Program-made: the position numbers and the translations under genes | Origin: Crossiella equi | GTDB taxonomy: Bacteria > Actinomycetota > Actinomycetes > Mycobacteriales > Pseudonocardiaceae | Assembly (NCBI RefSeq): GCF_017876755.1 | Contig: NZ_JAGIOO010000001.1 | Span: forward strand, 7,239,786-7,303,785 | Reading direction: 5' to 3' | DNA: 64,000 nucleotides | Part shown: positions 1-64,000 of the stretch, in pieces | Position numbering within the stretch: position 1 is the first letter of the stretch | Layout of the letters: each line of letters opens with the position of its first letter | Notes under the pieces: generated by a model | Databases searched by the model: none | Seen by the model: only the letters and a program-made list of their open reading frames with translations | What the model was told of the DNA's origin: nothing

Positions 1-93
1 CGCCGGAATGGCGAGGATCGAGCCACCCGCGCCGAGCAGGCCCAGCACGGCGCCGATGACCAGGCCGAACGCCGCCGCCAGCAGGATCGTCAC
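1..93 (-). CDS. TauE/SafE-type sulfite/anion exporter, N-terminus only
   Basis: Only the first 31 codons lie in the window and the gene runs off the left edge. The visible residues form one hydrophobic segment with the run LGLLGAGGSILAIPA. Gly-rich runs of this kind are characteristic of the first helix of TauE/SafE (DUF81) membrane proteins, which export sulfite, sulfoacetate or related anions. The start is a GTG 9 nt after the stop of the persulfide dioxygenase gene, so the two are translationally linked. In the Staphylococcus cst locus a tauE gene also sits beside cstB, which suggests removal of sulfite or thiosulfate made by the dioxygenase. Family assignment from 31 residues is probable, not certain. 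Confidence 0.7.
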   Translation of the reverse strand, partial: MTILLAAAFGLVIGAVLGLLGAGGSILAIPA

Positions 94-102
94 GGTGCCG
101 CC

Positions 103-1461
103 TCAGCCGACGGCCAGGGGCAGCCCGGCCCGGACCGCCCGGTCGAACTCGTCGTCCACCGCGACGACCTGGTGCCCGGCCGCGGCGAGGACCGAGGCCG
201 CGATCGACGCCCGGTAGCCCGCCTGGCAGTGCACCCACACCTCCCCGGCCGGGATCTCGCCGAGGCGGCCGAGCAGTTCGTGCAGCGGGATGTGGAGGGC
301 GCCGTCGATGTGCTTCCGCGCCCACTCCAGGTTGCGCCGGACATCGAGGACCGTCACCGCCCGGTGGTGGCGGACCATCGCCAGCTCACCGAAGTCCGCT
401 CGGGGGAACGATCCGAGCGGCGCGTCCCCCGACCACGCTTCGGCGGTGCCGGTGGCCGCGGTTTCGACGCGGTCGATGCCGATCCGGACCAGTTCGCGCT
501 GCGCGTCGGCGACCTGCCCGGCGGTGTCGCCGAGCAGGGACAGCGGGGTGCCCCACGGGATGAGCCAACCCAAGTAGGTGGCGAAACTGCCGTCAGCACC
601 GAAGTTCAACGTTCCCACCACGTGCCCGGCGGCGAACGCGGTCCGCGACCGCAGATCCACCACCCATTCGCCCTTGCCGATGCGCCTGCGCAGCTCGGCC
701 GGGTCGGCTGGTTCGGGCGGAGTGAAGTCGGGGGCGGCCGGGCCGGCGCTGTTGGCCGGCCCCATGTGCGCGTAGTAGGCCGGGTAGGCGTCCAGGCCGG
801 CGAGCAGTTCGTCGACGTAAGCCTGCTCGTCCCGGGTCAGCACGGGGTTGACCTGCTTCTCCCGCCCGATCGTCGAGCGGTTGGCGTCGGACTGGGTAGC
901 CGAGCAGAAACTGCCGAAGCCGTGCGTGGGAAAGATCTCAGCGTCGTCGGGCAGCACATCGGCCAGCCGGTGGGCGGAGGCGTACTGGCGCTTCACCAGC
1001 TCACCCGTGTGGGCTGGGCCGAGCAGGTCGGGACGGCCGGTGGAGCCGTACAGCAGCGAGCCGCCGGTGAACACCGCTGGGACACGCCCTGACGCCTCCA
1101 GCACGTAGGACAGGTGGGTGAAGGTGTGCCCGGGTGTCGCCAGCGCGCGCACGCGCATGTGCGGCCCGACGTCGATCACGTCGCCGTCCTTGATCGGAGT
1201 GCGCTCGAAGGACACCGGATCCGCGGCGTTGACGTGATAGGCCGCACCGGTCACTCGGGCCAGCGCCAGACCGCCGGTCACGTAGTCGTTGTGGATGTGG
1301 GTCTCGAACACGTCCGTGATCCGCAACCCGCGCATCTGAGCCAGGTCGAGAACCCGGTCGATGTCGCGCTGCGGGTCGACCACGAACGCCGTCTCGCCGT
1401 CCTCGACGAGGTAGCTGCGGTCACCGAGACTCGGCGTGTCGATGGCGATGATCTCGATCAT
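103..1461 (-). CDS. CstB-like persulfide dioxygenase fused to two rhodanese domains
   Basis: 452 residues. Residues 1-240 are a metallo-beta-lactamase fold of the ETHE1/persulfide dioxygenase type, with metal-binding THIHNDY (H55, H57), PGHTFTH (H112) and a D145 candidate in GRPDLLG. Residues 250-345 are a rhodanese-like domain with no catalytic Cys. Residues 355-450 are a second rhodanese with active loop HCQAGYRAS (Cys412). This dioxygenase / inactive rhodanese / active rhodanese order is that of Staphylococcus CstB, which oxidises low-molecular-weight persulfides to sulfite and thiosulfate in the cytoplasm. A CsoR/CstR-type palindrome lies 15 nt upstream of the ATG, so repression relieved by persulfide is likely. 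Domains are clear; substrate is inferred from the family. Confidence 0.9.
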   Translation of the reverse strand: MIEIIAIDTPSLGDRSYLVEDGETAFVVDPQRDIDRVLDLAQMRGLRITDVFETHIHNDYVTGGLALARVTGAAYHVNAADPVSFERTPIKDGDVIDVGPHMRVRALATPGHTFTHLSYVLEASGRVPAVFTGGSLLYGSTGRPDLLGPAHTGELVKRQYASAHRLADVLPDDAEIFPTHGFGSFCSATQSDANRSTIGREKQVNPVLTRDEQAYVDELLAGLDAYPAYYAHMGPANSAGPAAPDFTPPEPADPAELRRRIGKGEWVVDLRSRTAFAAGHVVGTLNFGADGSFATYLGWLIPWGTPLSLLGDTAGQVADAQRELVRIGIDRVETAATGTAEAWSGDAPLGSFPRADFGELAMVRHHRAVTVLDVRRNLEWARKHIDGALHIPLHELLGRLGEIPAGEVWVHCQAGYRASIAASVLAAAGHQVVAVDDEFDRAVRAGLPLAVG

Positions 1462-1476
1462 ATGTCCTCAATCCTT

Positions 1477-1492
1477 ATACCCCCAGGGGTAT
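1477..1492. promoter_or_regulatory. CsoR/CstR-type operator 1
   Basis: ATACCCCCAGGGGTAT is a near-perfect inverted repeat just upstream of the persulfide dioxygenase start. Its form matches operators of the CsoR/CstR repressor family, C-rich and G-rich half-sites flanked by AT. A regulator of that family is encoded at 2168-2431. Confidence 0.75.
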
Positions 1493-1530
1493 GCGGATCC
1501 AGAGTAGCGCACCTTCGGCCAGTGCTCCGG

Positions 1531-1546
1531 ATACCCCCGGACGTAT
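1531..1546. promoter_or_regulatory. CsoR/CstR-type operator 2 (imperfect)
   Basis: ATACCCCCGGACGTAT keeps the ATACCCCC half-site and the outer GTAT, with mismatches in the right arm. It lies 39 bp beyond operator 1 in the same divergent intergenic region and may be a weaker second site. Confidence 0.5.
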
Positions 1547-1659
1547 GCCGGATAACACAACTCGCTTCGTGAACACGGGTAGCATCACGGCGCCTGGACG
1601 CGAAGGCCAGAGGACTTGGTCCCCGGGACGAGGGACTGTGGTCACCGCAGGCGGTCAAG

Positions 1660-1675
1660 GTACCCCCGGGGGTAT
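1660..1675. promoter_or_regulatory. CsoR/CstR-type operator 3
   Basis: GTACCCCCGGGGGTAT is a strong palindrome 45 bp upstream of the GTG start of the small Cys-rich gene. The position fits promoter occlusion by the repressor encoded downstream. Confidence 0.75.
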
Positions 1676-1719
1676 GCTGAACCCAGGGAAGTGACCAGAG
1701 ACTCGTGGAGGAACACCTC

Positions 1720-1881
1720 GTGTGCCAGAGAATCGTCTGCTCGAAGTGCGGGAAACCGTCCTACCGGGGCTGCGGCAACCATGTCGAACAGGTCCTGGGC
1801 GATGTGCCCGCGGCCCAGCGCTGCTCCTGCTCCGCCGGGCGGCCCGGACGGAAGCCGTGGCGGTTGTTCGGTCGCCGCTGA
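1720..1881 (+). CDS. 53-residue Cys-rich protein in the persulfide regulon
   Basis: A short gene with GTG start and a good ribosome site, GGAGG at 1707-1711. The product begins MCQRIVCSKCGKP, continues YRGCGNHVEQVLGDVP and ends in a basic tail. It has six Cys: C2, a CxxC pair at C7/C10, C18 in GCGNH, and C35/C37 in RCSC. The layout resembles very short bacterial proteins of pattern MC-x4-C-x2-C...GCG-x-H-V-x15-C, usually annotated only as hypothetical. The Cys/His set could bind zinc or carry sulfur. The regulatory palindrome upstream ties it to the persulfide response. Function is unknown; the open frame, ribosome site and Cys pattern are what support it. Confidence 0.75.
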   Translation: MCQRIVCSKCGKPSYRGCGNHVEQVLGDVPAAQRCSCSAGRPGRKPWRLFGRR

Positions 1882-2167
1882 CCGGCCGGGTGGTGACTGG
1901 CGGGCCGCCGGTCACCACCCGATCGGTGGAAACATGACTGGACACCTTCGTCCACGGCCGGGGCCGCGCTCGGCAGCCCGATCCTCGGACGGGTCGTGCC
2001 GGGCTGGGTGGCCGCACAGCTCAATGCCGAGTTCGGCACCGTGTTCGCCGGCCGGTGAGATCGACTGGACCGCGCCCGTCGGCCTCAGCGGGCAACGGAA
2101 GGCGATCGCCGCACACGCGAACCGGCCCGCTGACGATGGCTCCGCGCCAGCCCGGCTGCCTGACTCC
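1882..2167. other. Gap between Cys-rich gene and repressor; nothing assigned
   Basis: No convincing gene. A plus-strand frame ending in TGA at 2056-2058 would encode the short protein-like stretch ALGSPILGRVVPGWVAAQLN, but it has no ribosome site and no family I recognise. It may be a remnant of a lost gene. Confidence 0.4.
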
Positions 2168-2431
2168 TCAAGCCAGAGTCAGAAACAGCTTCTCCAGCTG
2201 CTCACGGTCGGCGGCACCCTGCTGCGAATCGTCGGACAGGCACTGCTCCAGTCCACTGGCGATGAGCCGGAACCCGGCCCGGTCCAGCGCCCGGGACACG
2301 GCGGCGAGCTGGATGATGACGTCCCGGCACTCGCGGCCCTCGTCGATCATCTGGATCAGCCCGCCGACCTGCCCCTGCGCTCGCCGCAGCCGCTTGCGCA
2401 CGTCCGCGACCACATCTTCGTTCAGTTTCAC
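2168..2431 (-). CDS. CsoR/CstR-family repressor, likely persulfide sensor
   Basis: 87 residues, all-helical DUF156 family, with the typical RKRLRRAQGQVGGLIQMI start and two Cys, C35 in GRECRD and C64 in LEQC. The copper-sensing CsoR triad is Cys-His-Cys. Here the His position, four residues before the second Cys, is Gly60, as expected for proteins that do not sense copper; CstR senses persulfide through the two Cys. The start is a GTG behind GAGGAGG rather than the upstream in-frame start, because only this one removes an unlikely Pro/Gly/Arg leader and gives a ribosome site. An operator lies directly upstream (autoregulation), and three more lie at the neighbouring promoters. Confidence 0.88.
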   Translation of the reverse strand: MKLNEDVVADVRKRLRRAQGQVGGLIQMIDEGRECRDVIIQLAAVSRALDRAGFRLIASGLEQCLSDDSQQGAADREQLEKLFLTLA

Positions 2432-2444
2432 GCCGACCTCCTCT

Positions 2445-2462
2445 GGTACCCCCCAGGGTACC
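2445..2462. promoter_or_regulatory. CsoR/CstR-type operator 4 (autoregulatory)
   Basis: GGTACCCCCCAGGGTACC lies 14 bp upstream of the repressor GTG, partly covering where RNA polymerase would bind. It is the fourth site of this type in 1 kb. Confidence 0.7.
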
Positions 2463-2836
2463 TGCCCAGGACCGTGGCCAGGCGCCGGCACGCACCTGCG
2501 CCATGTCGAGCCGCCGCACCCTCCCAGGTTTCCTGGCCGAGCGGGACCGGGCGGCAGGCACCGGAAAGGCCGGAAGTGCCGCCGAAGAGGACCGAACGGC
2601 TCCATCGGTGCCTTGCCCGTTCGGCGCACACTGACTGCCGAACCCGGTGGGAGAAGGGATCAGCCAAGGGATACGGCAGAACGGTCCAGGACGAACCGCG
2701 GGAACCCGCGCGGGACCTGCGCAAGGCGATTCCCACGGTTTACCAGGGAGCAGACATGCACAGTCCCTGGATGGGTTTCCTTCCAGGGGCATTGTCGTTG
2801 TGCAGGCGGCGAAGTGCCGCAGTGGCCCAAGAGCCG
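2463..2836. other. Intergenic region upstream of the repressor
   Basis: About 370 bp between operator 4 and the terminator of the next operon. It presumably holds the repressor promoter. I see no protein-like frame or RNA gene in it. Confidence 0.4.
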
Positions 2837-2868
2837 CGGGTGCCCTCGCCGAGTGACGAGGGCACCCG
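2837..2868 (-). terminator. Hairpin terminator after the flavoprotein operon
   Basis: A perfect 12-bp stem, CGGGTGCCCTCG at 2837-2848 with its complement at 2857-2868, and an 8-nt loop, starting 9 bp beyond the stop of the minus-strand flavoprotein gene. There is no U-run, as is common in GC-rich actinobacteria. Confidence 0.75.
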
Positions 2869-2876
2869 TCTTCGCT

Positions 2877-4232
2877 TCAGTGGTATCGGCCTGGGGCGAT
2901 CACCCCGTCCGGGTCCAGCATGGCCTTCACCCGATCCAGCAGCCGCCGGGCCGCCGGGTCGGGGCTGAGCCGCTCCGCCCAGTCGGCGTGGTCGACATCC
3001 AAGCGGCACATCGTGAAACCGGCCTCCGCGAACACGGTGTACAACCCGTCCAGAGCCCGATGGGCGCGTGCGGCCTCGGCCTCCTCACGCTCAAAGCGCA
3101 GCGCGATGATGGCCAGGGTCTGCTCGGTGTCGAGGGTGAAATACGTCGCCCCGTACCGGACTCCGGTCCGGTCGTGCATGTCCCGCAACAACTCCTCCGA
3201 GCGGGCGATCATCTCCCCGGACAGCGGGACGACCGGCAGGAAGAACACCAGCCCGGCCCGCTCATCCATCTTCTCCACCGGCTGCCCGGTCTTGGTGGTG
3301 AGCAGCAGATCCTCAGGATCGGGCACACCCACGTACTCATCATCGACCAGGGCCGCCAGCCGCCGGTCCTCCTCGGCCAGCCCCGGCGTCGCGGAGTGCC
3401 AGACCGCGGTGAACAGACCCGACTCCGCCGCCTCGGCCGCCACGATCCCACTCAGCGCCGCGACCGCGCTGGCCGCGCCGTCCAGGCACACGTGCACCAG
3501 GTACTCACCCGGCCGTCCCCGGTAGGCCACCGCCGCGGCCGGGTTGTAGACGCGCAGGGCGTTCTGGGCCAACCCCTGCCGCACCCAACGACGACACAGA
3601 GCCGTCGCGGCGGGCAGGGACTCCGGGGCGAACTGCAGCCACAGCACCCGCACCGCCTCCGGGCGCGGGTGCAGGCGCACCGCGGCGGCGGTGACCACAC
3701 CCAGGCCCGACTGGACGAAGGCGTGCAGCAGCGACGGCCCCAACCCTGGGGCATAGGCCGGGCCGGTGCCGGGCCACCAGCCCACCCGCACCAGCTCCCC
3801 GTCAGGCAGCACGACCTCCAGGCCGAGCAGATCCCGCTCCCGGGGACCGCGCAGGCCGACACCGCGGTCCAGGGTGTTGCCCACGACGCTGGTGTGGGCC
3901 GAGGAGGCGGTGAGGTTGACGATCCGGTCCGTGCCCTCCAGCGCCTGGGCCAGCCGGGCCTGGGTCACGCCCGGTTCGACCACCGCGAAGCCCTGCTCGG
4001 TGTCCAGGGCGCGGATACCGTCCATGCCGCTCAGGTCCAGGGTGACCACACCGTCGCGCACGGGTTCACGGGAGCCCAAACCCCAGTTGCGGCCCGTGCT
4101 GTAGACGTGGAAGGACGCCCCCGCCGCGGTAGCGATGATCTTCTGTACCTCCTCCGGGGTCCGGGGACGCAGGACCTCGAGCACGGTCCGGGAGCGGAAC
4201 ATGCCGATGTTGGGGCCCAACATGTGGTGCAC
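2877..4232 (-). CDS. VAO-family FAD-dependent oxidase/dehydrogenase
   Basis: 451 residues. The N-terminal half is a PCMH-type FAD-binding domain with the pyrophosphate-loop-like STGRNWGLGS near residue 47 and DGVVTLDLSGMDGI after it. The C-terminal half is the substrate cap. It ends in MLDPDGVIAPGRY, the DPxGxxxPGRY signature of the vanillyl-alcohol oxidase / 4-cresol dehydrogenase group, whose members oxidise phenolic or alcohol substrates. It is the third gene of an operon, with its GTG start 3 nt after the aldolase stop, and is followed by a strong hairpin. The substrate cannot be told; joint operation with the aldolase and the FAD/NAD(P) enzyme suggests a small dedicated pathway rather than central metabolism. 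Confidence 0.82.
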   Translation of the reverse strand: MHHMLGPNIGMFRSRTVLEVLRPRTPEEVQKIIATAAGASFHVYSTGRNWGLGSREPVRDGVVTLDLSGMDGIRALDTEQGFAVVEPGVTQARLAQALEGTDRIVNLTASSAHTSVVGNTLDRGVGLRGPRERDLLGLEVVLPDGELVRVGWWPGTGPAYAPGLGPSLLHAFVQSGLGVVTAAAVRLHPRPEAVRVLWLQFAPESLPAATALCRRWVRQGLAQNALRVYNPAAAVAYRGRPGEYLVHVCLDGAASAVAALSGIVAAEAAESGLFTAVWHSATPGLAEEDRRLAALVDDEYVGVPDPEDLLLTTKTGQPVEKMDERAGLVFFLPVVPLSGEMIARSEELLRDMHDRTGVRYGATYFTLDTEQTLAIIALRFEREEAEAARAHRALDGLYTVFAEAGFTMCRLDVDHADWAERLSPDPAARRLLDRVKAMLDPDGVIAPGRYH

Positions 4233-4235
4233 CGC

Positions 4236-5024
4236 CTACTCGTCGAGGAAATCGGGCTGGAGGTTCACGATGTGGTCGTAGAGGACCTGGAAGCTGTACC
4301 AGGCCAGCTTCGGGTCACCGAAACCGCTGCGCGCCGAACGCGCCTGCTCCTGGCTCATCGGGCGCAGCGCACCCGCGGCGCGGGCCCGCAGCTGCACATC
4401 GGCGCACCGGTCGAAGCTGATGAACCAGAACGCGGCCTCATCGATCGTGCCGCCCACGGTGATCAGACCGTGGTAGCGCAACAGGATCGCGCGCTTGTCC
4501 CCCAACGCCGTGGCCACCGCCTGGCCCTGGCCGGGATCCACGGTCGGGCCCTCGTAGTCATCGCAGAGCACGTGGTCGTCGTAGAAGGCCGCCGACTCCT
4601 GGTCCACCACCTCCAACCCGGTGCCCAGCGCGGTCAGCGCGCGGGAGTTGAGGGTGTGGGCGTGCGCGGCGGCGTGGGCGTCCGGGCGCTGGTTGTGGAT
4701 GGCGGAGTGGATGACGAAGGCGCTGGGGTTGATCGGCAGGTCCCCGTGCACGATGGTGCCCGCGGAGTCCACGCAGATCAGGTCGGAGACGCGGATCCGG
4801 TTGAACGCCACACCGAAGGGGTTGACCCAGAACTGGTCGTGGTGCTCGGGATCGCGCACCGACAGGTGCCCGGAGATGCCCTCGTCGAAGCCGTAGTGCC
4901 CGAACAGCCGCACCGCCGCGGTGAGCCTGCGCTTGAGGTGCACCCGCTCATGCGAGGGGGTCTTGAACTCAGGCGGTTGGGAGATCGGCAGACCCTTGTC
5001 CGTGTCCGACAAGTACGTTGTCAC
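4236..5024 (-). CDS. Class II aldolase/adducin-family protein
   Basis: 262 residues covering a full aldolase II/adducin domain. Metal-site-like features are HAHTLN near residue 142 and RYHGLITVG near 205, preceded by GFDEGISGHLSVRDPE. Members include sugar-phosphate aldolases, epimerases and decarboxylase-like proteins that use a divalent metal; this subgroup of short stand-alone proteins is poorly characterised. The N-terminus from MTTYLSDTDKG fits the subgroup, and this start makes the gene overlap the upstream FAD/NAD(P) gene by 56 bp, implying translational coupling. Cytoplasmic. The exact reaction is not predictable. Confidence 0.82.
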   Translation of the reverse strand: MTTYLSDTDKGLPISQPPEFKTPSHERVHLKRRLTAAVRLFGHYGFDEGISGHLSVRDPEHHDQFWVNPFGVAFNRIRVSDLICVDSAGTIVHGDLPINPSAFVIHSAIHNQRPDAHAAAHAHTLNSRALTALGTGLEVVDQESAAFYDDHVLCDDYEGPTVDPGQGQAVATALGDKRAILLRYHGLITVGGTIDEAAFWFISFDRCADVQLRARAAGALRPMSQEQARSARSGFGDPKLAWYSFQVLYDHIVNLQPDFLDE

Positions 5025-6486
5025 CGGTCAGTCCTCTCGTGATGGTGTGCGCGATGCGGTCGGCGCGGGCGGCCAGGACCGGCATGCCGAAGGTGAACAG
5101 GTAAGAGCCGCGGGTGAGGTCACCCAGGGCGTACAGCCGGGAGCAGGGCACCCCGCGCCAGGTCGTCAGACGGCTGGTGGTCCGGTCGATGTGCACCCCG
5201 CCGAAGGAGTGCGGTACGGCCATGCCCTGCGCGGTGAGCGAGGCCAGCAACGGGGCGGCCGTGGGCGCGGGCAGCTGCTCGGCCGGGGTGGAGGCGGCCA
5301 CCACCACATCCACGTCGACATCACCGTCGGCGCTGACGGTGAAGCCACCACCGGATTTCGGGGTGATGGCACGGACCCCGGCCAGGACCTCCAGCTGGCC
5401 GTTCTCGGCCAGCTCCAGCAGGTGTGCGGCGTTGCCCGGGGGCATGGGGCAGCAGTTGCGCATCAACGCCCGGTGGTGGGCGCGGATCCGTGCCTTGTCC
5501 TGCTCGGCCAGCAGGTACCAGGCGTCCTGGCCGGACAGCACCATCGCATCCCGCAGCACCGTCCACCCGGGATCCTCATCGTGCAGCGCGCTGTCCAGGT
5601 CCTCCCGCAACCGGGGCAGTGACGGCCCGGTGCGCGCGAGATCGGCGGCGACGCGGTCGAAGTCCGCGCCCGCCTCGGCCAGCTCGGCCCGCACCAGAGC
5701 GAGCACCTCCTCCAGGCGCAGCGCGCCCTTCGGTCCGGCCAGCTCCACCAGCCCGGGCACGGTCAGCCGGGTCAGCTCCCGGTGCACGGGTTTGCGGCGC
5801 ACCGCGGGCAGACCGCCGGTGCGCGAGATCAGACGGATCGGGCCCTGATGTCCGCGGGCGCGCAGCGCCATCACCACATCGACCGCGGTCAGACCCGAGC
5901 CGACCACCCCGACACTGGCGTGCTCGCCCACCTCGGCCAGTGACCGCCGCAGCGGATACGGACCCGGCACAAAACCCGGGACCCCGGTCAGTGCGTAGTG
6001 GTCATAGGAAGGCGCGCCGCCCAGACACAGCACCGCGTGGTCGAACGGCCCCTCGATCCACCCGTCACCCTGGGCCTCCAGCCTGCCCCCGCGCACCGTC
6101 AGCGAACGCACCGCCCACGGCCGCACCACGACCTGTGAGCCCGCCGCCCGCAACGCATCGATGGCCCGCGCCGCCGAATCCTCCAGATACCGGCCGACCA
6201 GCCACCTCGGTGGCACCGCGGTCTCGGCGGCCAGCTCACCCCGGCCGTGCTCACGCAGCCACCGCGTGCCGTGGCCGGGATCCCAGGCACGCACCGACAT
6301 CTCCGCCATCGGCACGTTGGCCAAGACCTCATCACCCTCGGGCTGGAACACCCGACCCCGCCAGAGGTTCGGCCCCGGCTCGAAAACGGTGACGCTCACC
6401 GGGGAGACGGACGCGGTGTGCCGGGCCACCGCTTCCAGCACACAGGCCGCAGCCGGACCACCGCCTACGACCGCAAGCTTCAACAT
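4969..6486 (-). CDS. FAD/NAD(P)-binding protein, HpyO/NAD_binding_9 type
   Basis: 505 residues. It begins with a dinucleotide fold, LAVVGGGPAAACVLEAV, and carries a second Rossmann motif, VGVVGSGLTAVDVVMALRA, near residue 193. FEPGPNLWRGRVFQPE near residue 35 and the overall plan fit the FAD/NAD(P)-binding HpyO-like family (flavin monooxygenase-like proteins of unclear substrate). It is the first gene of the operon with the aldolase and VAO-type oxidase. A GGGAG ribosome site precedes the ATG, and the 3' end overlaps the aldolase start by 56 bp. Monooxygenase or oxidoreductase activity is inferred. Confidence 0.8.
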   Translation of the reverse strand: MLKLAVVGGGPAAACVLEAVARHTASVSPVSVTVFEPGPNLWRGRVFQPEGDEVLANVPMAEMSVRAWDPGHGTRWLREHGRGELAAETAVPPRWLVGRYLEDSAARAIDALRAAGSQVVVRPWAVRSLTVRGGRLEAQGDGWIEGPFDHAVLCLGGAPSYDHYALTGVPGFVPGPYPLRRSLAEVGEHASVGVVGSGLTAVDVVMALRARGHQGPIRLISRTGGLPAVRRKPVHRELTRLTVPGLVELAGPKGALRLEEVLALVRAELAEAGADFDRVAADLARTGPSLPRLREDLDSALHDEDPGWTVLRDAMVLSGQDAWYLLAEQDKARIRAHHRALMRNCCPMPPGNAAHLLELAENGQLEVLAGVRAITPKSGGGFTVSADGDVDVDVVVAASTPAEQLPAPTAAPLLASLTAQGMAVPHSFGGVHIDRTTSRLTTWRGVPCSRLYALGDLTRGSYLFTFGMPVLAARADRIAHTITRGLTGDNVLVGHGQGSADLPTA

Positions 6487-6847
6487 CGTCGACTCACTCC
6501 CACGTCTTCTCGGCGCACCGCGGTGCCCGCACGGATCAGGCCGTGCGGACTCGAATGCGGATTTCGCCGGTCGGGCTTTGTCGCCGTTTCAGTACCGGCA
6601 CCGCGAAATGGTTCAGGCGGTCCGAGTCCGGGGACAATCAGTCGAAGTACCTAGGCGACCCGGCCGGCCTACGCATCTCGTGCGGCTGGGCCGGGTGGAC
6701 CCGTGCGCGCTGGGCAGGAGGAACCAGGTGCGCTGGGCGGTGCGGCCCTGGGAGGCGGGCAGGTGGGAGAAGTCGTCTGGACAACTGAGATCCCACGATC
6801 GGATTACGCACGCGGCGCGGCGCGGGCGGGCTTGCGTCCGGGAACGG
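6487..6847. other. Promoter region of the redox operon
   Basis: About 360 bp between the FAD/NAD(P) gene start and the 3' end of a decayed regulator gene. No coding frame or clear operator is visible. Confidence 0.4.
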
Positions 6848-7872
6848 TCAGTCGCGCGAGGCGAACCAGACGCCGATCTGCACCCGGGAGGCGGATCCGG
6901 GCGTGCGCAGGATGTGGTCGACGTGCACCGCGACCGTGCGCGGGGAGATGGCCAGCTCAGCGGCAATCCCTTTGTTCGTCTTGCCCCCGGCCACCAGCCT
7001 GGCCACATCCGCCTGGCGCTGGGTGAGCGGCCCGGCGTCCCCGGCCCCGTCGCGCGGCAGGAAGTCCGCCGCCAGCTCCAGCGTGGAGCCGTGCGCCGCG
7101 CCCGCGTCCCGGGCGGCGAGGTAGCGCTCCTCGCCCAGCGCGCGGGTCAGGGCCGCCTCGGACGCGCGGTGTGGGAGCAGCAGTTTCGGGTCGCCGGACA
7201 GGAACGGCCCGCCCACTCGCGCCCACAGCTTCTCGGCCAGGCCGAGGGGGTCGTTGAAGGCCACCGCCACCCGCACGCACTCCGCGGCGTGACCGAAGGT
7301 GGCCGCCACAATCCCGGTGCCGCCACGTGCCCGCCGCCATGACGCAGTGCGCCAGGCCCCGGGTGGACAGCTCGCCGAGCTCAACCAGCCGCCGCGCGCG
7401 GGAGGCCGCGAGCTCGGCGTCCCCGGCCAGCAGCGAGGTGATCGCCAGGCCCGCGCGTGGCGGGCAGTCCCCGCCCACGGGCCGGAGCGGGTCCTCGTGC
7501 TGTGCCAGCGACTCCTGGAACGCGTGTTCCGCCCGGGGCAGGTCGCCCGCCAGCAGGAACGTGTTGCCCGCGGCCACCAGCGCCGTGCCCAGCGGCGCGG
7601 GGTCGCCGTGGGTGCGGGCCAGCTGGACGGCCGCCTCGGCCAGCGCCCGCGCGTCCGCCAGGTCGCCGAGCGCGGAGGCCAGGGCGGCGTCCGGGGCGCC
7701 CCGGCCCCGGCCCGGTCGATGAACAGGGTGACCGCGTCGGCCGGACCGACCAGCTCCCCGTCCGCCAGGCCCGGTCAGGGTGACCAGCCGGTGCTCCGCC
7801 AGCAGCCCACCGATCTCGGCCAGCTCGGCACCCCGGCCGACGAAGCTCGTCAGCTCGGCCGCGTGCCCACTC
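6848..7872 (-). pseudogene. Decayed LuxR-family ATPase regulator
   Basis: Fragments of one regulator lie in order but in different frames. The N-terminal AELTSFVGRGAELAEIGGLL...RLVTLTG (7770-7860) normally leads into a P-loop, but here the P-loop and the ATPase core are missing and the frame jumps near 7775 to LADGELVGPADAVTLFID. A second shift near 7700 leads to ALASALGDLADARALAEAA and the TPR-like part, and a third near 7330 to the C-terminal LuxR helix-turn-helix (PLTQRQADVARLVAGGKTNK...SPRTVAVHVDHIL, ending at 6848). At least three shifts plus a large deletion make this a pseudogene. A sequencing error could explain one shift but not the missing ATPase domain. Confidence 0.85.
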
Positions 7873-7927
7873 GTGACCCTCCGGTTGCCGGGCGTTTTTC
7901 CGGGTGCTGTATCGTTGCTGCCAGCAA

Positions 7928-8013
<86 letters not shown>

Positions 8014-8017
8014 GTTC

Positions 8018-8048
8018 AAGACCCGCCGATGTCTCGTCGGCGGGTCTT
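8018..8048 (+). terminator. tRNA-Val terminator
   Basis: AAGACCCGCCGA at 8018-8029 pairs perfectly with TCGGCGGGTCTT at 8037-8048 around a 7-nt loop. It lies 15 bp after the tRNA. Confidence 0.8.
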
Positions 8049-8101
8049 GAGCCGTCACGGATTTGAGACCGCTTCCGTTCGTGGGGAAGAGGGTCGTCAT
8101 C

Positions 8102-8371
8102 ATGTCGAAGCGTCACCCGCCAGAGGCTTGTGAGAAGGCCGTGCGCCCGGCCCTTGAGCGTCTCGACGAGTTCGAGTCTCCGTGTGCCGGCGCCAGGGCG
8201 ATCGGGCCGATGGTCGATGTGCGCTGCGAAACGTCGCGGGGACTGCTGTCGGCCGAGCGTGAGGAGTTGCCGCGGCCGCGGAAGGAAGTCCGGGATCCCC
8301 AGCAGGCCAACAAGATCCTGACGCGGGCATGGTCTTCTCTCGCGCGGGAGCTCGACCCGCGGCACCACTGA
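8102..8371 (+). pseudogene. IS3-type OrfA transposase remnant
   Basis: The frame gives SKRHPPEACEKAVRPALERL, matching the usual KRYPPEVREKAVRLVLE start of IS3-type OrfA. QQANKILTRAWSSLARELD later matches the usual RRANEILKRASAFFAAELD. The middle helix-turn-helix (normally HPETLRRWVRQ) is corrupted to RCETSRGLLSA. Most conserved hydrophobic positions survive but the DNA-binding helix does not, so it is taken as inactive. Confidence 0.75.
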
Positions 8372-8640
8372 GCGTCGGCTTCAGTGGCGCGTACCGCCAG
8401 GTTCACGGCGTCGAGTCGATCTGTGACGTGCGCACCGAGCCCGGAATCCGGACCGCGCCGGACCTGGTCTGGGTCGCTGACCTCACCGACGTCTCGACGT
8501 GGGCGGGATGGGCCTATATGGCGTGTTCGACGCCTGCTCCCGAGCGATCGTCGGCTGGACTACCTGGCCCCGGCCGCCTACTACTCTCAACACCCGCCAC
8601 GCCGACCGGCACTGGCGCAAAACCGAAGCCGGTCTCAAAT
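8350..8640 (+). pseudogene. IS3-type OrfB transposase remnant
   Basis: Fragments of an integrase-type DDE catalytic domain. VWVADLTDVSTWAGWAYMA (around 8470-8520) holds the first catalytic Asp region. After a frame change near 8520, GVFDACSRAIVGWTT continues the domain. The region that should contain the second Asp and the Glu is missing, and the right terminal repeat follows soon after. The element has lost the end of its transposase. Confidence 0.75.
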
Positions 8641-8727
8641 CCGTGACGGTTCATCCTCCGGTAGCGAGCCACTGGTGTCCTGGAAGAGCCTGACCTGTCG
8701 AGTGGCATCGGCGAGCATCCCCCGTAC

Positions 8728-9153
8728 TCAGCGAGGCTGAGGTGGATTCGGGTCGTCGACCTTGATGCCGCGCTCGGTGCCTGTCAACACGACGTCATCG
8801 GAGAAGTGGCCTTCGCCCAGGTGCCGGGCGCCGGTGCCCTTCACCTGGACGACACTGCTGGCTTTGAGGAAGACCAGGATGTTGCCCTCGGTGTCGTAGC
8901 CGTAGGAGGAGTCAGGCAGTGTGGTGCCGACTTCGCGGGCCACCCATTCCTCGGTGTGCGGGCCGATGATCACATGCACGGAGGTCCAGTCGCCGGGGAC
9001 GAGGTCCTTGAACGGCTTGCTCTGCCGCTCGGCACGCAGCGCCTCCAGCTTAGTGCCCAGCTCGTAGTCGTAGTGCATGCCAGGCCCCTCCTTCGAGGAC
9101 CCGCACCCGGTGAACAGGGCGAGCGCGGCGAGCAGGAGAGCGATGAACCTCAC
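8728..9153 (-). CDS. Small secreted lipoprotein, unknown function
   Basis: 141 residues. A signal peptide, MRFIALLLAALALFTGC, has a lipobox (LFTGC, lipidated Cys17), then GSSKEGPGM. The mature part is short and polar, with TSVHVIIGPHTEEWVAREVG and a C-terminal GTERGIKVDDPNPPQPR. No family recognised. GTG start 9 nt after the stop of the truncated DUF6973 gene, so the two were an operon. A lipoprotein next to a domain often seen at the C-terminus of exported proteins could be an immunity or partner protein, but nothing here proves this. It lies inside the tRNA-bounded segment, so it was probably acquired. Confidence 0.65.
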   Translation of the reverse strand: MRFIALLLAALALFTGCGSSKEGPGMHYDYELGTKLEALRAERQSKPFKDLVPGDWTSVHVIIGPHTEEWVAREVGTTLPDSSYGYDTEGNILVFLKASSVVQVKGTGARHLGEGHFSDDVVLTGTERGIKVDDPNPPQPR

Positions 9154-9162
9154 GGGTATTCC

Positions 9163-9592
9163 TCAGCAGTCGGTGTCCGGCACCGCGCCGGGCGGACCGG
9201 GACGGACATGCCCGTCCCGGTCTGGGTTGGTGGTGGGCCATTCGTTGCCCGGCCCGGTGGCACCGGTCTGCCCGGGTTCGATCTGGTTGCCGCGTTCCAG
9301 GCGGTCGTCCTTGCCGATGATGACCATCTCGCCGTTGCGCACGGCCTGTTCGACCAGCCGGGCCATCTCGTCTGGGCTGGCGTTCGGGTTCCGCACGGCG
9401 ATGCGCCTGCCGACCTCGTGGTTGTGCATGTCCATTGCCACCGGTGTCGCGTGGCTCTTCGGGCCGCGCTCATGGACGGTGGCGAACTCCGCCGCCCACT
9501 CCGGGCCGAAGCGCTGAGTCAGGCGCGCGTTCCACAGTGCGTGCCGGAAGGCGTCGGTGTGCCCGCCGGTGCGGCTCTTGCCGTCGAAGACA
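9163..9592 (-). pseudogene. 5'-truncated DUF6973-domain gene
   Basis: The frame encodes TDAFRHALWNARLTQRFGPEWAAEFATVHERG and MDMHNHEVGRRIA, the conserved His/Asn-rich pattern of DUF6973, often the C-terminal domain of larger secreted or toxin-like proteins. The frame stays open upstream to 9741, but that part reads antisense through the duplicated tRNA segment at 9593-9649, so it cannot be the native N-terminus. The gene was cut at the repeat junction. The conserved domain looks complete; the upstream part and the start are lost. It overlaps no other gene and is followed by the lipoprotein gene. Confidence 0.7.
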
Positions 9593-9649
9593 CTTGACAC
9601 GGTAGGGGTCACTGATTCGATCCTAGTATCGTCCACCAGAAATACGCAG
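9593..9649. repeat. Direct repeat copy 2 (partial tRNA-Val), attachment-site scar
   Basis: 54 of 57 bases match 7957-8013. It contains the 3' half of the tRNA-Val with CCA but no 5' half, so it cannot make a tRNA. The distance between copies is 1636 bp. A worn version of the tRNA terminator follows at about 9653-9683. Confidence 0.75.
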
Positions 9650-10138
9650 TTCAGAGGCCCGTCGACGTCGCATCGGCGGGTCTTTCCGATTGTCAGCTGA
9701 CTATCCGGGTGGATCACCTCGTCAGGCCGCTCGGTCCGCATCGGCTCCGTTCGTGCGGGCTGACCGGGCCACGATGTGGCTCCTCCCCGGAAACACCAGA
9801 GAAGGCCACGGCCAATTGCGAGGCCACTTCATGGGATCGCCTGGGAGGTGCCAGCAGGGGTTCCGGTCAGCGGGTGAACGCCGCCTGGTCCCACGGCATG
9901 GAGAACCGCGAGTGGGGGGCTCGCCGGAACGCGGTGGGCAGCGCGTCGACCCGGATTCTCCGCCACTCGCGCACTCGCGGTTCTCCCTCTCGGACTGGCC
10001 TGTGACTGTTCGGCACAGCATCGCCGTCGCGGCCGCGCGGTGGCCAGTGTGAGCCGCGTCCGGTCCGGGTTCGTGCTGCTCAGCGGGCAAGTACCGGTTC
10101 CCGGACCGGGAGGGCGGGGGCGGCGGTAGGGTCTGCGG
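9650..10138. other. Intergenic region with a 15-bp inverted repeat
   Basis: About 490 bp without a gene. It contains GGAGAACCGCGAGTG at 9900-9914 and its exact reverse complement at 9972-9986, with 57 bp between. The remainder leads to the start of the WD40 gene, with no clear promoter motif. Confidence 0.5.
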
Positions 10139-13100
10139 GTGGACCGGGGTGGGGGAGCGCGGCAGGAATTCGCGGAACGGTTCTCCCTGTTGTACGCCGA
10201 GGCGGGTGATCCGCCTTTGAAACGCGTGACGGATTCCGTGGCCCGGGCGCAGGCGGTGGATCCGCGCGGTCGTCCGATCCGGGTCAGTGGACAGCGGATC
10301 AGTGACTGGCGGCGTGGGCGGAATGTGCCCGCCGCCTGGCCGCCGTTCGCGGCCGTGCTCGAGGTGTTGGTCGGTGAGGCCCGGAAACGGCGTCCGGCGC
10401 CGAAGGTCGGCGGGCTCTACGACCGGGCGCACTGGCACGGGCTGTGGCAGGCCGCGTGTGCCGCACCGGCCGCCGTAGCCGGGCCCGTGCCCGCACCGGT
10501 CGAGGCCGCCGCGAACGTCTGCCCCTACCCGGGGCTGTCCGAGTTCGACGAGAGCACCGCCGAGTGGTTCTTCGGCCGCGAGCGGGCCGTCCAGGACCTG
10601 ATCCGCCTGGTCGGGGGCGCGGACGGGCTGGTGGTCCTGGTCGGCGCGTCCGGGGCGGGCAAGTCCTCGCTGCTCAAGGCCGGGCTGGTGCCCGCCGTCC
10701 GCCGGGGCGCGCTGCCCTTCACCGAGGTCGTGGTGCTGGCCCCCGGCGCCGACCCGGTGAAGGAGCTCGGGCGGGTGCTGCCCGGCCTGGAGTGGCTGTG
10801 CCGGGTGGACGGGGAGGAGTCCGGGGCCGACGTGCGCCGCGCCGTCGCCGCGCACGCCGACGGACCGGTGCTCGTGGTGGTCGACCAGTTCGAGGAGGCC
10901 TTCACGCTCTGCACCGACCCCGAGCAGCGGCTGCGCTTCCTGCGCGCCCTGGTCGCCGCCGCGTCGTCCACTCCGGACGGACCCGCCCCCGCCGTCGTGG
11001 TGTGCGGGTTGCGCGCGGACTTCTACGGCGCCTGCCTGGACCACCCGGAGCTGGTCGCGGCCTTGCAGGAGCGGCAGATGGTGCTCGGCCCGATGAACCT
11101 CAGGGAGCTGGAGAACGCGGTCGCCGCCCCGGCCAGGGCGGTCGGCCTGCAACTGGAACCCGGCCTGGTGGACCGGCTGATGGCCGACCTGGGCGTGCGC
11201 CCCCGCCACGCCCGTGCCCCCGGCCAGGGCCCCTACGACGCGGGCGCGCTGCCGCTGCTCTCCCACGCCCTGCGCGCCACCTGGCAGCGCCGCCAGCAGG
11301 GCCGCCTGGTGCTCGCGGGCTACCACGCGGCGGGCGGCATCCACGGCTCGGTCGCGGCCACCGCCGAACGCGTCTGGGCCGACCTGGCCGAACCGGCCCG
11401 GGCCACCGCGCGGGTCCTGCTGCTGCGCCTGGTCCGGGTGGCCGCCGACAGCCAGGACACCCGCCGCCGGGTGGCCCGCACCGAGCTGCTGGACCGCCCG
11501 GCCGCGCCCGCGGTGCTGGAGGCGCTGGTGCACGCGCGCCTGGTCACCGCGCACGCCGACACCGTCGAGCTCACACACGAGGCGCTGCTGTCGGCCTGGC
11601 CGAGGCTGCGCTCCTTCATCGACGAGGACCGCGCGGCCAACCTGGTGCGCCAGCGCCTGGAGGAGGACGCGCGGGCCTGGGTCGAGGACGACCGCGACGA
11701 CTCCGCCCTGTACCGGGGCGCCCGCCTGGAGAACGCGCGGCAGCGCACGTCCCCGGACTGGCCGGGCACGCTCAGCGACCGGGCGCGGGAGTTCCTGGCC
11801 GCCTCCGCCCGCCACCACCGCCGCAGCCTGTGGGCCAGGCGCGCGGTGGCCCTAGCCGCGGTGGTGTGCGCGGTGGTCGCCTCGGTCGTCGCGGTCGTGG
11901 TGGTCGACCAGCGCGACGACGCCCGGTCCCGGCAGCTGGTGGCCGAGGCCGACGGGCTGCGCCAGACCGACCCGTCCCTGGCCGCGCTGCTCACCCTGCG
12001 CGCCCGCCAGCTCCGCCCGGACGACCTGACCGTCCACACGCGACTCCTGGGCACCCAGCACACCCCGCTGGCCACCTCGCTCACCGGGCACGCCGGTGCG
12101 GTGTACGCGGTCGCGCTCGGCACCGGCTCCACCCTGGCCACCGCGGGCTACGACCGCACGGTGCGGCTGTGGGACGTGCACGACCGCGCCCACCCGGTGC
12201 CCGCGCCCCCGCTGACCGGGCACGGCGGTGCGGTGCGCGCGATCGGGTTCCGCCCGGACGAGAAGCTCCTGGCCAGCGGCGGCGACGACGGCACCGTGCG
12301 GCTGTGGGACACCGCCGACGCGGCCCGTCCCAAGCCCCTGGGCGGCCCGCTGACCGGACACACCGGGACCGTGCGCGCGCTGACCTTCAGCCCGGACGGC
12401 CAAGTGCTGGCCACCGCCGGGGACGACCGGACCGCGCGCCTGTGGGACGTGCGGGACCCCGCGCACCCCAGGCAGGTCGGACAGCTGGCCACGCACGCCG
12501 GTGGCATCCGGGCCCTGTCCTTCGGCCGCGACCGCGTCCTGGCCACCGCCAGCGAGGACAAGACCGCGCACCTGCACGACCTCACCGACCCCGCCAACCC
12601 GGTGCGCCTGGGCGGCGCGCTGACCGGGCACACCGGCGCGCTGTGGTCGGTGCGGTTCAGCCCGGACGGCGCGACCCTGGCCACCGGCGGCTACGACAAG
12701 ACGATCCGCCTCTGGCGGGTGGCCGACCCCCGCGCCCCGCTGCCCCTGGGCACCCCGCTGACCGGGCACACCGGAGCCGTGGGCACGCTCGCCTTCAGCG
12801 CCGACGGCGAGGTCCTGGCCAGCGGCGGCTACGACAAGGTCATCCAGCTGTGGGACACCCGCGACCCGGCGCGCACCACCGCGATCGGCGGGCCGATGAC
12901 CGGGCTGAGCAGCGTGGTCTACTCGGTGGCCTTCAGCGCCACCGGGCGCAGCATCGCCGCGGGCAGCGAGGACGGCGTCAGCCGCCTGTGGACCAAGTCG
13001 CCCGGCCTGTTGCAGGGGCACACCGCGAGCGTGCTGTCCACCGCGTTCCGGCCCCAGGGCGGGGTGCTGGCCACCGCCAGCGAGGACAAGACCGTGCGCC

Positions 13101-14047
13101 TGTGGGACGTGCGCGACCTGGACCTGCCACAGCCCCTGGGCCGACCGCTGTCCGCGCACACCGAGACCGTGTGGACAACGCGGTTCAGCCCGGACGGCAC
13201 CCGCCTGGCCACCGCCGGGGACGACCGCGTGGCACGCCTGTGGGACGTGCGCGACCCGGCGCACCCGGTCCCGCTGGGCGTGGTCACCGGGCACACCGCG
13301 GCGGTGCGCGCGGTCGCGTTCAGCCCCGACGGCCGCACCCTGGCCACCGCGGGCGCGGACCGGACCGTGCGGCTGTGGGACATCACCGACCCGGTCAAGC
13401 CGGTGCCGCTGGCGCAACCGCTGACCGGGCACACCGACATCGTGTGGTCAGTGGGCTTCACCCCGGACGGCCGCACGCTCGCCTCGGCCGGGGACCGGAC
13501 CGTGCGGCTCTGGGACGTCACCGACCCGCGCCACCCGGCCCCGGCCGCCCCGCCGCTGGGTGAGCACACCGGTGCCGTCTGGTCGATGGCCATCCACCCG
13601 AAGGGCGGCCTGCTGGCCTCGGCGAGCAGCGACAAGACCGTGCGGCTGTGGGACATCAGCGACCCGCGCGCCCCGGTCCGCGTCGGCGCCCCGCTGACCG
13701 GGCACGGCGACACCGTGTGGTCGGTGGCCTTCGACCCCGCGGGCGGCCGCCTGCTCTCCGGCGGCTACGACCGGCAGCTGCGCCTGTGGGACGTGGCCGA
13801 CCCCCGGTCCCCGCACCCGGTCGGCCAGGGCATCACCGGGCACGCGGACACGGTGTGGTCGGTGGCCTTCGCCCCGGACGGACAGCACGTGGCCAGCGGC
13901 GGCAACGACAAGACCGCCCGCGTGTGGAACCTGTCCGAACCCGAGGTGGCCCGCGCGGTGTGCGCGAGCACCCACGGCACGCTCACCGAAGCGCAGTGGC
14001 GGGTGCACGTGCCCGAGGTGCCCTACGCGGACCCGTGCGCGCCCTGA
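10139..14047 (+). CDS. STAND ATPase with HTH-like N-terminus, one TM and 14 WD40 repeats
   Basis: 1302 residues. Residues 1-110 are a helix-turn-helix-like module (RISDWRRGRNVPAAWPPF) common at the front of actinobacterial STAND proteins. Residues 129-540 are an nSTAND1 ATPase with Walker A GASGAGKSS near 169 and Walker B VLVVVDQFEEAF. A hydrophobic segment near 575 (ALAAVVCAVVASVVAVVVV) would anchor it in the membrane. After it come 14 WD40 repeats, most with GHTxxV...LWDV, enough for two seven-bladed propellers. Such proteins are thought to be signal-dependent scaffolds that oligomerise on nucleotide binding. No protease, kinase or other effector domain is fused. The start is a GTG; the 3' end is 1 bp from the convergent methyltransferase gene. 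Confidence 0.92.
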   Translation: MDRGGGARQEFAERFSLLYAEAGDPPLKRVTDSVARAQAVDPRGRPIRVSGQRISDWRRGRNVPAAWPPFAAVLEVLVGEARKRRPAPKVGGLYDRAHWHGLWQAACAAPAAVAGPVPAPVEAAANVCPYPGLSEFDESTAEWFFGRERAVQDLIRLVGGADGLVVLVGASGAGKSSLLKAGLVPAVRRGALPFTEVVVLAPGADPVKELGRVLPGLEWLCRVDGEESGADVRRAVAAHADGPVLVVVDQFEEAFTLCTDPEQRLRFLRALVAAASSTPDGPAPAVVVCGLRADFYGACLDHPELVAALQERQMVLGPMNLRELENAVAAPARAVGLQLEPGLVDRLMADLGVRPRHARAPGQGPYDAGALPLLSHALRATWQRRQQGRLVLAGYHAAGGIHGSVAATAERVWADLAEPARATARVLLLRLVRVAADSQDTRRRVARTELLDRPAAPAVLEALVHARLVTAHADTVELTHEALLSAWPRLRSFIDEDRAANLVRQRLEEDARAWVEDDRDDSALYRGARLENARQRTSPDWPGTLSDRAREFLAASARHHRRSLWARRAVALAAVVCAVVASVVAVVVVDQRDDARSRQLVAEADGLRQTDPSLAALLTLRARQLRPDDLTVHTRLLGTQHTPLATSLTGHAGAVYAVALGTGSTLATAGYDRTVRLWDVHDRAHPVPAPPLTGHGGAVRAIGFRPDEKLLASGGDDGTVRLWDTADAARPKPLGGPLTGHTGTVRALTFSPDGQVLATAGDDRTARLWDVRDPAHPRQVGQLATHAGGIRALSFGRDRVLATASEDKTAHLHDLTDPANPVRLGGALTGHTGALWSVRFSPDGATLATGGYDKTIRLWRVADPRAPLPLGTPLTGHTGAVGTLAFSADGEVLASGGYDKVIQLWDTRDPARTTAIGGPMTGLSSVVYSVAFSATGRSIAAGSEDGVSRLWTKSPGLLQGHTASVLSTAFRPQGGVLATASEDKTVRLWDVRDLDLPQPLGRPLSAHTETVWTTRFSPDGTRLATAGDDRVARLWDVRDPAHPVPLGVVTGHTAAVRAVAFSPDGRTLATAGADRTVRLWDITDPVKPVPLAQPLTGHTDIVWSVGFTPDGRTLASAGDRTVRLWDVTDPRHPAPAAPPLGEHTGAVWSMAIHPKGGLLASASSDKTVRLWDISDPRAPVRVGAPLTGHGDTVWSVAFDPAGGRLLSGGYDRQLRLWDVADPRSPHPVGQGITGHADTVWSVAFAPDGQHVASGGNDKTARVWNLSEPEVARAVCASTHGTLTEAQWRVHVPEVPYADPCAP

Positions 14048-14048
14048 C

Positions 14049-15170
14049 CTACCTCGGCCCGTAGCGCACCCAGTCCGGGCCGCCGCCCTCCAGGTTCACG
14101 CCCTTCTCGACCACCGCGAGGTTGTGGTGGAAGTGCAGGCCGCGGATCCACGCGTCGGTGGCCTCGGGGCTGCGGTGCCCGGCCAGCACCTCCTCGTGGT
14201 GCAGACCGTCCACAAGGGACTTGAGGAAGCCCAGGCTGGTCCGCGGTGAGGAGAGCTCCTCGCTGGTGCCCTTGAACCGGGGCCAGTAGGAGGTCTGGAG
14301 GTCCTCGATGGCGTACAGGCCGCCGTCGCGCACGTGCGGGAACAGCGTGCGGAAGGTGGTGAGCACGTGGTCGTTCTGGTGGCTGCCGTCGTCGACCACC
14401 AGGTCCAGGGGCCCGGTCGTGGCCACCACGCGCAGCAGCGCCTCGGGATCGGACTGGTCGGCCTGGAGCACGCGGATGCGCTGCTGGGCGTGCGGGGACT
14501 TGTCGTGCACGTCCACGCCGTACACGGTGGCGCGCGGGAAGTAGTGCTTCCACATGCGCAGCGAGGCGCCCCCGGCGTGCGGGTCGGCGAAACCGCCGAT
14601 GCCGATCTCCAGCACGGTCAGCGGCCGGTCCCGCAGCGGTTCCAGGTACCGGGGATAGTGCTCGGTGTAGTAGTGGATGCCCCACTTGTCCGACTCGTAC
14701 CGGCTGGCCAGCTCGGACAGCGTGGCCTGGTCGCGGTGGTCCAGCGCGGCCAGCAGCCGCCGCGTGGCACCGAACCAGCCCGGCGGGCGACGGAAGGAGG
14801 AGATGTCGCCGTGCTCGCGCAGCTCCACCCGGCGGGTGGCGCCGGTGGCCGCGCCGCGCGGGCCGAACAGCTGCCGCAGCACCTCGCCCAGGTCCTGGTG
14901 CACGGTCGCGTCCGGGCTCGCCGTCCGCCCGGGGACGTGCGTGGCCCCGGCGGTGGTGATGGTCACGACGTGCTCGGCCACCTCGCCGCGGTGGGACAGC
15001 CGCAGCTGGACCTCGGTCTTGCCGTCCAGCCGGGGCGGGTCGAGGCGGTAGGCGATCTCGTGCACCGCGGCCTCCGCGCAGGCGGCCACACCGAGCTCGG
15101 TGACCACCTCGGCGAGGTCGTCGGGACGGCCGCCCGCGGCGGTGATGAGTGCGTTCACGGTGTCGTGCAT
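14049..15170 (-). CDS. MycE-type SAM-dependent O-methyltransferase
   Basis: 373 residues from ATG 15170, chosen over the upstream in-frame start because it sits 10 nt after the sigma-factor stop. The N-terminal 150 residues look like the MycE auxiliary domain. The catalytic domain follows with YESDKWG, YYTEHYPRYLEPL, SAM-site LEIGIGGFADPHAGG, SLRMWKHYFP, VVDDGSHQNDHV and AIEDLQTSYWPRFKG. These are hallmarks of MycE-like, metal-dependent sugar O-methyltransferases that act on macrolide deoxysugars and related substrates. No sugar or polyketide genes are adjacent, so the substrate is open. Its place behind the sigma factor suggests co-transcription. Confidence 0.85.
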   Translation of the reverse strand: MHDTVNALITAAGGRPDDLAEVVTELGVAACAEAAVHEIAYRLDPPRLDGKTEVQLRLSHRGEVAEHVVTITTAGATHVPGRTASPDATVHQDLGEVLRQLFGPRGAATGATRRVELREHGDISSFRRPPGWFGATRRLLAALDHRDQATLSELASRYESDKWGIHYYTEHYPRYLEPLRDRPLTVLEIGIGGFADPHAGGASLRMWKHYFPRATVYGVDVHDKSPHAQQRIRVLQADQSDPEALLRVVATTGPLDLVVDDGSHQNDHVLTTFRTLFPHVRDGGLYAIEDLQTSYWPRFKGTSEELSSPRTSLGFLKSLVDGLHHEEVLAGHRSPEATDAWIRGLHFHHNLAVVEKGVNLEGGGPDWVRYGPR

Positions 15171-15180
15171 CGCGCTCAGC

Positions 15181-16416
15181 CTACTGGCGGTGGAGTTTCC
15201 GCTCCAGGAAAGCACGTTCGGGGCCGGTGCCCGCCACGGCCAGCGCCGCGCGGTACCAGTGCGCGGCCTCCTCGTCGCGGCCCAGGCGTTCCAGCAGGTC
15301 CGCGCGGGCGGTGAGGTAGGGGTGGTAGGTGTGCAGCCGGGTGTGCTCGTGCAGCTGTTCCAACAGCACCAGGCCCGCCTCGGCGCCGTCGCGCATGGCG
15401 ATCGCGGCGGCCCGGTTCACCGCCACCACCGGTGAGGGCAGCAGGAGCAGCAGCACGTCGTAGAGCGCGACGACCTGCGGCCAGTCGGTGCCCGCCACGT
15501 CGGGCGCCTCGGCGTGCACGGCCGCGATCGCCGCCTGCACCCCGTACGGTCCGGGCGGGCCGCCGGTCAGCGCCACCTCGGTCAGCGCACCGCCCTCGGC
15601 GATCAGGTCGCGGTCCCAGCGCGTGCGGTCCTGGTCGGCGAGCAGCAGCAGCTCACCGCCTGCGGACAGCCGGGTGGCGCGCCGGGCGTGCACGAGCAGC
15701 ATCAGCGCGAGCAGCCCGGCCACCTCGCGTTCCCGGGGCAGCAGGCGGCGCAGGATCCGGGCCAGCCGGATCGCCTCCTCGGCCAGGTCCAGGCGCTGCT
15801 GCTCCGGGCCGCTGCTGGCCGACCAGCCCTCGGTGAAGACCGAGTACAGCACCTGGAGCACACCCGGCAGCCGCTCGGGCAGCTCGTGCTCCTCGGGCAC
15901 GCGGAACGGGATGCGGTGGCCGCGGATCTTGTTCTTGGCCCGGGCGATCCGCTTGGCCATGGTCGCGGCGGGCACCAGGTAGGCGCGCGCCACCTCGGGC
16001 GTGGTGAGCCCGGCCAGGCAGCGCAGGGTCAGCGCGCCCCGGTCCTGTTCGGCCAGCGCGGGGTGCGCGCAGGTGAAGAACAGTCGCAGCCGCTCGTCCG
16101 GCAGGGTCGCACCCGGTTCGGGCAGCGTCACCGGGTCCGCGCGGTCGGCCTCCACCTGGAGCACCGCGATGCGCTGGGCCAGGGCCTGGTTCCGGCGCAG
16201 CCGGTCCACCGCCTTGCGACGCGCGGTGGTCATCAGCCAGGCGCCCGGGTTGGGCGGCACGCCGTCCACCGGCCAGTGCGCCAGGGCCTCCTCGACCGCG
16301 TCCGAGGTGACCTCCTCGGCCAGGTCGAGGTCGCCGAAGCGGCGGAGGAGGGCCGCGAGCAGCCTGCCGCGCTCCTCCCGGAACACGGCCGCGACGACCA
16401 GGTCCTCGCCCGCCAC
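15181..16416 (-). CDS. ECF42-type RNA polymerase sigma factor with C-terminal TPR extension
   Basis: 411 residues. Sigma-2 region: FREERGRLLAALLRRFGDLDLAEEV. Sigma-4 region: LTLRCLAGLTTPEVARAYLVPAATMAKRIARAKNKI. A long C-terminal DUF6596/TPR-like part follows (VLQVLYSVFTEGWSAS...AVNRAAAIAMRDG). This fits the ECF42 group, which has no anti-sigma factor; the C-terminal extension is thought to control activity, and a DGPF protein is the genetic partner, as here. The start is a GTG 5 nt after the DGPF stop, rather than an earlier in-frame start that would read a Gly/Arg-rich leader. Confidence 0.9.
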   Translation of the reverse strand: MAGEDLVVAAVFREERGRLLAALLRRFGDLDLAEEVTSDAVEEALAHWPVDGVPPNPGAWLMTTARRKAVDRLRRNQALAQRIAVLQVEADRADPVTLPEPGATLPDERLRLFFTCAHPALAEQDRGALTLRCLAGLTTPEVARAYLVPAATMAKRIARAKNKIRGHRIPFRVPEEHELPERLPGVLQVLYSVFTEGWSASSGPEQQRLDLAEEAIRLARILRRLLPREREVAGLLALMLLVHARRATRLSAGGELLLLADQDRTRWDRDLIAEGGALTEVALTGGPPGPYGVQAAIAAVHAEAPDVAGTDWPQVVALYDVLLLLLPSPVVAVNRAAAIAMRDGAEAGLVLLEQLHEHTRLHTYHPYLTARADLLERLGRDEEAAHWYRAALAVAGTGPERAFLERKLHRQ

Positions 16417-16421
16417 GGCGC

Positions 16422-16772
16422 TCAGGCCCCGAAGTCCGCGACGGGCCGCACCACGACCGAGCCGCCGCCGCGCGCCCCCGGGCAGCGGGCCGCCCACTCC
16501 AGCGCCACGTCCAGGTCCGGCACGTCGAGCACGTAGAACCCGCCGAGCACCTCGCGGGCCTCGGTGAACGGGCCGTCGGTGACGCTGGTGCGGCCGTCCT
16601 CGCCGACCCGCACGGTGGTCCCGGTGACCAGGTCGGCCAGGGACTCGCTGGCCACCACGATCCCGGCCTCGGTGACCTGCTTGTCGAAGGCCATCCAGTC
16701 CTCCGGCGCGCAGCCCTCCGCCCCGCCCGCGCCGGTGACCCCGCCCGCGTTGATCAGCAGCATGTACTTCAT
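16422..16772 (-). CDS. YciI/DGPF-domain protein, ECF42 partner
   Basis: 116 residues, MKYMLLINAGG...TVTDGPFTEAREVLGGFYVLDVPDLDVALEWAARCP-type layout with the DGPF signature (TDGPFTE) and the RPVADF end. These small YciI-like proteins have a dimeric alpha/beta fold and are almost always encoded beside ECF42 sigma factors, but their biochemical role is unknown. A strong GAGGAGGA ribosome site precedes the ATG. The sigma-factor GTG follows after 5 nt. Confidence 0.9.
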   Translation of the reverse strand: MKYMLLINAGGVTGAGGAEGCAPEDWMAFDKQVTEAGIVVASESLADLVTGTTVRVGEDGRTSVTDGPFTEAREVLGGFYVLDVPDLDVALEWAARCPGARGGGSVVVRPVADFGA

Positions 16773-16872
16773 CTTGTCCTCCTCGACCGGTTGCCGTCAG
16801 CTACTCCACGAACGGCGACCGGCCAGAAGGACACCCGCCGGAAAAAAATCTTCGCGGCCCGGCGAGTCTCGC

Positions 16873-18429
16873 TCAGAAGTACGAGCAGCGGAAGCTGGCC
16901 GCCGCCTTCGGGTCACCGTGCCCGGTGTAGCGCGGCACCATCGGGTACCGGCACAGGTCGCGCTGGCTGCCGTCCGGGGCGGCCGCGGGCAGGGTGTCCG
17001 GGGCCTGGCCGTGCTCGACCCAGCGCACCAGCGCGCCGAGCGGGTCCACCGGTGCCGGGGCGCTGCCGCCCGCGCAGTGCGGGGCGCCCGGGACCAGGAA
17101 CAGGCGGTAGAACTCGTCCACCCGGGGCTGCCGCCGTTCGACCGCCTCGCGGTAGGCCACCGAGGTGCCCTGGTGCAGCACGAACTGGTCGTAGCCGCCG
17201 TGCCAGGACAGCAGCTTGCCGCCCGCCGCCCGGAACCGCGACAGGTCCGGCTCCGAGGTGCCGATCACCTGGTCGAAGCGCCGCTCGGACTGGCGGAACA
17301 GCTCCGCGAACTCCCGGTAGGTGAGCTTGGCCAGGTCGGTGCCGGGTGCGACGAACGTGCCCAGCCAGCCGCCCGCCACCGCGAAGCCCGGCGCCTTGCC
17401 CGCCTCGGTGTGCGCGAGCCCGCTGAAGTCGGCGCCCTTGGGCAGCCCGGCCCACAGCGCGCGGCCGTGCTCCGCACGCGGGCCGTCCCAGATCTTGCGG
17501 ACCACCTCGGCGTCCTTCGCGGTCACCGTGACCGGCTTGCCCCCGCAGTCGACCGTGCGCCCCACGAGCTGGCGCGGGTCATAGCCGCAGTGCTCGGGGC
17601 GGTTGACGATGCCGTCCCGCAGCCCGTCCAGCCCGTCGCAGGCCTGTACCGCGGCCTTGCGGAACTCCTCGAACACGCAGTCGGCGGGGAACGTGCGCTC
17701 CTGGTTCATCACCACGACCGGCCACCAGGTGCCCGCGCCGAACTCGGTCCAGTTCACCGCGGGCGCGGCGGCCAGGATGCCGTCGAAGTCCTCCGGGTAC
17801 CGCTGCGCCTCGGCGAAGCCCTGGCGGCCACCGGTCGAGCAGCCGTTCCAGTAGCTGTGGTCGGCCGCCCGGCCGTAGTGCGCCCGCGTGACCGCCTTGC
17901 CGACCACGGCCAGCTCGTGCGCCGACCGGGAGGCGAAGTTGGTCAGCAGCCCGGTGTTCAGCCTGCCGTCGGCCTTGCGGCCCCAGCTGGTGTCCAGCGG
18001 GTCGGGCGAGACCCCGGCGTCGGTGGTGCCCGCCGCGTAGCCGTCCTTGACCGCCTGGGCGAACGGCCGCCCGAACGGCCCGAACGCGCCCGCCAGGTAC
18101 GCGCTGCCGCCCAGGGCCTGGAAGCGGCCCGTCCAGCCGGTCTCAGGCAGGGCCAGGCGGACCGTGACGCGGTCGCCCGCACCCGGGTGCGACAGCACGA
18201 CGGTGACCTCGCAGTGCGCGGGCACGTCGGTGACGGGCCCGCCGAACTGCGCGGGGAAGTCCAGGGTGCCGCCGGGCTGGCGGGCCGCGGTGACGGACTC
18301 CAGGTGCGCGCCCGCCGGGGCCGCGACCGGTACCGGCGCACAGCCCGGCGTGGTCTCGGCGCTGGCGGGCAGCGGGGTGAGCAGGGCCAGCGGCAGCAGC
18401 GCCGCGAGCCCCCAGACTGCTCGGCTCAT
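16873..18429 (-). CDS. Secreted tannase/feruloyl-esterase family hydrolase
   Basis: 518 residues. Signal peptide MSRAVWGLAALLPLALLTPLPASA. Mature protein is an alpha/beta hydrolase of the tannase (PF07519) family: nucleophile motif GCSTGG in YWNGCSTGGRQG, DFDGILAAAPA, and a C-terminal acid/His region SWHGGYDQFVLHQG...PGAPHCAGG. Such enzymes cleave ester bonds of tannins, ferulate or aryl esters (MHET hydrolases also belong here). Six or more Cys suggest disulfides. Start ATG 18429, 20 bp after the hydrolase gene stop, so probably co-transcribed. The open frame upstream of this ATG overlaps the hydrolase gene and is not used. Confidence 0.88.
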   Translation of the reverse strand: MSRAVWGLAALLPLALLTPLPASAETTPGCAPVPVAAPAGAHLESVTAARQPGGTLDFPAQFGGPVTDVPAHCEVTVVLSHPGAGDRVTVRLALPETGWTGRFQALGGSAYLAGAFGPFGRPFAQAVKDGYAAGTTDAGVSPDPLDTSWGRKADGRLNTGLLTNFASRSAHELAVVGKAVTRAHYGRAADHSYWNGCSTGGRQGFAEAQRYPEDFDGILAAAPAVNWTEFGAGTWWPVVVMNQERTFPADCVFEEFRKAAVQACDGLDGLRDGIVNRPEHCGYDPRQLVGRTVDCGGKPVTVTAKDAEVVRKIWDGPRAEHGRALWAGLPKGADFSGLAHTEAGKAPGFAVAGGWLGTFVAPGTDLAKLTYREFAELFRQSERRFDQVIGTSEPDLSRFRAAGGKLLSWHGGYDQFVLHQGTSVAYREAVERRQPRVDEFYRLFLVPGAPHCAGGSAPAPVDPLGALVRWVEHGQAPDTLPAAAPDGSQRDLCRYPMVPRYTGHGDPKAAASFRCSYF

Positions 18430-18449
18430 GGTGGGGTTTCCTCGGGGTG

Positions 18450-19466
18450 TCAGAGCTTGTCGGCCGCGATGACGGCCTGGGTGAAGGCCTCCGGTGCTTC
18501 CTGGGGCACGTTGTGCCCGATGCCGCGGAGGATCCGGTGCTCGTACTTGCCGCTGAACTGCTTGCGGTAGGCGGTGCCCTCGATCGCCGCGCCGTCGAAG
18601 TCGCTGGCGACGGTGACCGTCGGCACGGAGATGACCGGCATGGCGGCGAGCCTGCGCTCCAGCTCCTCGAAGCGCGCCTCGCCCTGGGCCAGGCTCAGCC
18701 GCCACCGGTAGTTGTGCACCACGATCGCCACGTGGTCCGGGTTCTCCCAGGACTTCGCGCTGCGCTCGTAGGTGGCCTCGTCGAAGCGCCACCGCGGGGA
18801 GGCCTGCTGCCAGATGAGCTTGTTGAAGTCGTGGCGGTTGCGCGAGTAGCCCTGCACACCGCGCTCGGTGGAGAAGTAGTACTGGTACCACCAGCCGAGC
18901 TCGGCGGCGGGCGGCAGCGGCTGCAGGTTGCCGGGCAGGTTGGTGATGAGGTAACCGCTCACCGAGACCAGTGCCTTGACCCGCTCCGGCCACAGCGCGG
19001 CCACGCAGCAGACCGTGCGCGCACCCCAGTCGAACCCGCCCAGCACGGCCTTGTCGATGCGCAGGGCGTCCATGAACGCGATCACGTCCGAGGCCACCGC
19101 GGCCTGCTGGCCGTTGCGGACGGTGCCGGCCGAGCGGAACGTGGTCGGGCCGTAGCCGCGCAGGTAGGGCACCAGCACCCGGTACCCGGCCTTGGCCAGC
19201 TCGGGGGCCACGTCGCCGAAGCTCTGGATGTCGTAGGGCCAGCCGTGCAGCAGGATCACCGGCGGGCCGGTCGCGGGGCCGAGCTCGGCGTAGCCGATGG
19301 TCAGCTCACCCGCCTCGATGTGCTTGACCTGGTCCAGGAACCGGCCACGGGTGCCCGCCGCGGTGCTCGCCGACGGGGCGGAGGCGGGGGTGGTCGAGCA
19401 GCCGGTGACGGTGGCCGCGGCCGCGAGGGCGGCGAGTCCCTGGGCGAACTGTCTCCTGCTGATCAT
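18450..19466 (-). CDS. Epoxide-hydrolase-like alpha/beta hydrolase, exported lipoprotein
   Basis: 338 residues. The N-terminus MISRRQFAQGLAALAAAATVTGC combines an RR Tat-like motif with a lipobox (VTGC). The hydrolase core has the oxyanion motif HGWPYD. The nucleophile elbow GGFDWGA has Asp in place of Ser, as in epoxide hydrolases and haloalkane dehalogenases, and the catalytic His lies in GIGHNVPQEAPE near the end. It therefore likely opens epoxides or hydrolyses a C-X bond outside the membrane. It is upstream of the tannase gene in the same operon and is transcribed away from the LAL regulator, 90 bp behind it on the same strand. Confidence 0.85.
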   Translation of the reverse strand: MISRRQFAQGLAALAAAATVTGCSTTPASAPSASTAAGTRGRFLDQVKHIEAGELTIGYAELGPATGPPVILLHGWPYDIQSFGDVAPELAKAGYRVLVPYLRGYGPTTFRSAGTVRNGQQAAVASDVIAFMDALRIDKAVLGGFDWGARTVCCVAALWPERVKALVSVSGYLITNLPGNLQPLPPAAELGWWYQYYFSTERGVQGYSRNRHDFNKLIWQQASPRWRFDEATYERSAKSWENPDHVAIVVHNYRWRLSLAQGEARFEELERRLAAMPVISVPTVTVASDFDGAAIEGTAYRKQFSGKYEHRILRGIGHNVPQEAPEAFTQAVIAADKL

Positions 19467-19555
19467 CGTGCGCTCCCGCTCGGTCGTCGTTGCCGGACGA
19501 CCGTAACCAGGGCTTTCGGGCCGCCGCGCCCGTCAGGTGACGCTGTGGGTGTACG

Positions 19556-22180
19556 TCACCGGGTGCGCAGCGCGGCGGCCAGCTCGCCGCGGGCGGTGAC
19601 CCCGAGCTTGGGGAAGATGCGGTGCAGGTGCGTGCTGACCGTGCGGTGCGACAGGAACAGCCGCTGCCCGATCTCCCGGTTGGTCAGGCCCTCCGCGGCC
19701 AGCCCGGCGATGCTCAGCTCGTGCGCGGTCAGCTCCACCCGGTCCGGGCACCGCTCCGGCACGGCCTCGCCCGCGGCGCGCAGCTCGCGGCGGGCGCGCT
19801 CGGCCCAGCCGGTCACGCCGAGCGCGGTGAAGGTCTCGGCGGCCGCGCGCAGGTGCGTGCGCGACTCGGCGGCCCGGCGCTGCCTGCGCAGCCACTCGCC
19901 GAAGGCCAGCCGGACCCGTCCGCGTTCCAGGGGCCAGCCCGGGTCGGCCTCGGCGAGCGCGGTGCCGAAGGCCTTCTCCGCCCGGCTGTCCGGGGCCAGC
20001 ACGGCGTGCGCGTGCCGCAGTCCGTGCGCCAGGGCGGGGGAGGACTCCGGTGGCAGCCCGCGCAGCAGCACCCGGGCCTGGGCGGCCTGGTCGCAGCGGG
20101 CGGCGGCCTCGGCCAGCTCGGCGGTGGCGTGCCCGCGCAGCGCGAGCTGGAAGGCCGGGTCCCGGGGGTCGTGCAGGCGGGCCAGCGCGTTGTAGGCGTC
20201 GGCGTAGCGACCCTGCCCGAGCGCGGCCAGGCCCCGGGCGAGCTGCGCGGTGGCCAGCACCGGGCGCGCCCCGGCGGCCAGGCCCACCCGTTCCGCCTCG
20301 GCGGCCAGGGCCTCGGCGTGCCCGTACTCCCCGCGCAGCGCGGCGATCTCGGCCTGCACCGCCCGGGCCAGGCCGACCATGTACGGCTGCCGCGTCTCCT
20401 CGGCCAGCCGCGCGGCCTCCTCGGCGGCGGGCGCGGCGGTGGCCAGGTCACCGAGGCGGGCGCAGCTGGTGGCCTGCACGGCCAGCGCCCGGGTGAGCAG
20501 GCCCAGGCGGCCGTCGGCGCGCAGTCCCGGCTGGGCGGCGGCGGAGAACCGGGCGGACTCCTCGAACGCGCCGACCTGGAGCGCGGCGCTGCCCAGGAAC
20601 CGGCACTCGTGCGGTGCGATCCCCTCGCCCATGCCCCGCAGGGCGGCGACCACCCGGGCGCCCCGGGCCAGCGGGGCGAGGTAGGCGTTGACGGCGACGA
20701 TGCGCGGGTCGCCGGGATCGACGGGCATCTCGTCGGCGACCTCGAGGATGTGCTGCCGCGCCTCCGGGCCGGGCTCGACCCAGAAGCAGCGCATGGCCGT
20801 GCTCCACAGGATGCGCATGGCCAGGTCGAGGTCCCCGTCCCGGGCGACCTGGCGGGCCAGCCCGGCCAGCTCCACCGGTCCGGCCACCCCGGCGCGGACG
20901 CCGTCGTCGAACCCGGTGGGCAGCCAGGTGGCCAGGGCGCGCTGCCGGGGCGTGAGGTCCGTTGTGGACAGTTCGGTGAGCAGGCGGTCCACCACGTCCC
21001 GCTGACCGGCGTCCACGGCCAGCTCGGCGGTGCGCAGCAGGCGGCCCGCCCGGGTGGCGGGAGCGCTGAGGCGGGCGGCGCGTTCCAGGGCGGTCAGGGC
21101 GGCGGCGGTGCCCCCTCTGCGCAGCGCGCGGCCGGCGCTGTCCACGAGCGCGGCGGCCACGTCCTCGGCCTCCCCCTCGGCGGCCTCGGCGCGGTGCCAG
21201 GCCACCCGGTCCGGCTGCCCGGTGAGCACCTCGGCCAGGTCCAGATGTGCCTGCCTGCGCGCCTCGGTACCGGCGGCGTGCGTGAGCGCGGACCGGACGA
21301 GCGGGTGCCGGAAGGTGACGGTGCCCTCGTGCACGTCGACGAGCCCGGCCGCGACGGCGGGACCGAGGTCCCCGCCCGCCGCGACGACCTCGGCCAGCGC
21401 GGCGCTGTCGTTGACCGCCGCCACCAGCAACGCCCGCCGGGTCTCCGGCGGCAGCCCGGCCGCCCGCGCGGTGAAGGCCCGTTCCAGCCGCTGGGTGAGC
21501 GGCAGCCCGGCACCGTCCCCGGGGCGCTGCCCCAGCTCGGTCAACGCCAGCGGGTTGCCCAGGGCCGCGTCGAGCACCCGGTCCCGCTCCGGCGGCGTGA
21601 GCCCGGGCAGGAACTGCCCGGCCACGTCGCGGGGCAGGGGCGCGAGCCGCAGCTCCGGCACCCCGGCCAGCTCGGGCCCACCGTCCCGGGTGGACAGCAC
21701 CAGCACGACCGGTTCGGACTCCAGGCGCCGGGCGAGGAAGGCGAGCACCTCCCGCGAGGCATGGTCCACCCAGTGCAGGTCGTCGACGAACAACACCAGG
21801 GGCCGCTCGACGGCGGCCTCGGCGAGCAGGTTGAGCACGGCCAGTCCGACCAGGTAGACCTCGGGCGGCGCGCCGTCGGCCAGCCCGAGCGCGGTCCGCA
21901 GCGCATCCCGCTGCGCCTGCGGCAACCGGTCTGAGAACCCGCGCAGCGGGTACAGCAGCTGGTGCAGCCCGGCGAAGGCGAGGTGCTGCTCCGGCTCGGC
22001 CCCGGTGGCGGTGAGCACCCGCACGCGCGCCCCGGCCAGGGCCTGGCGTGCGTGCGCCAGCAGCGCGGACTTCCCGATCCCGGGCTCCCCGGTCACCAGC
22101 AGCGCGCCCCCGCGCTCGGCGACACCGTCCACGAGCTCGGCCAGCTGCTTCCGCTCCAGGTCCCGTCCGAGCAGCTCCAC
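19556..22180 (-). CDS. LAL-type LuxR transcriptional regulator
   Basis: 874 residues. N-terminal AAA-type ATPase with ELLGRDLERKQLAEL, Walker A GEPGIGKSALL near residue 30 and Walker B-like LVLFVDDLHWVD near 120. A long TPR-like middle follows, then a C-terminal LuxR helix-turn-helix (LTAHELSIAGLAAEGLTNRE, LFLSHRTVSTHLHRIFPKL). LAL proteins are usually pathway activators for secondary metabolism or catabolism. GTG start at 22180 chosen because the upstream in-frame part is Gly/His-rich and lacks the domain. The next genes downstream on the same strand are the two exported hydrolases, its likely targets. Confidence 0.9.
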   Translation of the reverse strand: MELLGRDLERKQLAELVDGVAERGGALLVTGEPGIGKSALLAHARQALAGARVRVLTATGAEPEQHLAFAGLHQLLYPLRGFSDRLPQAQRDALRTALGLADGAPPEVYLVGLAVLNLLAEAAVERPLVLFVDDLHWVDHASREVLAFLARRLESEPVVLVLSTRDGGPELAGVPELRLAPLPRDVAGQFLPGLTPPERDRVLDAALGNPLALTELGQRPGDGAGLPLTQRLERAFTARAAGLPPETRRALLVAAVNDSAALAEVVAAGGDLGPAVAAGLVDVHEGTVTFRHPLVRSALTHAAGTEARRQAHLDLAEVLTGQPDRVAWHRAEAAEGEAEDVAAALVDSAGRALRRGGTAAALTALERAARLSAPATRAGRLLRTAELAVDAGQRDVVDRLLTELSTTDLTPRQRALATWLPTGFDDGVRAGVAGPVELAGLARQVARDGDLDLAMRILWSTAMRCFWVEPGPEARQHILEVADEMPVDPGDPRIVAVNAYLAPLARGARVVAALRGMGEGIAPHECRFLGSAALQVGAFEESARFSAAAQPGLRADGRLGLLTRALAVQATSCARLGDLATAAPAAEEAARLAEETRQPYMVGLARAVQAEIAALRGEYGHAEALAAEAERVGLAAGARPVLATAQLARGLAALGQGRYADAYNALARLHDPRDPAFQLALRGHATAELAEAAARCDQAAQARVLLRGLPPESSPALAHGLRHAHAVLAPDSRAEKAFGTALAEADPGWPLERGRVRLAFGEWLRRQRRAAESRTHLRAAAETFTALGVTGWAERARRELRAAGEAVPERCPDRVELTAHELSIAGLAAEGLTNREIGQRLFLSHRTVSTHLHRIFPKLGVTARGELAAALRTR

Positions 22181-22313
22181 GCCCCCAGCATGCCACCCGG
22201 GTCCGTCGCCCCCGCCGGCCACAGCCCCGAGGTGCCCGGATGAGTGCACCCGGCGGTAACGGCGCACCCGCGGCGGACGACGTCCAGGACAAGATCAAGG
22301 GGAGGGGTACCGG

Positions 22314-23594
22314 ATGGCGCTGTTCGGCAGCAGACAGGCGAACGCCGAGGTGGAGGGGCTGCGGCAGCAGCTGGCCGCCGCGCACGGCACGATCGCGGAG
22401 CTGCGCGGCTGGGTGGGGCAGCTGCGCGGGGAGGGCACCCCGGCGCTGGAGGCGGAGCTGCGCCACCTGCACGGCGCGGTCGAGCAGGCCCGGCAGGTCG
22501 AGGCCGCCTTCACCGCCCAGCGGGAGGAGCTCAAGGCCGAGCTGACCGCCCTGCGCGCGGAGCTGGTGGAGACCAGGGACCTCGCGCTGCTCCAGCAGGT
22601 CGGCGTCTACGAGTACGCGCACCCGCTGCAGGACGCGCTCGCCTACAAGGACGCGCTCACCCAGCTCCGCCAGCGGATCAAGGCCCAGGCCAAGGGCGAG
22701 GCGGTCACCTGCCAGGTCGACTGGGCGGTGAACGGTTCGGTCAAGGAGGGCCAGAAGCTCGGCCGCGACATGGCCAAGCTCATGCTGCGCGCCTACAACG
22801 CCGAGGCCGACAACGCGGTGCGCGTGGTGCGCCCGCACACCCGGGAGGCGGTCAAGACCCGCCTGGGCACCACCCGGGAGACCATCGGCAAGCTCGGCAC
22901 GCTGATGCGCATCGCCATCTCCCCGGACTACCACCGGTTGCGCCTGCACGAGATCGACCTCACCGCCGACCACCTGACCAAGGTCGAGGAGGAGAGGGAG
23001 GCGGCCCGCGCCGAGCGCGAGCGGCTGCGCGAGGAAGCCAAGGTGCTCAAGGACATCGAGCGCGAACGCGCCCGCCTGGACAAGGAGCGCCGGCACGTCC
23101 TGTCCGCACTGGCCCGCCTGGAGGCCAACGGCGACGAGGCGGGCCTGGCCAAGGCGCGCGAGCAGCTGGCCTCCGTCGACGCGGCCGTGGCCGGGGTCGA
23201 GCAGCGGGCGGCCAACGTGCGCCTGGGCTACGTGTACGTCATCTCCAACATCGGCGCCTTCGGCCCGGACGTGGTCAAGATCGGTATGACCCGGCGGCTG
23301 GAGCCCATGGACCGGGTGCGCGAGCTCGGGGACGCCTCGGTGCCGTTCCGCTTCGACACGCACGCCCTGTTCTTCTCCGAGGACGCGGTCGCCCTGGAGA
23401 CCCGCCTGCACCAGGAGCTCGCGCACCGGCGGGTCAACCTGGTCAACCACCGGCGCGAGTTCTTCTACGCCACCCCCGCCGAGGTGCGCGACCTGCTCGT
23501 GCGCTTCGGCGAGGACCACGTGCTCGAGTACACCGAGGTGCCCGAGGCCGTGGAGTGGCGCGCCTCCGAGCCGCGGCGGCGGGACGCGTCGTGA
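22314..23594 (+). CDS. DUF4041 and T5orf172 (GIY-YIG-like) protein
   Basis: 426 residues. An N-terminal coiled coil (residues 8-85, heptad-rich EVEGLRQQLAAAHG) is followed by a DUF4041-type region (YEYAHPLQDALAYKDALTQL near 98), another coiled coil (200-290, EEREAARAERERLREEAK), and a C-terminal T5orf172/MUG113 domain: GYVYVISNIGAFGPDVVKIG, MTRR, DRVRELGDASVPFRFD, ETRLHQELAHRRVNLVNHRREFFY. The last domain belongs to the GIY-YIG nuclease superfamily and is found in phage and stress-related proteins. It forms an operon with the DUF2510-PH gene, overlapping it at GTGA. DNA cleavage is inferred from the fold only. Confidence 0.82.
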   Translation: MALFGSRQANAEVEGLRQQLAAAHGTIAELRGWVGQLRGEGTPALEAELRHLHGAVEQARQVEAAFTAQREELKAELTALRAELVETRDLALLQQVGVYEYAHPLQDALAYKDALTQLRQRIKAQAKGEAVTCQVDWAVNGSVKEGQKLGRDMAKLMLRAYNAEADNAVRVVRPHTREAVKTRLGTTRETIGKLGTLMRIAISPDYHRLRLHEIDLTADHLTKVEEEREAARAERERLREEAKVLKDIERERARLDKERRHVLSALARLEANGDEAGLAKAREQLASVDAAVAGVEQRAANVRLGYVYVISNIGAFGPDVVKIGMTRRLEPMDRVRELGDASVPFRFDTHALFFSEDAVALETRLHQELAHRRVNLVNHRREFFYATPAEVRDLLVRFGEDHVLEYTEVPEAVEWRASEPRRRDAS

Positions 23595-24142
23595 CCGGGC
23601 CGACCGCGGGCTGGCACGTCGACCCGCTCGACGAGCGCCTGCTGCGCTACTGGGACGGCCGCTGGACCTTCCACACCCGGGACCGCCCCCAGGCCGCCCC
23701 GCCGCCCGAGCCCGCACCACAGGCCCACACGGGGCCGGTGCTGCGGCCGGACATCGCCCAGGCCGCGCAGCGCGTGCAGGGGGTGCTGCTCGGCTCCCGG
23801 AAGGAGCTCGGCCTGCTCGCCGGGCACCTGGAGCCGGAGGAGCGGGTGCTCGCGCTCACCGGCGCGGTCGGCGAGGGCACCGGTGTGCTCGCGTGCACGA
23901 ACCTCCGAGTGCTGTTCCTGTTCGAGGGCCTGGTGCGCAGGCAGTTCGTCCACGTGCGCTGGAACGACACCAAGTCCGTGGTCTACGACCGGAGGCAGCA
24001 CACCTTCGCCGTGCACGTGCGGACCCCGGCGCGGCGGACCCTGCCCGCGCTGTCGGTGCACGTGTACAACCTGGCCGACGCCCAGGCCCTGGTGCACGCC
24101 GCCCAGACCGCCTCGGCCGCGCCCCGGCTGGACGTGGTCTGA
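23591..24142 (+). CDS. DUF2510 plus PH-like domain protein
   Basis: 183 residues from the GTG that overlaps the previous stop. It opens with AGWHVDPLDERLLRYWDGRWT, the tryptophan-rich DUF2510 repeat that often accompanies membrane proteins. A Pro-rich linker follows, and then a bacterial PH-like domain (YokE/SHOCT-type) with EPEERVLALTGAVGEGTGVLACTN...RWNDTKSVVYDRR. No membrane segment. Such modules bind ligands or membranes. Overlap with the DUF4041 gene implies a shared task, perhaps tethering it; this is inference. Confidence 0.75.
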   Translation: MTGPTAGWHVDPLDERLLRYWDGRWTFHTRDRPQAAPPPEPAPQAHTGPVLRPDIAQAAQRVQGVLLGSRKELGLLAGHLEPEERVLALTGAVGEGTGVLACTNLRVLFLFEGLVRRQFVHVRWNDTKSVVYDRRQHTFAVHVRTPARRTLPALSVHVYNLADAQALVHAAQTASAAPRLDVV

Positions 24143-24149
24143 TGGCCCG

Positions 24150-25055
24150 GTGCTGCCCGACGTCGTCGACCTGCTCGCCTGCCCGCACTGCCGCGACCCG
24201 CTCACCCTGACCGGGCGCACGCTCCGCTGTCCCCTCGGGCACAGCTTCGACCTGGCCAAGCAGGGCTACGTGAGCCTCCTGGCGGGTGACCCCGGAACGG
24301 GGGACACCGCGGCCATGGTGGCCGCCCGTGCCGAGTTCCTCGCGGGCGGCCACTACGCGCCGGTCGTCGAGGAGCTGGTCCGGGCGGTCGGCGCCGTCAC
24401 CGGGCCGGTGCTGGACCTCGGCGCGGGCACCGGGCACTACCTCGCCCAGGTGCTCGACCGGGCCGCCACCGGGCCCGGGCTCGCGCTGGACCTGTCCAAG
24501 TTCGCGCTGCGCCGTGCCGCCAGGGCCCACCCCCGGGCCGGTGCGGTGGTGTGCGACGCCTGGCGGCCCCTGCCCGTGCGGGACGGGGTGGCCGAGGTGG
24601 TGCTCAACGTGTTCGCGCCCCGCAACGCCCCCGAGATCGCCCGCGTGCTCGCCCCCGGTGGCCGCCTGGTCGTGGTCACGCCCGAACCCGGGCATCTCGC
24701 CGAGCTCGTCGAGGCGCTCGGGCTGCTGCGCGTGGACGAGTCCAAGGCTCAGCGCATCGAGGGACAGCTCGGCGGGCTTTTCACCCGGGCAGGTGACGCC
24801 GTGCGGGAGTTCACCCTGGCGCTCTCGCACGCCGAGGTCGGCACGCTCGTCGGCATGGGGCCCAACGCCTGGCACACCGACCCGGCCGGCCTGGCCGCCC
24901 GGATCGGTGCGCTGCCGGAACCGGTGCGCGTCAGCGCTTCGGTGCGCGTCGCGGCTTACCGCCTGACGGGTTCTGGCCAGGCTGCTGTCCAGAGTTCTTC
25001 TGACCCGAGCGCTGACCACCCCGGGCCTGGCCACCCCGCCCCGAACCGCCCCTAG
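24150..25055 (+). CDS. rlmA: RlmA/TlrB-like 23S rRNA (guanine) methyltransferase
   Basis: 301 residues from a GTG 7 nt after the previous stop. N-terminal zinc finger CPHC...CPLGH, then YVSLLAGDPGTGDTAAMVAAR, SAM motif VLDLGAGTGHYLAQVL, NVFAPRN and ALTG-type C-terminal features. This is the RlmA family. The Gram-positive RlmA(II)/TlrB branch methylates N1 of G748 in 23S rRNA and contributes to tylosin/mycinamycin resistance. The conserved part ends near VRVAAYRLTG (about 24970). The last 28 residues (SGQAAVQSSSDPSADHP...) are read out of the antisense of the Erm tail, giving a 125-bp tail-to-tail overlap with erm. Which guanine is methylated is not decided by sequence. Confidence 0.85.
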   Translation: MLPDVVDLLACPHCRDPLTLTGRTLRCPLGHSFDLAKQGYVSLLAGDPGTGDTAAMVAARAEFLAGGHYAPVVEELVRAVGAVTGPVLDLGAGTGHYLAQVLDRAATGPGLALDLSKFALRRAARAHPRAGAVVCDAWRPLPVRDGVAEVVLNVFAPRNAPEIARVLAPGGRLVVVTPEPGHLAELVEALGLLRVDESKAQRIEGQLGGLFTRAGDAVREFTLALSHAEVGTLVGMGPNAWHTDPAGLAARIGALPEPVRVSASVRVAAYRLTGSGQAAVQSSSDPSADHPGPGHPAPNRP

Positions 25056-26136
25056 GCTGCTCCGACCGCGACTGGCCGTCCCGGGACTGCTCGCCCCAGG
25101 ACGACCCTCCCCGGGCGGAGCCGCCCCGCCCCGAACCGCCCCTGGGCTGCTCGCCCCACGACTGGCCGTCCCGCGCCTGGCCGGAGCCCTGCTGCCCGCC
25201 TCGCGAGGAGCCGCCCCGGGCCTTGCCCGAGCCCTGCCGCCCGTCCCGCGACTGCGCCGACGGCCTGCCCTGCGGGGTGCGGAGCCCGCCCTTGTGCGGC
25301 GCGTCGTCGCGGCGGGTGCCGTCGGTGCGCAGGTTCTTCGGCAGCGGCGGCCAGCTCAGCGACTTGTCCGCGGCCAGCTCCTCGGCGATCTCCAGCCACT
25401 GCTTGAGCTTGATCGTGCCGACCGCGGCCTGCGAGTCGATGCCCCGGTCCTGGAGCAGCCGGTGCGCCCGGCCCCGCGTGACGAACCCGGTCATCGCCGC
25501 GCGCGCCGCGGTGTTCGGCGAGCCGTAGGCGTTGCTCAGCAGCGCCCAGATCACGCCCTGCAGGTGCCGCGACTGCTTCTTGCGCACCAGCGACAGGTGC
25601 GCCGCGTCGATCTTCGGCGCGGGCCGGAAGGCCGTGGCGGGCACCCGGTGCTCCACGGTGATCTCGAACCGGGCCGCCCACCAGGCGGCCTCCAGGTCGC
25701 GCGGCCAGGCCGCGGTCAGCCGCTTGGCCAGGCCGAACTCCACGAGCAGGTCGGCCTGGGTCAGCGAGCCGTTGGGCGTGTTCAGCAGGCGGCGCAGCAG
25801 CGGCGTGGTGATCGAGAACGGGATGTTGGCCACCACCTGGAACTGGCGGCGCGGCAGCGGCACGGTGAGCAGGTCCGCGTGCACCACCCGCAGGTTCTCC
25901 CGGTCGCCGTAGCGGCGCTCCAGGTCGCCCACGAACTCCTCGTCCCGCTCCACCGCCAGCACGCGCGCGCCGGTGGTGGTGAGCTCGGCGGTGATCGCGC
26001 CGGTGCCCGCGCCCAGGTCCATCACCAGGTCGTCGGGGCCCAGCCGGGCGTTCACCACCAGGTCGCTGATCACCTTCGACGAGGACAGCAGGTGGACACT
26101 GGAGTGGTTGGCATGGCGGTTGCGACCTGGTTGCAC
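24931..26136 (-). CDS. erm: Erm-family 23S rRNA adenine N6-methyltransferase with Gly/Arg-rich tail
   Basis: 401 residues. The core, residues 1-270, has NRHANHSSVHLLSSSKVISD, SAM motif VMDLGAGTGAITAEL, AVERDEEF, VHADLLTVP and catalytic NIPFSITTPLLRRLL. The KsgA/Erm fold and ErmE-like details indicate methylation of A2058, giving macrolide-lincosamide-streptogramin B resistance. Residues 275-401 are an Arg/Gly/Ser/Gln tail of repeated units such as GEQPRGGSGRGGSARGG. ErmE of Saccharopolyspora has a comparable repetitive tail. The start is a GTG 9 nt after the YbdK stop, so it is probably translated from the ybdK transcript without a leader peptide. The tail overlaps the convergent rlmA gene. 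Confidence 0.9.
   Translation of the reverse strand: MQPGRNRHANHSSVHLLSSSKVISDLVVNARLGPDDLVMDLGAGTGAITAELTTTGARVLAVERDEEFVGDLERRYGDRENLRVVHADLLTVPLPRRQFQVVANIPFSITTPLLRRLLNTPNGSLTQADLLVEFGLAKRLTAAWPRDLEAAWWAARFEITVEHRVPATAFRPAPKIDAAHLSLVRKKQSRHLQGVIWALLSNAYGSPNTAARAAMTGFVTRGRAHRLLQDRGIDSQAAVGTIKLKQWLEIAEELAADKSLSWPPLPKNLRTDGTRRDDAPHKGGLRTPQGRPSAQSRDGRQGSGKARGGSSRGGQQGSGQARDGQSWGEQPRGGSGRGGSARGGSSWGEQSRDGQSRSEQPRGGSGRGGQARGGQRSGQKNSGQQPGQNPSGGKPRRAPKR
25010..25240. repeat. Imperfect direct repeats in the erm tail
   Basis: The DNA coding the Erm tail contains repeats of about 55 bp sharing CCCCGCCCCGAACCGCCCCT and GACTGGCCGTCCCG, copies starting near 25040 and 25124, with degenerate pieces between. 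They encode the Gly-Arg-rich units and make this segment prone to length change. Confidence 0.65.
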
Positions 26137-26145
26137 CGCTACACG

Positions 26146-27258
26146 CTAGCTGGGCGAGTCCAGCAGCGACGCGGTGGTCTGCCCGGCGAGCAGTTCCACC
26201 ACGTCCATCGGCTCTCCGCGCCGGGCCATCGCCTCCCGCTGCCGCTGCGCCCCGCCACCCCGGGCGAACAGCTGCACGACGAGGTCCTCGACCAGTTCCA
26301 GCTCCTGGTTGGCCACCAGCACCGGCTTGAGCCTGCGCAGCGCGCGCCGCAGCACCGCCGTCACCGGGGCCAGCGCGCCGGACTCCGGGTCCGGGCACTG
26401 CCCGGCCACCCCGTCGCGTGCCGCACGCCACAGCGCCGCCCGCAGCACCTCGTGCGGGATCGGCGGCGCGGCCACCCCGGACTCGATGTCGTAGGCCGCG
26501 GCCTGGGCCAGCGCGCGGGTGAGCACCCCGAGCAGCACGGCCTCCTCCACGGTGGCCGCCACGTCGCAGACCCGCACTTCCAGGGTCGGCTGCTGCTCGG
26601 ACAGGCGGATGTCCCAGTAGACCATCTTGCGGTCCATGGCCGCCCCGGTGCGCAGCAGGGCGCTCACGCTCGCGTCGTAGTGCTCCGGGGAGCTGAAGAA
26701 CGGCGGCGGCCCCGCCGAGGGCCAGCGCGCCCAGGTGACGTGCCGCCAGCTGGCGTGCCCGCTGTCCTGGCCCCGGGAGAAGGGCGAGTTCGCGCTGAGC
26801 GCGAGCAGCAGGGGCAGCCAGGGCCGCAGGTGGTTGCTCAGCCGCACGCCGAACTCGGCGTCCGGGATCGCGACGTGCACGTGGCAGCCGCACAGGGTGT
26901 CGACCAGACCGCCGTAGCGGGCGGCGATGTCCTGGTAGCGGTCCTGGCCCGCCAGCTGGGGCGGCCACGGCTCGGCGAGCACGGCGGTGCCGGTGGCCAG
27001 CAGGTACAGCCCCCGCTCGCGGGCACTGGCCGACAGCCGCGCGCGCAGTGTGGTGAGGTGCCCGCGCAGCTCGTCGGCGGTCGTGCAGACCGGGGAGGCG
27101 GTCTCCACCTGGTAGCGGGTGAGCTCCTCCTGGAGGTGCTCGTCGGTGCCCGCCGTGTCGGCACCGGCGCGCACGGCCTCGGCCTGCGCGGCCAGCCTGC
27201 CGGTGTCCGCGTGCACGAGGATGAACTCTTCTTCGACCCCGAAGGTCCAGGCGTTCAT
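26146..27258 (-). CDS. YbdK-type carboxylate-amine ligase (GCS2 family)
   Basis: 370 residues. The start MNAWTFGVEEEFILVHADTG is the EEEF signature of the glutamate-cysteine ligase 2 fold. Later CGCHVHVAIPD, ALSANSPFSRGQDSGHASWR and EVRVCDVAATVEEAV match the YbdK group. YbdK-type enzymes show weak glutamate-cysteine ligase activity; actinobacteria make mycothiol, so another ATP-dependent amide ligation is plausible. First gene of a two-gene operon with erm. Length is normal for the family. Confidence 0.88.
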   Translation of the reverse strand: MNAWTFGVEEEFILVHADTGRLAAQAEAVRAGADTAGTDEHLQEELTRYQVETASPVCTTADELRGHLTTLRARLSASARERGLYLLATGTAVLAEPWPPQLAGQDRYQDIAARYGGLVDTLCGCHVHVAIPDAEFGVRLSNHLRPWLPLLLALSANSPFSRGQDSGHASWRHVTWARWPSAGPPPFFSSPEHYDASVSALLRTGAAMDRKMVYWDIRLSEQQPTLEVRVCDVAATVEEAVLLGVLTRALAQAAAYDIESGVAAPPIPHEVLRAALWRAARDGVAGQCPDPESGALAPVTAVLRRALRRLKPVLVANQELELVEDLVVQLFARGGGAQRQREAMARRGEPMDVVELLAGQTTASLLDSPS

Positions 27259-27732
27259 GCCAACAACCCTGCCCAGCGGCGGGGCGACCTATGCAGAACC
27301 ATCCGGGTGACCTGCGAGGAAGTAGGGGCGGTCGACGTGCTAGGTCGCCTCTCGGCGAAAGGCACGACATGGCTCCAGCCGAACGGTATTCCATGAAGGC
27401 GGAAAGTGAGCCCGGGGGACACGTAACACGCCGACCACCACGTACAACTTATCGCACTCCGGGTTTGTTCCCCAAAACCGAAGGAAGTTCGGGGAGCCGC
27501 CGACCGGCGAGGGGGGTGTTACCGGCCGACGGCCCGGGACTGGCGCCGCGATCTGTCCCGGCTGCGGAGGGGGCGGTGGTCTGGGGGGTTCACCGCCCCC
27601 ACCGGGTCTACAGCGACCCTCGGGAAACGGTCACCGGATCCAGCGGTCGCCAGTCAATGGGTACAACGGCCCACTACGCACCGTTGTTCCGGTGCGGGCC
27701 CCTGCCCGGGGTGACCCTGGACACTTGGCAGG
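27259..27732. other. Divergent intergenic region, ybdK and uridine-kinase-like gene
   Basis: About 470 bp with lower GC in places. It must hold both promoters. A GC-rich structured stretch lies near 27490-27560, but I could not match it to a riboswitch. No gene seen. Confidence 0.4.
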
Positions 27733-28368
27733 ATGGTCGCTGTGCGTGTGCGTCCCGTGTCCATGGAAGTCCTGGTCACCGAGCTCGCCGACCGGGTGGC
27801 GGCCCTCCCGCCGGACCGCAGGCTCCGGCTCGCCGTGGACGGCGCCAACGCCGCCCGACCGGGTGAACTCGCGGACGCCCTGGTGGAACCCCTCCGCGTC
27901 CGCGGCCGCCAGGTCCTGCGCGTGCGCGCGGCGGACTTCCTGAAACCGGCCTCGCTGCGCCTGGAACACGGCCGCCGGGACCCGGACTCCTTCTACCTGA
28001 ACTGGCTGGACGCGGGCGCCCTCCGCCGCGAGGTCCTGGACCCGGCCGCCCCGGACGGCACGGGCGAGGTCCTGCCGAGCCTGTGGAACCCGGTCACCGA
28101 CCGCGCCACCCGGGCCGGACGGGTCCCGCTGCCACCGGGCGGTGTGGTGCTGCTGGACGGCGCCCTGCTGATGGGACAAGGGCTTCCGCTGGACCTGACC
28201 GTCCACTTGCGACTCTCCGAGGCGGCCCTGGCCCGCCGCACCCCGGAGGAGGAGCACTGGACGCTCCCGGCCTACCGCCGCTACGCGGAAGAGGTCGGCC
28301 CGGACGGCCTGGCCGATGTCGTGGTGCGCGTGGACGACCCCCGGCACCCGGCCCTGGTGGAGGGCTGA
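27733..28368 (+). CDS. Uridine-kinase-like protein with degenerate P-loop
   Basis: 211 residues resembling actinobacterial uridine kinase-like P-loop proteins: RLRLAVDGANAARPGELADAL, VLRVRAADFLKPASLRLEHG, DPDSFYLNWLDAGALRREVL, GVVLLDGALLMG, RTPEEEHWTLPAYRRYAEEV. At the usual GxxGxGKS position it reads DGANAARPGEL, with no Lys/Ser, so classical ATP binding is doubtful. ATG at 27733 follows GGCAGG; a second ATG at 27763 is possible. Monocistronic and convergent with kbl, separated by a long hairpin. A nucleoside-related role is suggested by fold only. Confidence 0.75.
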   Translation: MVAVRVRPVSMEVLVTELADRVAALPPDRRLRLAVDGANAARPGELADALVEPLRVRGRQVLRVRAADFLKPASLRLEHGRRDPDSFYLNWLDAGALRREVLDPAAPDGTGEVLPSLWNPVTDRATRAGRVPLPPGGVVLLDGALLMGQGLPLDLTVHLRLSEAALARRTPEEEHWTLPAYRRYAEEVGPDGLADVVVRVDDPRHPALVEG

Positions 28369-28396
28369 CCGCCCGGCCACCCGGCCCGCCCGAAGT

Positions 28397-28447
28397 GAGC
28401 CAACGTGACGTTCCGTCGGAACTGCCGACGCGACGTCACGTTGACTC
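28397..28447. terminator. Bidirectional terminator hairpin
   Basis: CAACGTGACGT at 28401-28411 pairs with ACGTCACGTTG at 28433-28443. The stem extends outward with GAG/CTC and inward with CGTCGG/CCGACG around a 5-nt loop. It lies between the convergent uridine-kinase-like gene and kbl. Confidence 0.85.
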
Positions 28448-28461
28448 CGAACACCGGGGCC

Positions 28462-29646
<1,185 letters not shown>

Positions 29647-29690
29647 CAGGTCCCTTTCGCAGCTGGGGGAAGAGCGGTGGCCGGACGAGC

Positions 29691-30725
29691 TCAGCTCGCC
29701 GTGCTCCAGTCGAGGATCACCTTGCCGCAACGGCCCTCGCGGGCGGTGCCGAAGGCTTCCTCGAACTCGCTGTGGTCGAAGCGGTGCGTGATCACCGGGC
29801 TGAGGTCGAGGCCGCCCTCCAGCAGCACCGACATCGAGTACCAGGTCTCGAACATCTCCCGGCCGTAGATGCCCTTGATGGTCAGCATGTTCAGCACCAC
29901 GGTGGAGAAGTCCACCGGGATCTCCTTGCTGGGCAGGCCGAGCATCGCGATCCGGCCGCCGTGCGTCATGTTCGCGATCATGTCGCGCAGCGCCACCGGC
30001 TGGCCGGACATCTCCAGACCGATGTCGAAGCCCTCCTTGAGGCCCAGCTGCTTCTGCGCGTCCGCGATCGTGTGCTTGGAGACGTCCAGCGCCAGCGAGA
30101 CGCCGACCTTCTCGGCCAGCTCCAGCCGGTACGGGCTGACGTCGGTGATCACCACGCTGCGCGCGCCGGCGTGCTTGGCCACCGCCGCGGCCATCACGCC
30201 GATCGGGCCCGCGCCGGTGATCAGCACGTCCTCGCCGACGATCGGGAAGCTCAGCGCGGTGTGCACGGCGTTGCCGAACGGGTCGAAGATCGAGGCCACG
30301 TCCAGGTCGACCTCGTTGCGGTGCACCCAGGCGTTGGTCGCGGGCAGGGCCACGTACTCGGCGAAGGCGCCGTTGTGGTGCACGCCCAGGCCCTTGGTGC
30401 GGGCGCACAGGTGCCGCCGCCCGGCCAGGCAGTTGCGGCACTTGCCGCACACCAGGTGGCCCTCGCCGGAGACCAGGTCGCCGACCGCGACCTCGCGCAC
30501 CGCCGAGCCGACCTCGACGACCTCGCCGGCGAACTCGTGCCCGGTGACCAGACCGACCGGGACGTTGCGCGTGGCCCAGTCGTCCCAGTCCTGGATGTGC
30601 AGGTCGGTGCCGCAGATGCCGGTGCGCAGCACCCGCACCAGCACGTCGTCGGCGCCCACGACGGGCATCGGGACGTCCTCCAGCCACAGGCCGGGCTCGT
30701 CCTTCGCCTTGACAAGTGCTTTCAC
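29691..30725 (-). CDS. tdh: L-threonine 3-dehydrogenase, zinc-dependent
   Basis: 344 residues of the medium-chain dehydrogenase family. Catalytic zinc ligands GICGTDLH and TGHEF, structural zinc Cys cluster [15 protein letters not shown], dinucleotide-binding [20 protein letters not shown]. It oxidises threonine to 2-amino-3-ketobutyrate with NAD. GTG start at 30725 behind GGAG; a longer in-frame reading upstream is Arg/Ser-rich and unlike the family. Operon with kbl. Confidence 0.96.
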
Positions 30726-31376
30726 CAGGGAACTCCAGGGGGTGGGGCGGTCCAGCGAGTGGCCTGATCCTCCGTGCGCACGTGCGCGCGCGTCCATCGA
30801 CTCTTTCTGAAGAGCCGATTCAGAGGTCCTTAACAAGCACCCGGTGCCCGGGGCGGCACGGTCGGTCAGAGGTCACCGCAGCTCGCGGGCGGTGCGCCCG
30901 GGGCGGGTGTGCGGCTCCTGCTGACCCTCGGCCGCGCGGTGCGACAGCAGGTCTGGTGACGGTCGGTGCAACCTCGGTGAACACGTGTAACCGGGAAAGC
31001 GGGGCCGGGGTCCGGCAATGCGGGGTCTTCGCCGGGCGCCGAGGCGGGCGGGCGGCATTCCGACACGAGTGGCCCACGCCGTTGTGCGGGTGGAGTACGA
31101 CGTCCGGAGGACACCGGCTGAACTGGGGATACGCGGTAGACAAGCTTGTTCTCGGTGTGGATTGGAGAAAGGCCAGGCGCATATTCCGGGGTGGGCCGGA
31201 ATGGTGTTCCGGAATGGGCGGCTTGGTACAATCGCATACCGGATACGCACCGGGAAGCCGCGGTTCCAAGTCTTGGATCCGGCCTGCGTGCAAGCCTGCT
31301 CGAGTAGCTAACTGGTCCAAACCAAAATGGTGTCGAGGGGCGACAAGGCGCGGTCTGGGATGGTACGTAACGGGAC
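30726..31376. other. Divergent promoter region, tdh and padR
   Basis: About 650 bp of comparatively low GC, longer than needed for two promoters. A small inverted repeat (CTCTTTCTGAAGAG, 30799-30812) lies near the tdh side. Frames in it have no ribosome sites or family resemblance, so I call no gene. Confidence 0.4.
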
Positions 31377-31991
31377 ATGTCAATCCGCCAGGCGCTGTTG
31401 GCCCTGTTACAGCAGGGCCCCAAGTACGGCTTCCAGTTGCGTGCCGAGTTCGAGACGCGCACTGGGTCGACCTGGCCGCTCAACATCGGGCAGGTGTACA
31501 CCACCCTGGGGCGGCTGGAGCGCGACGACCTCGTCGAACCGGCGGGGCAGGACGCCGAGGGGCACATCTACTACCGGCTCACCCATGGCGGTCGCGGCGA
31601 GGTGCAGCGGTGGCTGCAGAGCCCGGTCGACCGGGGCGCGCCCGCGCGGGACGAGCTGGCCATCAAGATCGCACTGGCCGCGGCGCTGCCCGGCGTCGAC
31701 GCGCGCGCCATCGTGCGTGTGCAGCGGCTGCACACGCTGCGCGTGCTCCAGAACTACACCCGGCTCAAGGCGCAGGCCTCGGCCGACGACGACCTGGCCT
31801 GGCTGCTCGTGCTCGACTCCCTGGTCTTCCAGGCCGAGGCCGAGGTGCGCTGGCTGGAGCAGTGCGAGCAGCGCCTGGCCCGGCGGGCCGCCGCCGAGGA
31901 GCCCAAGGTCGCGCCGCCCGCGCCGCCCGCCGCCGCCCCGGTCGCCGTCGAGGAGCCCCAGCAGGCGGAAAGCGGGCGGGTCGGAGGATGA
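31377..31991 (+). CDS. PadR-family transcriptional regulator
   Basis: 204 residues. Winged helix at the front: IRQALLALLQQGPKYGFQLRAEFETRTG, NIGQVYTTLGRLERDDLV, YYRLTHGGRGEVQRW. A C-terminal helical dimerisation part (DELAIKIALAAALPG...) ends in an Ala/Pro-rich tail. PadR proteins repress adjacent transporter or detoxification genes in response to small hydrophobic molecules. The FtsX-type permease begins 57 bp downstream on the same strand, so it is the likely target. Confidence 0.9.
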   Translation: MSIRQALLALLQQGPKYGFQLRAEFETRTGSTWPLNIGQVYTTLGRLERDDLVEPAGQDAEGHIYYRLTHGGRGEVQRWLQSPVDRGAPARDELAIKIALAAALPGVDARAIVRVQRLHTLRVLQNYTRLKAQASADDDLAWLLVLDSLVFQAEAEVRWLEQCEQRLARRAAAEEPKVAPPAPPAAAPVAVEEPQQAESGRVGG

Positions 31992-32048
31992 CCTGACGGC
32001 TGCGGCCGGTCAGACTGCCCCTGGAGTCCGGTGAGCCGGGGGAGGGGC

Positions 32049-34793
32049 ATGACCTCGCTCAGCCTGCCCGCGCTGCGGGCCGTGCTGCGCCTCGTGCTGC
32101 GCTGGATCAGGGGGAACCGGGGCGCCAGCCTGGCGCTGGTGGTGATGATCGCGGTGCCGGTCGCCGCCGCCACGCTCACCTCCGTGCTCATGGACACCGG
32201 GCGGGGCAGCCCCCGGCGCGCCATCGAGCACTCCATCGGCCGCGCCGCCGCGGGCATCACCGACGCCGGGTACGGGGACGTGCCCGTGCTGCAGAGCGTG
32301 GACACCAGCCAGGTACGCCCGGCCCCGCCCGGTGCCGGGGACGGGCCGCGGCCCGAGGCGGTGCCCAGGCCCGAGCTGCCCGAGGGCGCCACCGTGCTCA
32401 GCCTGACCCGCTCGCTGGTGCGGGCGCGGGCCGGGGAGACCGAGCTGGCCACCCAGTTCCAGGAGCTGGACTACACCCACCCGCTGGCGCGGGGCATGGT
32501 CGAGACCACCGCCGGGCGCGCGCCGAGGGGGCCCGCGGAGGTCGCGGCCAGCCCCGCGTTCCTGCGCCGGGCCGGGATCGGCGTCGGGCACACCGTGCGG
32601 GTGCCCGAGGCCGGGCGGTCCTTCCTCGTCGTCGGACAGGCGCGGCCCTCCCGCGACCACGGCGAGGTGGTGCTCTTCGCCCAGCCCGGAGCGCTCTACG
32701 ACCACCTGGTGGCCACCGCGCCCGCCTCCGAGCGGCAGCGCCTGGACTTCCGCAGCTGGCTGGTGGACAGGGACATCGACTGGGCCGGGGTGCTGCGCGC
32801 CAACCAGCGCGGACTGGTCGTGCTGTCCCGCAAGGCCGTGCTCGACCCGCCGCCCCCGGAACGCGTGGCCCTGCCCAACGCGCCGCCCGAGGCCGTGCGC
32901 ACCTTCCACGACCTGCTCCTGGACGACCTCACCGGCGGCCGCGACCGCACGCACAGCACCGGCGAGCGCCTGGGCATGCTGGTGGCCGGGATCGCCGTGC
33001 TGGAGGTCGTGCTGCTGGGCGGCGCGATGTTCGCCGTCGGTGTCCGGATGGGCCGCCGACAGCTCGGTTCGCTCGCCGCGAACGGAGCCAGTGGACCCCA
33101 GCTCGCGTTGCTACTGTTGACCTGGGGCCTCGTCCTGGGCCTCGTGGGTGCGGTGGTGGGCATCCTGCTCGGCCTGGGCGGTGCGGCCGGGCTGCTCGAG
33201 CTCGTGGGTCACTACGACCTGCCGCAGACGTGGCGGTTGCGCATCCGCGCCGGCGATGTCCTGTGGCCGTTGCTGCTCGGACTGGGCGCGGGGATGGCCG
33301 CCGCCCTCGTCCCGGCGCTCCGGGTCGCGCGCGACCGGGCCGCGCTCGCGCTCGCCGGTCGGCGCAGTGAACGCCGTCCGTCACGGCTGCCCCGCACCGC
33401 GGGCCTGGTGCTGCTCGCGGCCGGGGCCGCGGTGGCGCTGGCGGCCGCCTTCCTCCTGGACGGCCCGGCGTTGGCGCCGGTCGCGACGGTGCTGATCACG
33501 ATCGGCCTGTTCCTGTGCTTCCCGAGCATCGTGGGCCGCATCGCGGCACTGGCCCCGGCGCTGCCGGTGAGCGTGCGCATCGCGCTGCGCGAGGTCGGAC
33601 GGCACCGCGCGCGCAGCGCGCCGGCGATCGCGGCGGTGATGGTGGTGGTGATCGGCACGATCGCGGTGGACACCCTGGACGCCACCCGCAGCGCCTACGT
33701 CTCCGGCCGCTACTGGCCGACGCTGCCGGGCCGGCACGCCGCGGTCCTGGTCGACGACGTGAGCACGCGCCCGGCCCAGTGGGACCAGCTCCGCGCGACC
33801 CTGGCCCACGCCCTCCCGGCCCGCTCGGTCGCGGAGGTGACGGCCCTGCCGGGCGCCTGGGACGCGTGCGGTCCGACGGCGTGCCCGACCACGGTCGAGG
33901 TGGCGATGTCCCCGGCAGCGGGCTGCGGCCCGGACTGGACCACCCGGGAGCAGTGGCTGCCGCCGGGCGGCCCCGACTGCGTGCACCACCGCCGCCTGCT
34001 GGGCACGGTCCTGGTCGGCGACGCGGAGCTGCTCCGCCGGGTCAGCGGTGTGACCGCCCCGGAGGCGGTGGCGGCCCTGGGCCGCGGTGAGGCGGTGGTC
34101 CTGGACTCCCGCTACGTCCAGGACGGCCAGGTCACCTTCGCGGTCACCACCCCCCAGGGCAACCACCGGGTGGCGATGCGGGCCACGGCGGTCAACAGCG
34201 AGGTGGGCTCGACCCTGGTCGTGCTCCCGGAGGAGGCGGCCGACCACCTGGGTGTCCCGGGCTACCTGCGGGCCTTGGACCTGGAACTGGACCGCCGCCT
34301 GAGCACCTACGAACAGGACCGCGTCACCGCGATGGCCAGGGCAGCGGGCCTGACCTCCTACGTGGAGAACGACGGCACGGGCCAGGCCTCCCTCTTCGCC
34401 CTCCTCCTGCTGGTCTGCACCGTCCTGCTGAGCACCACGGCGGCGGTCACGGCCACCCTGCTCTCCCTGATCGACACCCGCCGCCACTCCACGATGCTGG
34501 CCACGGTGGGCGCCACCCTCCGCACCCGCCGGACCCTGGCCGTCGCCCAATCCCTGATCATCACCGTCCTGGGCAGCGCCCTGGGTGTCCTGGTGGGCAT
34601 CCTCCCGGCAACCCTGATCAGCGCCCAGGCCGCCCGCCGGCTCTGGCGCGAGGGCCCAGTCGCCCTCCCCTTCCAGCTCGTCATCCCGTGGCCGGTCCTC
34701 GCCTTCGTCCTCCTGGCCGTCCCGGCCACCGCCGCCCTGATCGCCCTGGCGAGCGTCCGCCGGAACCTCCCCATCCCCCGCCGCCACACCTGA
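32049..34793 (+). CDS. FtsX-type ABC transporter permease, ATPase not adjacent
   Basis: 914 residues from the ATG with GGGGAGGGG before it. About ten membrane segments: one at residues 25-45, four near 310-440, two near 455-505, one near 540 and three at the C-terminus from about 785, with two large extracytoplasmic regions. FtsX/MacB domains appear twice (LGMLVAGIAVLEVVLLGGAMF and FALLLLVCTVLLSTTAAVTATL). Two-FtsX permeases of this kind need a separate ATP-binding subunit, usually encoded between the PadR gene and the permease. Here none is present in the neighbourhood, so the ATPase must be elsewhere or the pair has diverged. Substrate unknown. Confidence 0.85.
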   Translation: MTSLSLPALRAVLRLVLRWIRGNRGASLALVVMIAVPVAAATLTSVLMDTGRGSPRRAIEHSIGRAAAGITDAGYGDVPVLQSVDTSQVRPAPPGAGDGPRPEAVPRPELPEGATVLSLTRSLVRARAGETELATQFQELDYTHPLARGMVETTAGRAPRGPAEVAASPAFLRRAGIGVGHTVRVPEAGRSFLVVGQARPSRDHGEVVLFAQPGALYDHLVATAPASERQRLDFRSWLVDRDIDWAGVLRANQRGLVVLSRKAVLDPPPPERVALPNAPPEAVRTFHDLLLDDLTGGRDRTHSTGERLGMLVAGIAVLEVVLLGGAMFAVGVRMGRRQLGSLAANGASGPQLALLLLTWGLVLGLVGAVVGILLGLGGAAGLLELVGHYDLPQTWRLRIRAGDVLWPLLLGLGAGMAAALVPALRVARDRAALALAGRRSERRPSRLPRTAGLVLLAAGAAVALAAAFLLDGPALAPVATVLITIGLFLCFPSIVGRIAALAPALPVSVRIALREVGRHRARSAPAIAAVMVVVIGTIAVDTLDATRSAYVSGRYWPTLPGRHAAVLVDDVSTRPAQWDQLRATLAHALPARSVAEVTALPGAWDACGPTACPTTVEVAMSPAAGCGPDWTTREQWLPPGGPDCVHHRRLLGTVLVGDAELLRRVSGVTAPEAVAALGRGEAVVLDSRYVQDGQVTFAVTTPQGNHRVAMRATAVNSEVGSTLVVLPEEAADHLGVPGYLRALDLELDRRLSTYEQDRVTAMARAAGLTSYVENDGTGQASLFALLLLVCTVLLSTTAAVTATLLSLIDTRRHSTMLATVGATLRTRRTLAVAQSLIITVLGSALGVLVGILPATLISAQAARRLWREGPVALPFQLVIPWPVLAFVLLAVPATAALIALASVRRNLPIPRRHT

Positions 34794-34992
34794 CCCATCC
34801 TCGTGGACGGGTTCCCGGACGCGCGCGTGCCTACCTGTCCTGTGCCCGTGCGTGCCCGGGTGGCGGGTGCACGCCTCGGGCCCCGCCGCCGCGACACCGC
34901 CTCACCCCAGCGGATCGTTTTCGGGCGCCGGATCGTTTCCCTGATTCCGGCCACGATCCGGTGGTGGCTTTGGGTGGTGCCTGTTCGGCCAG

Positions 34993-35027
34993 CTCCCGCC
35001 CCCGGTGGTCCCGGCCGGGGGCGGGAG
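34993..35027. terminator. Bidirectional terminator hairpin
   Basis: CTCCCGCCCCCGG at 34993-35005 pairs perfectly with 35015-35027 around a 9-nt loop, between the convergent permease and ammonia-lyase genes. Confidence 0.85.
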
Positions 35028-35046
35028 GTCACGCCATCGGGGCTGG

Positions 35047-36003
35047 TCAGGTGGTCAGTTCCGTGAAGCGGGACTGGTCGATGTTGCCGCCCGAGAGGAT
35101 CACCGCGGTGCGGGGGGCCGGGCGGGTGGCGCCCGAGAGGAGGGCGGCCAGGGGGGTCGCGCCGCTGGGTTCCAGCACCAGTTTCAGGTGGGTGAAGGCG
35201 AAGCGCATCGCGTCGCGGATCGCGTCGTCGGTGACCAGGTCGATGCGGTCGACCAGGTGTTGGTTGATGGAGAAGGTCAGTTCGCCCGGGGTGTCCGCCG
35301 CCTGGCCGTCCGCGATCGTGTGCGGGACCGGGATGCCGATCCGGTGGCCCGCGGCCAGGGAGAGGTGGGTGTCGTTGCCCGCTTCCGGTTCCACGCCCCA
35401 GACCTCGGTGGTCGGGGAGAGGCCCTTGGTGGCCGTGGAGGTGCCCGCGATCAGGCCGCCGCCGCCCACCGGGGTCAGGATCGCGTCCACGTCGTCGAGC
35501 TCGTCGAGGATCTCCAGGGCCGCCGTGCCCTGGCCCGCGATCACGTGCGGGTGTTCGTACGGGGGGATCAGGGCCAGGCCCCGGTCCTGGGCCAGGGCGT
35601 TGCCGATCGCGACCCGGTCGCCGGTGTAGCGGTCGTAGGTGACCAGCTCCGCGCCGTAGGAGAGGGTGGCGTCCTTTTTGGACCGCGGGGTGTCCTCCGG
35701 GACCAGGATGACCGCGGTGCTGCCGAGTTCGCGGGCCGCCAGGGCCACCGCCTGGGCGTGGTTGCCCGAGGAGTAGGCCGCGATGCCCTTGGCCAGCTGG
35801 GTGTCGGAGAGGCGGCTGATCGCGTTGTAGGCGCCCCGGAACTTGAACGCGCCGATGCGTTGCAGGTTCTCGCACTTGAGGAAGATCTCGGCGCCGACCA
35901 GCTCGTCGAGGTGCTGGGAGCGGAGCAGGGGGGTGCGGTGGGCCACGCCGCGCAGGCGGGCCGCCGCGTCCTGGACGTCGGCCAGGGTCACCGGGAGGGT
36001 CAT
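35047..36003 (-). CDS. PLP-dependent threonine/serine (hydroxyaspartate-type) ammonia-lyase
   Basis: 318 residues, fold type II PLP enzyme: FLKCENLQRIGAFKFRGAYN (PLP Lys in the second half), SSGNHAQAVALAA, phosphate-binding VGGGGLIAGTS, and SGGNIDQSRF at the end. There is no ACT regulatory domain, so it is not the biosynthetic, isoleucine-controlled IlvA. The length and the DauR/YheO-like regulator beside it fit catabolic threonine dehydratase or threo-3-hydroxyaspartate ammonia-lyase. It overlaps the regulator at ATGA and is its downstream partner. Confidence 0.9.
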   Translation of the reverse strand: MTLPVTLADVQDAAARLRGVAHRTPLLRSQHLDELVGAEIFLKCENLQRIGAFKFRGAYNAISRLSDTQLAKGIAAYSSGNHAQAVALAARELGSTAVILVPEDTPRSKKDATLSYGAELVTYDRYTGDRVAIGNALAQDRGLALIPPYEHPHVIAGQGTAALEILDELDDVDAILTPVGGGGLIAGTSTATKGLSPTTEVWGVEPEAGNDTHLSLAAGHRIGIPVPHTIADGQAADTPGELTFSINQHLVDRIDLVTDDAIRDAMRFAFTHLKLVLEPSGATPLAALLSGATRPAPRTAVILSGGNIDQSRFTELTT

Positions 36004-36647
36004 CGTGCGTTCTCCTTCACGTCGGCCAGGTAGCTGTAGGCGGAGGCGCGGGAGATGCCCAGGCGGGCCGCCACCGCCGGGACCGCGCGGCGCACCTCGA
36101 ACACGCCCTGGCGGTGCAGTTCGCGGAACAGGGACAGGCGTTCCTCGCGGGTCAGCTCGGCCCAGGGGCGCGGGTCCCGGAGCTGGCTCGCGTCGACCAC
36201 CGCGTCCACCACCGCCGTGATGTCGTCGCCGAAGGTGGTGGTCGGCAGCGGCAGGCTGCCCGGGACGGCCACCGAGGCCAAGCCGCCCAGCAGGTGCTGG
36301 ACCTGGCTGATCGCGCCGATGTCCAGGTTCACGCAGAAGGCGCCGAAGACCCTGCCCGCGCTGTCGCGCAGCAGCATGGTCGAGGACTTCAGCATCGTGC
36401 CGTCCTCGGTGCGCGTCACCAGGTTGACCTGGTCCTCGGCCTCGTCACCGCGCGCCAGGATGCCCAGGCCGATTTGGCTCATCGAGCCGCCGACCGTGCG
36501 GCCGGTGAGCGAGCCCGCGATGGCCACCACCGAGTTGTCCGGGTGGCGGAAGTCGTGCAGCACGACCTCCGCGCACTCGCCGAGCGTGGCGGCCAGACCC
36601 TCGACCACCGGGGTCAGGGCGGCCAGGATCGCATCCCGTTCCTGCAT
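36000..36647 (-). CDS. YheO/DauR-type regulator (PAS-like plus HTH)
   Basis: 215 residues from ATG 36647. A longer start at 36662 would be a TTG and is less likely. The N-terminal YheO PAS-like domain has LTPVVEGLAATLGECAEVVLHDF, AGSLTGRTVGGSMSQIGL, and GAFCVNLDIGAI. The C-terminal HTH region has RHQGVFEVRRAVPAVAARLGISRASAYSYL-like sequence. Such regulators control amino-acid catabolic genes; DauR represses D-Arg utilisation and HTH_22 relatives sit by hydroxyaspartate lyases. The dehydratase start overlaps its stop, so the two are co-expressed. A TGGAC-N5-GTCCA repeat upstream is a candidate operator. Confidence 0.88.
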   Translation of the reverse strand: MQERDAILAALTPVVEGLAATLGECAEVVLHDFRHPDNSVVAIAGSLTGRTVGGSMSQIGLGILARGDEAEDQVNLVTRTEDGTMLKSSTMLLRDSAGRVFGAFCVNLDIGAISQVQHLLGGLASVAVPGSLPLPTTTFGDDITAVVDAVVDASQLRDPRPWAELTREERLSLFRELHRQGVFEVRRAVPAVAARLGISRASAYSYLADVKENAR

Positions 36648-36666
36648 GGACGGAATGTACAACGAC

Positions 36667-36681
36667 TGGACGAAGTGTCCA
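36667..36681. promoter_or_regulatory. Candidate operator of the YheO-type regulator
   Basis: TGGAC at 36667-36671 and GTCCA at 36677-36681, a 5-bp inverted repeat with 5-bp spacer, 20 bp upstream of the regulator start. Confidence 0.45.
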
Positions 36682-36705
36682 ACCGGAGTGTGGCGGGGCC
36701 GACCG

Positions 36706-39219
36706 TCAGGCGGGGCCGACCTCCGTCACGTGCACCACGGCGCGGCCTTCCTCGTCGGAGGCGGTCAGGTCGACGTCGGCCGAGATCGCCCAGTCGTGGT
36801 CGCCCGCCGGGTCGTCGAAGATCTGGCGCACCGACCACTGCCCCGGGTGCTCGTCCGTGCGGATGATGATCAGCGCCGGGCCGCGCGCGTCCGGGCCGGT
36901 GCCGATCTCGTCGTACTCCTCGAAGTACGGCTCCAGGGCCTCCCGCCAGCTCTCGACGTCCCAGCCCGCGTGCGCGTCGAGCTCGCCCAGCGCGTAGTAG
37001 TCGCGGCGGGCGGCCAGCTCGACCCGGCGGAACAGCTCGTTGCGCACCAGCACGCGGAAGGCGCGCGGGTTCGCGGTGACCGGCGGCGGACCGGTATCCA
37101 CAGTGGACTGCACCGGGGCGTCCTCGTCGGTGGGGTTGCGCAGCTGCTCCCACTCGTCCAGCAGGCTGCTGTCGACCTGGCGGACCAGCTCGCCCAGCCA
37201 CTCGATGAGGTCGGTGAGCTCCTCGGTCTTCGCCTCGTCCGGCACGGTCTGGCGCAGCGCCTTGTACACATCGGCCAGGTAGCGCAGCACCAGGCCCTCG
37301 GAACGGGCGAGCTGGTAGAAGGCCACGTAGTCGACGAAGGTCATGGCGCGCTCGTACATGTCGCGCACCACCGACTTGGGCGACAGCTCGTGGTCGGCGA
37401 CCCACGGGTGCCCGCGCCGGTACATCTGGTAGGCGGCCTCGAGCAGCTCGGCCAGGGGCTTGGGCCAGGTGACCTCGTCCAAGGCCTCCATGCGGGCCTC
37501 GTACTCCATGCCCTCGGCCTTCATCTTGTTCACCGCCTCGCCGCGCGCGCGGAACTGCTGCTGCGACAGCACCGGGCGCGGATCATCCACAATGGACTCA
37601 ATGACGGAGACGACGTCCAGGGCGTAGGACGGGGAGTCGCGGTCCAGCAGCTCGATCGCGGCCAGCGCCAGCGGGGACAGCGGCTGGTTGAGCGCGAAGT
37701 CGAACTGCAGGTCGACGGTCAGGCGCACGCGGCGGCCGTCCTCGTCGGGCTCGTCGAGCTTCTCCACCACGCCCGCGGCCAGCAGCGCGCGGTAGATGGC
37801 GATGGCCCGGCGGATGAGCTTGAGCTGGGCGGGCCGCTCCTCGTGGTTGTCCTCCAGCAGGTGCCGCATGCCCGCGAACGCGTCCCCGGGACGGTTGATC
37901 ACGTTGAGCAGCATGGAGTGGCTGACCTGGAAGCTGGAGGTCAACGGCTCCGGCTCGGCCTCGACCAGCCGCTGGAACGTCGGCTCGCCCCAGGAGACGA
38001 AGCCCTCCGGCGGCTTCTTGCGCACGACCTTGCGCCGCTTCTTCGGGTCGTCCCCGGCCTTGGCCAGCGCGCGCTCGTTCTCCACCACGTGGTCGGGTGC
38101 CTCGACCACCACGTTGCCCACCGTGTCGTACCCGGCACGACCGGCGCGCCCGGCGATCTGGTGGAACTCGCGCGCCTTGAGGATGCGGGTGCGCACGCCG
38201 TCGTACTTGCTCAGCGCGGTGAACACCACGGTCCGGATGGGCACGTTGATGCCCACGCCGAGGGTGTCCGTGCCGCAGATGACCTTCAGCAGCCCGGCCT
38301 GCGCGAGCTGCTCGACCAGGCGCCGGTACTTGGGCAGCATGCCCGCGTGGTGCACGCCGATGCCGTGCCGTACCAGGCGGGAGAGCGTCTTGCCGAACCC
38401 GGCGGTGAACCGGAAGTTGCCGATCTGCTCGGCGATGGCGTCCTTCTCCGCGCGGGTGGAGACGTTGATGCTCATCAGCGCCTGCGCGCGCTCCAGCGCG
38501 GCGGCCTGGCTGAAGTGCACCACGTACACCGGGGCCTGCTGGGTGGACAGCAGCTCCTCGATGGTCTCCTGCAGCGGCGTGGTGACGTAGGAGTGGAACA
38601 GCGGCACCGGGCGCTCGGCCGAGCTGACCACCGCGGTGGGCCGGCCGGTGCGCCGGGTGAGGTCCTTCTCGAACCGGGTGACGTCGCCGAGCGTGGCCGA
38701 CATGAGCAGGAACTGCGCCCTGGGCAGCTCGATGATCGGCACCTGCCACGCCCAGCCGCGGTCGGGCTCGGAGTAGAAGTGGAACTCGTCCATGACGACC
38801 TGGCCGACCTCGGCGTCCGCGCCGTCGCGCAGGGCGATGTTGGCCAGGATCTCCGCGGTGCAGCAGATGATGGGCGCGTCGGAGTTCACGCTGGAGTCGC
38901 CGGTCATCATGCCGACCTTCTCCGCGCCGAACATCTCGATCAGGGCGAAGAACTTCTCCGACACCAGGGCCTTGATGGGCGCGGTGTAGAAGGTGCGCTG
39001 GCCGTGGGCCAGGGCGGCGAAGTGGGCGCCCGCGGCGACCAGGCTCTTGCCGGAGCCGGTCGGCGTGGACAGGATCACGTTCGCGCCGGAGACGATCTCG
39101 ATCAGCGCTTCCTGCTGGGCCGGGTACAGCTCGATGCCGGACTCGCCGGCCCAGGTGCTGAAGGCGTCGAAGAGCGCGTCGGGGTCCGTGCCCTCGGGCA
39201 GGTGGTCGGTGAGCGTCAT
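36706..39219 (-). CDS. Ski2-like DEAD/DEAH-box helicase with DUF3516
   Basis: 837 residues. Helicase motifs in order: YPAQQEALIEI, Walker A STPTGSGKS, TAPIKALVSEK, DEFHFYSEPDRG (motif II), LLMSATLGD, VYVVHFSQ, CGTDTLGVGINVPIRTVVF and HQIAGRAGRAGYD. The C-terminal 400 residues are DUF3516. This actinobacterial RNA/DNA helicase is common as a single-copy gene; its role is thought to be in RNA processing or repair. ATG 39219 chosen; the frame stays open far upstream through non-coding and antisense sequence, which is not part of the gene. Confidence 0.93.
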   Translation of the reverse strand: MTLTDHLPEGTDPDALFDAFSTWAGESGIELYPAQQEALIEIVSGANVILSTPTGSGKSLVAAGAHFAALAHGQRTFYTAPIKALVSEKFFALIEMFGAEKVGMMTGDSSVNSDAPIICCTAEILANIALRDGADAEVGQVVMDEFHFYSEPDRGWAWQVPIIELPRAQFLLMSATLGDVTRFEKDLTRRTGRPTAVVSSAERPVPLFHSYVTTPLQETIEELLSTQQAPVYVVHFSQAAALERAQALMSINVSTRAEKDAIAEQIGNFRFTAGFGKTLSRLVRHGIGVHHAGMLPKYRRLVEQLAQAGLLKVICGTDTLGVGINVPIRTVVFTALSKYDGVRTRILKAREFHQIAGRAGRAGYDTVGNVVVEAPDHVVENERALAKAGDDPKKRRKVVRKKPPEGFVSWGEPTFQRLVEAEPEPLTSSFQVSHSMLLNVINRPGDAFAGMRHLLEDNHEERPAQLKLIRRAIAIYRALLAAGVVEKLDEPDEDGRRVRLTVDLQFDFALNQPLSPLALAAIELLDRDSPSYALDVVSVIESIVDDPRPVLSQQQFRARGEAVNKMKAEGMEYEARMEALDEVTWPKPLAELLEAAYQMYRRGHPWVADHELSPKSVVRDMYERAMTFVDYVAFYQLARSEGLVLRYLADVYKALRQTVPDEAKTEELTDLIEWLGELVRQVDSSLLDEWEQLRNPTDEDAPVQSTVDTGPPPVTANPRAFRVLVRNELFRRVELAARRDYYALGELDAHAGWDVESWREALEPYFEEYDEIGTGPDARGPALIIIRTDEHPGQWSVRQIFDDPAGDHDWAISADVDLTASDEEGRAVVHVTEVGPA

Positions 39220-39265
39220 GGTGCCCCCGATCCTACTGTTGACATTGGCGCGCTCCGCGCGCATG

Positions 39266-39350
39266 TGTTTTTCGCTCCCGGAGTGGCCTGGCCGCGGGCT
39301 CGACGCGGGCGTCGGCGTGTCGAGCCCGCGGCAAGGCCACGCGAAAAACA
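39266..39350. repeat. 85-bp imperfect inverted repeat
   Basis: Arms: TGTTTTTCGC (39266-39275) with GCGAAAAACA (39341-39350), GTGGCC (39283-39288) with GGCCAC (39335-39340), GCCGCGGGCTCGAC (39291-39304) with GTCGAGCCCGCGGC (39319-39332), leaving a 14-nt loop and a 7-nt bulge. It lies upstream of both flanking genes, so it is not an obvious terminator. Confidence 0.8.
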
Positions 39351-39799
39351 TCGAAGCCACCTGGGGTCGGGCGTGTCGCCTGCGGCGCCACACCACGCCC
39401 GCCGCTCCGGGACGCGGACGGCGGCCGCCCCCCTCCGCTGGTGGACGGCCTGGTGGCGTGCGGCATAGGTCGCCTTCCCCGGGGTATCCGCCGATCGAGG
39501 ACGGCACCGTGCGCACCCCGATCCCGGCCCGGCTGGACCGCCTGCCCCGGGCGCGGTGCTCGGGGGCGCCGAGCTCGTGCTCGGGGTGGCGGCCGCCGGA
39601 CGTTCCCTGGAGGACGTGGCCGCCCCGTTGTCCGCGCGCGATGCGGGTCATTCGGCGCAACAACCGCGGTAAACCGGCGGTATCGCCAGCTTCTATGCCG
39701 TGAAACGGGTGCGCCCGCATCACCCGCTCGGCCCTTTGTTTCGTGCGCTGACAACTTGTTCGCGCTTTTTCGCGCGCTGGTGAGCACGTTCGGCCGAGC

Positions 39800-39823
39800 G
39801 TTTTGTCATTGAGGTGACAAAAC
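39800..39823. promoter_or_regulatory. GTTTTGTCA inverted repeat upstream of mce unit
   Basis: GTTTTGTCA and TGACAAAAC, perfect 9-bp arms with a 6-bp spacer. TTTTGTCATT recurs at 49771-49780 upstream of the second DUF6801 unit. Confidence 0.55.
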
Positions 39824-39894
39824 TCGGGGAATGTTGGCCTCTTGGGGGAGTTTTCTCGGTCTGGTTCTTGCCTAGTGATGACACACGACAGTAA

Positions 39895-39910
39895 CCTACC
39901 GGCTAGTAGG
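39895..39910. promoter_or_regulatory. CCTAC-N6-GTAGG palindrome 1
   Basis: CCTAC CGGCTA GTAGG, preceded by TAA. The same arms with the same spacing occur at 49819-49834. It lies 150 bp before the first gene of the mce unit. Confidence 0.6.
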
Positions 39911-40059
39911 AGGCCGTTCGTGCAGGTCACCTGCCGTATTGCCACCTGCCTTCCGGGTTTCATCCGGCGACTCCCCCTGCCCTGCGATTTATCTGTCAAC
40001 GAGTCGTTCGAGTGAATTCGGCGAACAATGACGCTCGCTGACCGAGGGAGAAGTTTCCT

Positions 40060-40665
40060 ATGACCAGGTTCCTGACTCGGACCGCCGCGGTGCTGGCCGG
40101 TGCCGCTCTCGCCCTGACCGGTACCGGGATCGCACAGGCCGCGCCGGTGACCAAGACGCTCACCTACACCTGCGAGTTCCCGCTCATCGGGCCGGACCAG
40201 ATGCAGGTGACCATCTCGGTGAACCTGCCCGACTCCGCCGTGGTCGGCCAGCCCGCGCAGGCCACGAACTTCACCGTGTCCGTGCTGGTGCCCGAGCACA
40301 TCGTCGAGGCCTTCGACCTGTTCGAGGCCAAGTCGCTGGACGGCTCCGCCGTCGCGAACTTCTCCGTGAAGGACGCGGCCGGGGTGAGCAAGCAGGTCAA
40401 CATCCCCGGCATGGTCGTGCCCAGCACGCCCATCCCGGACACCGGTGACCTGACCGTGCCCGCCTCCGGCAACGTGCCGCCGACCACGATCGACAACGCG
40501 GGCAACGCCGAGGCCATCGTGGGCGACAACTTCGAGGCCACGCTGACCCCGCGCAAGGCGGACGGCTCGCCGACCGAGCTGGGCACCTTCACGCTGCCGT
40601 GCGGCGTGAACGCGGGCCAGGACCAGAAGCTCGGCAACATCCCGGTCGCGGCCGCCCGGAGGTAG
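40060..40665 (+). CDS. Secreted DUF6801-type protein, first gene of mce unit
   Basis: 201 residues. Signal peptide MTRFLTRTAAVLAGAALALTGTGIAQA. The mature part has LTYTCEFPLIGPDQM near the start, VTKT before it, and TPRKADGSPTELGTFTLPC near the end, with two Cys likely bridged. The same two signatures are in the protein at 49917, so both are DUF6801-type exported proteins with a beta-rich fold of unknown role. It occupies the place where yrbE permease genes stand in usual mce operons. The next gene starts 6 nt downstream, and the unit runs without a break to 49721. Confidence 0.85.
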   Translation: MTRFLTRTAAVLAGAALALTGTGIAQAAPVTKTLTYTCEFPLIGPDQMQVTISVNLPDSAVVGQPAQATNFTVSVLVPEHIVEAFDLFEAKSLDGSAVANFSVKDAAGVSKQVNIPGMVVPSTPIPDTGDLTVPASGNVPPTTIDNAGNAEAIVGDNFEATLTPRKADGSPTELGTFTLPCGVNAGQDQKLGNIPVAAARR

Positions 40666-40671
40666 CCGAGG

Positions 40672-41916
40672 ATGACCAGGACTGGACCGGTGGCCACTCG
40701 GCTCGGCGCGCTCACCTCGGCGGCCGTGCTGGTGCTGGCGCTGGGCGTGGCACTGGTCGGGGACGGCTCCGCCGCCGCCGCTCCGCCCAGCCGCGTCGCC
40801 TACACCTGCACCACGCCCGACCTGGCCGCCCAGGCGGTGGCCACCGAGGTGGCCGGGGCCTTCCCGGCCTCGGGCCAGGTCGGCACACCGGTCCAGTCCA
40901 GCCTCACCGTGACCGTGAAGCTGCCCGAGACCGCGATCCCCGCGCTGCGCGGTGCGAGGTCCGTGGTCGGGGTGGCCGCGCTCGGCCTCACCACCAGCGG
41001 TGCCGGTACCAGCGGCGCGGTCACCGCCGAGGACCTCACCGTGCCCGCCACCGAGGTCCCGGCCACCGGCGAGCTCACCGTGGTGGCCACCGGCAAGGCC
41101 CCCGCGCTCAAGCCGACCAGACCGGGCGACCTCACCATCGGGATCGACGGGCTCAAGATCGGTTTCGCGGTGCCGACCGACGACCCGGGCACCACCACCT
41201 CGGTGGAGCTCACCTGCGTCAAGGACACCGGCCAGGACAGTCCCCTGGCCGTCGTGCCCGTCACCGGCACCACCTCCGGCACCCGTCCCACCTCGGGGCC
41301 GCCCACCTCCGCCACGGGCACCCCGGTGCCGGGCACCAGCACCAGCACCGCCCCCGAGGACGGCGGGCTGGGCGCGCTGGCCCGGCGCATCCGCTACAAG
41401 GTCGAGGGCGTCACCCGGGTGAAGAAGCAGGAGTCGGAGATGAACCTCGGGCCCGGCGAGATGCTCACCGAGGTGATCATCGCGCTGCCCAAGGGCACCA
41501 TCAAGGGCGACCTGACGCTGCCGCCGTCCAACAGCTACTTCACCATGTTCCGCTTCACCCCGGCCAACTCGGTGATCGAGTTCGAGCCGACCGGCCAGGT
41601 CACCGGCGAGATCGAACGCGGCCAGGTGAAGGCGGTCAACAAGATGGTCATCCGCGTGCGCGGCGCCAAGGTCGCGGGTGTGCCCCTGGACGTGGGCCCG
41701 AACTGCCGCACCGAGGAGATGACCATCAACCTGGTCTCCGCGACCCCGCCACCGGCGTTCCTGCCGACCCGGCCGACGCCGATGAGCGCGACCTACACGA
41801 TCCCGCCCTTCCACGGCTGCGGCGTCACCGAGCCCCTGGACTCGCTGCTGACCGGGCTGATCTCCGGCCCGGACAACACCTTGAAGCTCAACCTCACCTT
41901 CCTCGGGTACGAGTGA
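40672..41916 (+). CDS. Secreted two-domain protein: DUF6801-like plus a second beta domain
   Basis: 414 residues. Signal peptide ending near GDGSAAAA. Domain 1 (about 40-195) is DUF6801-like, YTCTTPDLAAQ to LTCVKDTGQDSPLAVVPV. A Thr/Ser/Pro linker (199-235) follows. Domain 2 (237-414), IRYKVEGVTRVKKQ, GDLTLPPSN, YTIPPFHGCG and LISGPDNTLKLNLTFL, matches the whole mature protein encoded at 50567 (SYTIPEFTNC, IPGPDNTISLNLT). It therefore fuses what the downstream unit encodes as two genes. Its stop overlaps the mceA start by one base (TGATG). Function unknown; export and coupling to mce suggest a substrate-binding or structural role. Confidence 0.82.
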   Translation: MTRTGPVATRLGALTSAAVLVLALGVALVGDGSAAAAPPSRVAYTCTTPDLAAQAVATEVAGAFPASGQVGTPVQSSLTVTVKLPETAIPALRGARSVVGVAALGLTTSGAGTSGAVTAEDLTVPATEVPATGELTVVATGKAPALKPTRPGDLTIGIDGLKIGFAVPTDDPGTTTSVELTCVKDTGQDSPLAVVPVTGTTSGTRPTSGPPTSATGTPVPGTSTSTAPEDGGLGALARRIRYKVEGVTRVKKQESEMNLGPGEMLTEVIIALPKGTIKGDLTLPPSNSYFTMFRFTPANSVIEFEPTGQVTGEIERGQVKAVNKMVIRVRGAKVAGVPLDVGPNCRTEEMTINLVSATPPPAFLPTRPTPMSATYTIPPFHGCGVTEPLDSLLTGLISGPDNTLKLNLTFLGYE

Positions 41917-43157
41917 TGCCAGCCAACTCCCACGTCCTGCGCGGCCGCCTGCTCGGCCTGCTGTTCCTGGTGATCATCACGCTGCTGCTCGGCCTGACCG
42001 TGGTGGTCTACCGGGGCGACCTGAGCACCGCGGCACCCGTGCTGCTGCGCACCGACCACATCGGCAACCAGCTGATGACCTCCTCGGATGTGAAGGTGCG
42101 CGGCATGGTCGTCGGCGAGGTCCGCCGCATCACCAGCCGCGGCGACGGCGCCGAGCTGGAACTGGCCCTGGACCGCGACAAGCTCGGCCAGATCCCGCGC
42201 AACGTCACCGCCCGCCTGCTGCCCAAGACCCTCTTCGGTGAACGCTACGTCGCCCTGGTCCTGCCCGACGGCGCCAGCACCGACAGCCTGGGCGCCGGGG
42301 ACGTGATCGGCCAGGACCGCTCGGCCAGCGCGATCGAGGTGGAACGCCTGCTGGGCAACCTGATGCCGCTGCTGGAGGCGGTGCAGCCGGCCAAGCTGTC
42401 CACCACGCTCAGCGCGATGGCCACCGCGCTCAAGGACCGCGGTGCCGCGCTGGGCGCGAACCTGGTGCGGTTGGAGCACTACCTCAGCGAGATCAACCCC
42501 GAGGTGCCCGCGCTCACCGAGGGCCTGGGCCAGCTGGTGAAGGTCGCCGACACCTACACCCAGGCCTTCCCGGACGCCCTGGACGCGCTGACCGAGCTGA
42601 CCACCACGACCAAGACCCTGCTGGACCAGCGCGAGGACCTCAACCGTCTCTACCGCGGCCTCGGTGTGGCCGCCTCCGACCTCGGCTCGTTCCTGCGCGC
42701 CAACAAGGACAACGTGATCCGTCTCAACGACGCCGCCCGCCCGACCCTGGAGACCATGGCCCGGTACTCGCCCTCCTTCCCGTGCCTGGCCGAGACGCTC
42801 ACCCGGTTCAAGCCGGTGATGAACGCCGCCTTCGGCGCGGGCACCGACCGGCCGGGCCTGAAGGTCAACCTGCACGCGGTGCGGCCGCGCGGACCGTACC
42901 TGCCGGGCCGCGACGACCCGGTCTACAACCAGCGCGGCGGGCCCCGGTGCTACCCGTTCGGCACCCCGCCGACCGGCAGCGGCGCCATCGCGCTGCCCGA
43001 GGCCGGTGACCTCGGCCTGGCCAACTCCGTGCAGGAGAGCCAGTTCCTGGCCCAGCTGCTCGCACCCGCGCTGGGCAGCACACCGGAGCAGGTGCCGTCC
43101 TGGAGCGGGGTGCTGCTGGGCGCGATCTACCGGGGAACCGAGGTGAGCGTGTCATGA
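41916..43157 (+). CDS. mceA: MCE-family protein, MceA position
   Basis: 413 residues. One membrane helix (LLGLLFLVIITLLLGLTVVVY, about 11-31), then an MCE domain (DHIGNQLMTSSDVKVRGMVVGEVRRI, PKTLFGERYVALVLP), a long helical region (KTLLDQREDLNRLYRGLGVAASDLGSFL) and a Cys-containing C-terminal part, PRGPYLPGRDDPVYN. Mce proteins form a hexameric channel that shuttles lipids across the cell envelope; MceA is the first of six. Overlaps the preceding and following genes. No yrbE precedes it. Confidence 0.93.
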   Translation: MPANSHVLRGRLLGLLFLVIITLLLGLTVVVYRGDLSTAAPVLLRTDHIGNQLMTSSDVKVRGMVVGEVRRITSRGDGAELELALDRDKLGQIPRNVTARLLPKTLFGERYVALVLPDGASTDSLGAGDVIGQDRSASAIEVERLLGNLMPLLEAVQPAKLSTTLSAMATALKDRGAALGANLVRLEHYLSEINPEVPALTEGLGQLVKVADTYTQAFPDALDALTELTTTTKTLLDQREDLNRLYRGLGVAASDLGSFLRANKDNVIRLNDAARPTLETMARYSPSFPCLAETLTRFKPVMNAAFGAGTDRPGLKVNLHAVRPRGPYLPGRDDPVYNQRGGPRCYPFGTPPTGSGAIALPEAGDLGLANSVQESQFLAQLLAPALGSTPEQVPSWSGVLLGAIYRGTEVSVS

Positions 43158-44173
43158 GGGGCATCACCGGGCCGCTGCTGAAGTTCAGCGTCTTCGCCGT
43201 GCTCACCACGCTGGTCACCGCGCTGCTCGCGGTCACCATCTCCAACGCCACCAGCGTCGGCGCGGGCTTCTACACCGCGCGCTTCGGCGATGTCACCTCG
43301 CTCAACGAGGGCGATGACGTGCGCATGGCCGGGGTCCGGGTCGGCAAGGTCGAGGGACTGCGACTGGCCGGCCGGGGGGTGGTCGAGGTGAGCTTCTCCG
43401 TCGAGGGCAGGCGGCGGATCCTCGCCTCGGCCACCGCCGCCATCCGCTACCGCAACCTGGTCGGCCAGCGCTACCTCGCCCTGGACCAGGGCAGCGGCAC
43501 CGTGGAGCCGCTGCCGCCGGGCGGGGTCATCCCGATCGAGCGCACCCAGCCCGCACTCGACCTCACCATGCTGTTCAACGGGTTCAAGCCACTGTTCCAG
43601 GCGCTGAACCCCGAGGACGTGAACAAGCTGTCCTACGAGGTGGTCCGCGTGCTGCAGGGTGAGGGTGGCACGGTGGACAGCCTGCTGGCCCGCACCGCCT
43701 CGCTCACCTCCACGATCGCGGGCAAGGACAAGGTGATCGGCGAGCTGATCGGCAACCTCAACACCGTGCTGGACTCGGTCAACGCCCGCGGCGACCAGCT
43801 CGCCTCGCTGATCTCCACCATGCAGAAGCTGGTCACGGGTCTCGCCCAGGACCGCAAGCCCATCGGCGAGGCGATCGGCGCCATGGCCGATCTCAGCGGC
43901 GCCACCACCGATCTGCTCAAGAAGGCCCGCCCCGCGCTCCAGGCCGACATCGCCGGGCTGGGCAAGCTGTCGGCGAACCTGACCGAGCAGCCCGACGTGC
44001 TGGAGCAGTTCCTGGAGCGGCTGCCCACCAAGCTGGAGCGGATCGGCCGGATCGGCTCCTACGGCTCGTGGTTCAACTTCTTCCTGTGCTCGGCCTCGGC
44101 CCCCGGTGTGCCCCCGGCACAGGGCGGGCCCCCGGTCGGCATCCCCCTGACCCAGGACAGGTGCAAGGGATGA
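43154..44173 (+). CDS. mceB: MCE-family protein, MceB position
   Basis: 339 residues. N-terminal helix (LLKFSVFAVLTTLVTALLAVTIS), MCE domain with GFYTARFGDVTSLNEGDDVRMAGVRVGKVEGL and YRNLVGQRYLALDQG, a long helical part and a short C-terminal region (YGSWFNFFLCSASAPG), as is usual for MceB. ATGA overlap with mceA and overlap with mceC. Part of the hexameric lipid-transport channel. Confidence 0.93.
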   Translation: MRGITGPLLKFSVFAVLTTLVTALLAVTISNATSVGAGFYTARFGDVTSLNEGDDVRMAGVRVGKVEGLRLAGRGVVEVSFSVEGRRRILASATAAIRYRNLVGQRYLALDQGSGTVEPLPPGGVIPIERTQPALDLTMLFNGFKPLFQALNPEDVNKLSYEVVRVLQGEGGTVDSLLARTASLTSTIAGKDKVIGELIGNLNTVLDSVNARGDQLASLISTMQKLVTGLAQDRKPIGEAIGAMADLSGATTDLLKKARPALQADIAGLGKLSANLTEQPDVLEQFLERLPTKLERIGRIGSYGSWFNFFLCSASAPGVPPAQGGPPVGIPLTQDRCKG

Positions 44174-45156
44174 AACCCTTCCGCGAGCGCAACCCCGTCA
44201 CCGTCGGCCTGTCCGGGCTGGCCACGCTCGGCGTGCTGTTCCTGGCCGTGTTCTTCTTCGACGACCTGCCCCTGGTCGGCGGGGACACGCACACCGCCGA
44301 GTTCACCGAGGCCGCCGGGCTCAAACCCGACGACGAGGTCCGCGTGCACGGCCTCAAGGTCGGCTCGGTCAGCACGGTCGCGCTGGCCGGGGACCGGGTG
44401 GCGGTCACCTTCCGCGTCTCCGGTGTCGAGCTGGGCGACAAGACCGGCGCGTCCATCCGGATCAAGACCCTGCTCGGCCAGAAGTACCTCGCGCTGGACC
44501 CGCAGGGCAGCGGTTCGCTGGGCGAGACGCCGATCCCGCGCGAGCGCACCCAGACCCCCTTCGACGTCAGCGACGCCTTCCAGGGCCTCACCGACACCAT
44601 CGGCCAGATCGACACCGGGCAGCTGGCGCAGAGCTTCCAGGTGCTGTCCGAGACCTTCCGCGACTCCCCGGAGCACGTGCGCAAGGCCCTGGACGGCATG
44701 TCCGCGCTGTCCACCACGATCGCCTCGCGCGATGCGGAGCTGGCCAAGGTGCTGGCCAACAGCAAGCGCATCACCCAGACCCTGAGCGACCGCAACGACC
44801 AGATCGCCGCGCTGCTCCAGGACGGCAACAAGCTGCTGGCCGAGATCCGCCACCGGCGCGAGCAGATCAGCCTGCTGCTGCGCGGCACCCGCGACCTGGC
44901 CAAGGAGCTGACCGGCCTGGTGCGGGACAACCGGGCCCAGCTCGGGCCCGCGCTGGAGCAGCTGGACCGCCTCGCCGAGATCCTGCAGCGCAACCAGGAC
45001 AACCTCGGCAAGGCCCTGGCCCTGTCCGGGCCGTACTACCGGCTGCTGAACAACCCGCTGGGCAACGGGCGCTGGGTGGACAGCTACGTGTGCGGCCTGC
45101 TTCCGCCCACCACCGGTGAGGAAGGCTGCGTGCCGCCGAAGGGATACCCGCGATGA
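44170..45156 (+). CDS. mceC: MCE-family protein, MceC position
   Basis: 328 residues. Helix NPVTVGLSGLATLGVLFLAVF, MCE domain (AGLKPDDEVRVHGLKVGSVSTV, IKTLLGQKYLALDPQG), helical domain, and a C-terminal GPYYRLLNNPLGNGRWVDSY with VCGLLPP, features shared by MceC proteins. ATGA overlaps at both ends. Confidence 0.93.
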   Translation: MKPFRERNPVTVGLSGLATLGVLFLAVFFFDDLPLVGGDTHTAEFTEAAGLKPDDEVRVHGLKVGSVSTVALAGDRVAVTFRVSGVELGDKTGASIRIKTLLGQKYLALDPQGSGSLGETPIPRERTQTPFDVSDAFQGLTDTIGQIDTGQLAQSFQVLSETFRDSPEHVRKALDGMSALSTTIASRDAELAKVLANSKRITQTLSDRNDQIAALLQDGNKLLAEIRHRREQISLLLRGTRDLAKELTGLVRDNRAQLGPALEQLDRLAEILQRNQDNLGKALALSGPYYRLLNNPLGNGRWVDSYVCGLLPPTTGEEGCVPPKGYPR

Positions 45157-46238
45157 CGATCGTCCACAGTGGCCGCACGAAGGTTCGCCTCCTGGTCATC
45201 GCCGTGGTGGCCGTGCTCGTCGCCGGGCTCGGCGTGTGGCTGTGGCGCGGTGGCGGTGACAAGGTGCGGGCGACCGCCTGGTTCGGGGCCGCGGTCGGGG
45301 TGTACGCGGGCTCGGACGTGCGGGTGCTCGGCGTGCGGGTCGGCGTGATCGACGCGGTCGAGCCGCAGGGCCAGCGCGTCAAGGTCAGCTTCACCCTGGA
45401 CCCCGGTGTGAAGGTCCCCGCGCAGGCGAAGATGGTCTCCGTCGCGCCCAGCCTGGTCTCCGACCGCTACCTCCAGCTCTCGCCCACCTACTCCAGCGGC
45501 CCGCTGCTGGCCACCGGCGCCGAGATCCCGGTGGAGCGCACCGCCAGCCCGGTCGAGCTGGACCAGCTCTACGACAGCATGTCCAAGCTGGCCACCGCGC
45601 TGGGCCCGGACGGCGCCAACAAGAACGGCGCGCTCTCGGACCTGCTGGACACCGGTGCGGCCAACCTCGACGGCAACGGTGCCGCGCTCAACAAGCTCTT
45701 CCGCGACCTCGGCCAGGCCGCCAAGACCCTGGACGGCTCCCAGGAGGACCTGTTCGGCACGGTCGACAACCTGGCCAAGTTCACCGGCATGCTGGCCCGC
45801 AACGACAGCCAGGTGGTGGCCGCCGAGCAACAGCTGGCCGAGGTCACCCGGTTCCTGGCCGCCGACCGGGACGCGCTGAAGGCCGCGCTGCACGAGCTGC
45901 CCGGCGCGCTCGGCCTGGTCGGCGACTTCGTCCGGGAGAACCGTGGCCGGGTCAAGTCCACAGTGGACAAGCTAACCGGCATCACCAGGGTGCTGGCCGA
46001 CCAGCGCGCCGCCCTGGCCGAGGCCCTGGACACCGCGCCGCTGGCCATGAGCAACCTCCTGGGCGCCTACAACCCGGCCGCGCGCACCATCGACGGGCGC
46101 GTGAACCTCAACGAGATCGGTCCCAAGCCCAGCGCGCGGTTCGTCCCGGTGGCCGCCGGGACCGACCCGAGGACGCTGCCCGTGGTCCCGCTGCCGCCGG
46201 TCGGCGAGGTCCGCACGCTGCCGAAGGAGAAGCGATGA
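45153..46238 (+). CDS. mceD: MCE-family protein, MceD position
   Basis: 361 residues. Helix VRLLVIAVVAVLVAGLGVWLW, MCE domain ATAWFGAAVGVYAGSDVRVLGVRVGVI with VAPSLVSDRYLQLSP, long helical part, and a Pro-rich C-terminus (VVPLPPVGEVRTLP). ATGA overlap with mceC and with mceE. Confidence 0.93.
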   Translation: MTIVHSGRTKVRLLVIAVVAVLVAGLGVWLWRGGGDKVRATAWFGAAVGVYAGSDVRVLGVRVGVIDAVEPQGQRVKVSFTLDPGVKVPAQAKMVSVAPSLVSDRYLQLSPTYSSGPLLATGAEIPVERTASPVELDQLYDSMSKLATALGPDGANKNGALSDLLDTGAANLDGNGAALNKLFRDLGQAAKTLDGSQEDLFGTVDNLAKFTGMLARNDSQVVAAEQQLAEVTRFLAADRDALKAALHELPGALGLVGDFVRENRGRVKSTVDKLTGITRVLADQRAALAEALDTAPLAMSNLLGAYNPAARTIDGRVNLNEIGPKPSARFVPVAAGTDPRTLPVVPLPPVGEVRTLPKEKR

Positions 46239-47314
46239 GGAAGGCACTGGCCCTCGTGCTCGTCGCGGCCTGCGCCTCCGGTTGCGGGGTCGGCGGCTTC
46301 GACGGGCTGTACAACCTGCCGCTGCCCGGCGGCGCCGACCTCGGCGACCGGCCGTACCGGGTGACCGCGCAGTTCCGGGACGTGCTCGACCTGGTGCCGC
46401 AGGCCGCGGTCAAGGTCAACGACGTCGCGGTCGGCAAGGTCGAGCGCATCGAGCTGGCCGAGGACGGGCGGGTCGTGGACGTCACGGTCGCGGTCAACGG
46501 CGAGGTGAAGCTGCCCAACACCGCGCTGGCCCGGCTGCGCCAGTCCAGCCTGCTCGGCGAGAAGTACGTGGAGCTGGCCCGCCCGCCCGAGGGCGGCGCG
46601 GACACCGGGCGGCTGGGTGACGGCGCGGTGATCCCGGTGGCGCGCACCAACCGCAACCCGGAGGTCGAGGAGGTCTTCGGCGCGCTGTCCCTGCTGCTCA
46701 ACGGCGGCGGGGTGCAGCAGCTGCGGGAGATCAGCCGCGAGCTGGCCGCCGCCTTCGGCGGCAAGGAGACCCAGATCAAGTCTCTGCTGTCCACAATGGA
46801 CAAATTTGTCGGTCAGCTGGACGCGAACAAGGACAGCATCACCAAGGCCCTCGACGGGCTGAACAAGCTCAACGGTGTGCTCGCCGGGCGCACCGGGCAG
46901 ATCGACAAGGCGCTCACCGAGCTGGAACCCGGCCTGCGCAGCTTCAGCGAGCAGCGGGAGATGATGACCGCGATGCTCGACCAGCTGCACCGCATGGGCA
47001 AGGTCGCCGCCGAGACGGTCAAGGCCAGCAAGGACGACCTGGTCGCCGACCTCAAGGCACTGCAGCCGGTCCTGGACCGGCTCGCCGAGGCCGGGCAGAA
47101 CCTGCCACAGTCCCTGGAGCTGCTGTTCACCTACCCGTTCCCGGACGCCGCGCTCAACGCGATCAAGGGCGACTACCTCAACACCTACCTCACGCTGCAC
47201 GTCAAGGGCGCCGGACCGGAGAAGCCGCCGCCCCCGGCCGCGGGCAAGGGCAAGCCGGTGCTGCCGCTGCCGCCGGTGGACGGCGTGCCCGCGCTCGGGA
47301 CGGGGGGCCGCTGA
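46235..47314 (+). CDS. mceE: MCE-family lipoprotein, MceE position
   Basis: 359 residues. Lipoprotein signal MRKALALVLVAACASGC (lipobox ASGC) in place of the membrane helix, the normal mark of MceE. FDGLYNLPLPGGADLG, MCE domain VPQAAVKVNDVAVGKVERIEL and RQSSLLGEKYVELARP, then helices and a Pro-rich tail. Stop and mceF ATG overlap. Confidence 0.93.
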   Translation: MRKALALVLVAACASGCGVGGFDGLYNLPLPGGADLGDRPYRVTAQFRDVLDLVPQAAVKVNDVAVGKVERIELAEDGRVVDVTVAVNGEVKLPNTALARLRQSSLLGEKYVELARPPEGGADTGRLGDGAVIPVARTNRNPEVEEVFGALSLLLNGGGVQQLREISRELAAAFGGKETQIKSLLSTMDKFVGQLDANKDSITKALDGLNKLNGVLAGRTGQIDKALTELEPGLRSFSEQREMMTAMLDQLHRMGKVAAETVKASKDDLVADLKALQPVLDRLAEAGQNLPQSLELLFTYPFPDAALNAIKGDYLNTYLTLHVKGAGPEKPPPPAAGKGKPVLPLPPVDGVPALGTGGR

Positions 47315-48525
47315 TGCTCACCGCACGCGTCCGCTGGCAGATCGGAGTGTTCGTCCTGGTCGCGCTCGTCGGGGTGTCCTACGTGGGCGCGCGCTACGCC
47401 GGGCTGGACCGCTGGTTCGGGTTCACCGGGTACGTGGTGCGCGTGCAGCTCGCCGACTCCGGCGGCATCTTCACCAACGCCGAGGTCACCTACCGGGGAG
47501 TGCCGATCGGCCGGGTCGGGCCGCTGCGCCTGTCCGCGCGCGGCGTCGAGGTCGACCTGGTGCTCGACGACGACGGGCCGCGGGTGCCGGTGGACTCCGA
47601 GGCCGTGGTGGCCAACCGGTCCGCGGTCGGCGAGCAGTTCGTGGACCTGCGGCCCCGGCGCGAGGGTGGGCCGTACCTGGCGCAGGGCTCGGTCATCCCG
47701 CAGGCCAGCACGCGCATCCCCAAGCCGGTGGAGAGCGTGCTGGCGGCGGTGGACGGGCTCGTCGCCTCGGTGCCCACCCAGTCGCTGCGCACCGTGGTGG
47801 ACGAGCTCGGCACCGCGTTCACCGGTGCCGGGCGGGACCTCCAGCAGATCCTGGACTCGGCCGGGTCCTTCACCGAGGCCGCGATCAGCCACCTGCCGCA
47901 GACCAAGGCGCTGTTCGTGGACGGGCGCACCGTGCTGGACACCCAGGCCGAGCAGTCCCAGGCGTTCCAGGACCTCAGCCGCAACGCCAAGCTGCTCGCC
48001 CAGGCCTTCCGGGAGTCCGACGGTGACCTGCGCCGGGTGATCGCGGCCGTGCCGCCGGTCTCCGAGCAGGTCTCGGCCGTGCTGCGGGAGAGCGGGCCGA
48101 ACCTGGGCGTGGTCATCGCCAACCTGCTCACCACCTCGAACGTGTTCGTCACTCGCAACGCGGGCCTGGAGCAGCTGCTGTTCACCGCGCCCGCCGCGGT
48201 CGCCGCGGGCACCTCGATCGTGCGCTCGGACGGCGCGCACTTCGGCATGGCGGTGACCTTCTTCAACCCGCTGCCGTGCAGCCAGGGCTACCAGGGCACG
48301 GAGTACCGCAACGGCCTGGTCACCACACCGGGCAAGGCGCTCAACACCGCGGCCGCGTGCACCCTGCCGAAGGGCAGTGCCACCGGTGTGCGCGGTTCGC
48401 AGAACGCACCCAAGGGCGGCAAGGTCAGCGCGGCCACGTCGAACTGGCAGCCCGCCAAGCTGGACAGCCTCGACCCGGGCACCGTGTCACTGCGCGGACT
48501 GCTCGGCCTGCCGGGAGGTTCCTGA
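47314..48525 (+). CDS. mceF: MCE-family protein, MceF position
   Basis: 403 residues. Helix WQIGVFVLVALVGVSYVGARYAG, MCE domain LADSGGIFTNAEVTYRGVPIGRVGPL with NRSAVGEQFVDLRP, then helical region. The long C-terminal part contains two Cys (LPCSQGY and AACTLPKG). It completes the set A-F expected for one Mce hexamer. Followed by two mce-associated genes. Confidence 0.93.
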   Translation: MLTARVRWQIGVFVLVALVGVSYVGARYAGLDRWFGFTGYVVRVQLADSGGIFTNAEVTYRGVPIGRVGPLRLSARGVEVDLVLDDDGPRVPVDSEAVVANRSAVGEQFVDLRPRREGGPYLAQGSVIPQASTRIPKPVESVLAAVDGLVASVPTQSLRTVVDELGTAFTGAGRDLQQILDSAGSFTEAAISHLPQTKALFVDGRTVLDTQAEQSQAFQDLSRNAKLLAQAFRESDGDLRRVIAAVPPVSEQVSAVLRESGPNLGVVIANLLTTSNVFVTRNAGLEQLLFTAPAAVAAGTSIVRSDGAHFGMAVTFFNPLPCSQGYQGTEYRNGLVTTPGKALNTAAACTLPKGSATGVRGSQNAPKGGKVSAATSNWQPAKLDSLDPGTVSLRGLLGLPGGS

Positions 48526-49025
48526 TGTCGAAGTCCCCGCGCCTGCCGGTGCTCGCGGTGGTGGTCGCCGGTCTGCTGGCCGCCGGGTCGGGCTGGTGGT
48601 GGTACGCCTCCGCCGAGGACGACGGCCTGCGCTACGCCGAGCTGCGCGAACAGGTGCGCACCACGGCCGAGCGGCAGATCACCGAGTTCAACAGCCTCGA
48701 CCACCGGCGCGTGGACGAGGGCGTGCGGCGCTGGCTGGACAACTCCACCGGCGCGCTGCACGAGGAGCTGCGGCAGAGCGGCGCGGCCAACCGGAAGCAG
48801 CTGGAGGAGACCAAGGTCGTCTCCACCGGCAAGGTCACCGACGCCGCGGTCACCGAGCTGGACGACCGCGCGGGCAAGGCCAAGGTGATCGCCTCGGTGG
48901 AGATCGAGGTCGCGCCCGAGGGCGCCGCGGCCACGGTCAAGCGCAACCGGTTCCAGGCCGAGCTGACCCGCGCCGAGACCGGGTGGAAGCTCTCCGCCCT
49001 CGGTCCGGTGCCCGTCGCCTCCTGA
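48525..49025 (+). CDS. Mce-associated membrane protein 1
   Basis: 166 residues. A short cytoplasmic start, a helix (LAVVVAGLLAAGSGWWWYAS), then a compact NTF2-like domain: QITEFNSLDHRRVDEGVRRWLDNSTG, VSTGKVTDAAVTELDDRAGKAKVIA. Mce-associated (Mas) proteins follow mce genes and are thought to stabilise the transporter. ATG overlaps the mceF stop. Confidence 0.87.
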   Translation: MSKSPRLPVLAVVVAGLLAAGSGWWWYASAEDDGLRYAELREQVRTTAERQITEFNSLDHRRVDEGVRRWLDNSTGALHEELRQSGAANRKQLEETKVVSTGKVTDAAVTELDDRAGKAKVIASVEIEVAPEGAAATVKRNRFQAELTRAETGWKLSALGPVPVAS

Positions 49026-49052
49026 TTTTTGTTGCCAGGAAAGGAAAGGCCC

Positions 49053-49721
49053 ATGGCACCGACCCGTCGCGCCACCGCCCCGCAACGACGCAGGCCCCCG
49101 GTGGCCGGTACCCGGCTGGTGCGCCCGCGCCAGGAGGACTCCGAGGTCGAGGGGCTCCTGGTGCCGGAGGAAACGTCCGCTGAGGCCGAGCCGGGAGTCG
49201 CGGAACCGGAACGGCCTCAGCGGACGTCCGGGGGCCGGACGCTCTACGCCGTCGCGGCCGCGCTGCTGGCCCTGGCCGGGTTCTTCGCCGTGCAGGGACA
49301 CCTCACCCGGAGCAGCGAGGTCGCGGCCAACCAGGCCCTGGTCAACGGCCCGGCCACCGCCGAGGTCGCCGGGCAGGTCGGGGAGGCGCTGCGGCGCGTG
49401 TTCTCCTACAAGCACGACGACACCGCGGCCACCGAGCAGGCCGCCGCCGAGGTGCTCACCGACACCGCGCGCACCCAGTACGACGCGCTGTTCGCCCAGG
49501 TGCGCGAGCAGGCGCCGCGGCAGAAGCTGGTGCTGGCCACCAAACCGGTGGTCACCGGGGTGCGCTCGCTGGCCGCCGACCGCGCGGTGCTGCTGGTGTT
49601 CCTGGACCAGACCGCCACCCGCGGCGACACCAACGAGACCTCCGCCTCGGCCGCGCAGCTGGGCGTGACCGCCAAGAAGGTGGGGGAGAAATGGTTGATC
49701 GCTGAACTTCAACCGCGCTAA
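49053..49721 (+). CDS. Mce-associated membrane protein 2
   Basis: 222 residues from ATG 49053 (AAGGAAAGG before it). A long charged N-terminal tail is followed by one helix (LYAVAAALLALAGFFAVQG, about 68-86) and an NTF2-like domain (VSYKHDDTAATEQAAAEVL-type sequence, AADRAVLLVFLDQTATRG). Second Mas-type protein and last gene of the mce transcript; an inverted repeat follows. Confidence 0.85.
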   Translation: MAPTRRATAPQRRRPPVAGTRLVRPRQEDSEVEGLLVPEETSAEAEPGVAEPERPQRTSGGRTLYAVAAALLALAGFFAVQGHLTRSSEVAANQALVNGPATAEVAGQVGEALRRVFSYKHDDTAATEQAAAEVLTDTARTQYDALFAQVREQAPRQKLVLATKPVVTGVRSLAADRAVLLVFLDQTATRGDTNETSASAAQLGVTAKKVGEKWLIAELQPR

Positions 49722-49729
49722 CTGCATTC

Positions 49730-49763
49730 AGATGACAATTTCCGGCGGAGCTGTTTGTCATCT
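49730..49763 (+). terminator. Inverted repeat at the end of the mce unit
   Basis: AGATGACAA at 49730-49738 pairs with TTGTCATCT at 49755-49763 around 16 nt, starting 9 bp beyond the last mce-associated stop. It could terminate the long transcript or be a binding site, since TTGTCAT arms recur nearby. Confidence 0.55.
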
Positions 49764-49818
49764 GAGGACGTTTTTGTCATTGGTTCCCAATAGGGGAAGC
49801 GATTCTGTTGTGACGTTA

Positions 49819-49834
49819 CCTACTTCCGAGTAGG
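49819..49834. promoter_or_regulatory. CCTAC-N6-GTAGG palindrome 2
   Basis: CCTAC TTCCGA GTAGG, preceded by TTA, 83 bp upstream of the second DUF6801 gene. Identical arms and spacing as at 39895-39910; a TTTTGTCATT motif at 49771-49780 also matches 39801-39810. Confidence 0.6.
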
Positions 49835-49916
49835 CTCCGATTCGTCGCACTGAGCGCGGCATCCGCGGATCAGCCGTTCCCTTCCCCGTGTTCCGATGTC
49901 AAAGGAGACGTCAGGC

Positions 49917-50528
49917 ATGCGAACCGCATTCGCCGCCCGGATGGCCGCCGTCCTCGGCGCCACCGCCCTGCTCTGCCCGGCCGCCGCCGTCGCCGGGGCG
50001 CACACCGCCACCGGACCGATCACCAAGAGCCTCAACTACACCTGCGAGTTCCCCCTGATCGGGCCGAACAAGCTCGTCACCAAGATCGACGTCACCATGC
50101 CGGAGTCGGTGAAGGTCGGCCAGCTGATGCGCGCCACCGACCTCGCCGCGACGATCACCGTGCCCGAGGAGGTGGCCCAGTCGCTGCTGCTCTTCGAGGC
50201 CGAGACCATCGAGGGCACCTCCGAGGCGCTGCTGGCCATCGACGCCAACGGCACCCCGATCGACGTGACCCTGCCCAACCTGGTGATCCCGAAGACCCCG
50301 GTGCCCAAGACCGGCGACCTGGTCGCGGTGGCCCGCGGCCCGGTGCCCGGCATCGGCGTGCGCAGCCCGGGCGCGATCGGTGTGGCGGTCGGCGACCACA
50401 CCTCGAAGCTGACGCCGCGCAAGGCCGACGGCAGCCCCACCGAGCTCGGCACGTTCGACCTGGTCTGCACCCAGGACGCCGGACAGGACCCGTCCCTGGC
50501 CCGGATTCCGGTGCACGCCGCCACGTGA
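49917..50528 (+). CDS. Secreted DUF6801-type protein, second unit
   Basis: 203 residues from ATG 49917, chosen for the AAAGGAG ribosome site. Signal peptide MRTAFAARMAAVLGATALLCPAAAVAGA. Contains LNYTCEFPLIGPNKL and TPRKADGSPTELGTFDLVCTQDAGQDPSLARIPV, matching both the protein at 40060 and domain 1 of the protein at 40672. Operon with the next gene, 38 bp downstream. Exported, beta-rich, function unknown. Confidence 0.85.
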   Translation: MRTAFAARMAAVLGATALLCPAAAVAGAHTATGPITKSLNYTCEFPLIGPNKLVTKIDVTMPESVKVGQLMRATDLAATITVPEEVAQSLLLFEAETIEGTSEALLAIDANGTPIDVTLPNLVIPKTPVPKTGDLVAVARGPVPGIGVRSPGAIGVAVGDHTSKLTPRKADGSPTELGTFDLVCTQDAGQDPSLARIPVHAAT

Positions 50529-50566
50529 TCCACCCCGTTGTTCGTTCTACCTGCGGAAGGAATGAC

Positions 50567-51184
50567 ATGAGGAGATCGGGAAAGTCGGCGTTACGCGTTC
50601 TCGCGCTGACCGCCGTCGCACTGCTGGCCCACATCGGGGTCGCGGGCAGTGCGATGTCCGAACCCGCGTCCCCGGCGGTGAAAATCAACTACAGCGTCGA
50701 GGGCCAGAGCGTGGTGAAGAAGACCGGCTCCACCCTGCCGCTGGGCCCGGGCGCACTGGCGGTGGACCTGGCGGCGGCAACCGGCGACCTCACCGGTGAC
50801 CTGACCCTGCCCCCGGCCCACTCGGAGTTCAAGGTCTTCGGCCTCATCCCGGTGACGGCCACGATCGACTTCCTGCCCCAGGGCCAGACCACCGGCAAGA
50901 TCGTGCGCGGCGTGGTCACCTCCAGCTCCCAGGTCGTCCTCCGCCTCCGCAACGTCAAGGCGGGCGGCCTGGAGTACCCGGTGGGCGACAAGTGCCAGAG
51001 CAAGGCCCCCATGCAGATCGACCTCACCTCCGAAGCGGGCTTCAACCCGCTGAAGGGCGGCAAGCTCTCGGGCAGCTACACCATCCCGGAGTTCACCAAC
51101 TGCCACCTGGCCGAGCTGCTGATCAACTTCATGATCCCGGGCCCGGACAACACGATCAGCCTGAACCTCACCCGCGTGGTGTGA
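50567..51184 (+). CDS. Secreted protein homologous to domain 2 of the 40672 product
   Basis: 205 residues from ATG 50567 behind GGAAGGA. Signal peptide about 30 residues (ALRVLALTAVALLAHIGVAGSAMS). Mature domain INYSVEGQSVVKK, GDLTGDLTLPPAHSEF, YPVGDKCQSK, SGSYTIPEFTNCH, and MIPGPDNTISLNLTRV. Two Cys at the same places as in the fusion protein at 40672. Terminates before a very strong hairpin. No known function. Confidence 0.83.
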   Translation: MRRSGKSALRVLALTAVALLAHIGVAGSAMSEPASPAVKINYSVEGQSVVKKTGSTLPLGPGALAVDLAAATGDLTGDLTLPPAHSEFKVFGLIPVTATIDFLPQGQTTGKIVRGVVTSSSQVVLRLRNVKAGGLEYPVGDKCQSKAPMQIDLTSEAGFNPLKGGKLSGSYTIPEFTNCHLAELLINFMIPGPDNTISLNLTRVV

Positions 51185-51193
51185 GCGGACCCG

Positions 51194-51232
51194 CCGCCGC
51201 CCCGGTCCCCGCCGCGGGGACCGGGGCGGCGG
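51194..51232. terminator. Bidirectional terminator hairpin, 17-bp stem
   Basis: CCGCCGCCCCGGTCCCC at 51194-51210 pairs perfectly with 51216-51232 around a 5-nt loop, between convergent genes. Confidence 0.9.
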
Positions 51233-51248
51233 TGTGCCCGGCCGCGTC

Positions 51249-54200
51249 TCAGCGCAGCACGTACGCCCGGTGCAGCACCTGCCGGGCCGTCAGGCCGGTG
51301 CCGTCCTCGGCAGCCAGGCGCAGCGACACCACGTCACCGGCCTTGCCCATGGCCGGGAGCACGCCCCGGTCGTCGCGCAGCGGGACCTCGCGCCAGGTCC
51401 GGCCGTCCACGCTGACCTCCAGCTTCGTGGTCACCGCGCCCTCGCCGCCCGTGGTGCGCACCGCCACCGGGAGCGGGCGGCCCGCCGGGGCGGTGCCGGT
51501 CTCGTCCAGGTCGACCCTCGGGGTGACCGAGAGGACCCGGACGCGCTCCGGGCGCGGGCCCGTCGGCGGGGTGGCGCGGAAGGTCCACGCCGCCTCGTAG
51601 CGTTCCTGGCCCCGGCTGCCGGTGGCGGTCAGCTCGAAGACCGAGGTGCCCGACGGGATCTTCCAGTAGCCGGAGGCCGGGTGCTGGCTGCGGCCGATCT
51701 CCACGCCGTCCCGGCGCAGCACCACCTCGCCCTGCGTGCTGTCCCAGTCGTTGGCGCTGTACTGCTCCGGGGCGCGCGCGTCACCGGGCTGCGGGCTGTT
51801 CAGCGCGTACTGCCAGGACAGCTCGTCGCCGAAGCGCGCCGCGCCGTACACCGGGCCCGGGCGCGCGGCGTGCAGGCCCGCGTTGTAGGCGCGCGGGGTG
51901 CTGCCGTGGTGCGGGTACCAGGCCGCGGCCGCGTCCACGTGCCGGATGAAACCGCCCGGCGGACGGCCGGTGCCGTCGCCCATGTTGTCCAGCTTCGCCC
52001 ACCAGCCCGGTGTCAGGTACTCGGTGCGCGTGGTGCCCAGCGGCAGCGCGGGCGGGCTGTCGCGGAAGGGGAAGCTCTCCTGCCACGGCGCCGCCGCACG
52101 TCCGGCCAGCGCCGGGCGCCACGTCGGGCGCACCGCCGTGTAAGGACCGCCCTTGCGGTAGGTGACCTCGACCTTGCTCAGCTCACCGCGCCGCCCCCGC
52201 ACGAGCGCGCCGTCGGTCATGCGGCCCGAGGACGCCCGCGCCAGGTCGTAGCTGACCGGGCTGTTCGGTGTGCCGGTGACGCGCACCGTGACCGGACCCT
52301 TGCCCAGCAGCTCGTACAGGGCGGTCAGGCGCTGTTCGGCCGCGGTGAACAGCGGCACCTCGGTCGGCCGCAGGTGCACCGGGGCGACCACCACCACCGC
52401 CTTGGCTCCCGCGTCCGCCACCCGCTTCACCTGCTCGTCGGCTCGGCCGGGCGGCGGGGCCAGTACCGCCAGCTTGCCCCTCAGGTCCTTGCCCGTCAAA
52501 TCCTCCGGGCGGCCCTCCTTGACATCCACCACGGGCAGCTCGTGCGTTCCGGTCAGCAGCGGGCTGAACTCGTTGCGGCGCAACAGCAGCGGCTGCCGCG
52601 TCGGCGCCACGACCTCCGCCCGCACCTCCGGCCGCACCGCGGTCACGTGCGTGAGGTGGCGGAAGTGCGCGGCCTGTCCGCCGAGGTCGGCCAGGTACAC
52701 CGGCGCGTCGGTGTCCACCGAGTACGGCGCCCGGTGCGGGGTCGTGCCCGGTTCGCGGTCGGATCCCTTGCCGTGCAACACGGTCAGCTCCACGCCGGAG
52801 ACCGCCAGCTCGGGGTCGTCCAGCTCGGTGCGCACCGGCTTCGCCTTGCGGCCGTCAGCGTCGATCGTGGTGTTCCCGGTCAGCGACACCTTGGGCGCCA
52901 CCTGCTGCACCAGTGCCACCGGGTCGCCCCGGTCCTCGCCGCGCGGCCCGGACTCGGTGTGCGTGGCGGTCACCAGGTACTCGCCCTTGGCCGCGCGCAC
53001 GGTCACCACCCCGTCGGCACCGACCTCCGGCACCTCGTGGGTCTCGTTGTCCAGCCCGGACACCGTCACCTCGGCGTTGGCGGGCTTGCCGTCCCGGCCG
53101 GTCACCCGGACGGTGAGGTCGTAGCGCTCCTCCTCGACGTAGGCGCCGACCGCGGTGCGCACCTGCGTGTCCCCGGCGGTCGCGGTCAGCCAGCCGCCGT
53201 ACAGGCCCAGGCGGCGGTTCGGGTCCACCGTCACCGACACCTTCTCCTTGGCCTTCGCGGGCACGGTGACCTTCGGCGCGGACAGGCTGAACTGCCCCGG
53301 GTCCGGCGCGCCGCCTGACTTGTCCACAACGGACAGTGCCAGGTCCAGGGTCACCGGCTGGTCGGAGTCGTTGTGGTACACCACGTCCTTGGTGACCTTC
53401 GGCTGCTGGCCGTGCGGCCACTGGAAGTAGCCCAGCGACAGCGCGCCCTGCTCGGCGGTGACCGCCTGCTTCGTCGCGCGCGCCAGGTCCACCACACCGG
53501 CGCCCTGGCCGTACACCGATACACCCGCCAGGGGCTTCGCGGTGGACATCAGCGCCGCCTTCAGCCGGGCCGCGCCCCAGTCCGGGTGCTGCCCGGCGAG
53601 CACCGCCGCCGCGCCGGTCACGTGCGGGGCCGCCATCGAGGTGCCCGAGTTCGCCACGTACCGCTCGCCCCCGGCGGAGTCGGCCTTGGCCGCGTGGATG
53701 TCGCTGCCCGGCGCGGTGATCTCCGGCTTGAGCGCGTAGTCCCCGGCACGCGGGCCGCGTGAGGAGAACTCGCTGAGCTTGCCGTCCTTGGTGGAGCTGG
53801 CCACCGCGAGCGCGCCGTCGACGGTGGCGGGGTGCCCGACCGACTCGTCTGCACCGTCGTTGCCCGCCGCGATCACGAACAGCGTGCCGTACTCGGCGGA
53901 GAGCCGTTCCACGGCCTCGCTCACCGGGTCGGGCTGCTGCTGGCGCAGGCCGAAGCTCATGTTCACGGCCTTGGCCCGGTGCCGCACCGCGGCCCAGGTC
54001 ATGCCCGCCAGCACCGCGTCCTCGGTGGGGCCGAAGTCGCCGACCTTGCCGAAGAACAGCCTGGCGTCCTTGGCCACGCCGACCTGCTTGCCGCCGCCCG
54101 CCGCGCCGCTGCCCGCGACGGTGGAGGCGACGTGCGTGCCGTGGCCGATGGTGTCCTTGATGCCGTGCTCGGAGTTCGAGAAGTCCTTGGCCTCCACCAG

Positions 54201-54908
54201 GACGTCCTTGAAGTCCGGGTGGTCGACGTCGATGCCGCTGTCCAGCACCGCGACCGGCACGTCCTTGGCGGTGTGCCCGGCCTGCCAGGCCGCGGGCGCG
54301 CCGATCAGCGGCACGCTCTCGTGCAGCGTGTACTCCAGCGTGGCGTTGAGCCAGACCTTGCCCGCGGACCGCTGGTGGCCCTGGCTCTTGATCGCCTCCC
54401 AGGCGCGGGCGGCGGAGGCCTTCGGCGCGGACACCGCCGACAGGCCCAGCTCGGGCAGTTCGCGGGTGCGCGTGGTCGAGGCCGGTGCCTGCGGGGCGGT
54501 GCGCGAGCGAGCGGCGGGATCGCCCGCGACCAGCAGCGGCACATCGGCGCGCCTGCCGTCCTCGTACCCGGCCTCCAGCAGCAGGCTGATGTTGAACAGC
54601 CGCCCGTCCACCCGGCCCGAGCGCACGAGCGGGTCGGCGTCCAGCGGCCGCACGAACCACTGGCCGCGCTCCAGCCAGCGGCGGTACCGCGTGCCCGCGC
54701 GCTCCGGGGCGGGCTCGAACCCGGTCGGCACGCCGTCGGCGGCCACCGCGACGCGGTCCCCGGTGACCAGGGTGAGGGTGCGCTGCGGCCCGGGCGCCGG
54801 GGCCGCGGCCGGGGCCGGTTCCGGTGCCGCGGCCGCGGGCAGGCCCGTCGCGAGCAGCGCCGCCGAGAGCACGGCGACGGGTATGGATCTCTTCGCGGGA
54901 TGTCGCAT
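51249..54908 (-). CDS. Large secreted S8 family subtilisin-like peptidase
   Basis: 1219 residues. Signal peptide MRHPAKRSIPVAVLSAALLATGLPAAAA, propeptide region, then a peptidase S8 domain with Asp223 (AVLDSGIDVDHPD), His256 (IGHGTHVAST), Asn350 (VIAAGNDG) and Ser424 (NSGTSMAAPHVTG). All catalytic residues are present. Downstream are beta-sandwich-like domains, a protease-associated-like segment (DLRGKLAVLAPPPGRADEQV, near 830) and a C-terminal beta region. The architecture fits extracellular actinobacterial proteases that break down proteins outside the cell. ATG start; monocistronic. Confidence 0.92.
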   Translation of the reverse strand: MRHPAKRSIPVAVLSAALLATGLPAAAAPEPAPAAAPAPGPQRTLTLVTGDRVAVAADGVPTGFEPAPERAGTRYRRWLERGQWFVRPLDADPLVRSGRVDGRLFNISLLLEAGYEDGRRADVPLLVAGDPAARSRTAPQAPASTTRTRELPELGLSAVSAPKASAARAWEAIKSQGHQRSAGKVWLNATLEYTLHESVPLIGAPAAWQAGHTAKDVPVAVLDSGIDVDHPDFKDVLVEAKDFSNSEHGIKDTIGHGTHVASTVAGSGAAGGGKQVGVAKDARLFFGKVGDFGPTEDAVLAGMTWAAVRHRAKAVNMSFGLRQQQPDPVSEAVERLSAEYGTLFVIAAGNDGADESVGHPATVDGALAVASSTKDGKLSEFSSRGPRAGDYALKPEITAPGSDIHAAKADSAGGERYVANSGTSMAAPHVTGAAAVLAGQHPDWGAARLKAALMSTAKPLAGVSVYGQGAGVVDLARATKQAVTAEQGALSLGYFQWPHGQQPKVTKDVVYHNDSDQPVTLDLALSVVDKSGGAPDPGQFSLSAPKVTVPAKAKEKVSVTVDPNRRLGLYGGWLTATAGDTQVRTAVGAYVEEERYDLTVRVTGRDGKPANAEVTVSGLDNETHEVPEVGADGVVTVRAAKGEYLVTATHTESGPRGEDRGDPVALVQQVAPKVSLTGNTTIDADGRKAKPVRTELDDPELAVSGVELTVLHGKGSDREPGTTPHRAPYSVDTDAPVYLADLGGQAAHFRHLTHVTAVRPEVRAEVVAPTRQPLLLRRNEFSPLLTGTHELPVVDVKEGRPEDLTGKDLRGKLAVLAPPPGRADEQVKRVADAGAKAVVVVAPVHLRPTEVPLFTAAEQRLTALYELLGKGPVTVRVTGTPNSPVSYDLARASSGRMTDGALVRGRRGELSKVEVTYRKGGPYTAVRPTWRPALAGRAAAPWQESFPFRDSPPALPLGTTRTEYLTPGWWAKLDNMGDGTGRPPGGFIRHVDAAAAWYPHHGSTPRAYNAGLHAARPGPVYGAARFGDELSWQYALNSPQPGDARAPEQYSANDWDSTQGEVVLRRDGVEIGRSQHPASGYWKIPSGTSVFELTATGSRGQERYEAAWTFRATPPTGPRPERVRVLSVTPRVDLDETGTAPAGRPLPVAVRTTGGEGAVTTKLEVSVDGRTWREVPLRDDRGVLPAMGKAGDVVSLRLAAEDGTGLTARQVLHRAYVLR

Positions 54909-55347
54909 GGCGGCGATGTTTCAGATCCATCGCAGTGTGCCGGTACTCGTTGACAAAGAACTGAATTCGGAGCAGTCGAAAGTCTGGTCGCACCCTGAAA
55001 TTTCCCTGATTTCTGACGCGGAGGGTGATCAGGGTTTCCCTTGGTCAAGCGGGAGATTGTCATCCCACCGGGTAGCACGGTGGACAGGTTGCCAGGGTGG
55101 TACGGACAACCTCGTTTGTACAGCGGCCGAACGCGGGTTTCCTGCCGGTGGTGCCTGACCCGATCGGCCCATCTGCGCTGAACGAGTGACCTATCACGAA
55201 TTCGTGTGAACACACTCGACAAGGCGCTGACCTGCCGAGGACGTGACTTAGGCTCCCTGCTTGTCGGCCCAGTCCACCCCATTCTCGGAACCACAGGCAG
55301 CACTGCTGTGGTTTGTTTTGTGCTGCCTCGTGCGGCGAGGAGGAATT
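54909..55347. other. Divergent promoter region, subtilase and terpene synthase
   Basis: About 440 bp, AT-richer than its surroundings. It contains the perfect 12-bp palindrome CACGAATTCGTG at 55195-55206. No gene seen. Confidence 0.45.
55195..55206. promoter_or_regulatory. Palindrome upstream of terpene synthase
   Basis: CACGAATTCGTG, a perfect 12-bp palindrome about 140 bp before the terpene synthase start; a possible regulator site. Confidence 0.4.
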
Positions 55348-56397
55348 GTGTGCATCGCGACCAACCAGGCGGAGCAGGGCTTCGAGCTGCTGCCCTTCTT
55401 CTGCCCCGTCGAGCCCGCGATCCACCCGGCGGTGGCCGAGATCGAGGCGCGCGCGGTGGCCTGGCTGGAGCGGGCGGCCCTGCCCGGTATCGAGCACAAA
55501 CGATTGTTCGCCACGAACAGCGCGGAGTTCTTCTGCCGTTTCGCCCCCGGCGGCGTGACCCACAACGTGCTGGCGGCCTGCCTGTGGGTCTACTGGGGCT
55601 TCGCCTTCGACGACACCCGGTGTGACAGCGGCGAGCTGAGCGCGGACCCGGTGGCCTTCCTGCCGATGGCCACCGCGGTGCAGCAGGCGCTGGACAGCCC
55701 GGTGCGCACCACCTCGGCGGACCCGTACGCGGTGGCGCTCAACGACATCGGCGCCCGCTTCCGGGGCTGTGCCACCCCGGTCCAGGTGCACCGCTTCGCC
55801 CAGGCGCACCGCCGCTGGCTGCTGGCGGTGGCCTGGCAGATCGCCAACCGGGCGGAGAACCGCGTCCCGGACGTGGACGACTACCTGTTGATGCGCCTGG
55901 GCACCTGCGGCGGCCCACCGACCATGGCGATGCTGGAGATCGCCCAGGGCGAGGAGGTCCCGGCCCACGAGATGGACTCCCCGAGGGTCCGGGCCCTGAC
56001 CGACTGCGCCTGCCTGGTCGCGGCCCTGGACAACGACCTGCACTCCTACCGCAAGGAACGCCTGCTGGGCCAGACCGACCAGAACCTGGTGACGGTCCTG
56101 CAGACCGCGGGCGCGGACCTGGAATCAGCGGTCCGCCAGGCGGTGGCCATCCGGGACCGCCTGATGGTGCTCTTCCTGGCCCTGTCCGACAGCGTGCGCC
56201 GCCGGGCTTCCAGTGCGCTCAAGTCCTATGTGGACGGGCTCGCGCACGCCATCCGGGGCAACCTCGACTGGGCGCTGCGCACCCCGCGCTACCAGGTTCT
56301 CGGCAGCCCGGGCTGGTCGGAGTCCCCTGTGGACGGTCGGCTGGAACCGCTGCCCTACCCCACGGTGGCGTGGTGGTGGGGCGAGCTGCGGTCCTGA
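55348..56397 (+). CDS. Class I terpene synthase
   Basis: 349 residues from the GTG preceded by GAGGAGG (55337-55343). The frame is open further upstream, but there is no ribosome site there. The aspartate-rich motif is AFDDTRCD (DDxxxD form) near residue 88, and the NSE metal motif is NDLHSYRKE near 225, exactly ND-L-x-S-x3-E. Both bind the Mg-diphosphate of the prenyl substrate. A C-terminal PRY follows the usual RY position. Bacterial enzymes of this size cyclise farnesyl or geranyl diphosphate; the product is unpredictable. No P450 or prenyl transferase adjoins it. Confidence 0.92.
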   Translation: MCIATNQAEQGFELLPFFCPVEPAIHPAVAEIEARAVAWLERAALPGIEHKRLFATNSAEFFCRFAPGGVTHNVLAACLWVYWGFAFDDTRCDSGELSADPVAFLPMATAVQQALDSPVRTTSADPYAVALNDIGARFRGCATPVQVHRFAQAHRRWLLAVAWQIANRAENRVPDVDDYLLMRLGTCGGPPTMAMLEIAQGEEVPAHEMDSPRVRALTDCACLVAALDNDLHSYRKERLLGQTDQNLVTVLQTAGADLESAVRQAVAIRDRLMVLFLALSDSVRRRASSALKSYVDGLAHAIRGNLDWALRTPRYQVLGSPGWSESPVDGRLEPLPYPTVAWWWGELRS

Positions 56398-56460
56398 CCA
56401 CCTCCGGTGACTTGACAGACACGGGCTGCGCGCGGTTTGTTTATTGATGGGGAGGAAATC

Positions 56461-56943
56461 ATGACGACTGCTGAGGGAGCGGCGGACGCGCACGCCATCG
56501 AACAGGCGATCGCCGACCTCAACGATGCCCAGGACCGGCTGAGGTCGCACACGCTGACCAGCCGATCTCGCAGCGTGGAGGCAACGGTCAACGGCCGCGG
56601 CGATCTCTTGCGTCTGTCCATCGCCGACGGCGCCTTGCACCGCAGCGGGCACGCGTTGCGCGAGGTCGAACGGGATCTGGTGGCGGCGATCACCCAGGCG
56701 AGGACCGAGGCCTACCGACTGGAGTACCAAGCGGTGGCGGAGGTGGTCGCTCCCAGCACGGGTGAGGTGCCTTTCCTGCCACCGCCACCACCGGCCGCCG
56801 AACAGACCTCGTTGGAGGACAGCCGTTCCGCAGATCCCGCTCAGCCCTCCAGGCACGCACCGCAGCGACCGCGCCTGGTCGGCAGCGAAGCCGACGACGC
56901 CTACTTCGAGGAGTTGAACACCCGTGGTTTCCTCGACGAATGA
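56461..56943 (+). CDS. YbaB/EbfC-like protein 1
   Basis: 160 residues from the ATG behind GGGGAGGAA. Helical YbaB core with RSRSVEATVNGRGDLLRLSIADGAL and ALREVERDLVAAITQARTEA. A Pro-rich, acidic tail (LPPPPPAAEQTS) follows. In actinobacteria, YbaB-like proteins often head type VII secretion (ESX) cassettes, where their function is unclear. First of six genes in a tight operon; the next start lies inside its last 20 bases. Confidence 0.8.
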   Translation: MTTAEGAADAHAIEQAIADLNDAQDRLRSHTLTSRSRSVEATVNGRGDLLRLSIADGALHRSGHALREVERDLVAAITQARTEAYRLEYQAVAEVVAPSTGEVPFLPPPPPAAEQTSLEDSRSADPAQPSRHAPQRPRLVGSEADDAYFEELNTRGFLDE

Positions 56944-57226
56944 GCTGGAGCACCGGGTCGCTGAGCTCGACGGCAAGTACGAGGCTTTCCTCGGCCACCT
57001 CCGACAGATCGGCACTGAGCCGGTGGTCGTGGACATGGACGGTTGCGGCGCGGTGCACGTCGACGCGGCGGGCAGGCTGCTGACCGTGCAACTGGGCGAG
57101 CGAGCACGCATGCTCAGCGAAGAGGCGCTGGCCACCCGACTCGTGGCCGCCGTGCACGAGGCGGAACGTCGTGCCCGGCAGCGAATCCACGACGCGCGCA
57201 TCTCCTACGTGGACTCGGTGCGGTGA
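56924..57226 (+). CDS. YbaB/EbfC-like protein 2
   Basis: 100 residues from a GTG that overlaps the previous gene by 20 bp. Shares the YbaB pattern with its neighbour (HVDAAGRLLTVQLGERARML, EEALATRLVAAVHEAERRAR), but has no tail and is shorter. Two adjacent YbaB-like genes suggest a heterodimer. Its stop overlaps the next ATG. Confidence 0.75.
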   Translation: MVSSTNELEHRVAELDGKYEAFLGHLRQIGTEPVVVDMDGCGAVHVDAAGRLLTVQLGERARMLSEEALATRLVAAVHEAERRARQRIHDARISYVDSVR

Positions 57227-57657
57227 TGGAGTTCCTCATCAACCCGCACAACCCTGAACAGGTCGAGGCGAGGGAACGTGCCCACCGCCCCGGCACCTAC
57301 CACGTGGTGCCCCGCGAGCTGTACCTGGCGGCACAGGAACTCGAGGACACGGCACAGGAGATCGACCGGATGGCCACCGGGCTGGCCGAGACCTATCTCG
57401 CGTCGTTCCAGATGGGCATCATCGGCGAGAAGACCCATGCACGGGAGAAGTACAACCAGAGTGTGGACAAGGTGCTCGCCAAGCTGCGCCTGCTGGTGCA
57501 GGCGGGCAACGAAGGCGCTCGGATCATGCACTCGGTCGCCGCGCACTACGTAGCCGTCGATGACCAGGAGTACGCCAACTTCGGGCACCTGGACCCGGGC
57601 AGGCTCGCTCCGCCAGGGTCACACCCACCGCCACCGTCCGAGGACCTCCACTACTGA
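57226..57657 (+). CDS. ESX-associated target-like protein
   Basis: 143 residues. A polar start, MEFLINPHNPEQVEARERA, is followed by a helical pair, LYLAAQELEDTAQEIDRMAT and KYNQSVDKVLAKLRLLVQAG, of the size expected for type VII (EspC/WXG-like) partners. Pro-rich tail. No signal peptide. Lies between YbaB-like and WXG100-like genes, so a substrate or chaperone role in ESX-type secretion is likely. Confidence 0.65.
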   Translation: MEFLINPHNPEQVEARERAHRPGTYHVVPRELYLAAQELEDTAQEIDRMATGLAETYLASFQMGIIGEKTHAREKYNQSVDKVLAKLRLLVQAGNEGARIMHSVAAHYVAVDDQEYANFGHLDPGRLAPPGSHPPPPSEDLHY

Positions 57658-57687
57658 TCCGTTCCCGGACACACCGATGAGGAAGCC

Positions 57688-58377
57688 ATGGAAGCAGCGC
57701 CCTACCCCACGGCTCAGGACGCCGAGATCCGGAAGTGGGCGGAGCGGCTCAGCAAGCCGGACGTGATCTCCTTGCTGGACACCGCCCGGAAGATGGTGAT
57801 CGGTGAGGTCATGTCGCTCGACCGGCTCGGTGACAAGTGGTCACCGAACGCGAGAGAGCGGCTCTCGACCATCAACACGCGCCTGAAGACGCGGCAGAGC
57901 ACAGTGGACAACGTGTGGTCCGGCGATGCCGCTGAGGCGTACAAGGCTTGGGTGGGGGGCTATGCCGAGGGCATCAAGGGGTTCAAGAGCGCCTTCGAGT
58001 CGGCACGTGAGGCCCTGCACCAGTTCCGGACCGACATCGTGGGCATCTACGGCGAGGTGATCGCGCTGATCGGGCGCATCGCGGGCGAGCTCGCCGCCGC
58101 GACCGGCTCCATCGTCGGCGGAGCCATCGGAGGCGTCGCCGGTGGCCCGATCGGCATGCTGATCGGCGCGCTCACCGCCGGGCAGGTGGAGGCATACCGC
58201 CTGTTGGGCGTGTTCGTCAGCGAATGCGGGGCGATGATCAATCTCGCTCTGCGGAAGGCCGAGGACTTCAAGAACACCGCTGCCAAGCTCGCCAGCAGCG
58301 TCGCCGAACTGGAGAACGTCGTGCCCATGCAGGCGAGGGTCGGCAACCAGAAGGACTGGAAGGTGCGGCCGAGATGA
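57688..58377 (+). CDS. WXG100-like protein with Gly-rich membrane-active segment
   Basis: 229 residues. N-terminal helical hairpin with the WXG variant NVWSGDAAEAYKAWVGGY near residue 75, long helices, then a Gly/Ala-rich hydrophobic region (AAATGSIVGGAIGGVAGGPI, near 145-165) that could insert into a membrane, and a C-terminal helix. This is typical of larger type VII secreted proteins rather than the 100-residue EsxA type. Overlaps the lipoprotein start (ATGA). Confidence 0.78.
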   Translation: MEAAPYPTAQDAEIRKWAERLSKPDVISLLDTARKMVIGEVMSLDRLGDKWSPNARERLSTINTRLKTRQSTVDNVWSGDAAEAYKAWVGGYAEGIKGFKSAFESAREALHQFRTDIVGIYGEVIALIGRIAGELAAATGSIVGGAIGGVAGGPIGMLIGALTAGQVEAYRLLGVFVSECGAMINLALRKAEDFKNTAAKLASSVAELENVVPMQARVGNQKDWKVRPR

Positions 58378-59327
58378 CCCGGCGCCTGGTACTGCCGCTG
58401 CTGGTCCTGGTCGCGGTGGCGGGCTGCGGCCCGGCGCTGCCCGGCACGCCGAAGCCCGCGGGCTCCGCGCCGACCTCGTGGCCGACCAACGGCGGGGTGC
58501 TCGTCCGCCCGACCCCGCTGCCACCCGCGCGGTTGCTCGGCTACCTGCCCGAGGTCTCCCGGGGACATGTGCTGTGCAACGCCGTCGGTGCCGCCTGGCC
58601 CGGACTGCTCGGCGGGGAGGCGAAGCTGGAGGCGTGGACGGAGGAGAGGTGCCACGCGGTGTCCGCCGGGTTCGACGTGGCCGTCGAGCTGACCGGGGAC
58701 CGCGTGGTGGCTGACCGGGACATCGCCGGACACCGGGCGGAGGTGGGGCCCGACGGCACCCAGGCGCGCGTGGAGCTGGTGGCCCCGGCCGAGGCGAAGC
58801 GGTACCCGGACCTGGCGCCCACCCTGGCCGTCACCGTGAAGACGCGGGCCAGGGCGGCCGACGGGGTCGCGGTGGCGGTGGCCGAGGCGCTCCTGCGTGG
58901 TCTACCGGCCGCGGCCGGCACGTTGCCGGAGGTCGACGACAAGGGTGAGCTGACCCGGGTGGCGGCCCGGGAACCGTTGCCGGGGTTCGGGATCGCGGAT
59001 CAGCCGCTGCCGGTGGTGTCCGAGCAGCTGTGCACGGTGCTGGCCGCCGAGCTGGCTTCGCCGCCGCCACCGGTGCGCGTGCGGGCCACCGGGCACTGCG
59101 AGGTGCGGGGGCCCGGGTACACCGTCGTGGCCAGCCTGGCGGCCGAGCGCGAGGGCGCCTTCGACACCGGTGTCGGCGGGCGGCCCGCGCGCCGTGACGG
59201 CAGTGGTGCGGTGGTGGTGCGGCTGCGGGACGGCTCACCGCAGGTGCTCACCCTGCGCACCTTGGGCGCCGCGCCGGGGCAGGCGCCGGACTGGGGCCGG
59301 ATCGTGTCCCGGGTTTCCGGGGGCTGA
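58374..59327 (+). CDS. Lipoprotein 1 of the ESX-type cassette
   Basis: 317 residues. Signal MTRRLVLPLLVLVAVAGC with lipobox VAGC. The mature part has LLGYLPEVSRGHVLCNAVG, CHAVSAGFDVAV and FGIADQPLPVVSEQLCTVLA, and three or more Cys. It is clearly homologous to the next protein. Start overlaps the WXG100-like stop (ATGA), so it belongs to the operon. Family not recognised. Confidence 0.75.
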   Translation: MTRRLVLPLLVLVAVAGCGPALPGTPKPAGSAPTSWPTNGGVLVRPTPLPPARLLGYLPEVSRGHVLCNAVGAAWPGLLGGEAKLEAWTEERCHAVSAGFDVAVELTGDRVVADRDIAGHRAEVGPDGTQARVELVAPAEAKRYPDLAPTLAVTVKTRARAADGVAVAVAEALLRGLPAAAGTLPEVDDKGELTRVAAREPLPGFGIADQPLPVVSEQLCTVLAAELASPPPPVRVRATGHCEVRGPGYTVVASLAAEREGAFDTGVGGRPARRDGSGAVVVRLRDGSPQVLTLRTLGAAPGQAPDWGRIVSRVSGG

Positions 59328-59352
59328 CCGGAGGCCCTGGAACACTGGGGTG

Positions 59353-60306
59353 ATGCGCACCCGATGGAGCACCCTCCTGGCCGTGTTGCTGCTCGGGGCC
59401 TGCGGCGCGGAGCCCGCACCGGCACCGCCCGCGCCGTCGCTGCCCGAGCAGTGGCCGACGGCCCAGGGGACCGGGGTGCGGGAGGTGCCGCTGCCCGGGG
59501 GACAGCTGCTCGGGTACGTGCCGGAGCTGGCCTCCGGGCACGTGCTGTGCGCCGCCGTGGCCGACTGGCCCGCCGTGGTGCGCGGGGAGCACCGGGCCGA
59601 GGTGTTCCTCACCGACCAGTGCCACGTGGTCTCCGCCCGGTACGAGCTCACCGCGCGCCTGTCCCACGACGCGGTGCCCGGCAGCGACACCGTGGCCGGG
59701 CGCCGGGCGCGCACCGACCGCCAGCACGCCTCCACCGACCTGGACGTCGAGCTCGCCGCGGAGGAACAGGCCCGCGCCTACCCCGGGTACCGGCCCACGC
59801 TCAGCGTCACCGTCAAGCTGCGCGAGCCCGGGGCCGAGGACACCGGCGGGGTGACCGCCGCGATCGCCAAGGCCGCCGCCGAGGCCATGCTCGCCCGCGC
59901 CGCGGGGGAGGGGCCGCCGCTGCCGCCGCTCACCGAGCGCGGGGAGCTGGCCCAGGTGACACCGACGCCGCCGCTGGCCGGGTTCGGGGTGGCCGACCAG
60001 CCGCTGCCCGTCGCGGCCGCCCAGCTGTGCACGCTGCTCGCCGAGGCCGTCGGGGCCGACCCGGCGCGCGCGGTGGCCTTCCCCAACGGCCGGTGTTCGG
60101 TACGCGGACGGGCGGAGACCGTCGAGGCCGAGCTCACCCAGGCCGGGCGCGACCCCGGTTACACCGAGACCGTGGCCGGGCGACCGGTCCGGCGGGACCC
60201 GGAGCGGACCTGGGTGGGACTGCGCGACGGTTCACCCCAACAGGTGGCCTTGTTGGGCAGGTTCGACCGGTTGGACGAACTCGTGGCGCGGCTCGTGGGC
60301 CGTTAA
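59353..60306 (+). CDS. Lipoprotein 2, paralogue of the previous one
   Basis: 317 residues. Lipobox LGAC at MRTRWSTLLAVLLLGAC. LLGYVPELASGHVLCAAVA, CHVVSARYELTA and FGVADQPLPVAAAQLCTLLA align with the preceding lipoprotein along the whole length. The repeated Cys positions imply conserved disulfides. 25 bp after its partner. Likely a tandem duplication; role unknown, perhaps an envelope partner of the secreted WXG100-like protein. Confidence 0.75.
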   Translation: MRTRWSTLLAVLLLGACGAEPAPAPPAPSLPEQWPTAQGTGVREVPLPGGQLLGYVPELASGHVLCAAVADWPAVVRGEHRAEVFLTDQCHVVSARYELTARLSHDAVPGSDTVAGRRARTDRQHASTDLDVELAAEEQARAYPGYRPTLSVTVKLREPGAEDTGGVTAAIAKAAAEAMLARAAGEGPPLPPLTERGELAQVTPTPPLAGFGVADQPLPVAAAQLCTLLAEAVGADPARAVAFPNGRCSVRGRAETVEAELTQAGRDPGYTETVAGRPVRRDPERTWVGLRDGSPQQVALLGRFDRLDELVARLVGR

Positions 60307-61292
60307 CGGGGCGCGGTCACCAGCAGCTCACCCACCCGGGTGCGCGCGTACCGGACCTGGCGCCCCTGCCGGTGCCCGTGCACCAGCCCGGCCGCGGCCA
60401 GCGCGCCCAGGTGTTGCGAGACACCCCCGGCGGTCAGGCCGGTGCGGCGGGCCAGCTCCGTGGTGGACAGCGGGTCGCCCAGTGCCAGCAGCAGCGTGGC
60501 CCGGGACCGCCCCAGCACCCCGGCCAGGGCCTCCGGCGGGCAGCGCTCCTCCCGGTGGTCCCACAGCGTCGCGATGCCCCTCGGCGGGTAGAACAGCGTC
60601 GGCTGCCAGCCGTCCTCCACCATGGTCAGCGCGTCCGGCCAGGTGAACACCGACGGCACCAGCAGCAGGCCGTCGCCGCCCACGTGGCGGGAGTGCAGGC
60701 AGCACCGCCGGTCCACCCGCAGCACCCCGTCGGACCAGCTGACGTGCGGGTGCAGGTCCCGGAACAGCAGGTCGTGCCCGCCCTCGGTGAGCCGCTTGGC
60801 CCGGAAGTGCACCTCGCCCTCCAGCAGCGCGGTCAGCCGCGGCCAGTACGGCTCCACCGCCAGCTCCCAGTACGCCCGCACCACCTCGACCAGCCGGTGC
60901 AGCCGCGACGGGTCGGCGTGCAGCTGTTCGGCGAAGGAGCCCCTCGGGTACTTGTCGGCGAAGAACTCCAGGTCGTGGCGCACCAGCGCGGCCGGGGTGC
61001 GGGCCAGCTCCGCCAGCTCGGCCGCGAAATCCGGCAGGGGGGTGCTCGGCGGCGGGGTGAGGAAGTCCGGGAAGCCCTGCCGCGGGCCGGGCACCAGGTC
61101 GGCCAGCGGGGCGAGGTCCAGGCCCGAGGCGGCCAGCCGCGCCCGCGTCTCCCGCAGCCACGGCAGGTGCAGCGCGTGCTCGCCCGGGGTCTTGAGCACC
61201 CGGATGCTCACCACCGTCTCCCACAGCGGCGAGAAGGCGAACCGGGTGCGCGCCAGGTCGTCGACGGAGAACGACAAGGCCAGCTCAGGCAT
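60303..61292 (-). CDS. ArsR-type regulator with large N-terminal domain
   Basis: 329 residues. An N-terminal DUF5937-type region (LSFSVDDLARTRFAFSPLWE, about 1-200), then a winged-helix HTH at the C-terminus: LGDPLSTTELARRTGLTAGGVSQHLGALAAAGLVHGHRQGRQVRY. It is transcribed away from the MFS exporter, with a perfect palindrome in between. It probably represses both. Ligand unknown; no metal-binding Cys motif visible. Confidence 0.85.
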   Translation of the reverse strand: MPELALSFSVDDLARTRFAFSPLWETVVSIRVLKTPGEHALHLPWLRETRARLAASGLDLAPLADLVPGPRQGFPDFLTPPPSTPLPDFAAELAELARTPAALVRHDLEFFADKYPRGSFAEQLHADPSRLHRLVEVVRAYWELAVEPYWPRLTALLEGEVHFRAKRLTEGGHDLLFRDLHPHVSWSDGVLRVDRRCCLHSRHVGGDGLLLVPSVFTWPDALTMVEDGWQPTLFYPPRGIATLWDHREERCPPEALAGVLGRSRATLLLALGDPLSTTELARRTGLTAGGVSQHLGALAAAGLVHGHRQGRQVRYARTRVGELLVTAPR

Positions 61293-61306
61293 GCTCCCAC
61301 CCCCAG

Positions 61307-61326
61307 GATTTAGTCCACTCTAAATC
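61307..61326. promoter_or_regulatory. Operator between ArsR-type regulator and MFS exporter
   Basis: GATTTAG and CTAAATC, perfect 7-bp arms with a 6-bp spacer, midway between the two divergent starts. Confidence 0.7.
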
Positions 61327-61358
61327 ATTCCGGGGACCGGTGGCGCCGGCCGCACGCT

Positions 61359-62582
61359 GTGTCCGTGACCGCCGAGACCACCCTCACCCGCCCCGCCCCG
61401 GGGCCCTTCGCCGGGCTGCCCCGCCCGTTCTGGATCCTGTTCTACGGCACCCTCGTCAACCGCGTCGGCGGTGTGGTGTCCGGCTTCCTCGTCCTCTACC
61501 TCACCGCCGCCGGCATCCCCCTGGAGCAGATCGGCCTGGTGCTGGCGGCCAAGGGGGTGGGCTCGCTGCTCAGCCAGCCCATCGGCGGCGTGCTCAGCGA
61601 CCGCGTCGGCCGCCGGTTCACCCTGGTGCTCGGCCTGGTCGCGAGTGCGGTGTGCCTGGCGCTGCTCGGTGCCGCGCGCGGGCTGCCGCTGCTGTTCTCC
61701 GCCGCCTTCCTGCACGGCGTGGCCGCCGACATCTACCGGCCCGCCTCGGCCGCGCTGATCAGCGACGTGGTCGAGCGCCCGCTGCTCACCCGCGCCTACG
61801 GCCTGCTGTTCTGGGCGATCAACCTCGGTTTCGCGGTGGCCAACGTGATGGCGGGCTTCCTCGCTGAGTCCGGCTACTGGCTGCTGTTCGCGATCAACGT
61901 CACCGGCTGCGCCGCCTTCGCGCTCATCGTCGCCCTCGGCATCCCCGCCGACGCCGGACACCCGGCGAAGTCCACAGTGGACGCACCGAGGTTCGGGGTG
62001 CGCGAGCTGCTGGCCGACCGGCTGCTGCTCGTGCTCGTCCTGCTGGTGCTGCTGCACTCCACCGTGCTGGTCCAGGTCGAGGTGCTGCTGCCGGTCGCGG
62101 TGCGCGAGGCCGGACTGGGTGCCGGGGTCTACGGCATGATCGTCGCGGTCAACGGCGTGGTCATCGTGCTGCTCCAGCCCCTGGCCGGTTCCTGGGTGGC
62201 CCGCTTCGACCGCATGCGGGTGCTCGCCCTGGCCTGGCTCGTCGTCGGCGTGGGCATGGCCGCGACCGGGCTGGCCGGCACACCGGTGGAGTACGGCGTC
62301 ACGGTCCTGGTCTGGACGCTCGGCGAGATCCTGATGGCCGGGTTGCTCGGCTCGCTGGCCGCCGACCTCGCCCCGGTCACCGCGCGGGGCCGCTACCAGG
62401 CCGCGATCGGCTGGGGCTTCAGCGCCGCCGCGTTCACCGGACCGCTGCTCGGCACCTGGGCCTACCAGCACGGCGGCCCGGCCGCGGCCTGGTCCGGCTG
62501 CCTCGTGCTGGGTGTGCTCGGCGCGGTGGGCGCGCTCGCGATCGGCCCGGCCGTGCGGCGGCGGATTTATACGCGTTATTAA
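61359..62582 (+). CDS. MFS exporter
   Basis: 407 residues with 12 predicted helices. The loop 2-3 motif GGVLSDRVGRRFTL (GxxxDRxGRR) marks the major facilitator family, and the overall pattern resembles MdtH-like drug exporters: FWAINLGFAVANVMAGFL, GEILMAGLLGSLAADLAP. GTG start; another GTG lies 6 nt later. Divergent from the ArsR-type gene, whose ligand may be its substrate. Confidence 0.88.
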   Translation: MSVTAETTLTRPAPGPFAGLPRPFWILFYGTLVNRVGGVVSGFLVLYLTAAGIPLEQIGLVLAAKGVGSLLSQPIGGVLSDRVGRRFTLVLGLVASAVCLALLGAARGLPLLFSAAFLHGVAADIYRPASAALISDVVERPLLTRAYGLLFWAINLGFAVANVMAGFLAESGYWLLFAINVTGCAAFALIVALGIPADAGHPAKSTVDAPRFGVRELLADRLLLVLVLLVLLHSTVLVQVEVLLPVAVREAGLGAGVYGMIVAVNGVVIVLLQPLAGSWVARFDRMRVLALAWLVVGVGMAATGLAGTPVEYGVTVLVWTLGEILMAGLLGSLAADLAPVTARGRYQAAIGWGFSAAAFTGPLLGTWAYQHGGPAAAWSGCLVLGVLGAVGALAIGPAVRRRIYTRY

Positions 62583-62583
62583 C

Positions 62584-62599
62584 TTCACGAGTTTGTGAA
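62584..62599. promoter_or_regulatory. TTCAC-N6-GTGAA repeat before the P450 gene
   Basis: A 5-bp inverted repeat with 6-bp spacer in a short AT-rich stretch, 20 bp before the P450 start. It may mark a promoter independent of the MFS gene. Confidence 0.45.
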
Positions 62600-62619
62600 A
62601 CTTCTGTAGTTTGGCGGGT

Positions 62620-63828
62620 ATGACGATCTCGTTGCCGAACGCACTGCCCCTCACCCGCCCCACCGGCTGCCCGTTCGACCCGCCGAGCGAGCTGAAGGAC
62701 CTGCGCGGGGCCGAGCCGATCGCGCGCATGCGCTACGCGGACGGCCACCTCGGCTGGGCGGTCACCAGCCATGCGCTGGCGCGGCAGATCCTGGCCGACC
62801 GCCGGTTCAGCTCGCGCGGCGAGCTCCGGCACATCCCGTTCGAGAGCGAACGGTTCAAGGACAAACCCTTGCCGCCCGTGCCCCGGGGCATGTTCATCCA
62901 GAACGACGACCCCGAGCACGGGCACTACCGCAAGCTGCTCACCGGCCAGTTCACCGTGCGCCGGATGAACGCGCTCATCCCCCGGATCGAGGCGATCGCC
63001 GACGAGCACCTGGAGGCCATGGCGCGCAAGGGCCCGCCCGCCGAACTGGTGCACGACTACGCGCTGGCCATCCCGTCCCTGGTCATCTGCGAGCTGCTCG
63101 GCGTGCCGTATGGGGAACGCGGCATCTTCCACGACCGCACGCGCCTGATGATGAACCTGGACAACGGCGACGACGTGGTCATGCAGGCAATGGGGGACAT
63201 GTACGCCTACCTGGGCGGGCTGGTGGCGCGCAAGCAGGAGCACCCGACCGACGACATCCTCGGCGGCCTGGTCGAGGGTGGCCAGCTGGACACCGAGGAG
63301 CTGGTCTCCTTCGCCCTGCTGCTGCTCACCGCGGGCCACGAGACCACCGCGAACATGCTCGGCCTCGGAGTTTTCGCGTTGCTCAGCAACCCGGAGCAGC
63401 TCAAGGCGCTCCAGGAGGACCCGGCGCTGGTCGAGCCCGCGGTGGAGGAGCTGCTGCGCTACCTCACCATCACCCACTTCGGACTGATGCGCGCCGCCCT
63501 GGAGGACGTCGAGATCGGCGGGGTCACCGTGCGCGCGGGGGAGTGCGTGCTCGTGCACACCCCGACCGCCAACCGCGACCCGGAGAAGTTCACCCACCCC
63601 GATCAGCTCGACCTGCGCCGGCACGCGGGCCAGCACCTCGCCTTCGGCCACGGCGTGCACCAGTGCCTCGGCCAGCAGCTGGCCCGGGTTGAGATGCGCA
63701 TCGGGTTCAGCAAGCTGTTCCGGCGCTTCCCGACGCTGCGCCTGGCCGTGCCCGCCGAGGAGGTCCCGATGCGCACCCGCATGGGCATCTACGGCGTGCA
63801 CAGCCTGCCCGTCACCTGGGAGTCCTGA
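62620..63828 (+). CDS. Cytochrome P450
   Basis: 402 residues from ATG 62620. I-helix motif AGHETT (about residue 240), ExxR in EELLRYL, and heme ligand region FGHGVHQCLGQQLAR. Bacterial class I type, close to CYP105/107-like enzymes by these motifs. These hydroxylate many secondary metabolites and xenobiotics. A ferredoxin starts 1 nt after its stop. Confidence 0.95.
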   Translation: MTISLPNALPLTRPTGCPFDPPSELKDLRGAEPIARMRYADGHLGWAVTSHALARQILADRRFSSRGELRHIPFESERFKDKPLPPVPRGMFIQNDDPEHGHYRKLLTGQFTVRRMNALIPRIEAIADEHLEAMARKGPPAELVHDYALAIPSLVICELLGVPYGERGIFHDRTRLMMNLDNGDDVVMQAMGDMYAYLGGLVARKQEHPTDDILGGLVEGGQLDTEELVSFALLLLTAGHETTANMLGLGVFALLSNPEQLKALQEDPALVEPAVEELLRYLTITHFGLMRAALEDVEIGGVTVRAGECVLVHTPTANRDPEKFTHPDQLDLRRHAGQHLAFGHGVHQCLGQQLARVEMRIGFSKLFRRFPTLRLAVPAEEVPMRTRMGIYGVHSLPVTWES

Positions 63829-63829
63829 C

Positions 63830-64000
63830 ATGCGCGTGTTCGCCGACCGGGACCGGTGCTGCGGTGCGGGCATGTGCGCGCTCACCGCGCCCTCGGTCTT
63901 CGACCAGGACGAGGACGCGGGCCGGGTGGTCGTGCTGGCCGAGGTGCCCGGGCCGGACGCGGAAGGCCCGGTCCGGGAGGCCGTGCAGCTGTGCCCGGCC
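63830..64000 (+). CDS. P450-associated ferredoxin, cut by the window end
   Basis: First 57 codons only. MRVFADRDRCCGAGMCALTAP is the cluster-binding start of single 3Fe-4S (or 4Fe-4S) ferredoxins that feed P450s. A later LCPA is the final Cys-Pro of the site. ATG 1 nt after the P450 stop. Confidence 0.9.
   Translation, partial: MRVFADRDRCCGAGMCALTAPSVFDQDEDAGRVVVLAEVPGPDAEGPVREAVQLCPA

Follow-up and report, generated by a model that had tools for sequence, protein, structure and literature searches.

Gene organization of the mce array

The window (the whole stretch of Crossiella equi DNA that was analysed, 64 kb in length) contains an array of twelve genes which all read in the same direction on the plus strand, from 40060 to 51184. 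They encode a DUF6801 protein, a protein with DUF6801 and CTD, MceA to MceF, two Mce-associated proteins, a further DUF6801 protein and a further CTD protein. CTD is the name used here for the C-terminal domain of the second leading protein, which was followed with a profile of our own. The features are as follows.

40060..40665, +, DUF6801 protein, 201 aa, with a signal-peptide-like N-terminus read from the sequence (Pfam DUF6801, 140 bits)
40672..41916, +, two-domain exported protein, DUF6801 plus CTD, 414 aa (Pfam DUF6801, 68 bits; own CTD profile, 213 bits; fold model with mean pLDDT 84)
41916..43157, +, mceA
43154..44173, +, mceB
44170..45156, +, mceC, start at an ATGA overlap with mceB
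45153..46238, +, mceD
46235..47314, +, mceE, lipobox-like ASGC close to the N-terminus
47314..48525, +, mceF
48525..49025, +, mas1-like Mce-associated protein, 166 aa (no Pfam match; own profile finds the gene behind mceF of the linked set L075, 89 bits)
49053..49721, +, mas2-like Mce-associated protein, 222 aa (no Pfam match; own profile finds the next gene in L075, 104 bits)
49896..50528, +, third DUF6801 protein, 210 aa (Pfam DUF6801, 143 bits)
50567..51184, +, stand-alone CTD protein (no Pfam match; own profile, 224 bits; fold model with mean pLDDT 84); a GTG at 50525, overlapping the preceding stop, is a possible alternative start

All six Mce proteins possess MlaD and Mce4_CUP1 domains above the Pfam cut-offs, and TIGR00996 was above its cut-off in six of six. 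The sequence-only reading had described a complete mceA-F set without yrbE permease genes, headed by two exported proteins of the DUF6801 type. Both points were confirmed: mceA-F occupies 41916-48525, no yrbE was found in the 64-kb window either by Pfam MlaE (zero matches) or by our own profiles, and the two leading proteins, like the third one, belong to DUF6801 (PF20611; 140, 68 and 143 bits against a Pfam cut-off of 26 bits). The second leading protein is, in addition, the carrier of the CTD, a domain claimed by no family in the Pfam scan. The array was thought to extend from 40060 to 49721 but runs on to 51184 with the third DUF6801 protein and the stand-alone CTD protein. Translational coupling to mceA, proposed for both leading genes, was seen for the second one, which is joined to mceA by TGATG, but not for the first, which ends 6 bases upstream of the second with GGAGG spanning its stop. 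From the second gene through the first Mce-associated gene neighbouring genes overlap by 1-4 bases, with ATGA or TGATG at each junction after mceA up to the mas1-like gene. On the left the array is bordered by a helicase gene and on the right by a subtilase gene, both on the opposite strand; a terpene synthase gene lies beyond the latter.

YrbE and MCE proteins in the genome of C. equi

In the 9.44 Mb single-contig genome Pfam MlaE, the YrbE family, had four matches, which make up two pairs at 5.437 Mb and 2.089 Mb. MlaD had 18 matches, three times six, and six of the 18 are in the window. The genome thus holds three mceA-F sets and two yrbE pairs, each pair adjoining a set of its own, and the orphan yrbE pair for which the sequence-only reading had proposed to search was not found. 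Directly before the yrbE pair at 5.437 Mb is an ABC ATPase gene which by its position and our own profile encodes MceG, and a gene for ribosomal protein L10 closely precedes it; a single MceG type was observed. The window set is 53-62% identical to this mceG-linked set and 48-56% to the third set, and since it is nearer to the former, the mceG-linked YrbE is the likelier partner. The two mas-type genes behind mceF in the window have no match in Pfam, but profile searches relate them to the genes that follow the linked set.

Distribution of yrbE-less loci

A family sample of 297 genomes was surveyed by comparing mceA and yrbE counts and then reading the loci. The same arrangement recurs in at least 25 loci across at least five genera, and more may exist, as up to six mceA and nine yrbE candidates were scored per genome. 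All six mce genes are present in 24 of these loci and yrbE in none (0/25), while DUF6801 or CTD genes adjoin every set (25/25). Five of the loci are from Crossiella, three from Allokutzneria, one from G035 (genus g32), one from Goodfellowiella (G032) and 15 from genus g21, for which 23 genomes were listed and which includes Actinosynnema mirum (G024); Saccharothrix loci were placed among the g21 rows in trees (Actinosynnema/Saccharothrix group). Four yrbE, three mceA and the same locus architecture were found in five of five Crossiella genomes. Among the best 80 named loci encoding relatives of the window MceA, 77 have yrbE and three (one Crossiella, two Allokutzneria) do not. At the level of whole genomes, mceA (E up to 1e-60) was present in 270 of the 297, and a yrbE match accompanied it in 270 of 270, as a fragment only in G145; G112 has a yrbE match and no mceA at the 1e-60 cut-off.

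The Goodfellowiella locus differs in having mceB directly after the CTD gene, the one mceA of this genome being at the linked locus. Exact matches to the linked locus occur on its contigs, with 242 bp at mceD and 618 bp at mceF, and the contigs end at these matches, so that the assembly may mislead.

Genomes with the yrbE-less set as the only MCE set

In two relatives, G085 and G270, the yrbE-less locus accounts for every MlaD domain of the genome (six in each), and a single yrbE pair stands apart from it. In G270 the order at this pair is mceG-yrbEA-yrbEB-mas1-mas2. The interval from yrbEB to mas1 is 361 bp there; in G085 it measures 1.7 kb and contains one mceF remnant. A part-way state is seen in A. 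mirum, a genome with a single yrbE pair and a single complete MCE set, where 3.2 kb contain remnants of mceB, mceD and mceF; the intact linked locus of G113 has 7.0 kb with six mce genes. The yrbE genes have nevertheless survived. Among G270, G085 and A. mirum YrbE is 98.5-99.5% identical with a dN/dS of 0.03-0.38 on few changes, and MceG is 96-98% identical with a dN/dS of 0.16-0.19; for the yrbE-less mce genes the value is 0.14-0.36. The dN/dS values for these relatives were obtained by simple counting in GC-rich genes and are rough.

No mas genes were found by our own profiles beside the 15 g21 yrbE-less sets, which are thus complementary to the mceG-yrbE-mas loci. In the yrbE-less group 20 genomes have a single yrbE pair, and mceG adjoins yrbE in all ten of them whose locus was read. 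Where a genome has a permease without linked mce genes and a needle without linked yrbE, the best reading is of a single transporter whose genes lie at two loci.

Origin of the yrbE-less state

In a tree of concatenated Mce proteins (74 rows used out of 120 qualifying after four duplicates were dropped) all 25 yrbE-less rows grouped together with an SH-aLRT of 88. A mixture-model tree of 43 of these rows, including 12 of the 25 yrbE-less ones and leaving out Goodfellowiella, also placed the yrbE-less rows together (support 91/89), with one origin in 90% of bootstrap trees. The neighbours of the group differ between trees: in the 74-row tree they are a larger set of DUF6801/CTD loci with yrbE, and in the 43-row tree the mceG-linked sets and three DUF6801/CTD loci with yrbE. 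A single event behind the yrbE-less state is fairly well supported by these sequence trees.

DUF6801 and/or CTD genes are also found near full yrbEA-yrbEB-mceA-F arrays, in 10 of the 77 yrbE-bearing loci among the best 80 named and in loci of relatives, among others L083-L092, L094 and L109. The CTD gene is directly before yrbEA in several of them and divergent or downstream in others. The proposal that the exported proteins took the place of the permease was therefore not borne out, as such genes directly precede an intact yrbE pair in several relatives; in the yrbE-less loci yrbE would most simply have been deleted from between such genes and mceA. That the event was a loss of yrbE is suggested by gene order and parsimony. 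The case named beforehand as one that would speak against a true variant, yrbE present in relatives and recently displaced here, applies in its first half only. Relatives do have yrbE at this place; the state without yrbE, however, is common to at least five genera and is not a recent development or one confined to C. equi.

Selection and fit between needle and permease

Selective constraint is evident on the yrbE-less genes, with dN/dS overall at 0.17-0.45 in Crossiella and 0.14-0.42 in other pairs. Between the Crossiella window and L077 they gave 0.29-0.45 and the linked set of a comparable pair 0.24-0.27, so the Crossiella yrbE-less genes appear to evolve somewhat faster than the linked ones. 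For yrbE the comparison of the Actinosynnema type with G134 gave 0.15-0.21 versus 0.03-0.10 among genomes with linked sets. This raised level of amino-acid change may indicate re-fitting or some relaxation.

Mean identity to the mceG-linked sets was similar in yrbE-less loci and in DUF6801/CTD loci with yrbE, both for the transmembrane part (0.39-0.57 and 0.38-0.53) and for the ring (0.58-0.70 and 0.55-0.69). Relaxation is thus not seen, by and large, in the regions that should contact YrbE. Two rings show the opposite direction, MceC with 0.60 in yrbE-less against 0.66 in yrbE-bearing loci and MceF with 0.61 against 0.64. In Mce1 a pore loop of Mce1F contacts YrbE1B, according to the excerpted text of PMC9882608. 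G024, G085 and G270 have seven YrbEA positions that are both fixed in and unique to this trio, compared with 0-1 in five control trios (branch length uncontrolled), but for YrbEB the numbers are two and 0-3. A YrbE change following a switch of partner is suggested by these counts, and suggested only.

The exported DUF6801 and CTD proteins

Both the two-domain protein and the stand-alone CTD protein were predicted to be beta-rich, with good confidence within domains. The best PDB match of the two-domain model was 3lso (E 7e-4, rmsd 29.7). For the CTD model DynF was the best fold match (E 8e-3, TM 0.34); OmpW, HtaA and a transferrin-binding protein were among those ranked next, and the CTD profile had zero matches to PDB sequences up to E 10. 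None of the fold matches is convincing as a solved-structure relative, and the predicted fold of the CTD can be called beta-barrel-like at most.

DUF6801 occurred in 24 of 60 relatives, and yrbE in all 24 of these compared with 17 of the 36 without DUF6801 (4e-6 by chance, with kinship ignored). It is also present outside mce loci, as in the fourth copy of C. equi at 0.567 Mb. No literature on DUF6801 was found by name in the open-licence literature.

Seven neighbour proteins from five yrbE-less loci were scanned as well. In L233 and L239 (g21) genes for an acyl-CoA synthetase-type protein and a PucR-type regulator lie between CTD and mceA; a regulator gene has this position in L093 (G035) and is downstream in L217 (Allokutzneria). 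One neighbour protein of L230 had no match. The scanned neighbours point weakly to fatty acids.

The C-terminal tail of MceA was considered as a mark of partnership with DUF6801/CTD proteins. The MceA profile match reached residue 400 or beyond in 26 of 27 rows with yrbE and DUF6801/CTD, in 11 of 75 with yrbE only and in 9 of 26 without yrbE, the last including the lone mceA loci L097 and L098. This candidate was rejected, since the yrbE-only tails shown have a longer insert and then close with a similar motif.

Discussion

Taken together, the locus represents a genuine variant of the Mce transporter, conserved and with its permease encoded apart. Supply of YrbE in trans, one of the two readings offered from the sequence, is given a probability of about 0.83 on the strength of three sets and two pairs in C. 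equi and of the relatives with a yrbE-less set as the sole one and a lone mceG-yrbE. The locus would encode an alternative MCE needle, a heterohexamer of MceA-F with Mce-associated proteins and no permease of its own, which would use an MceG-YrbEA-YrbEB ABC core from another locus. The mceG-linked pair at 5.437 Mb is the most likely source of this core, which would serve its own linked needle too. Because a second complete linked set exists in Crossiella, the dependence is argued from relatives. We infer that the needle docks physically on this core and that transport is inward with a lipid as substrate. The DUF6801/CTD proteins might act at the envelope end and hand lipid to the needle, which is a tentative guess. 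As to history, the forerunner locus would most simply have been DUF6801/CTD-yrbEA-yrbEB-mceA-F, from which yrbE would have been lost once, before the split of Crossiella, Allokutzneria, Goodfellowiella and the Actinosynnema/Saccharothrix group, the exported protein in Crossiella becoming coupled to mceA.

Other explanations have to be considered. The needle could be a passive tube or bridge, with the exported DUF6801/CTD proteins supplying YrbE's part, as the absence of yrbE from the locus and the constant presence of DUF6801 or CTD genes beside such sets might suggest. However, these proteins accompany yrbE-bearing sets too, G085 and G270 have retained mceG and yrbE with no further MCE set there to use them, and not one of the 270 genomes with mceA is without a yrbE match, all of which makes a permease-free needle improbable. 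A decaying operon on its way out after loss of the permease would be consistent with the faster evolution of the Crossiella set, and is the least probable of the explanations considered here, given that the mce genes are all intact in 24 of 25 loci and kept across at least five genera with dN/dS well under 1, and that decay has struck the linked set instead in three genomes.

The PqiAB and LetAB systems of Gram-negative bacteria are MCE tunnels that are not known to have MlaE/YrbE as a partner. They have a PqiA-family partner and multi-MCE homohexamers. An unrelated permease might likewise energise the present needle, since PqiB/LetB-type MCE proteins work with a PqiA-type membrane protein (for pqiAB, the excerpts of PMC1810536); but Pfam PqiA (PF04403), the family searched, had zero matches in the C. 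equi genome while the E. coli positive control was matched, and such a permease is very unlikely. Finally, the yrbE-less subunits could mostly swap into the linked needle rather than forming their own. The Goodfellowiella locus, with its sole mceA at the linked locus and its exact shared stretches, would fit such mixing, as would a single-gene Mce1A paralogue of M. smegmatis which, in the excerpted account, seems to enter Mce1 (PMC9882608). Retention of all six genes in 24 of 25 loci, the lack of any other set to mix with in G085 and G270 and the doubtful Goodfellowiella assembly make predominantly mixed needles improbable as well. Supply of YrbE in trans to a separate needle is therefore preferred.

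As far as the excerpts of PMC1810536 and PMC9882608 go, the system has in common with the actinobacterial and mycobacterial Mce systems six different MCE subunits in the order A-F, mas-type genes behind them, and MceG (Mkl) and YrbE in the genome; there a single ATPase is already known to serve several sets. It differs in that the operon does not have two yrbE genes before mceA and in that different loci would share the permease as well. A dedicated permease is indicated in M. tuberculosis, where loss of yrbE1A removes the Mce1 proteins (PMC1810536, in excerpt), and this counts against supply in trans. The M. smegmatis paralogue, oMce1A (MSMEG_6540), is likewise an MCE protein coded away from yrbE which appears to join its complex (PMC9882608, in excerpt), but it is one gene, whereas here a six-subunit needle with its own accessory proteins is conserved over several genera. 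Among the matches listed from the open-licence literature, mce sets without yrbE were not the subject of any title or abstract.

We lean towards a modular Mce system, in which one conserved MceG-YrbEAB engine would drive interchangeable MceA-F needles from other loci and, in the Actinosynnema group, would have been permanently re-fitted with such a needle, the original one being discarded. If this is true, the substrate would be chosen by the needle together with its exported DUF6801/CTD partners and not by the permease. Two families of exported domains are now tied to Mce loci, and Pfam has no description of one of them. The natural separation of needle and permease shows where the two still have to match, and the yrbE-less loci of soil bacteria offer a direct route to the question of what decides the cargo, the needle or the permease.

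State of the linked mce genes in relatives

In three genomes, the mce genes adjoining a mceG-yrbE pair were found decayed or lost. The pair was intact at the yrbE loci of G024 (Actinosynnema mirum; L082) and G085 (L224), with its linked mce genes at differing stages of decay, and in G270 (L226) the linked mce genes were gone.

In Goodfellowiella (G032) the sequences concerned are L100 (6-4463), L099 (6-5767), L244 and L245. At its yrbE-less locus, mceB comes directly after the C-terminal domain known from the window's second exported protein. Contigs of the yrbE-less and the linked locus terminate in stretches that are identical in both, of 242 bp at mceD and 618 bp at mceF. This suggests either that one set has converted genes of the other or that the assembly broke there.

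Gene neighbourhoods and lone mceA-like genes

The right flank of the window's mce locus carries:
51249-54908, (-), subtilase-family protein, 1219 residues
55261-56397, (+), terpene synthase

A PucR-type regulator gene lies beside four yrbE-less sets in relatives, two of them with an acyl-CoA synthetase-type gene as well:
L233, 6231-7526, PucR-type; 7660-9246, acyl-CoA synthetase-type
L239, 12250-13497, PucR-type; 10353-11909, acyl-CoA synthetase-type
L093, 12257-13756, PucR-type
L217, 13301-14491, PucR-type

The 4.2 Mb genome of G036, from the same order as Crossiella, has 19 DUF6801 matches, several of them clustered, and only one yrbE pair.

Two stretches of G044, a genome of that order too, each hold a mceA-like gene (L097, 10490-11515; L098, 11154-12164), and no further mce and no yrbE gene was found within them. 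These lone genes recall the orphaned Mce1A of mycobacteria.
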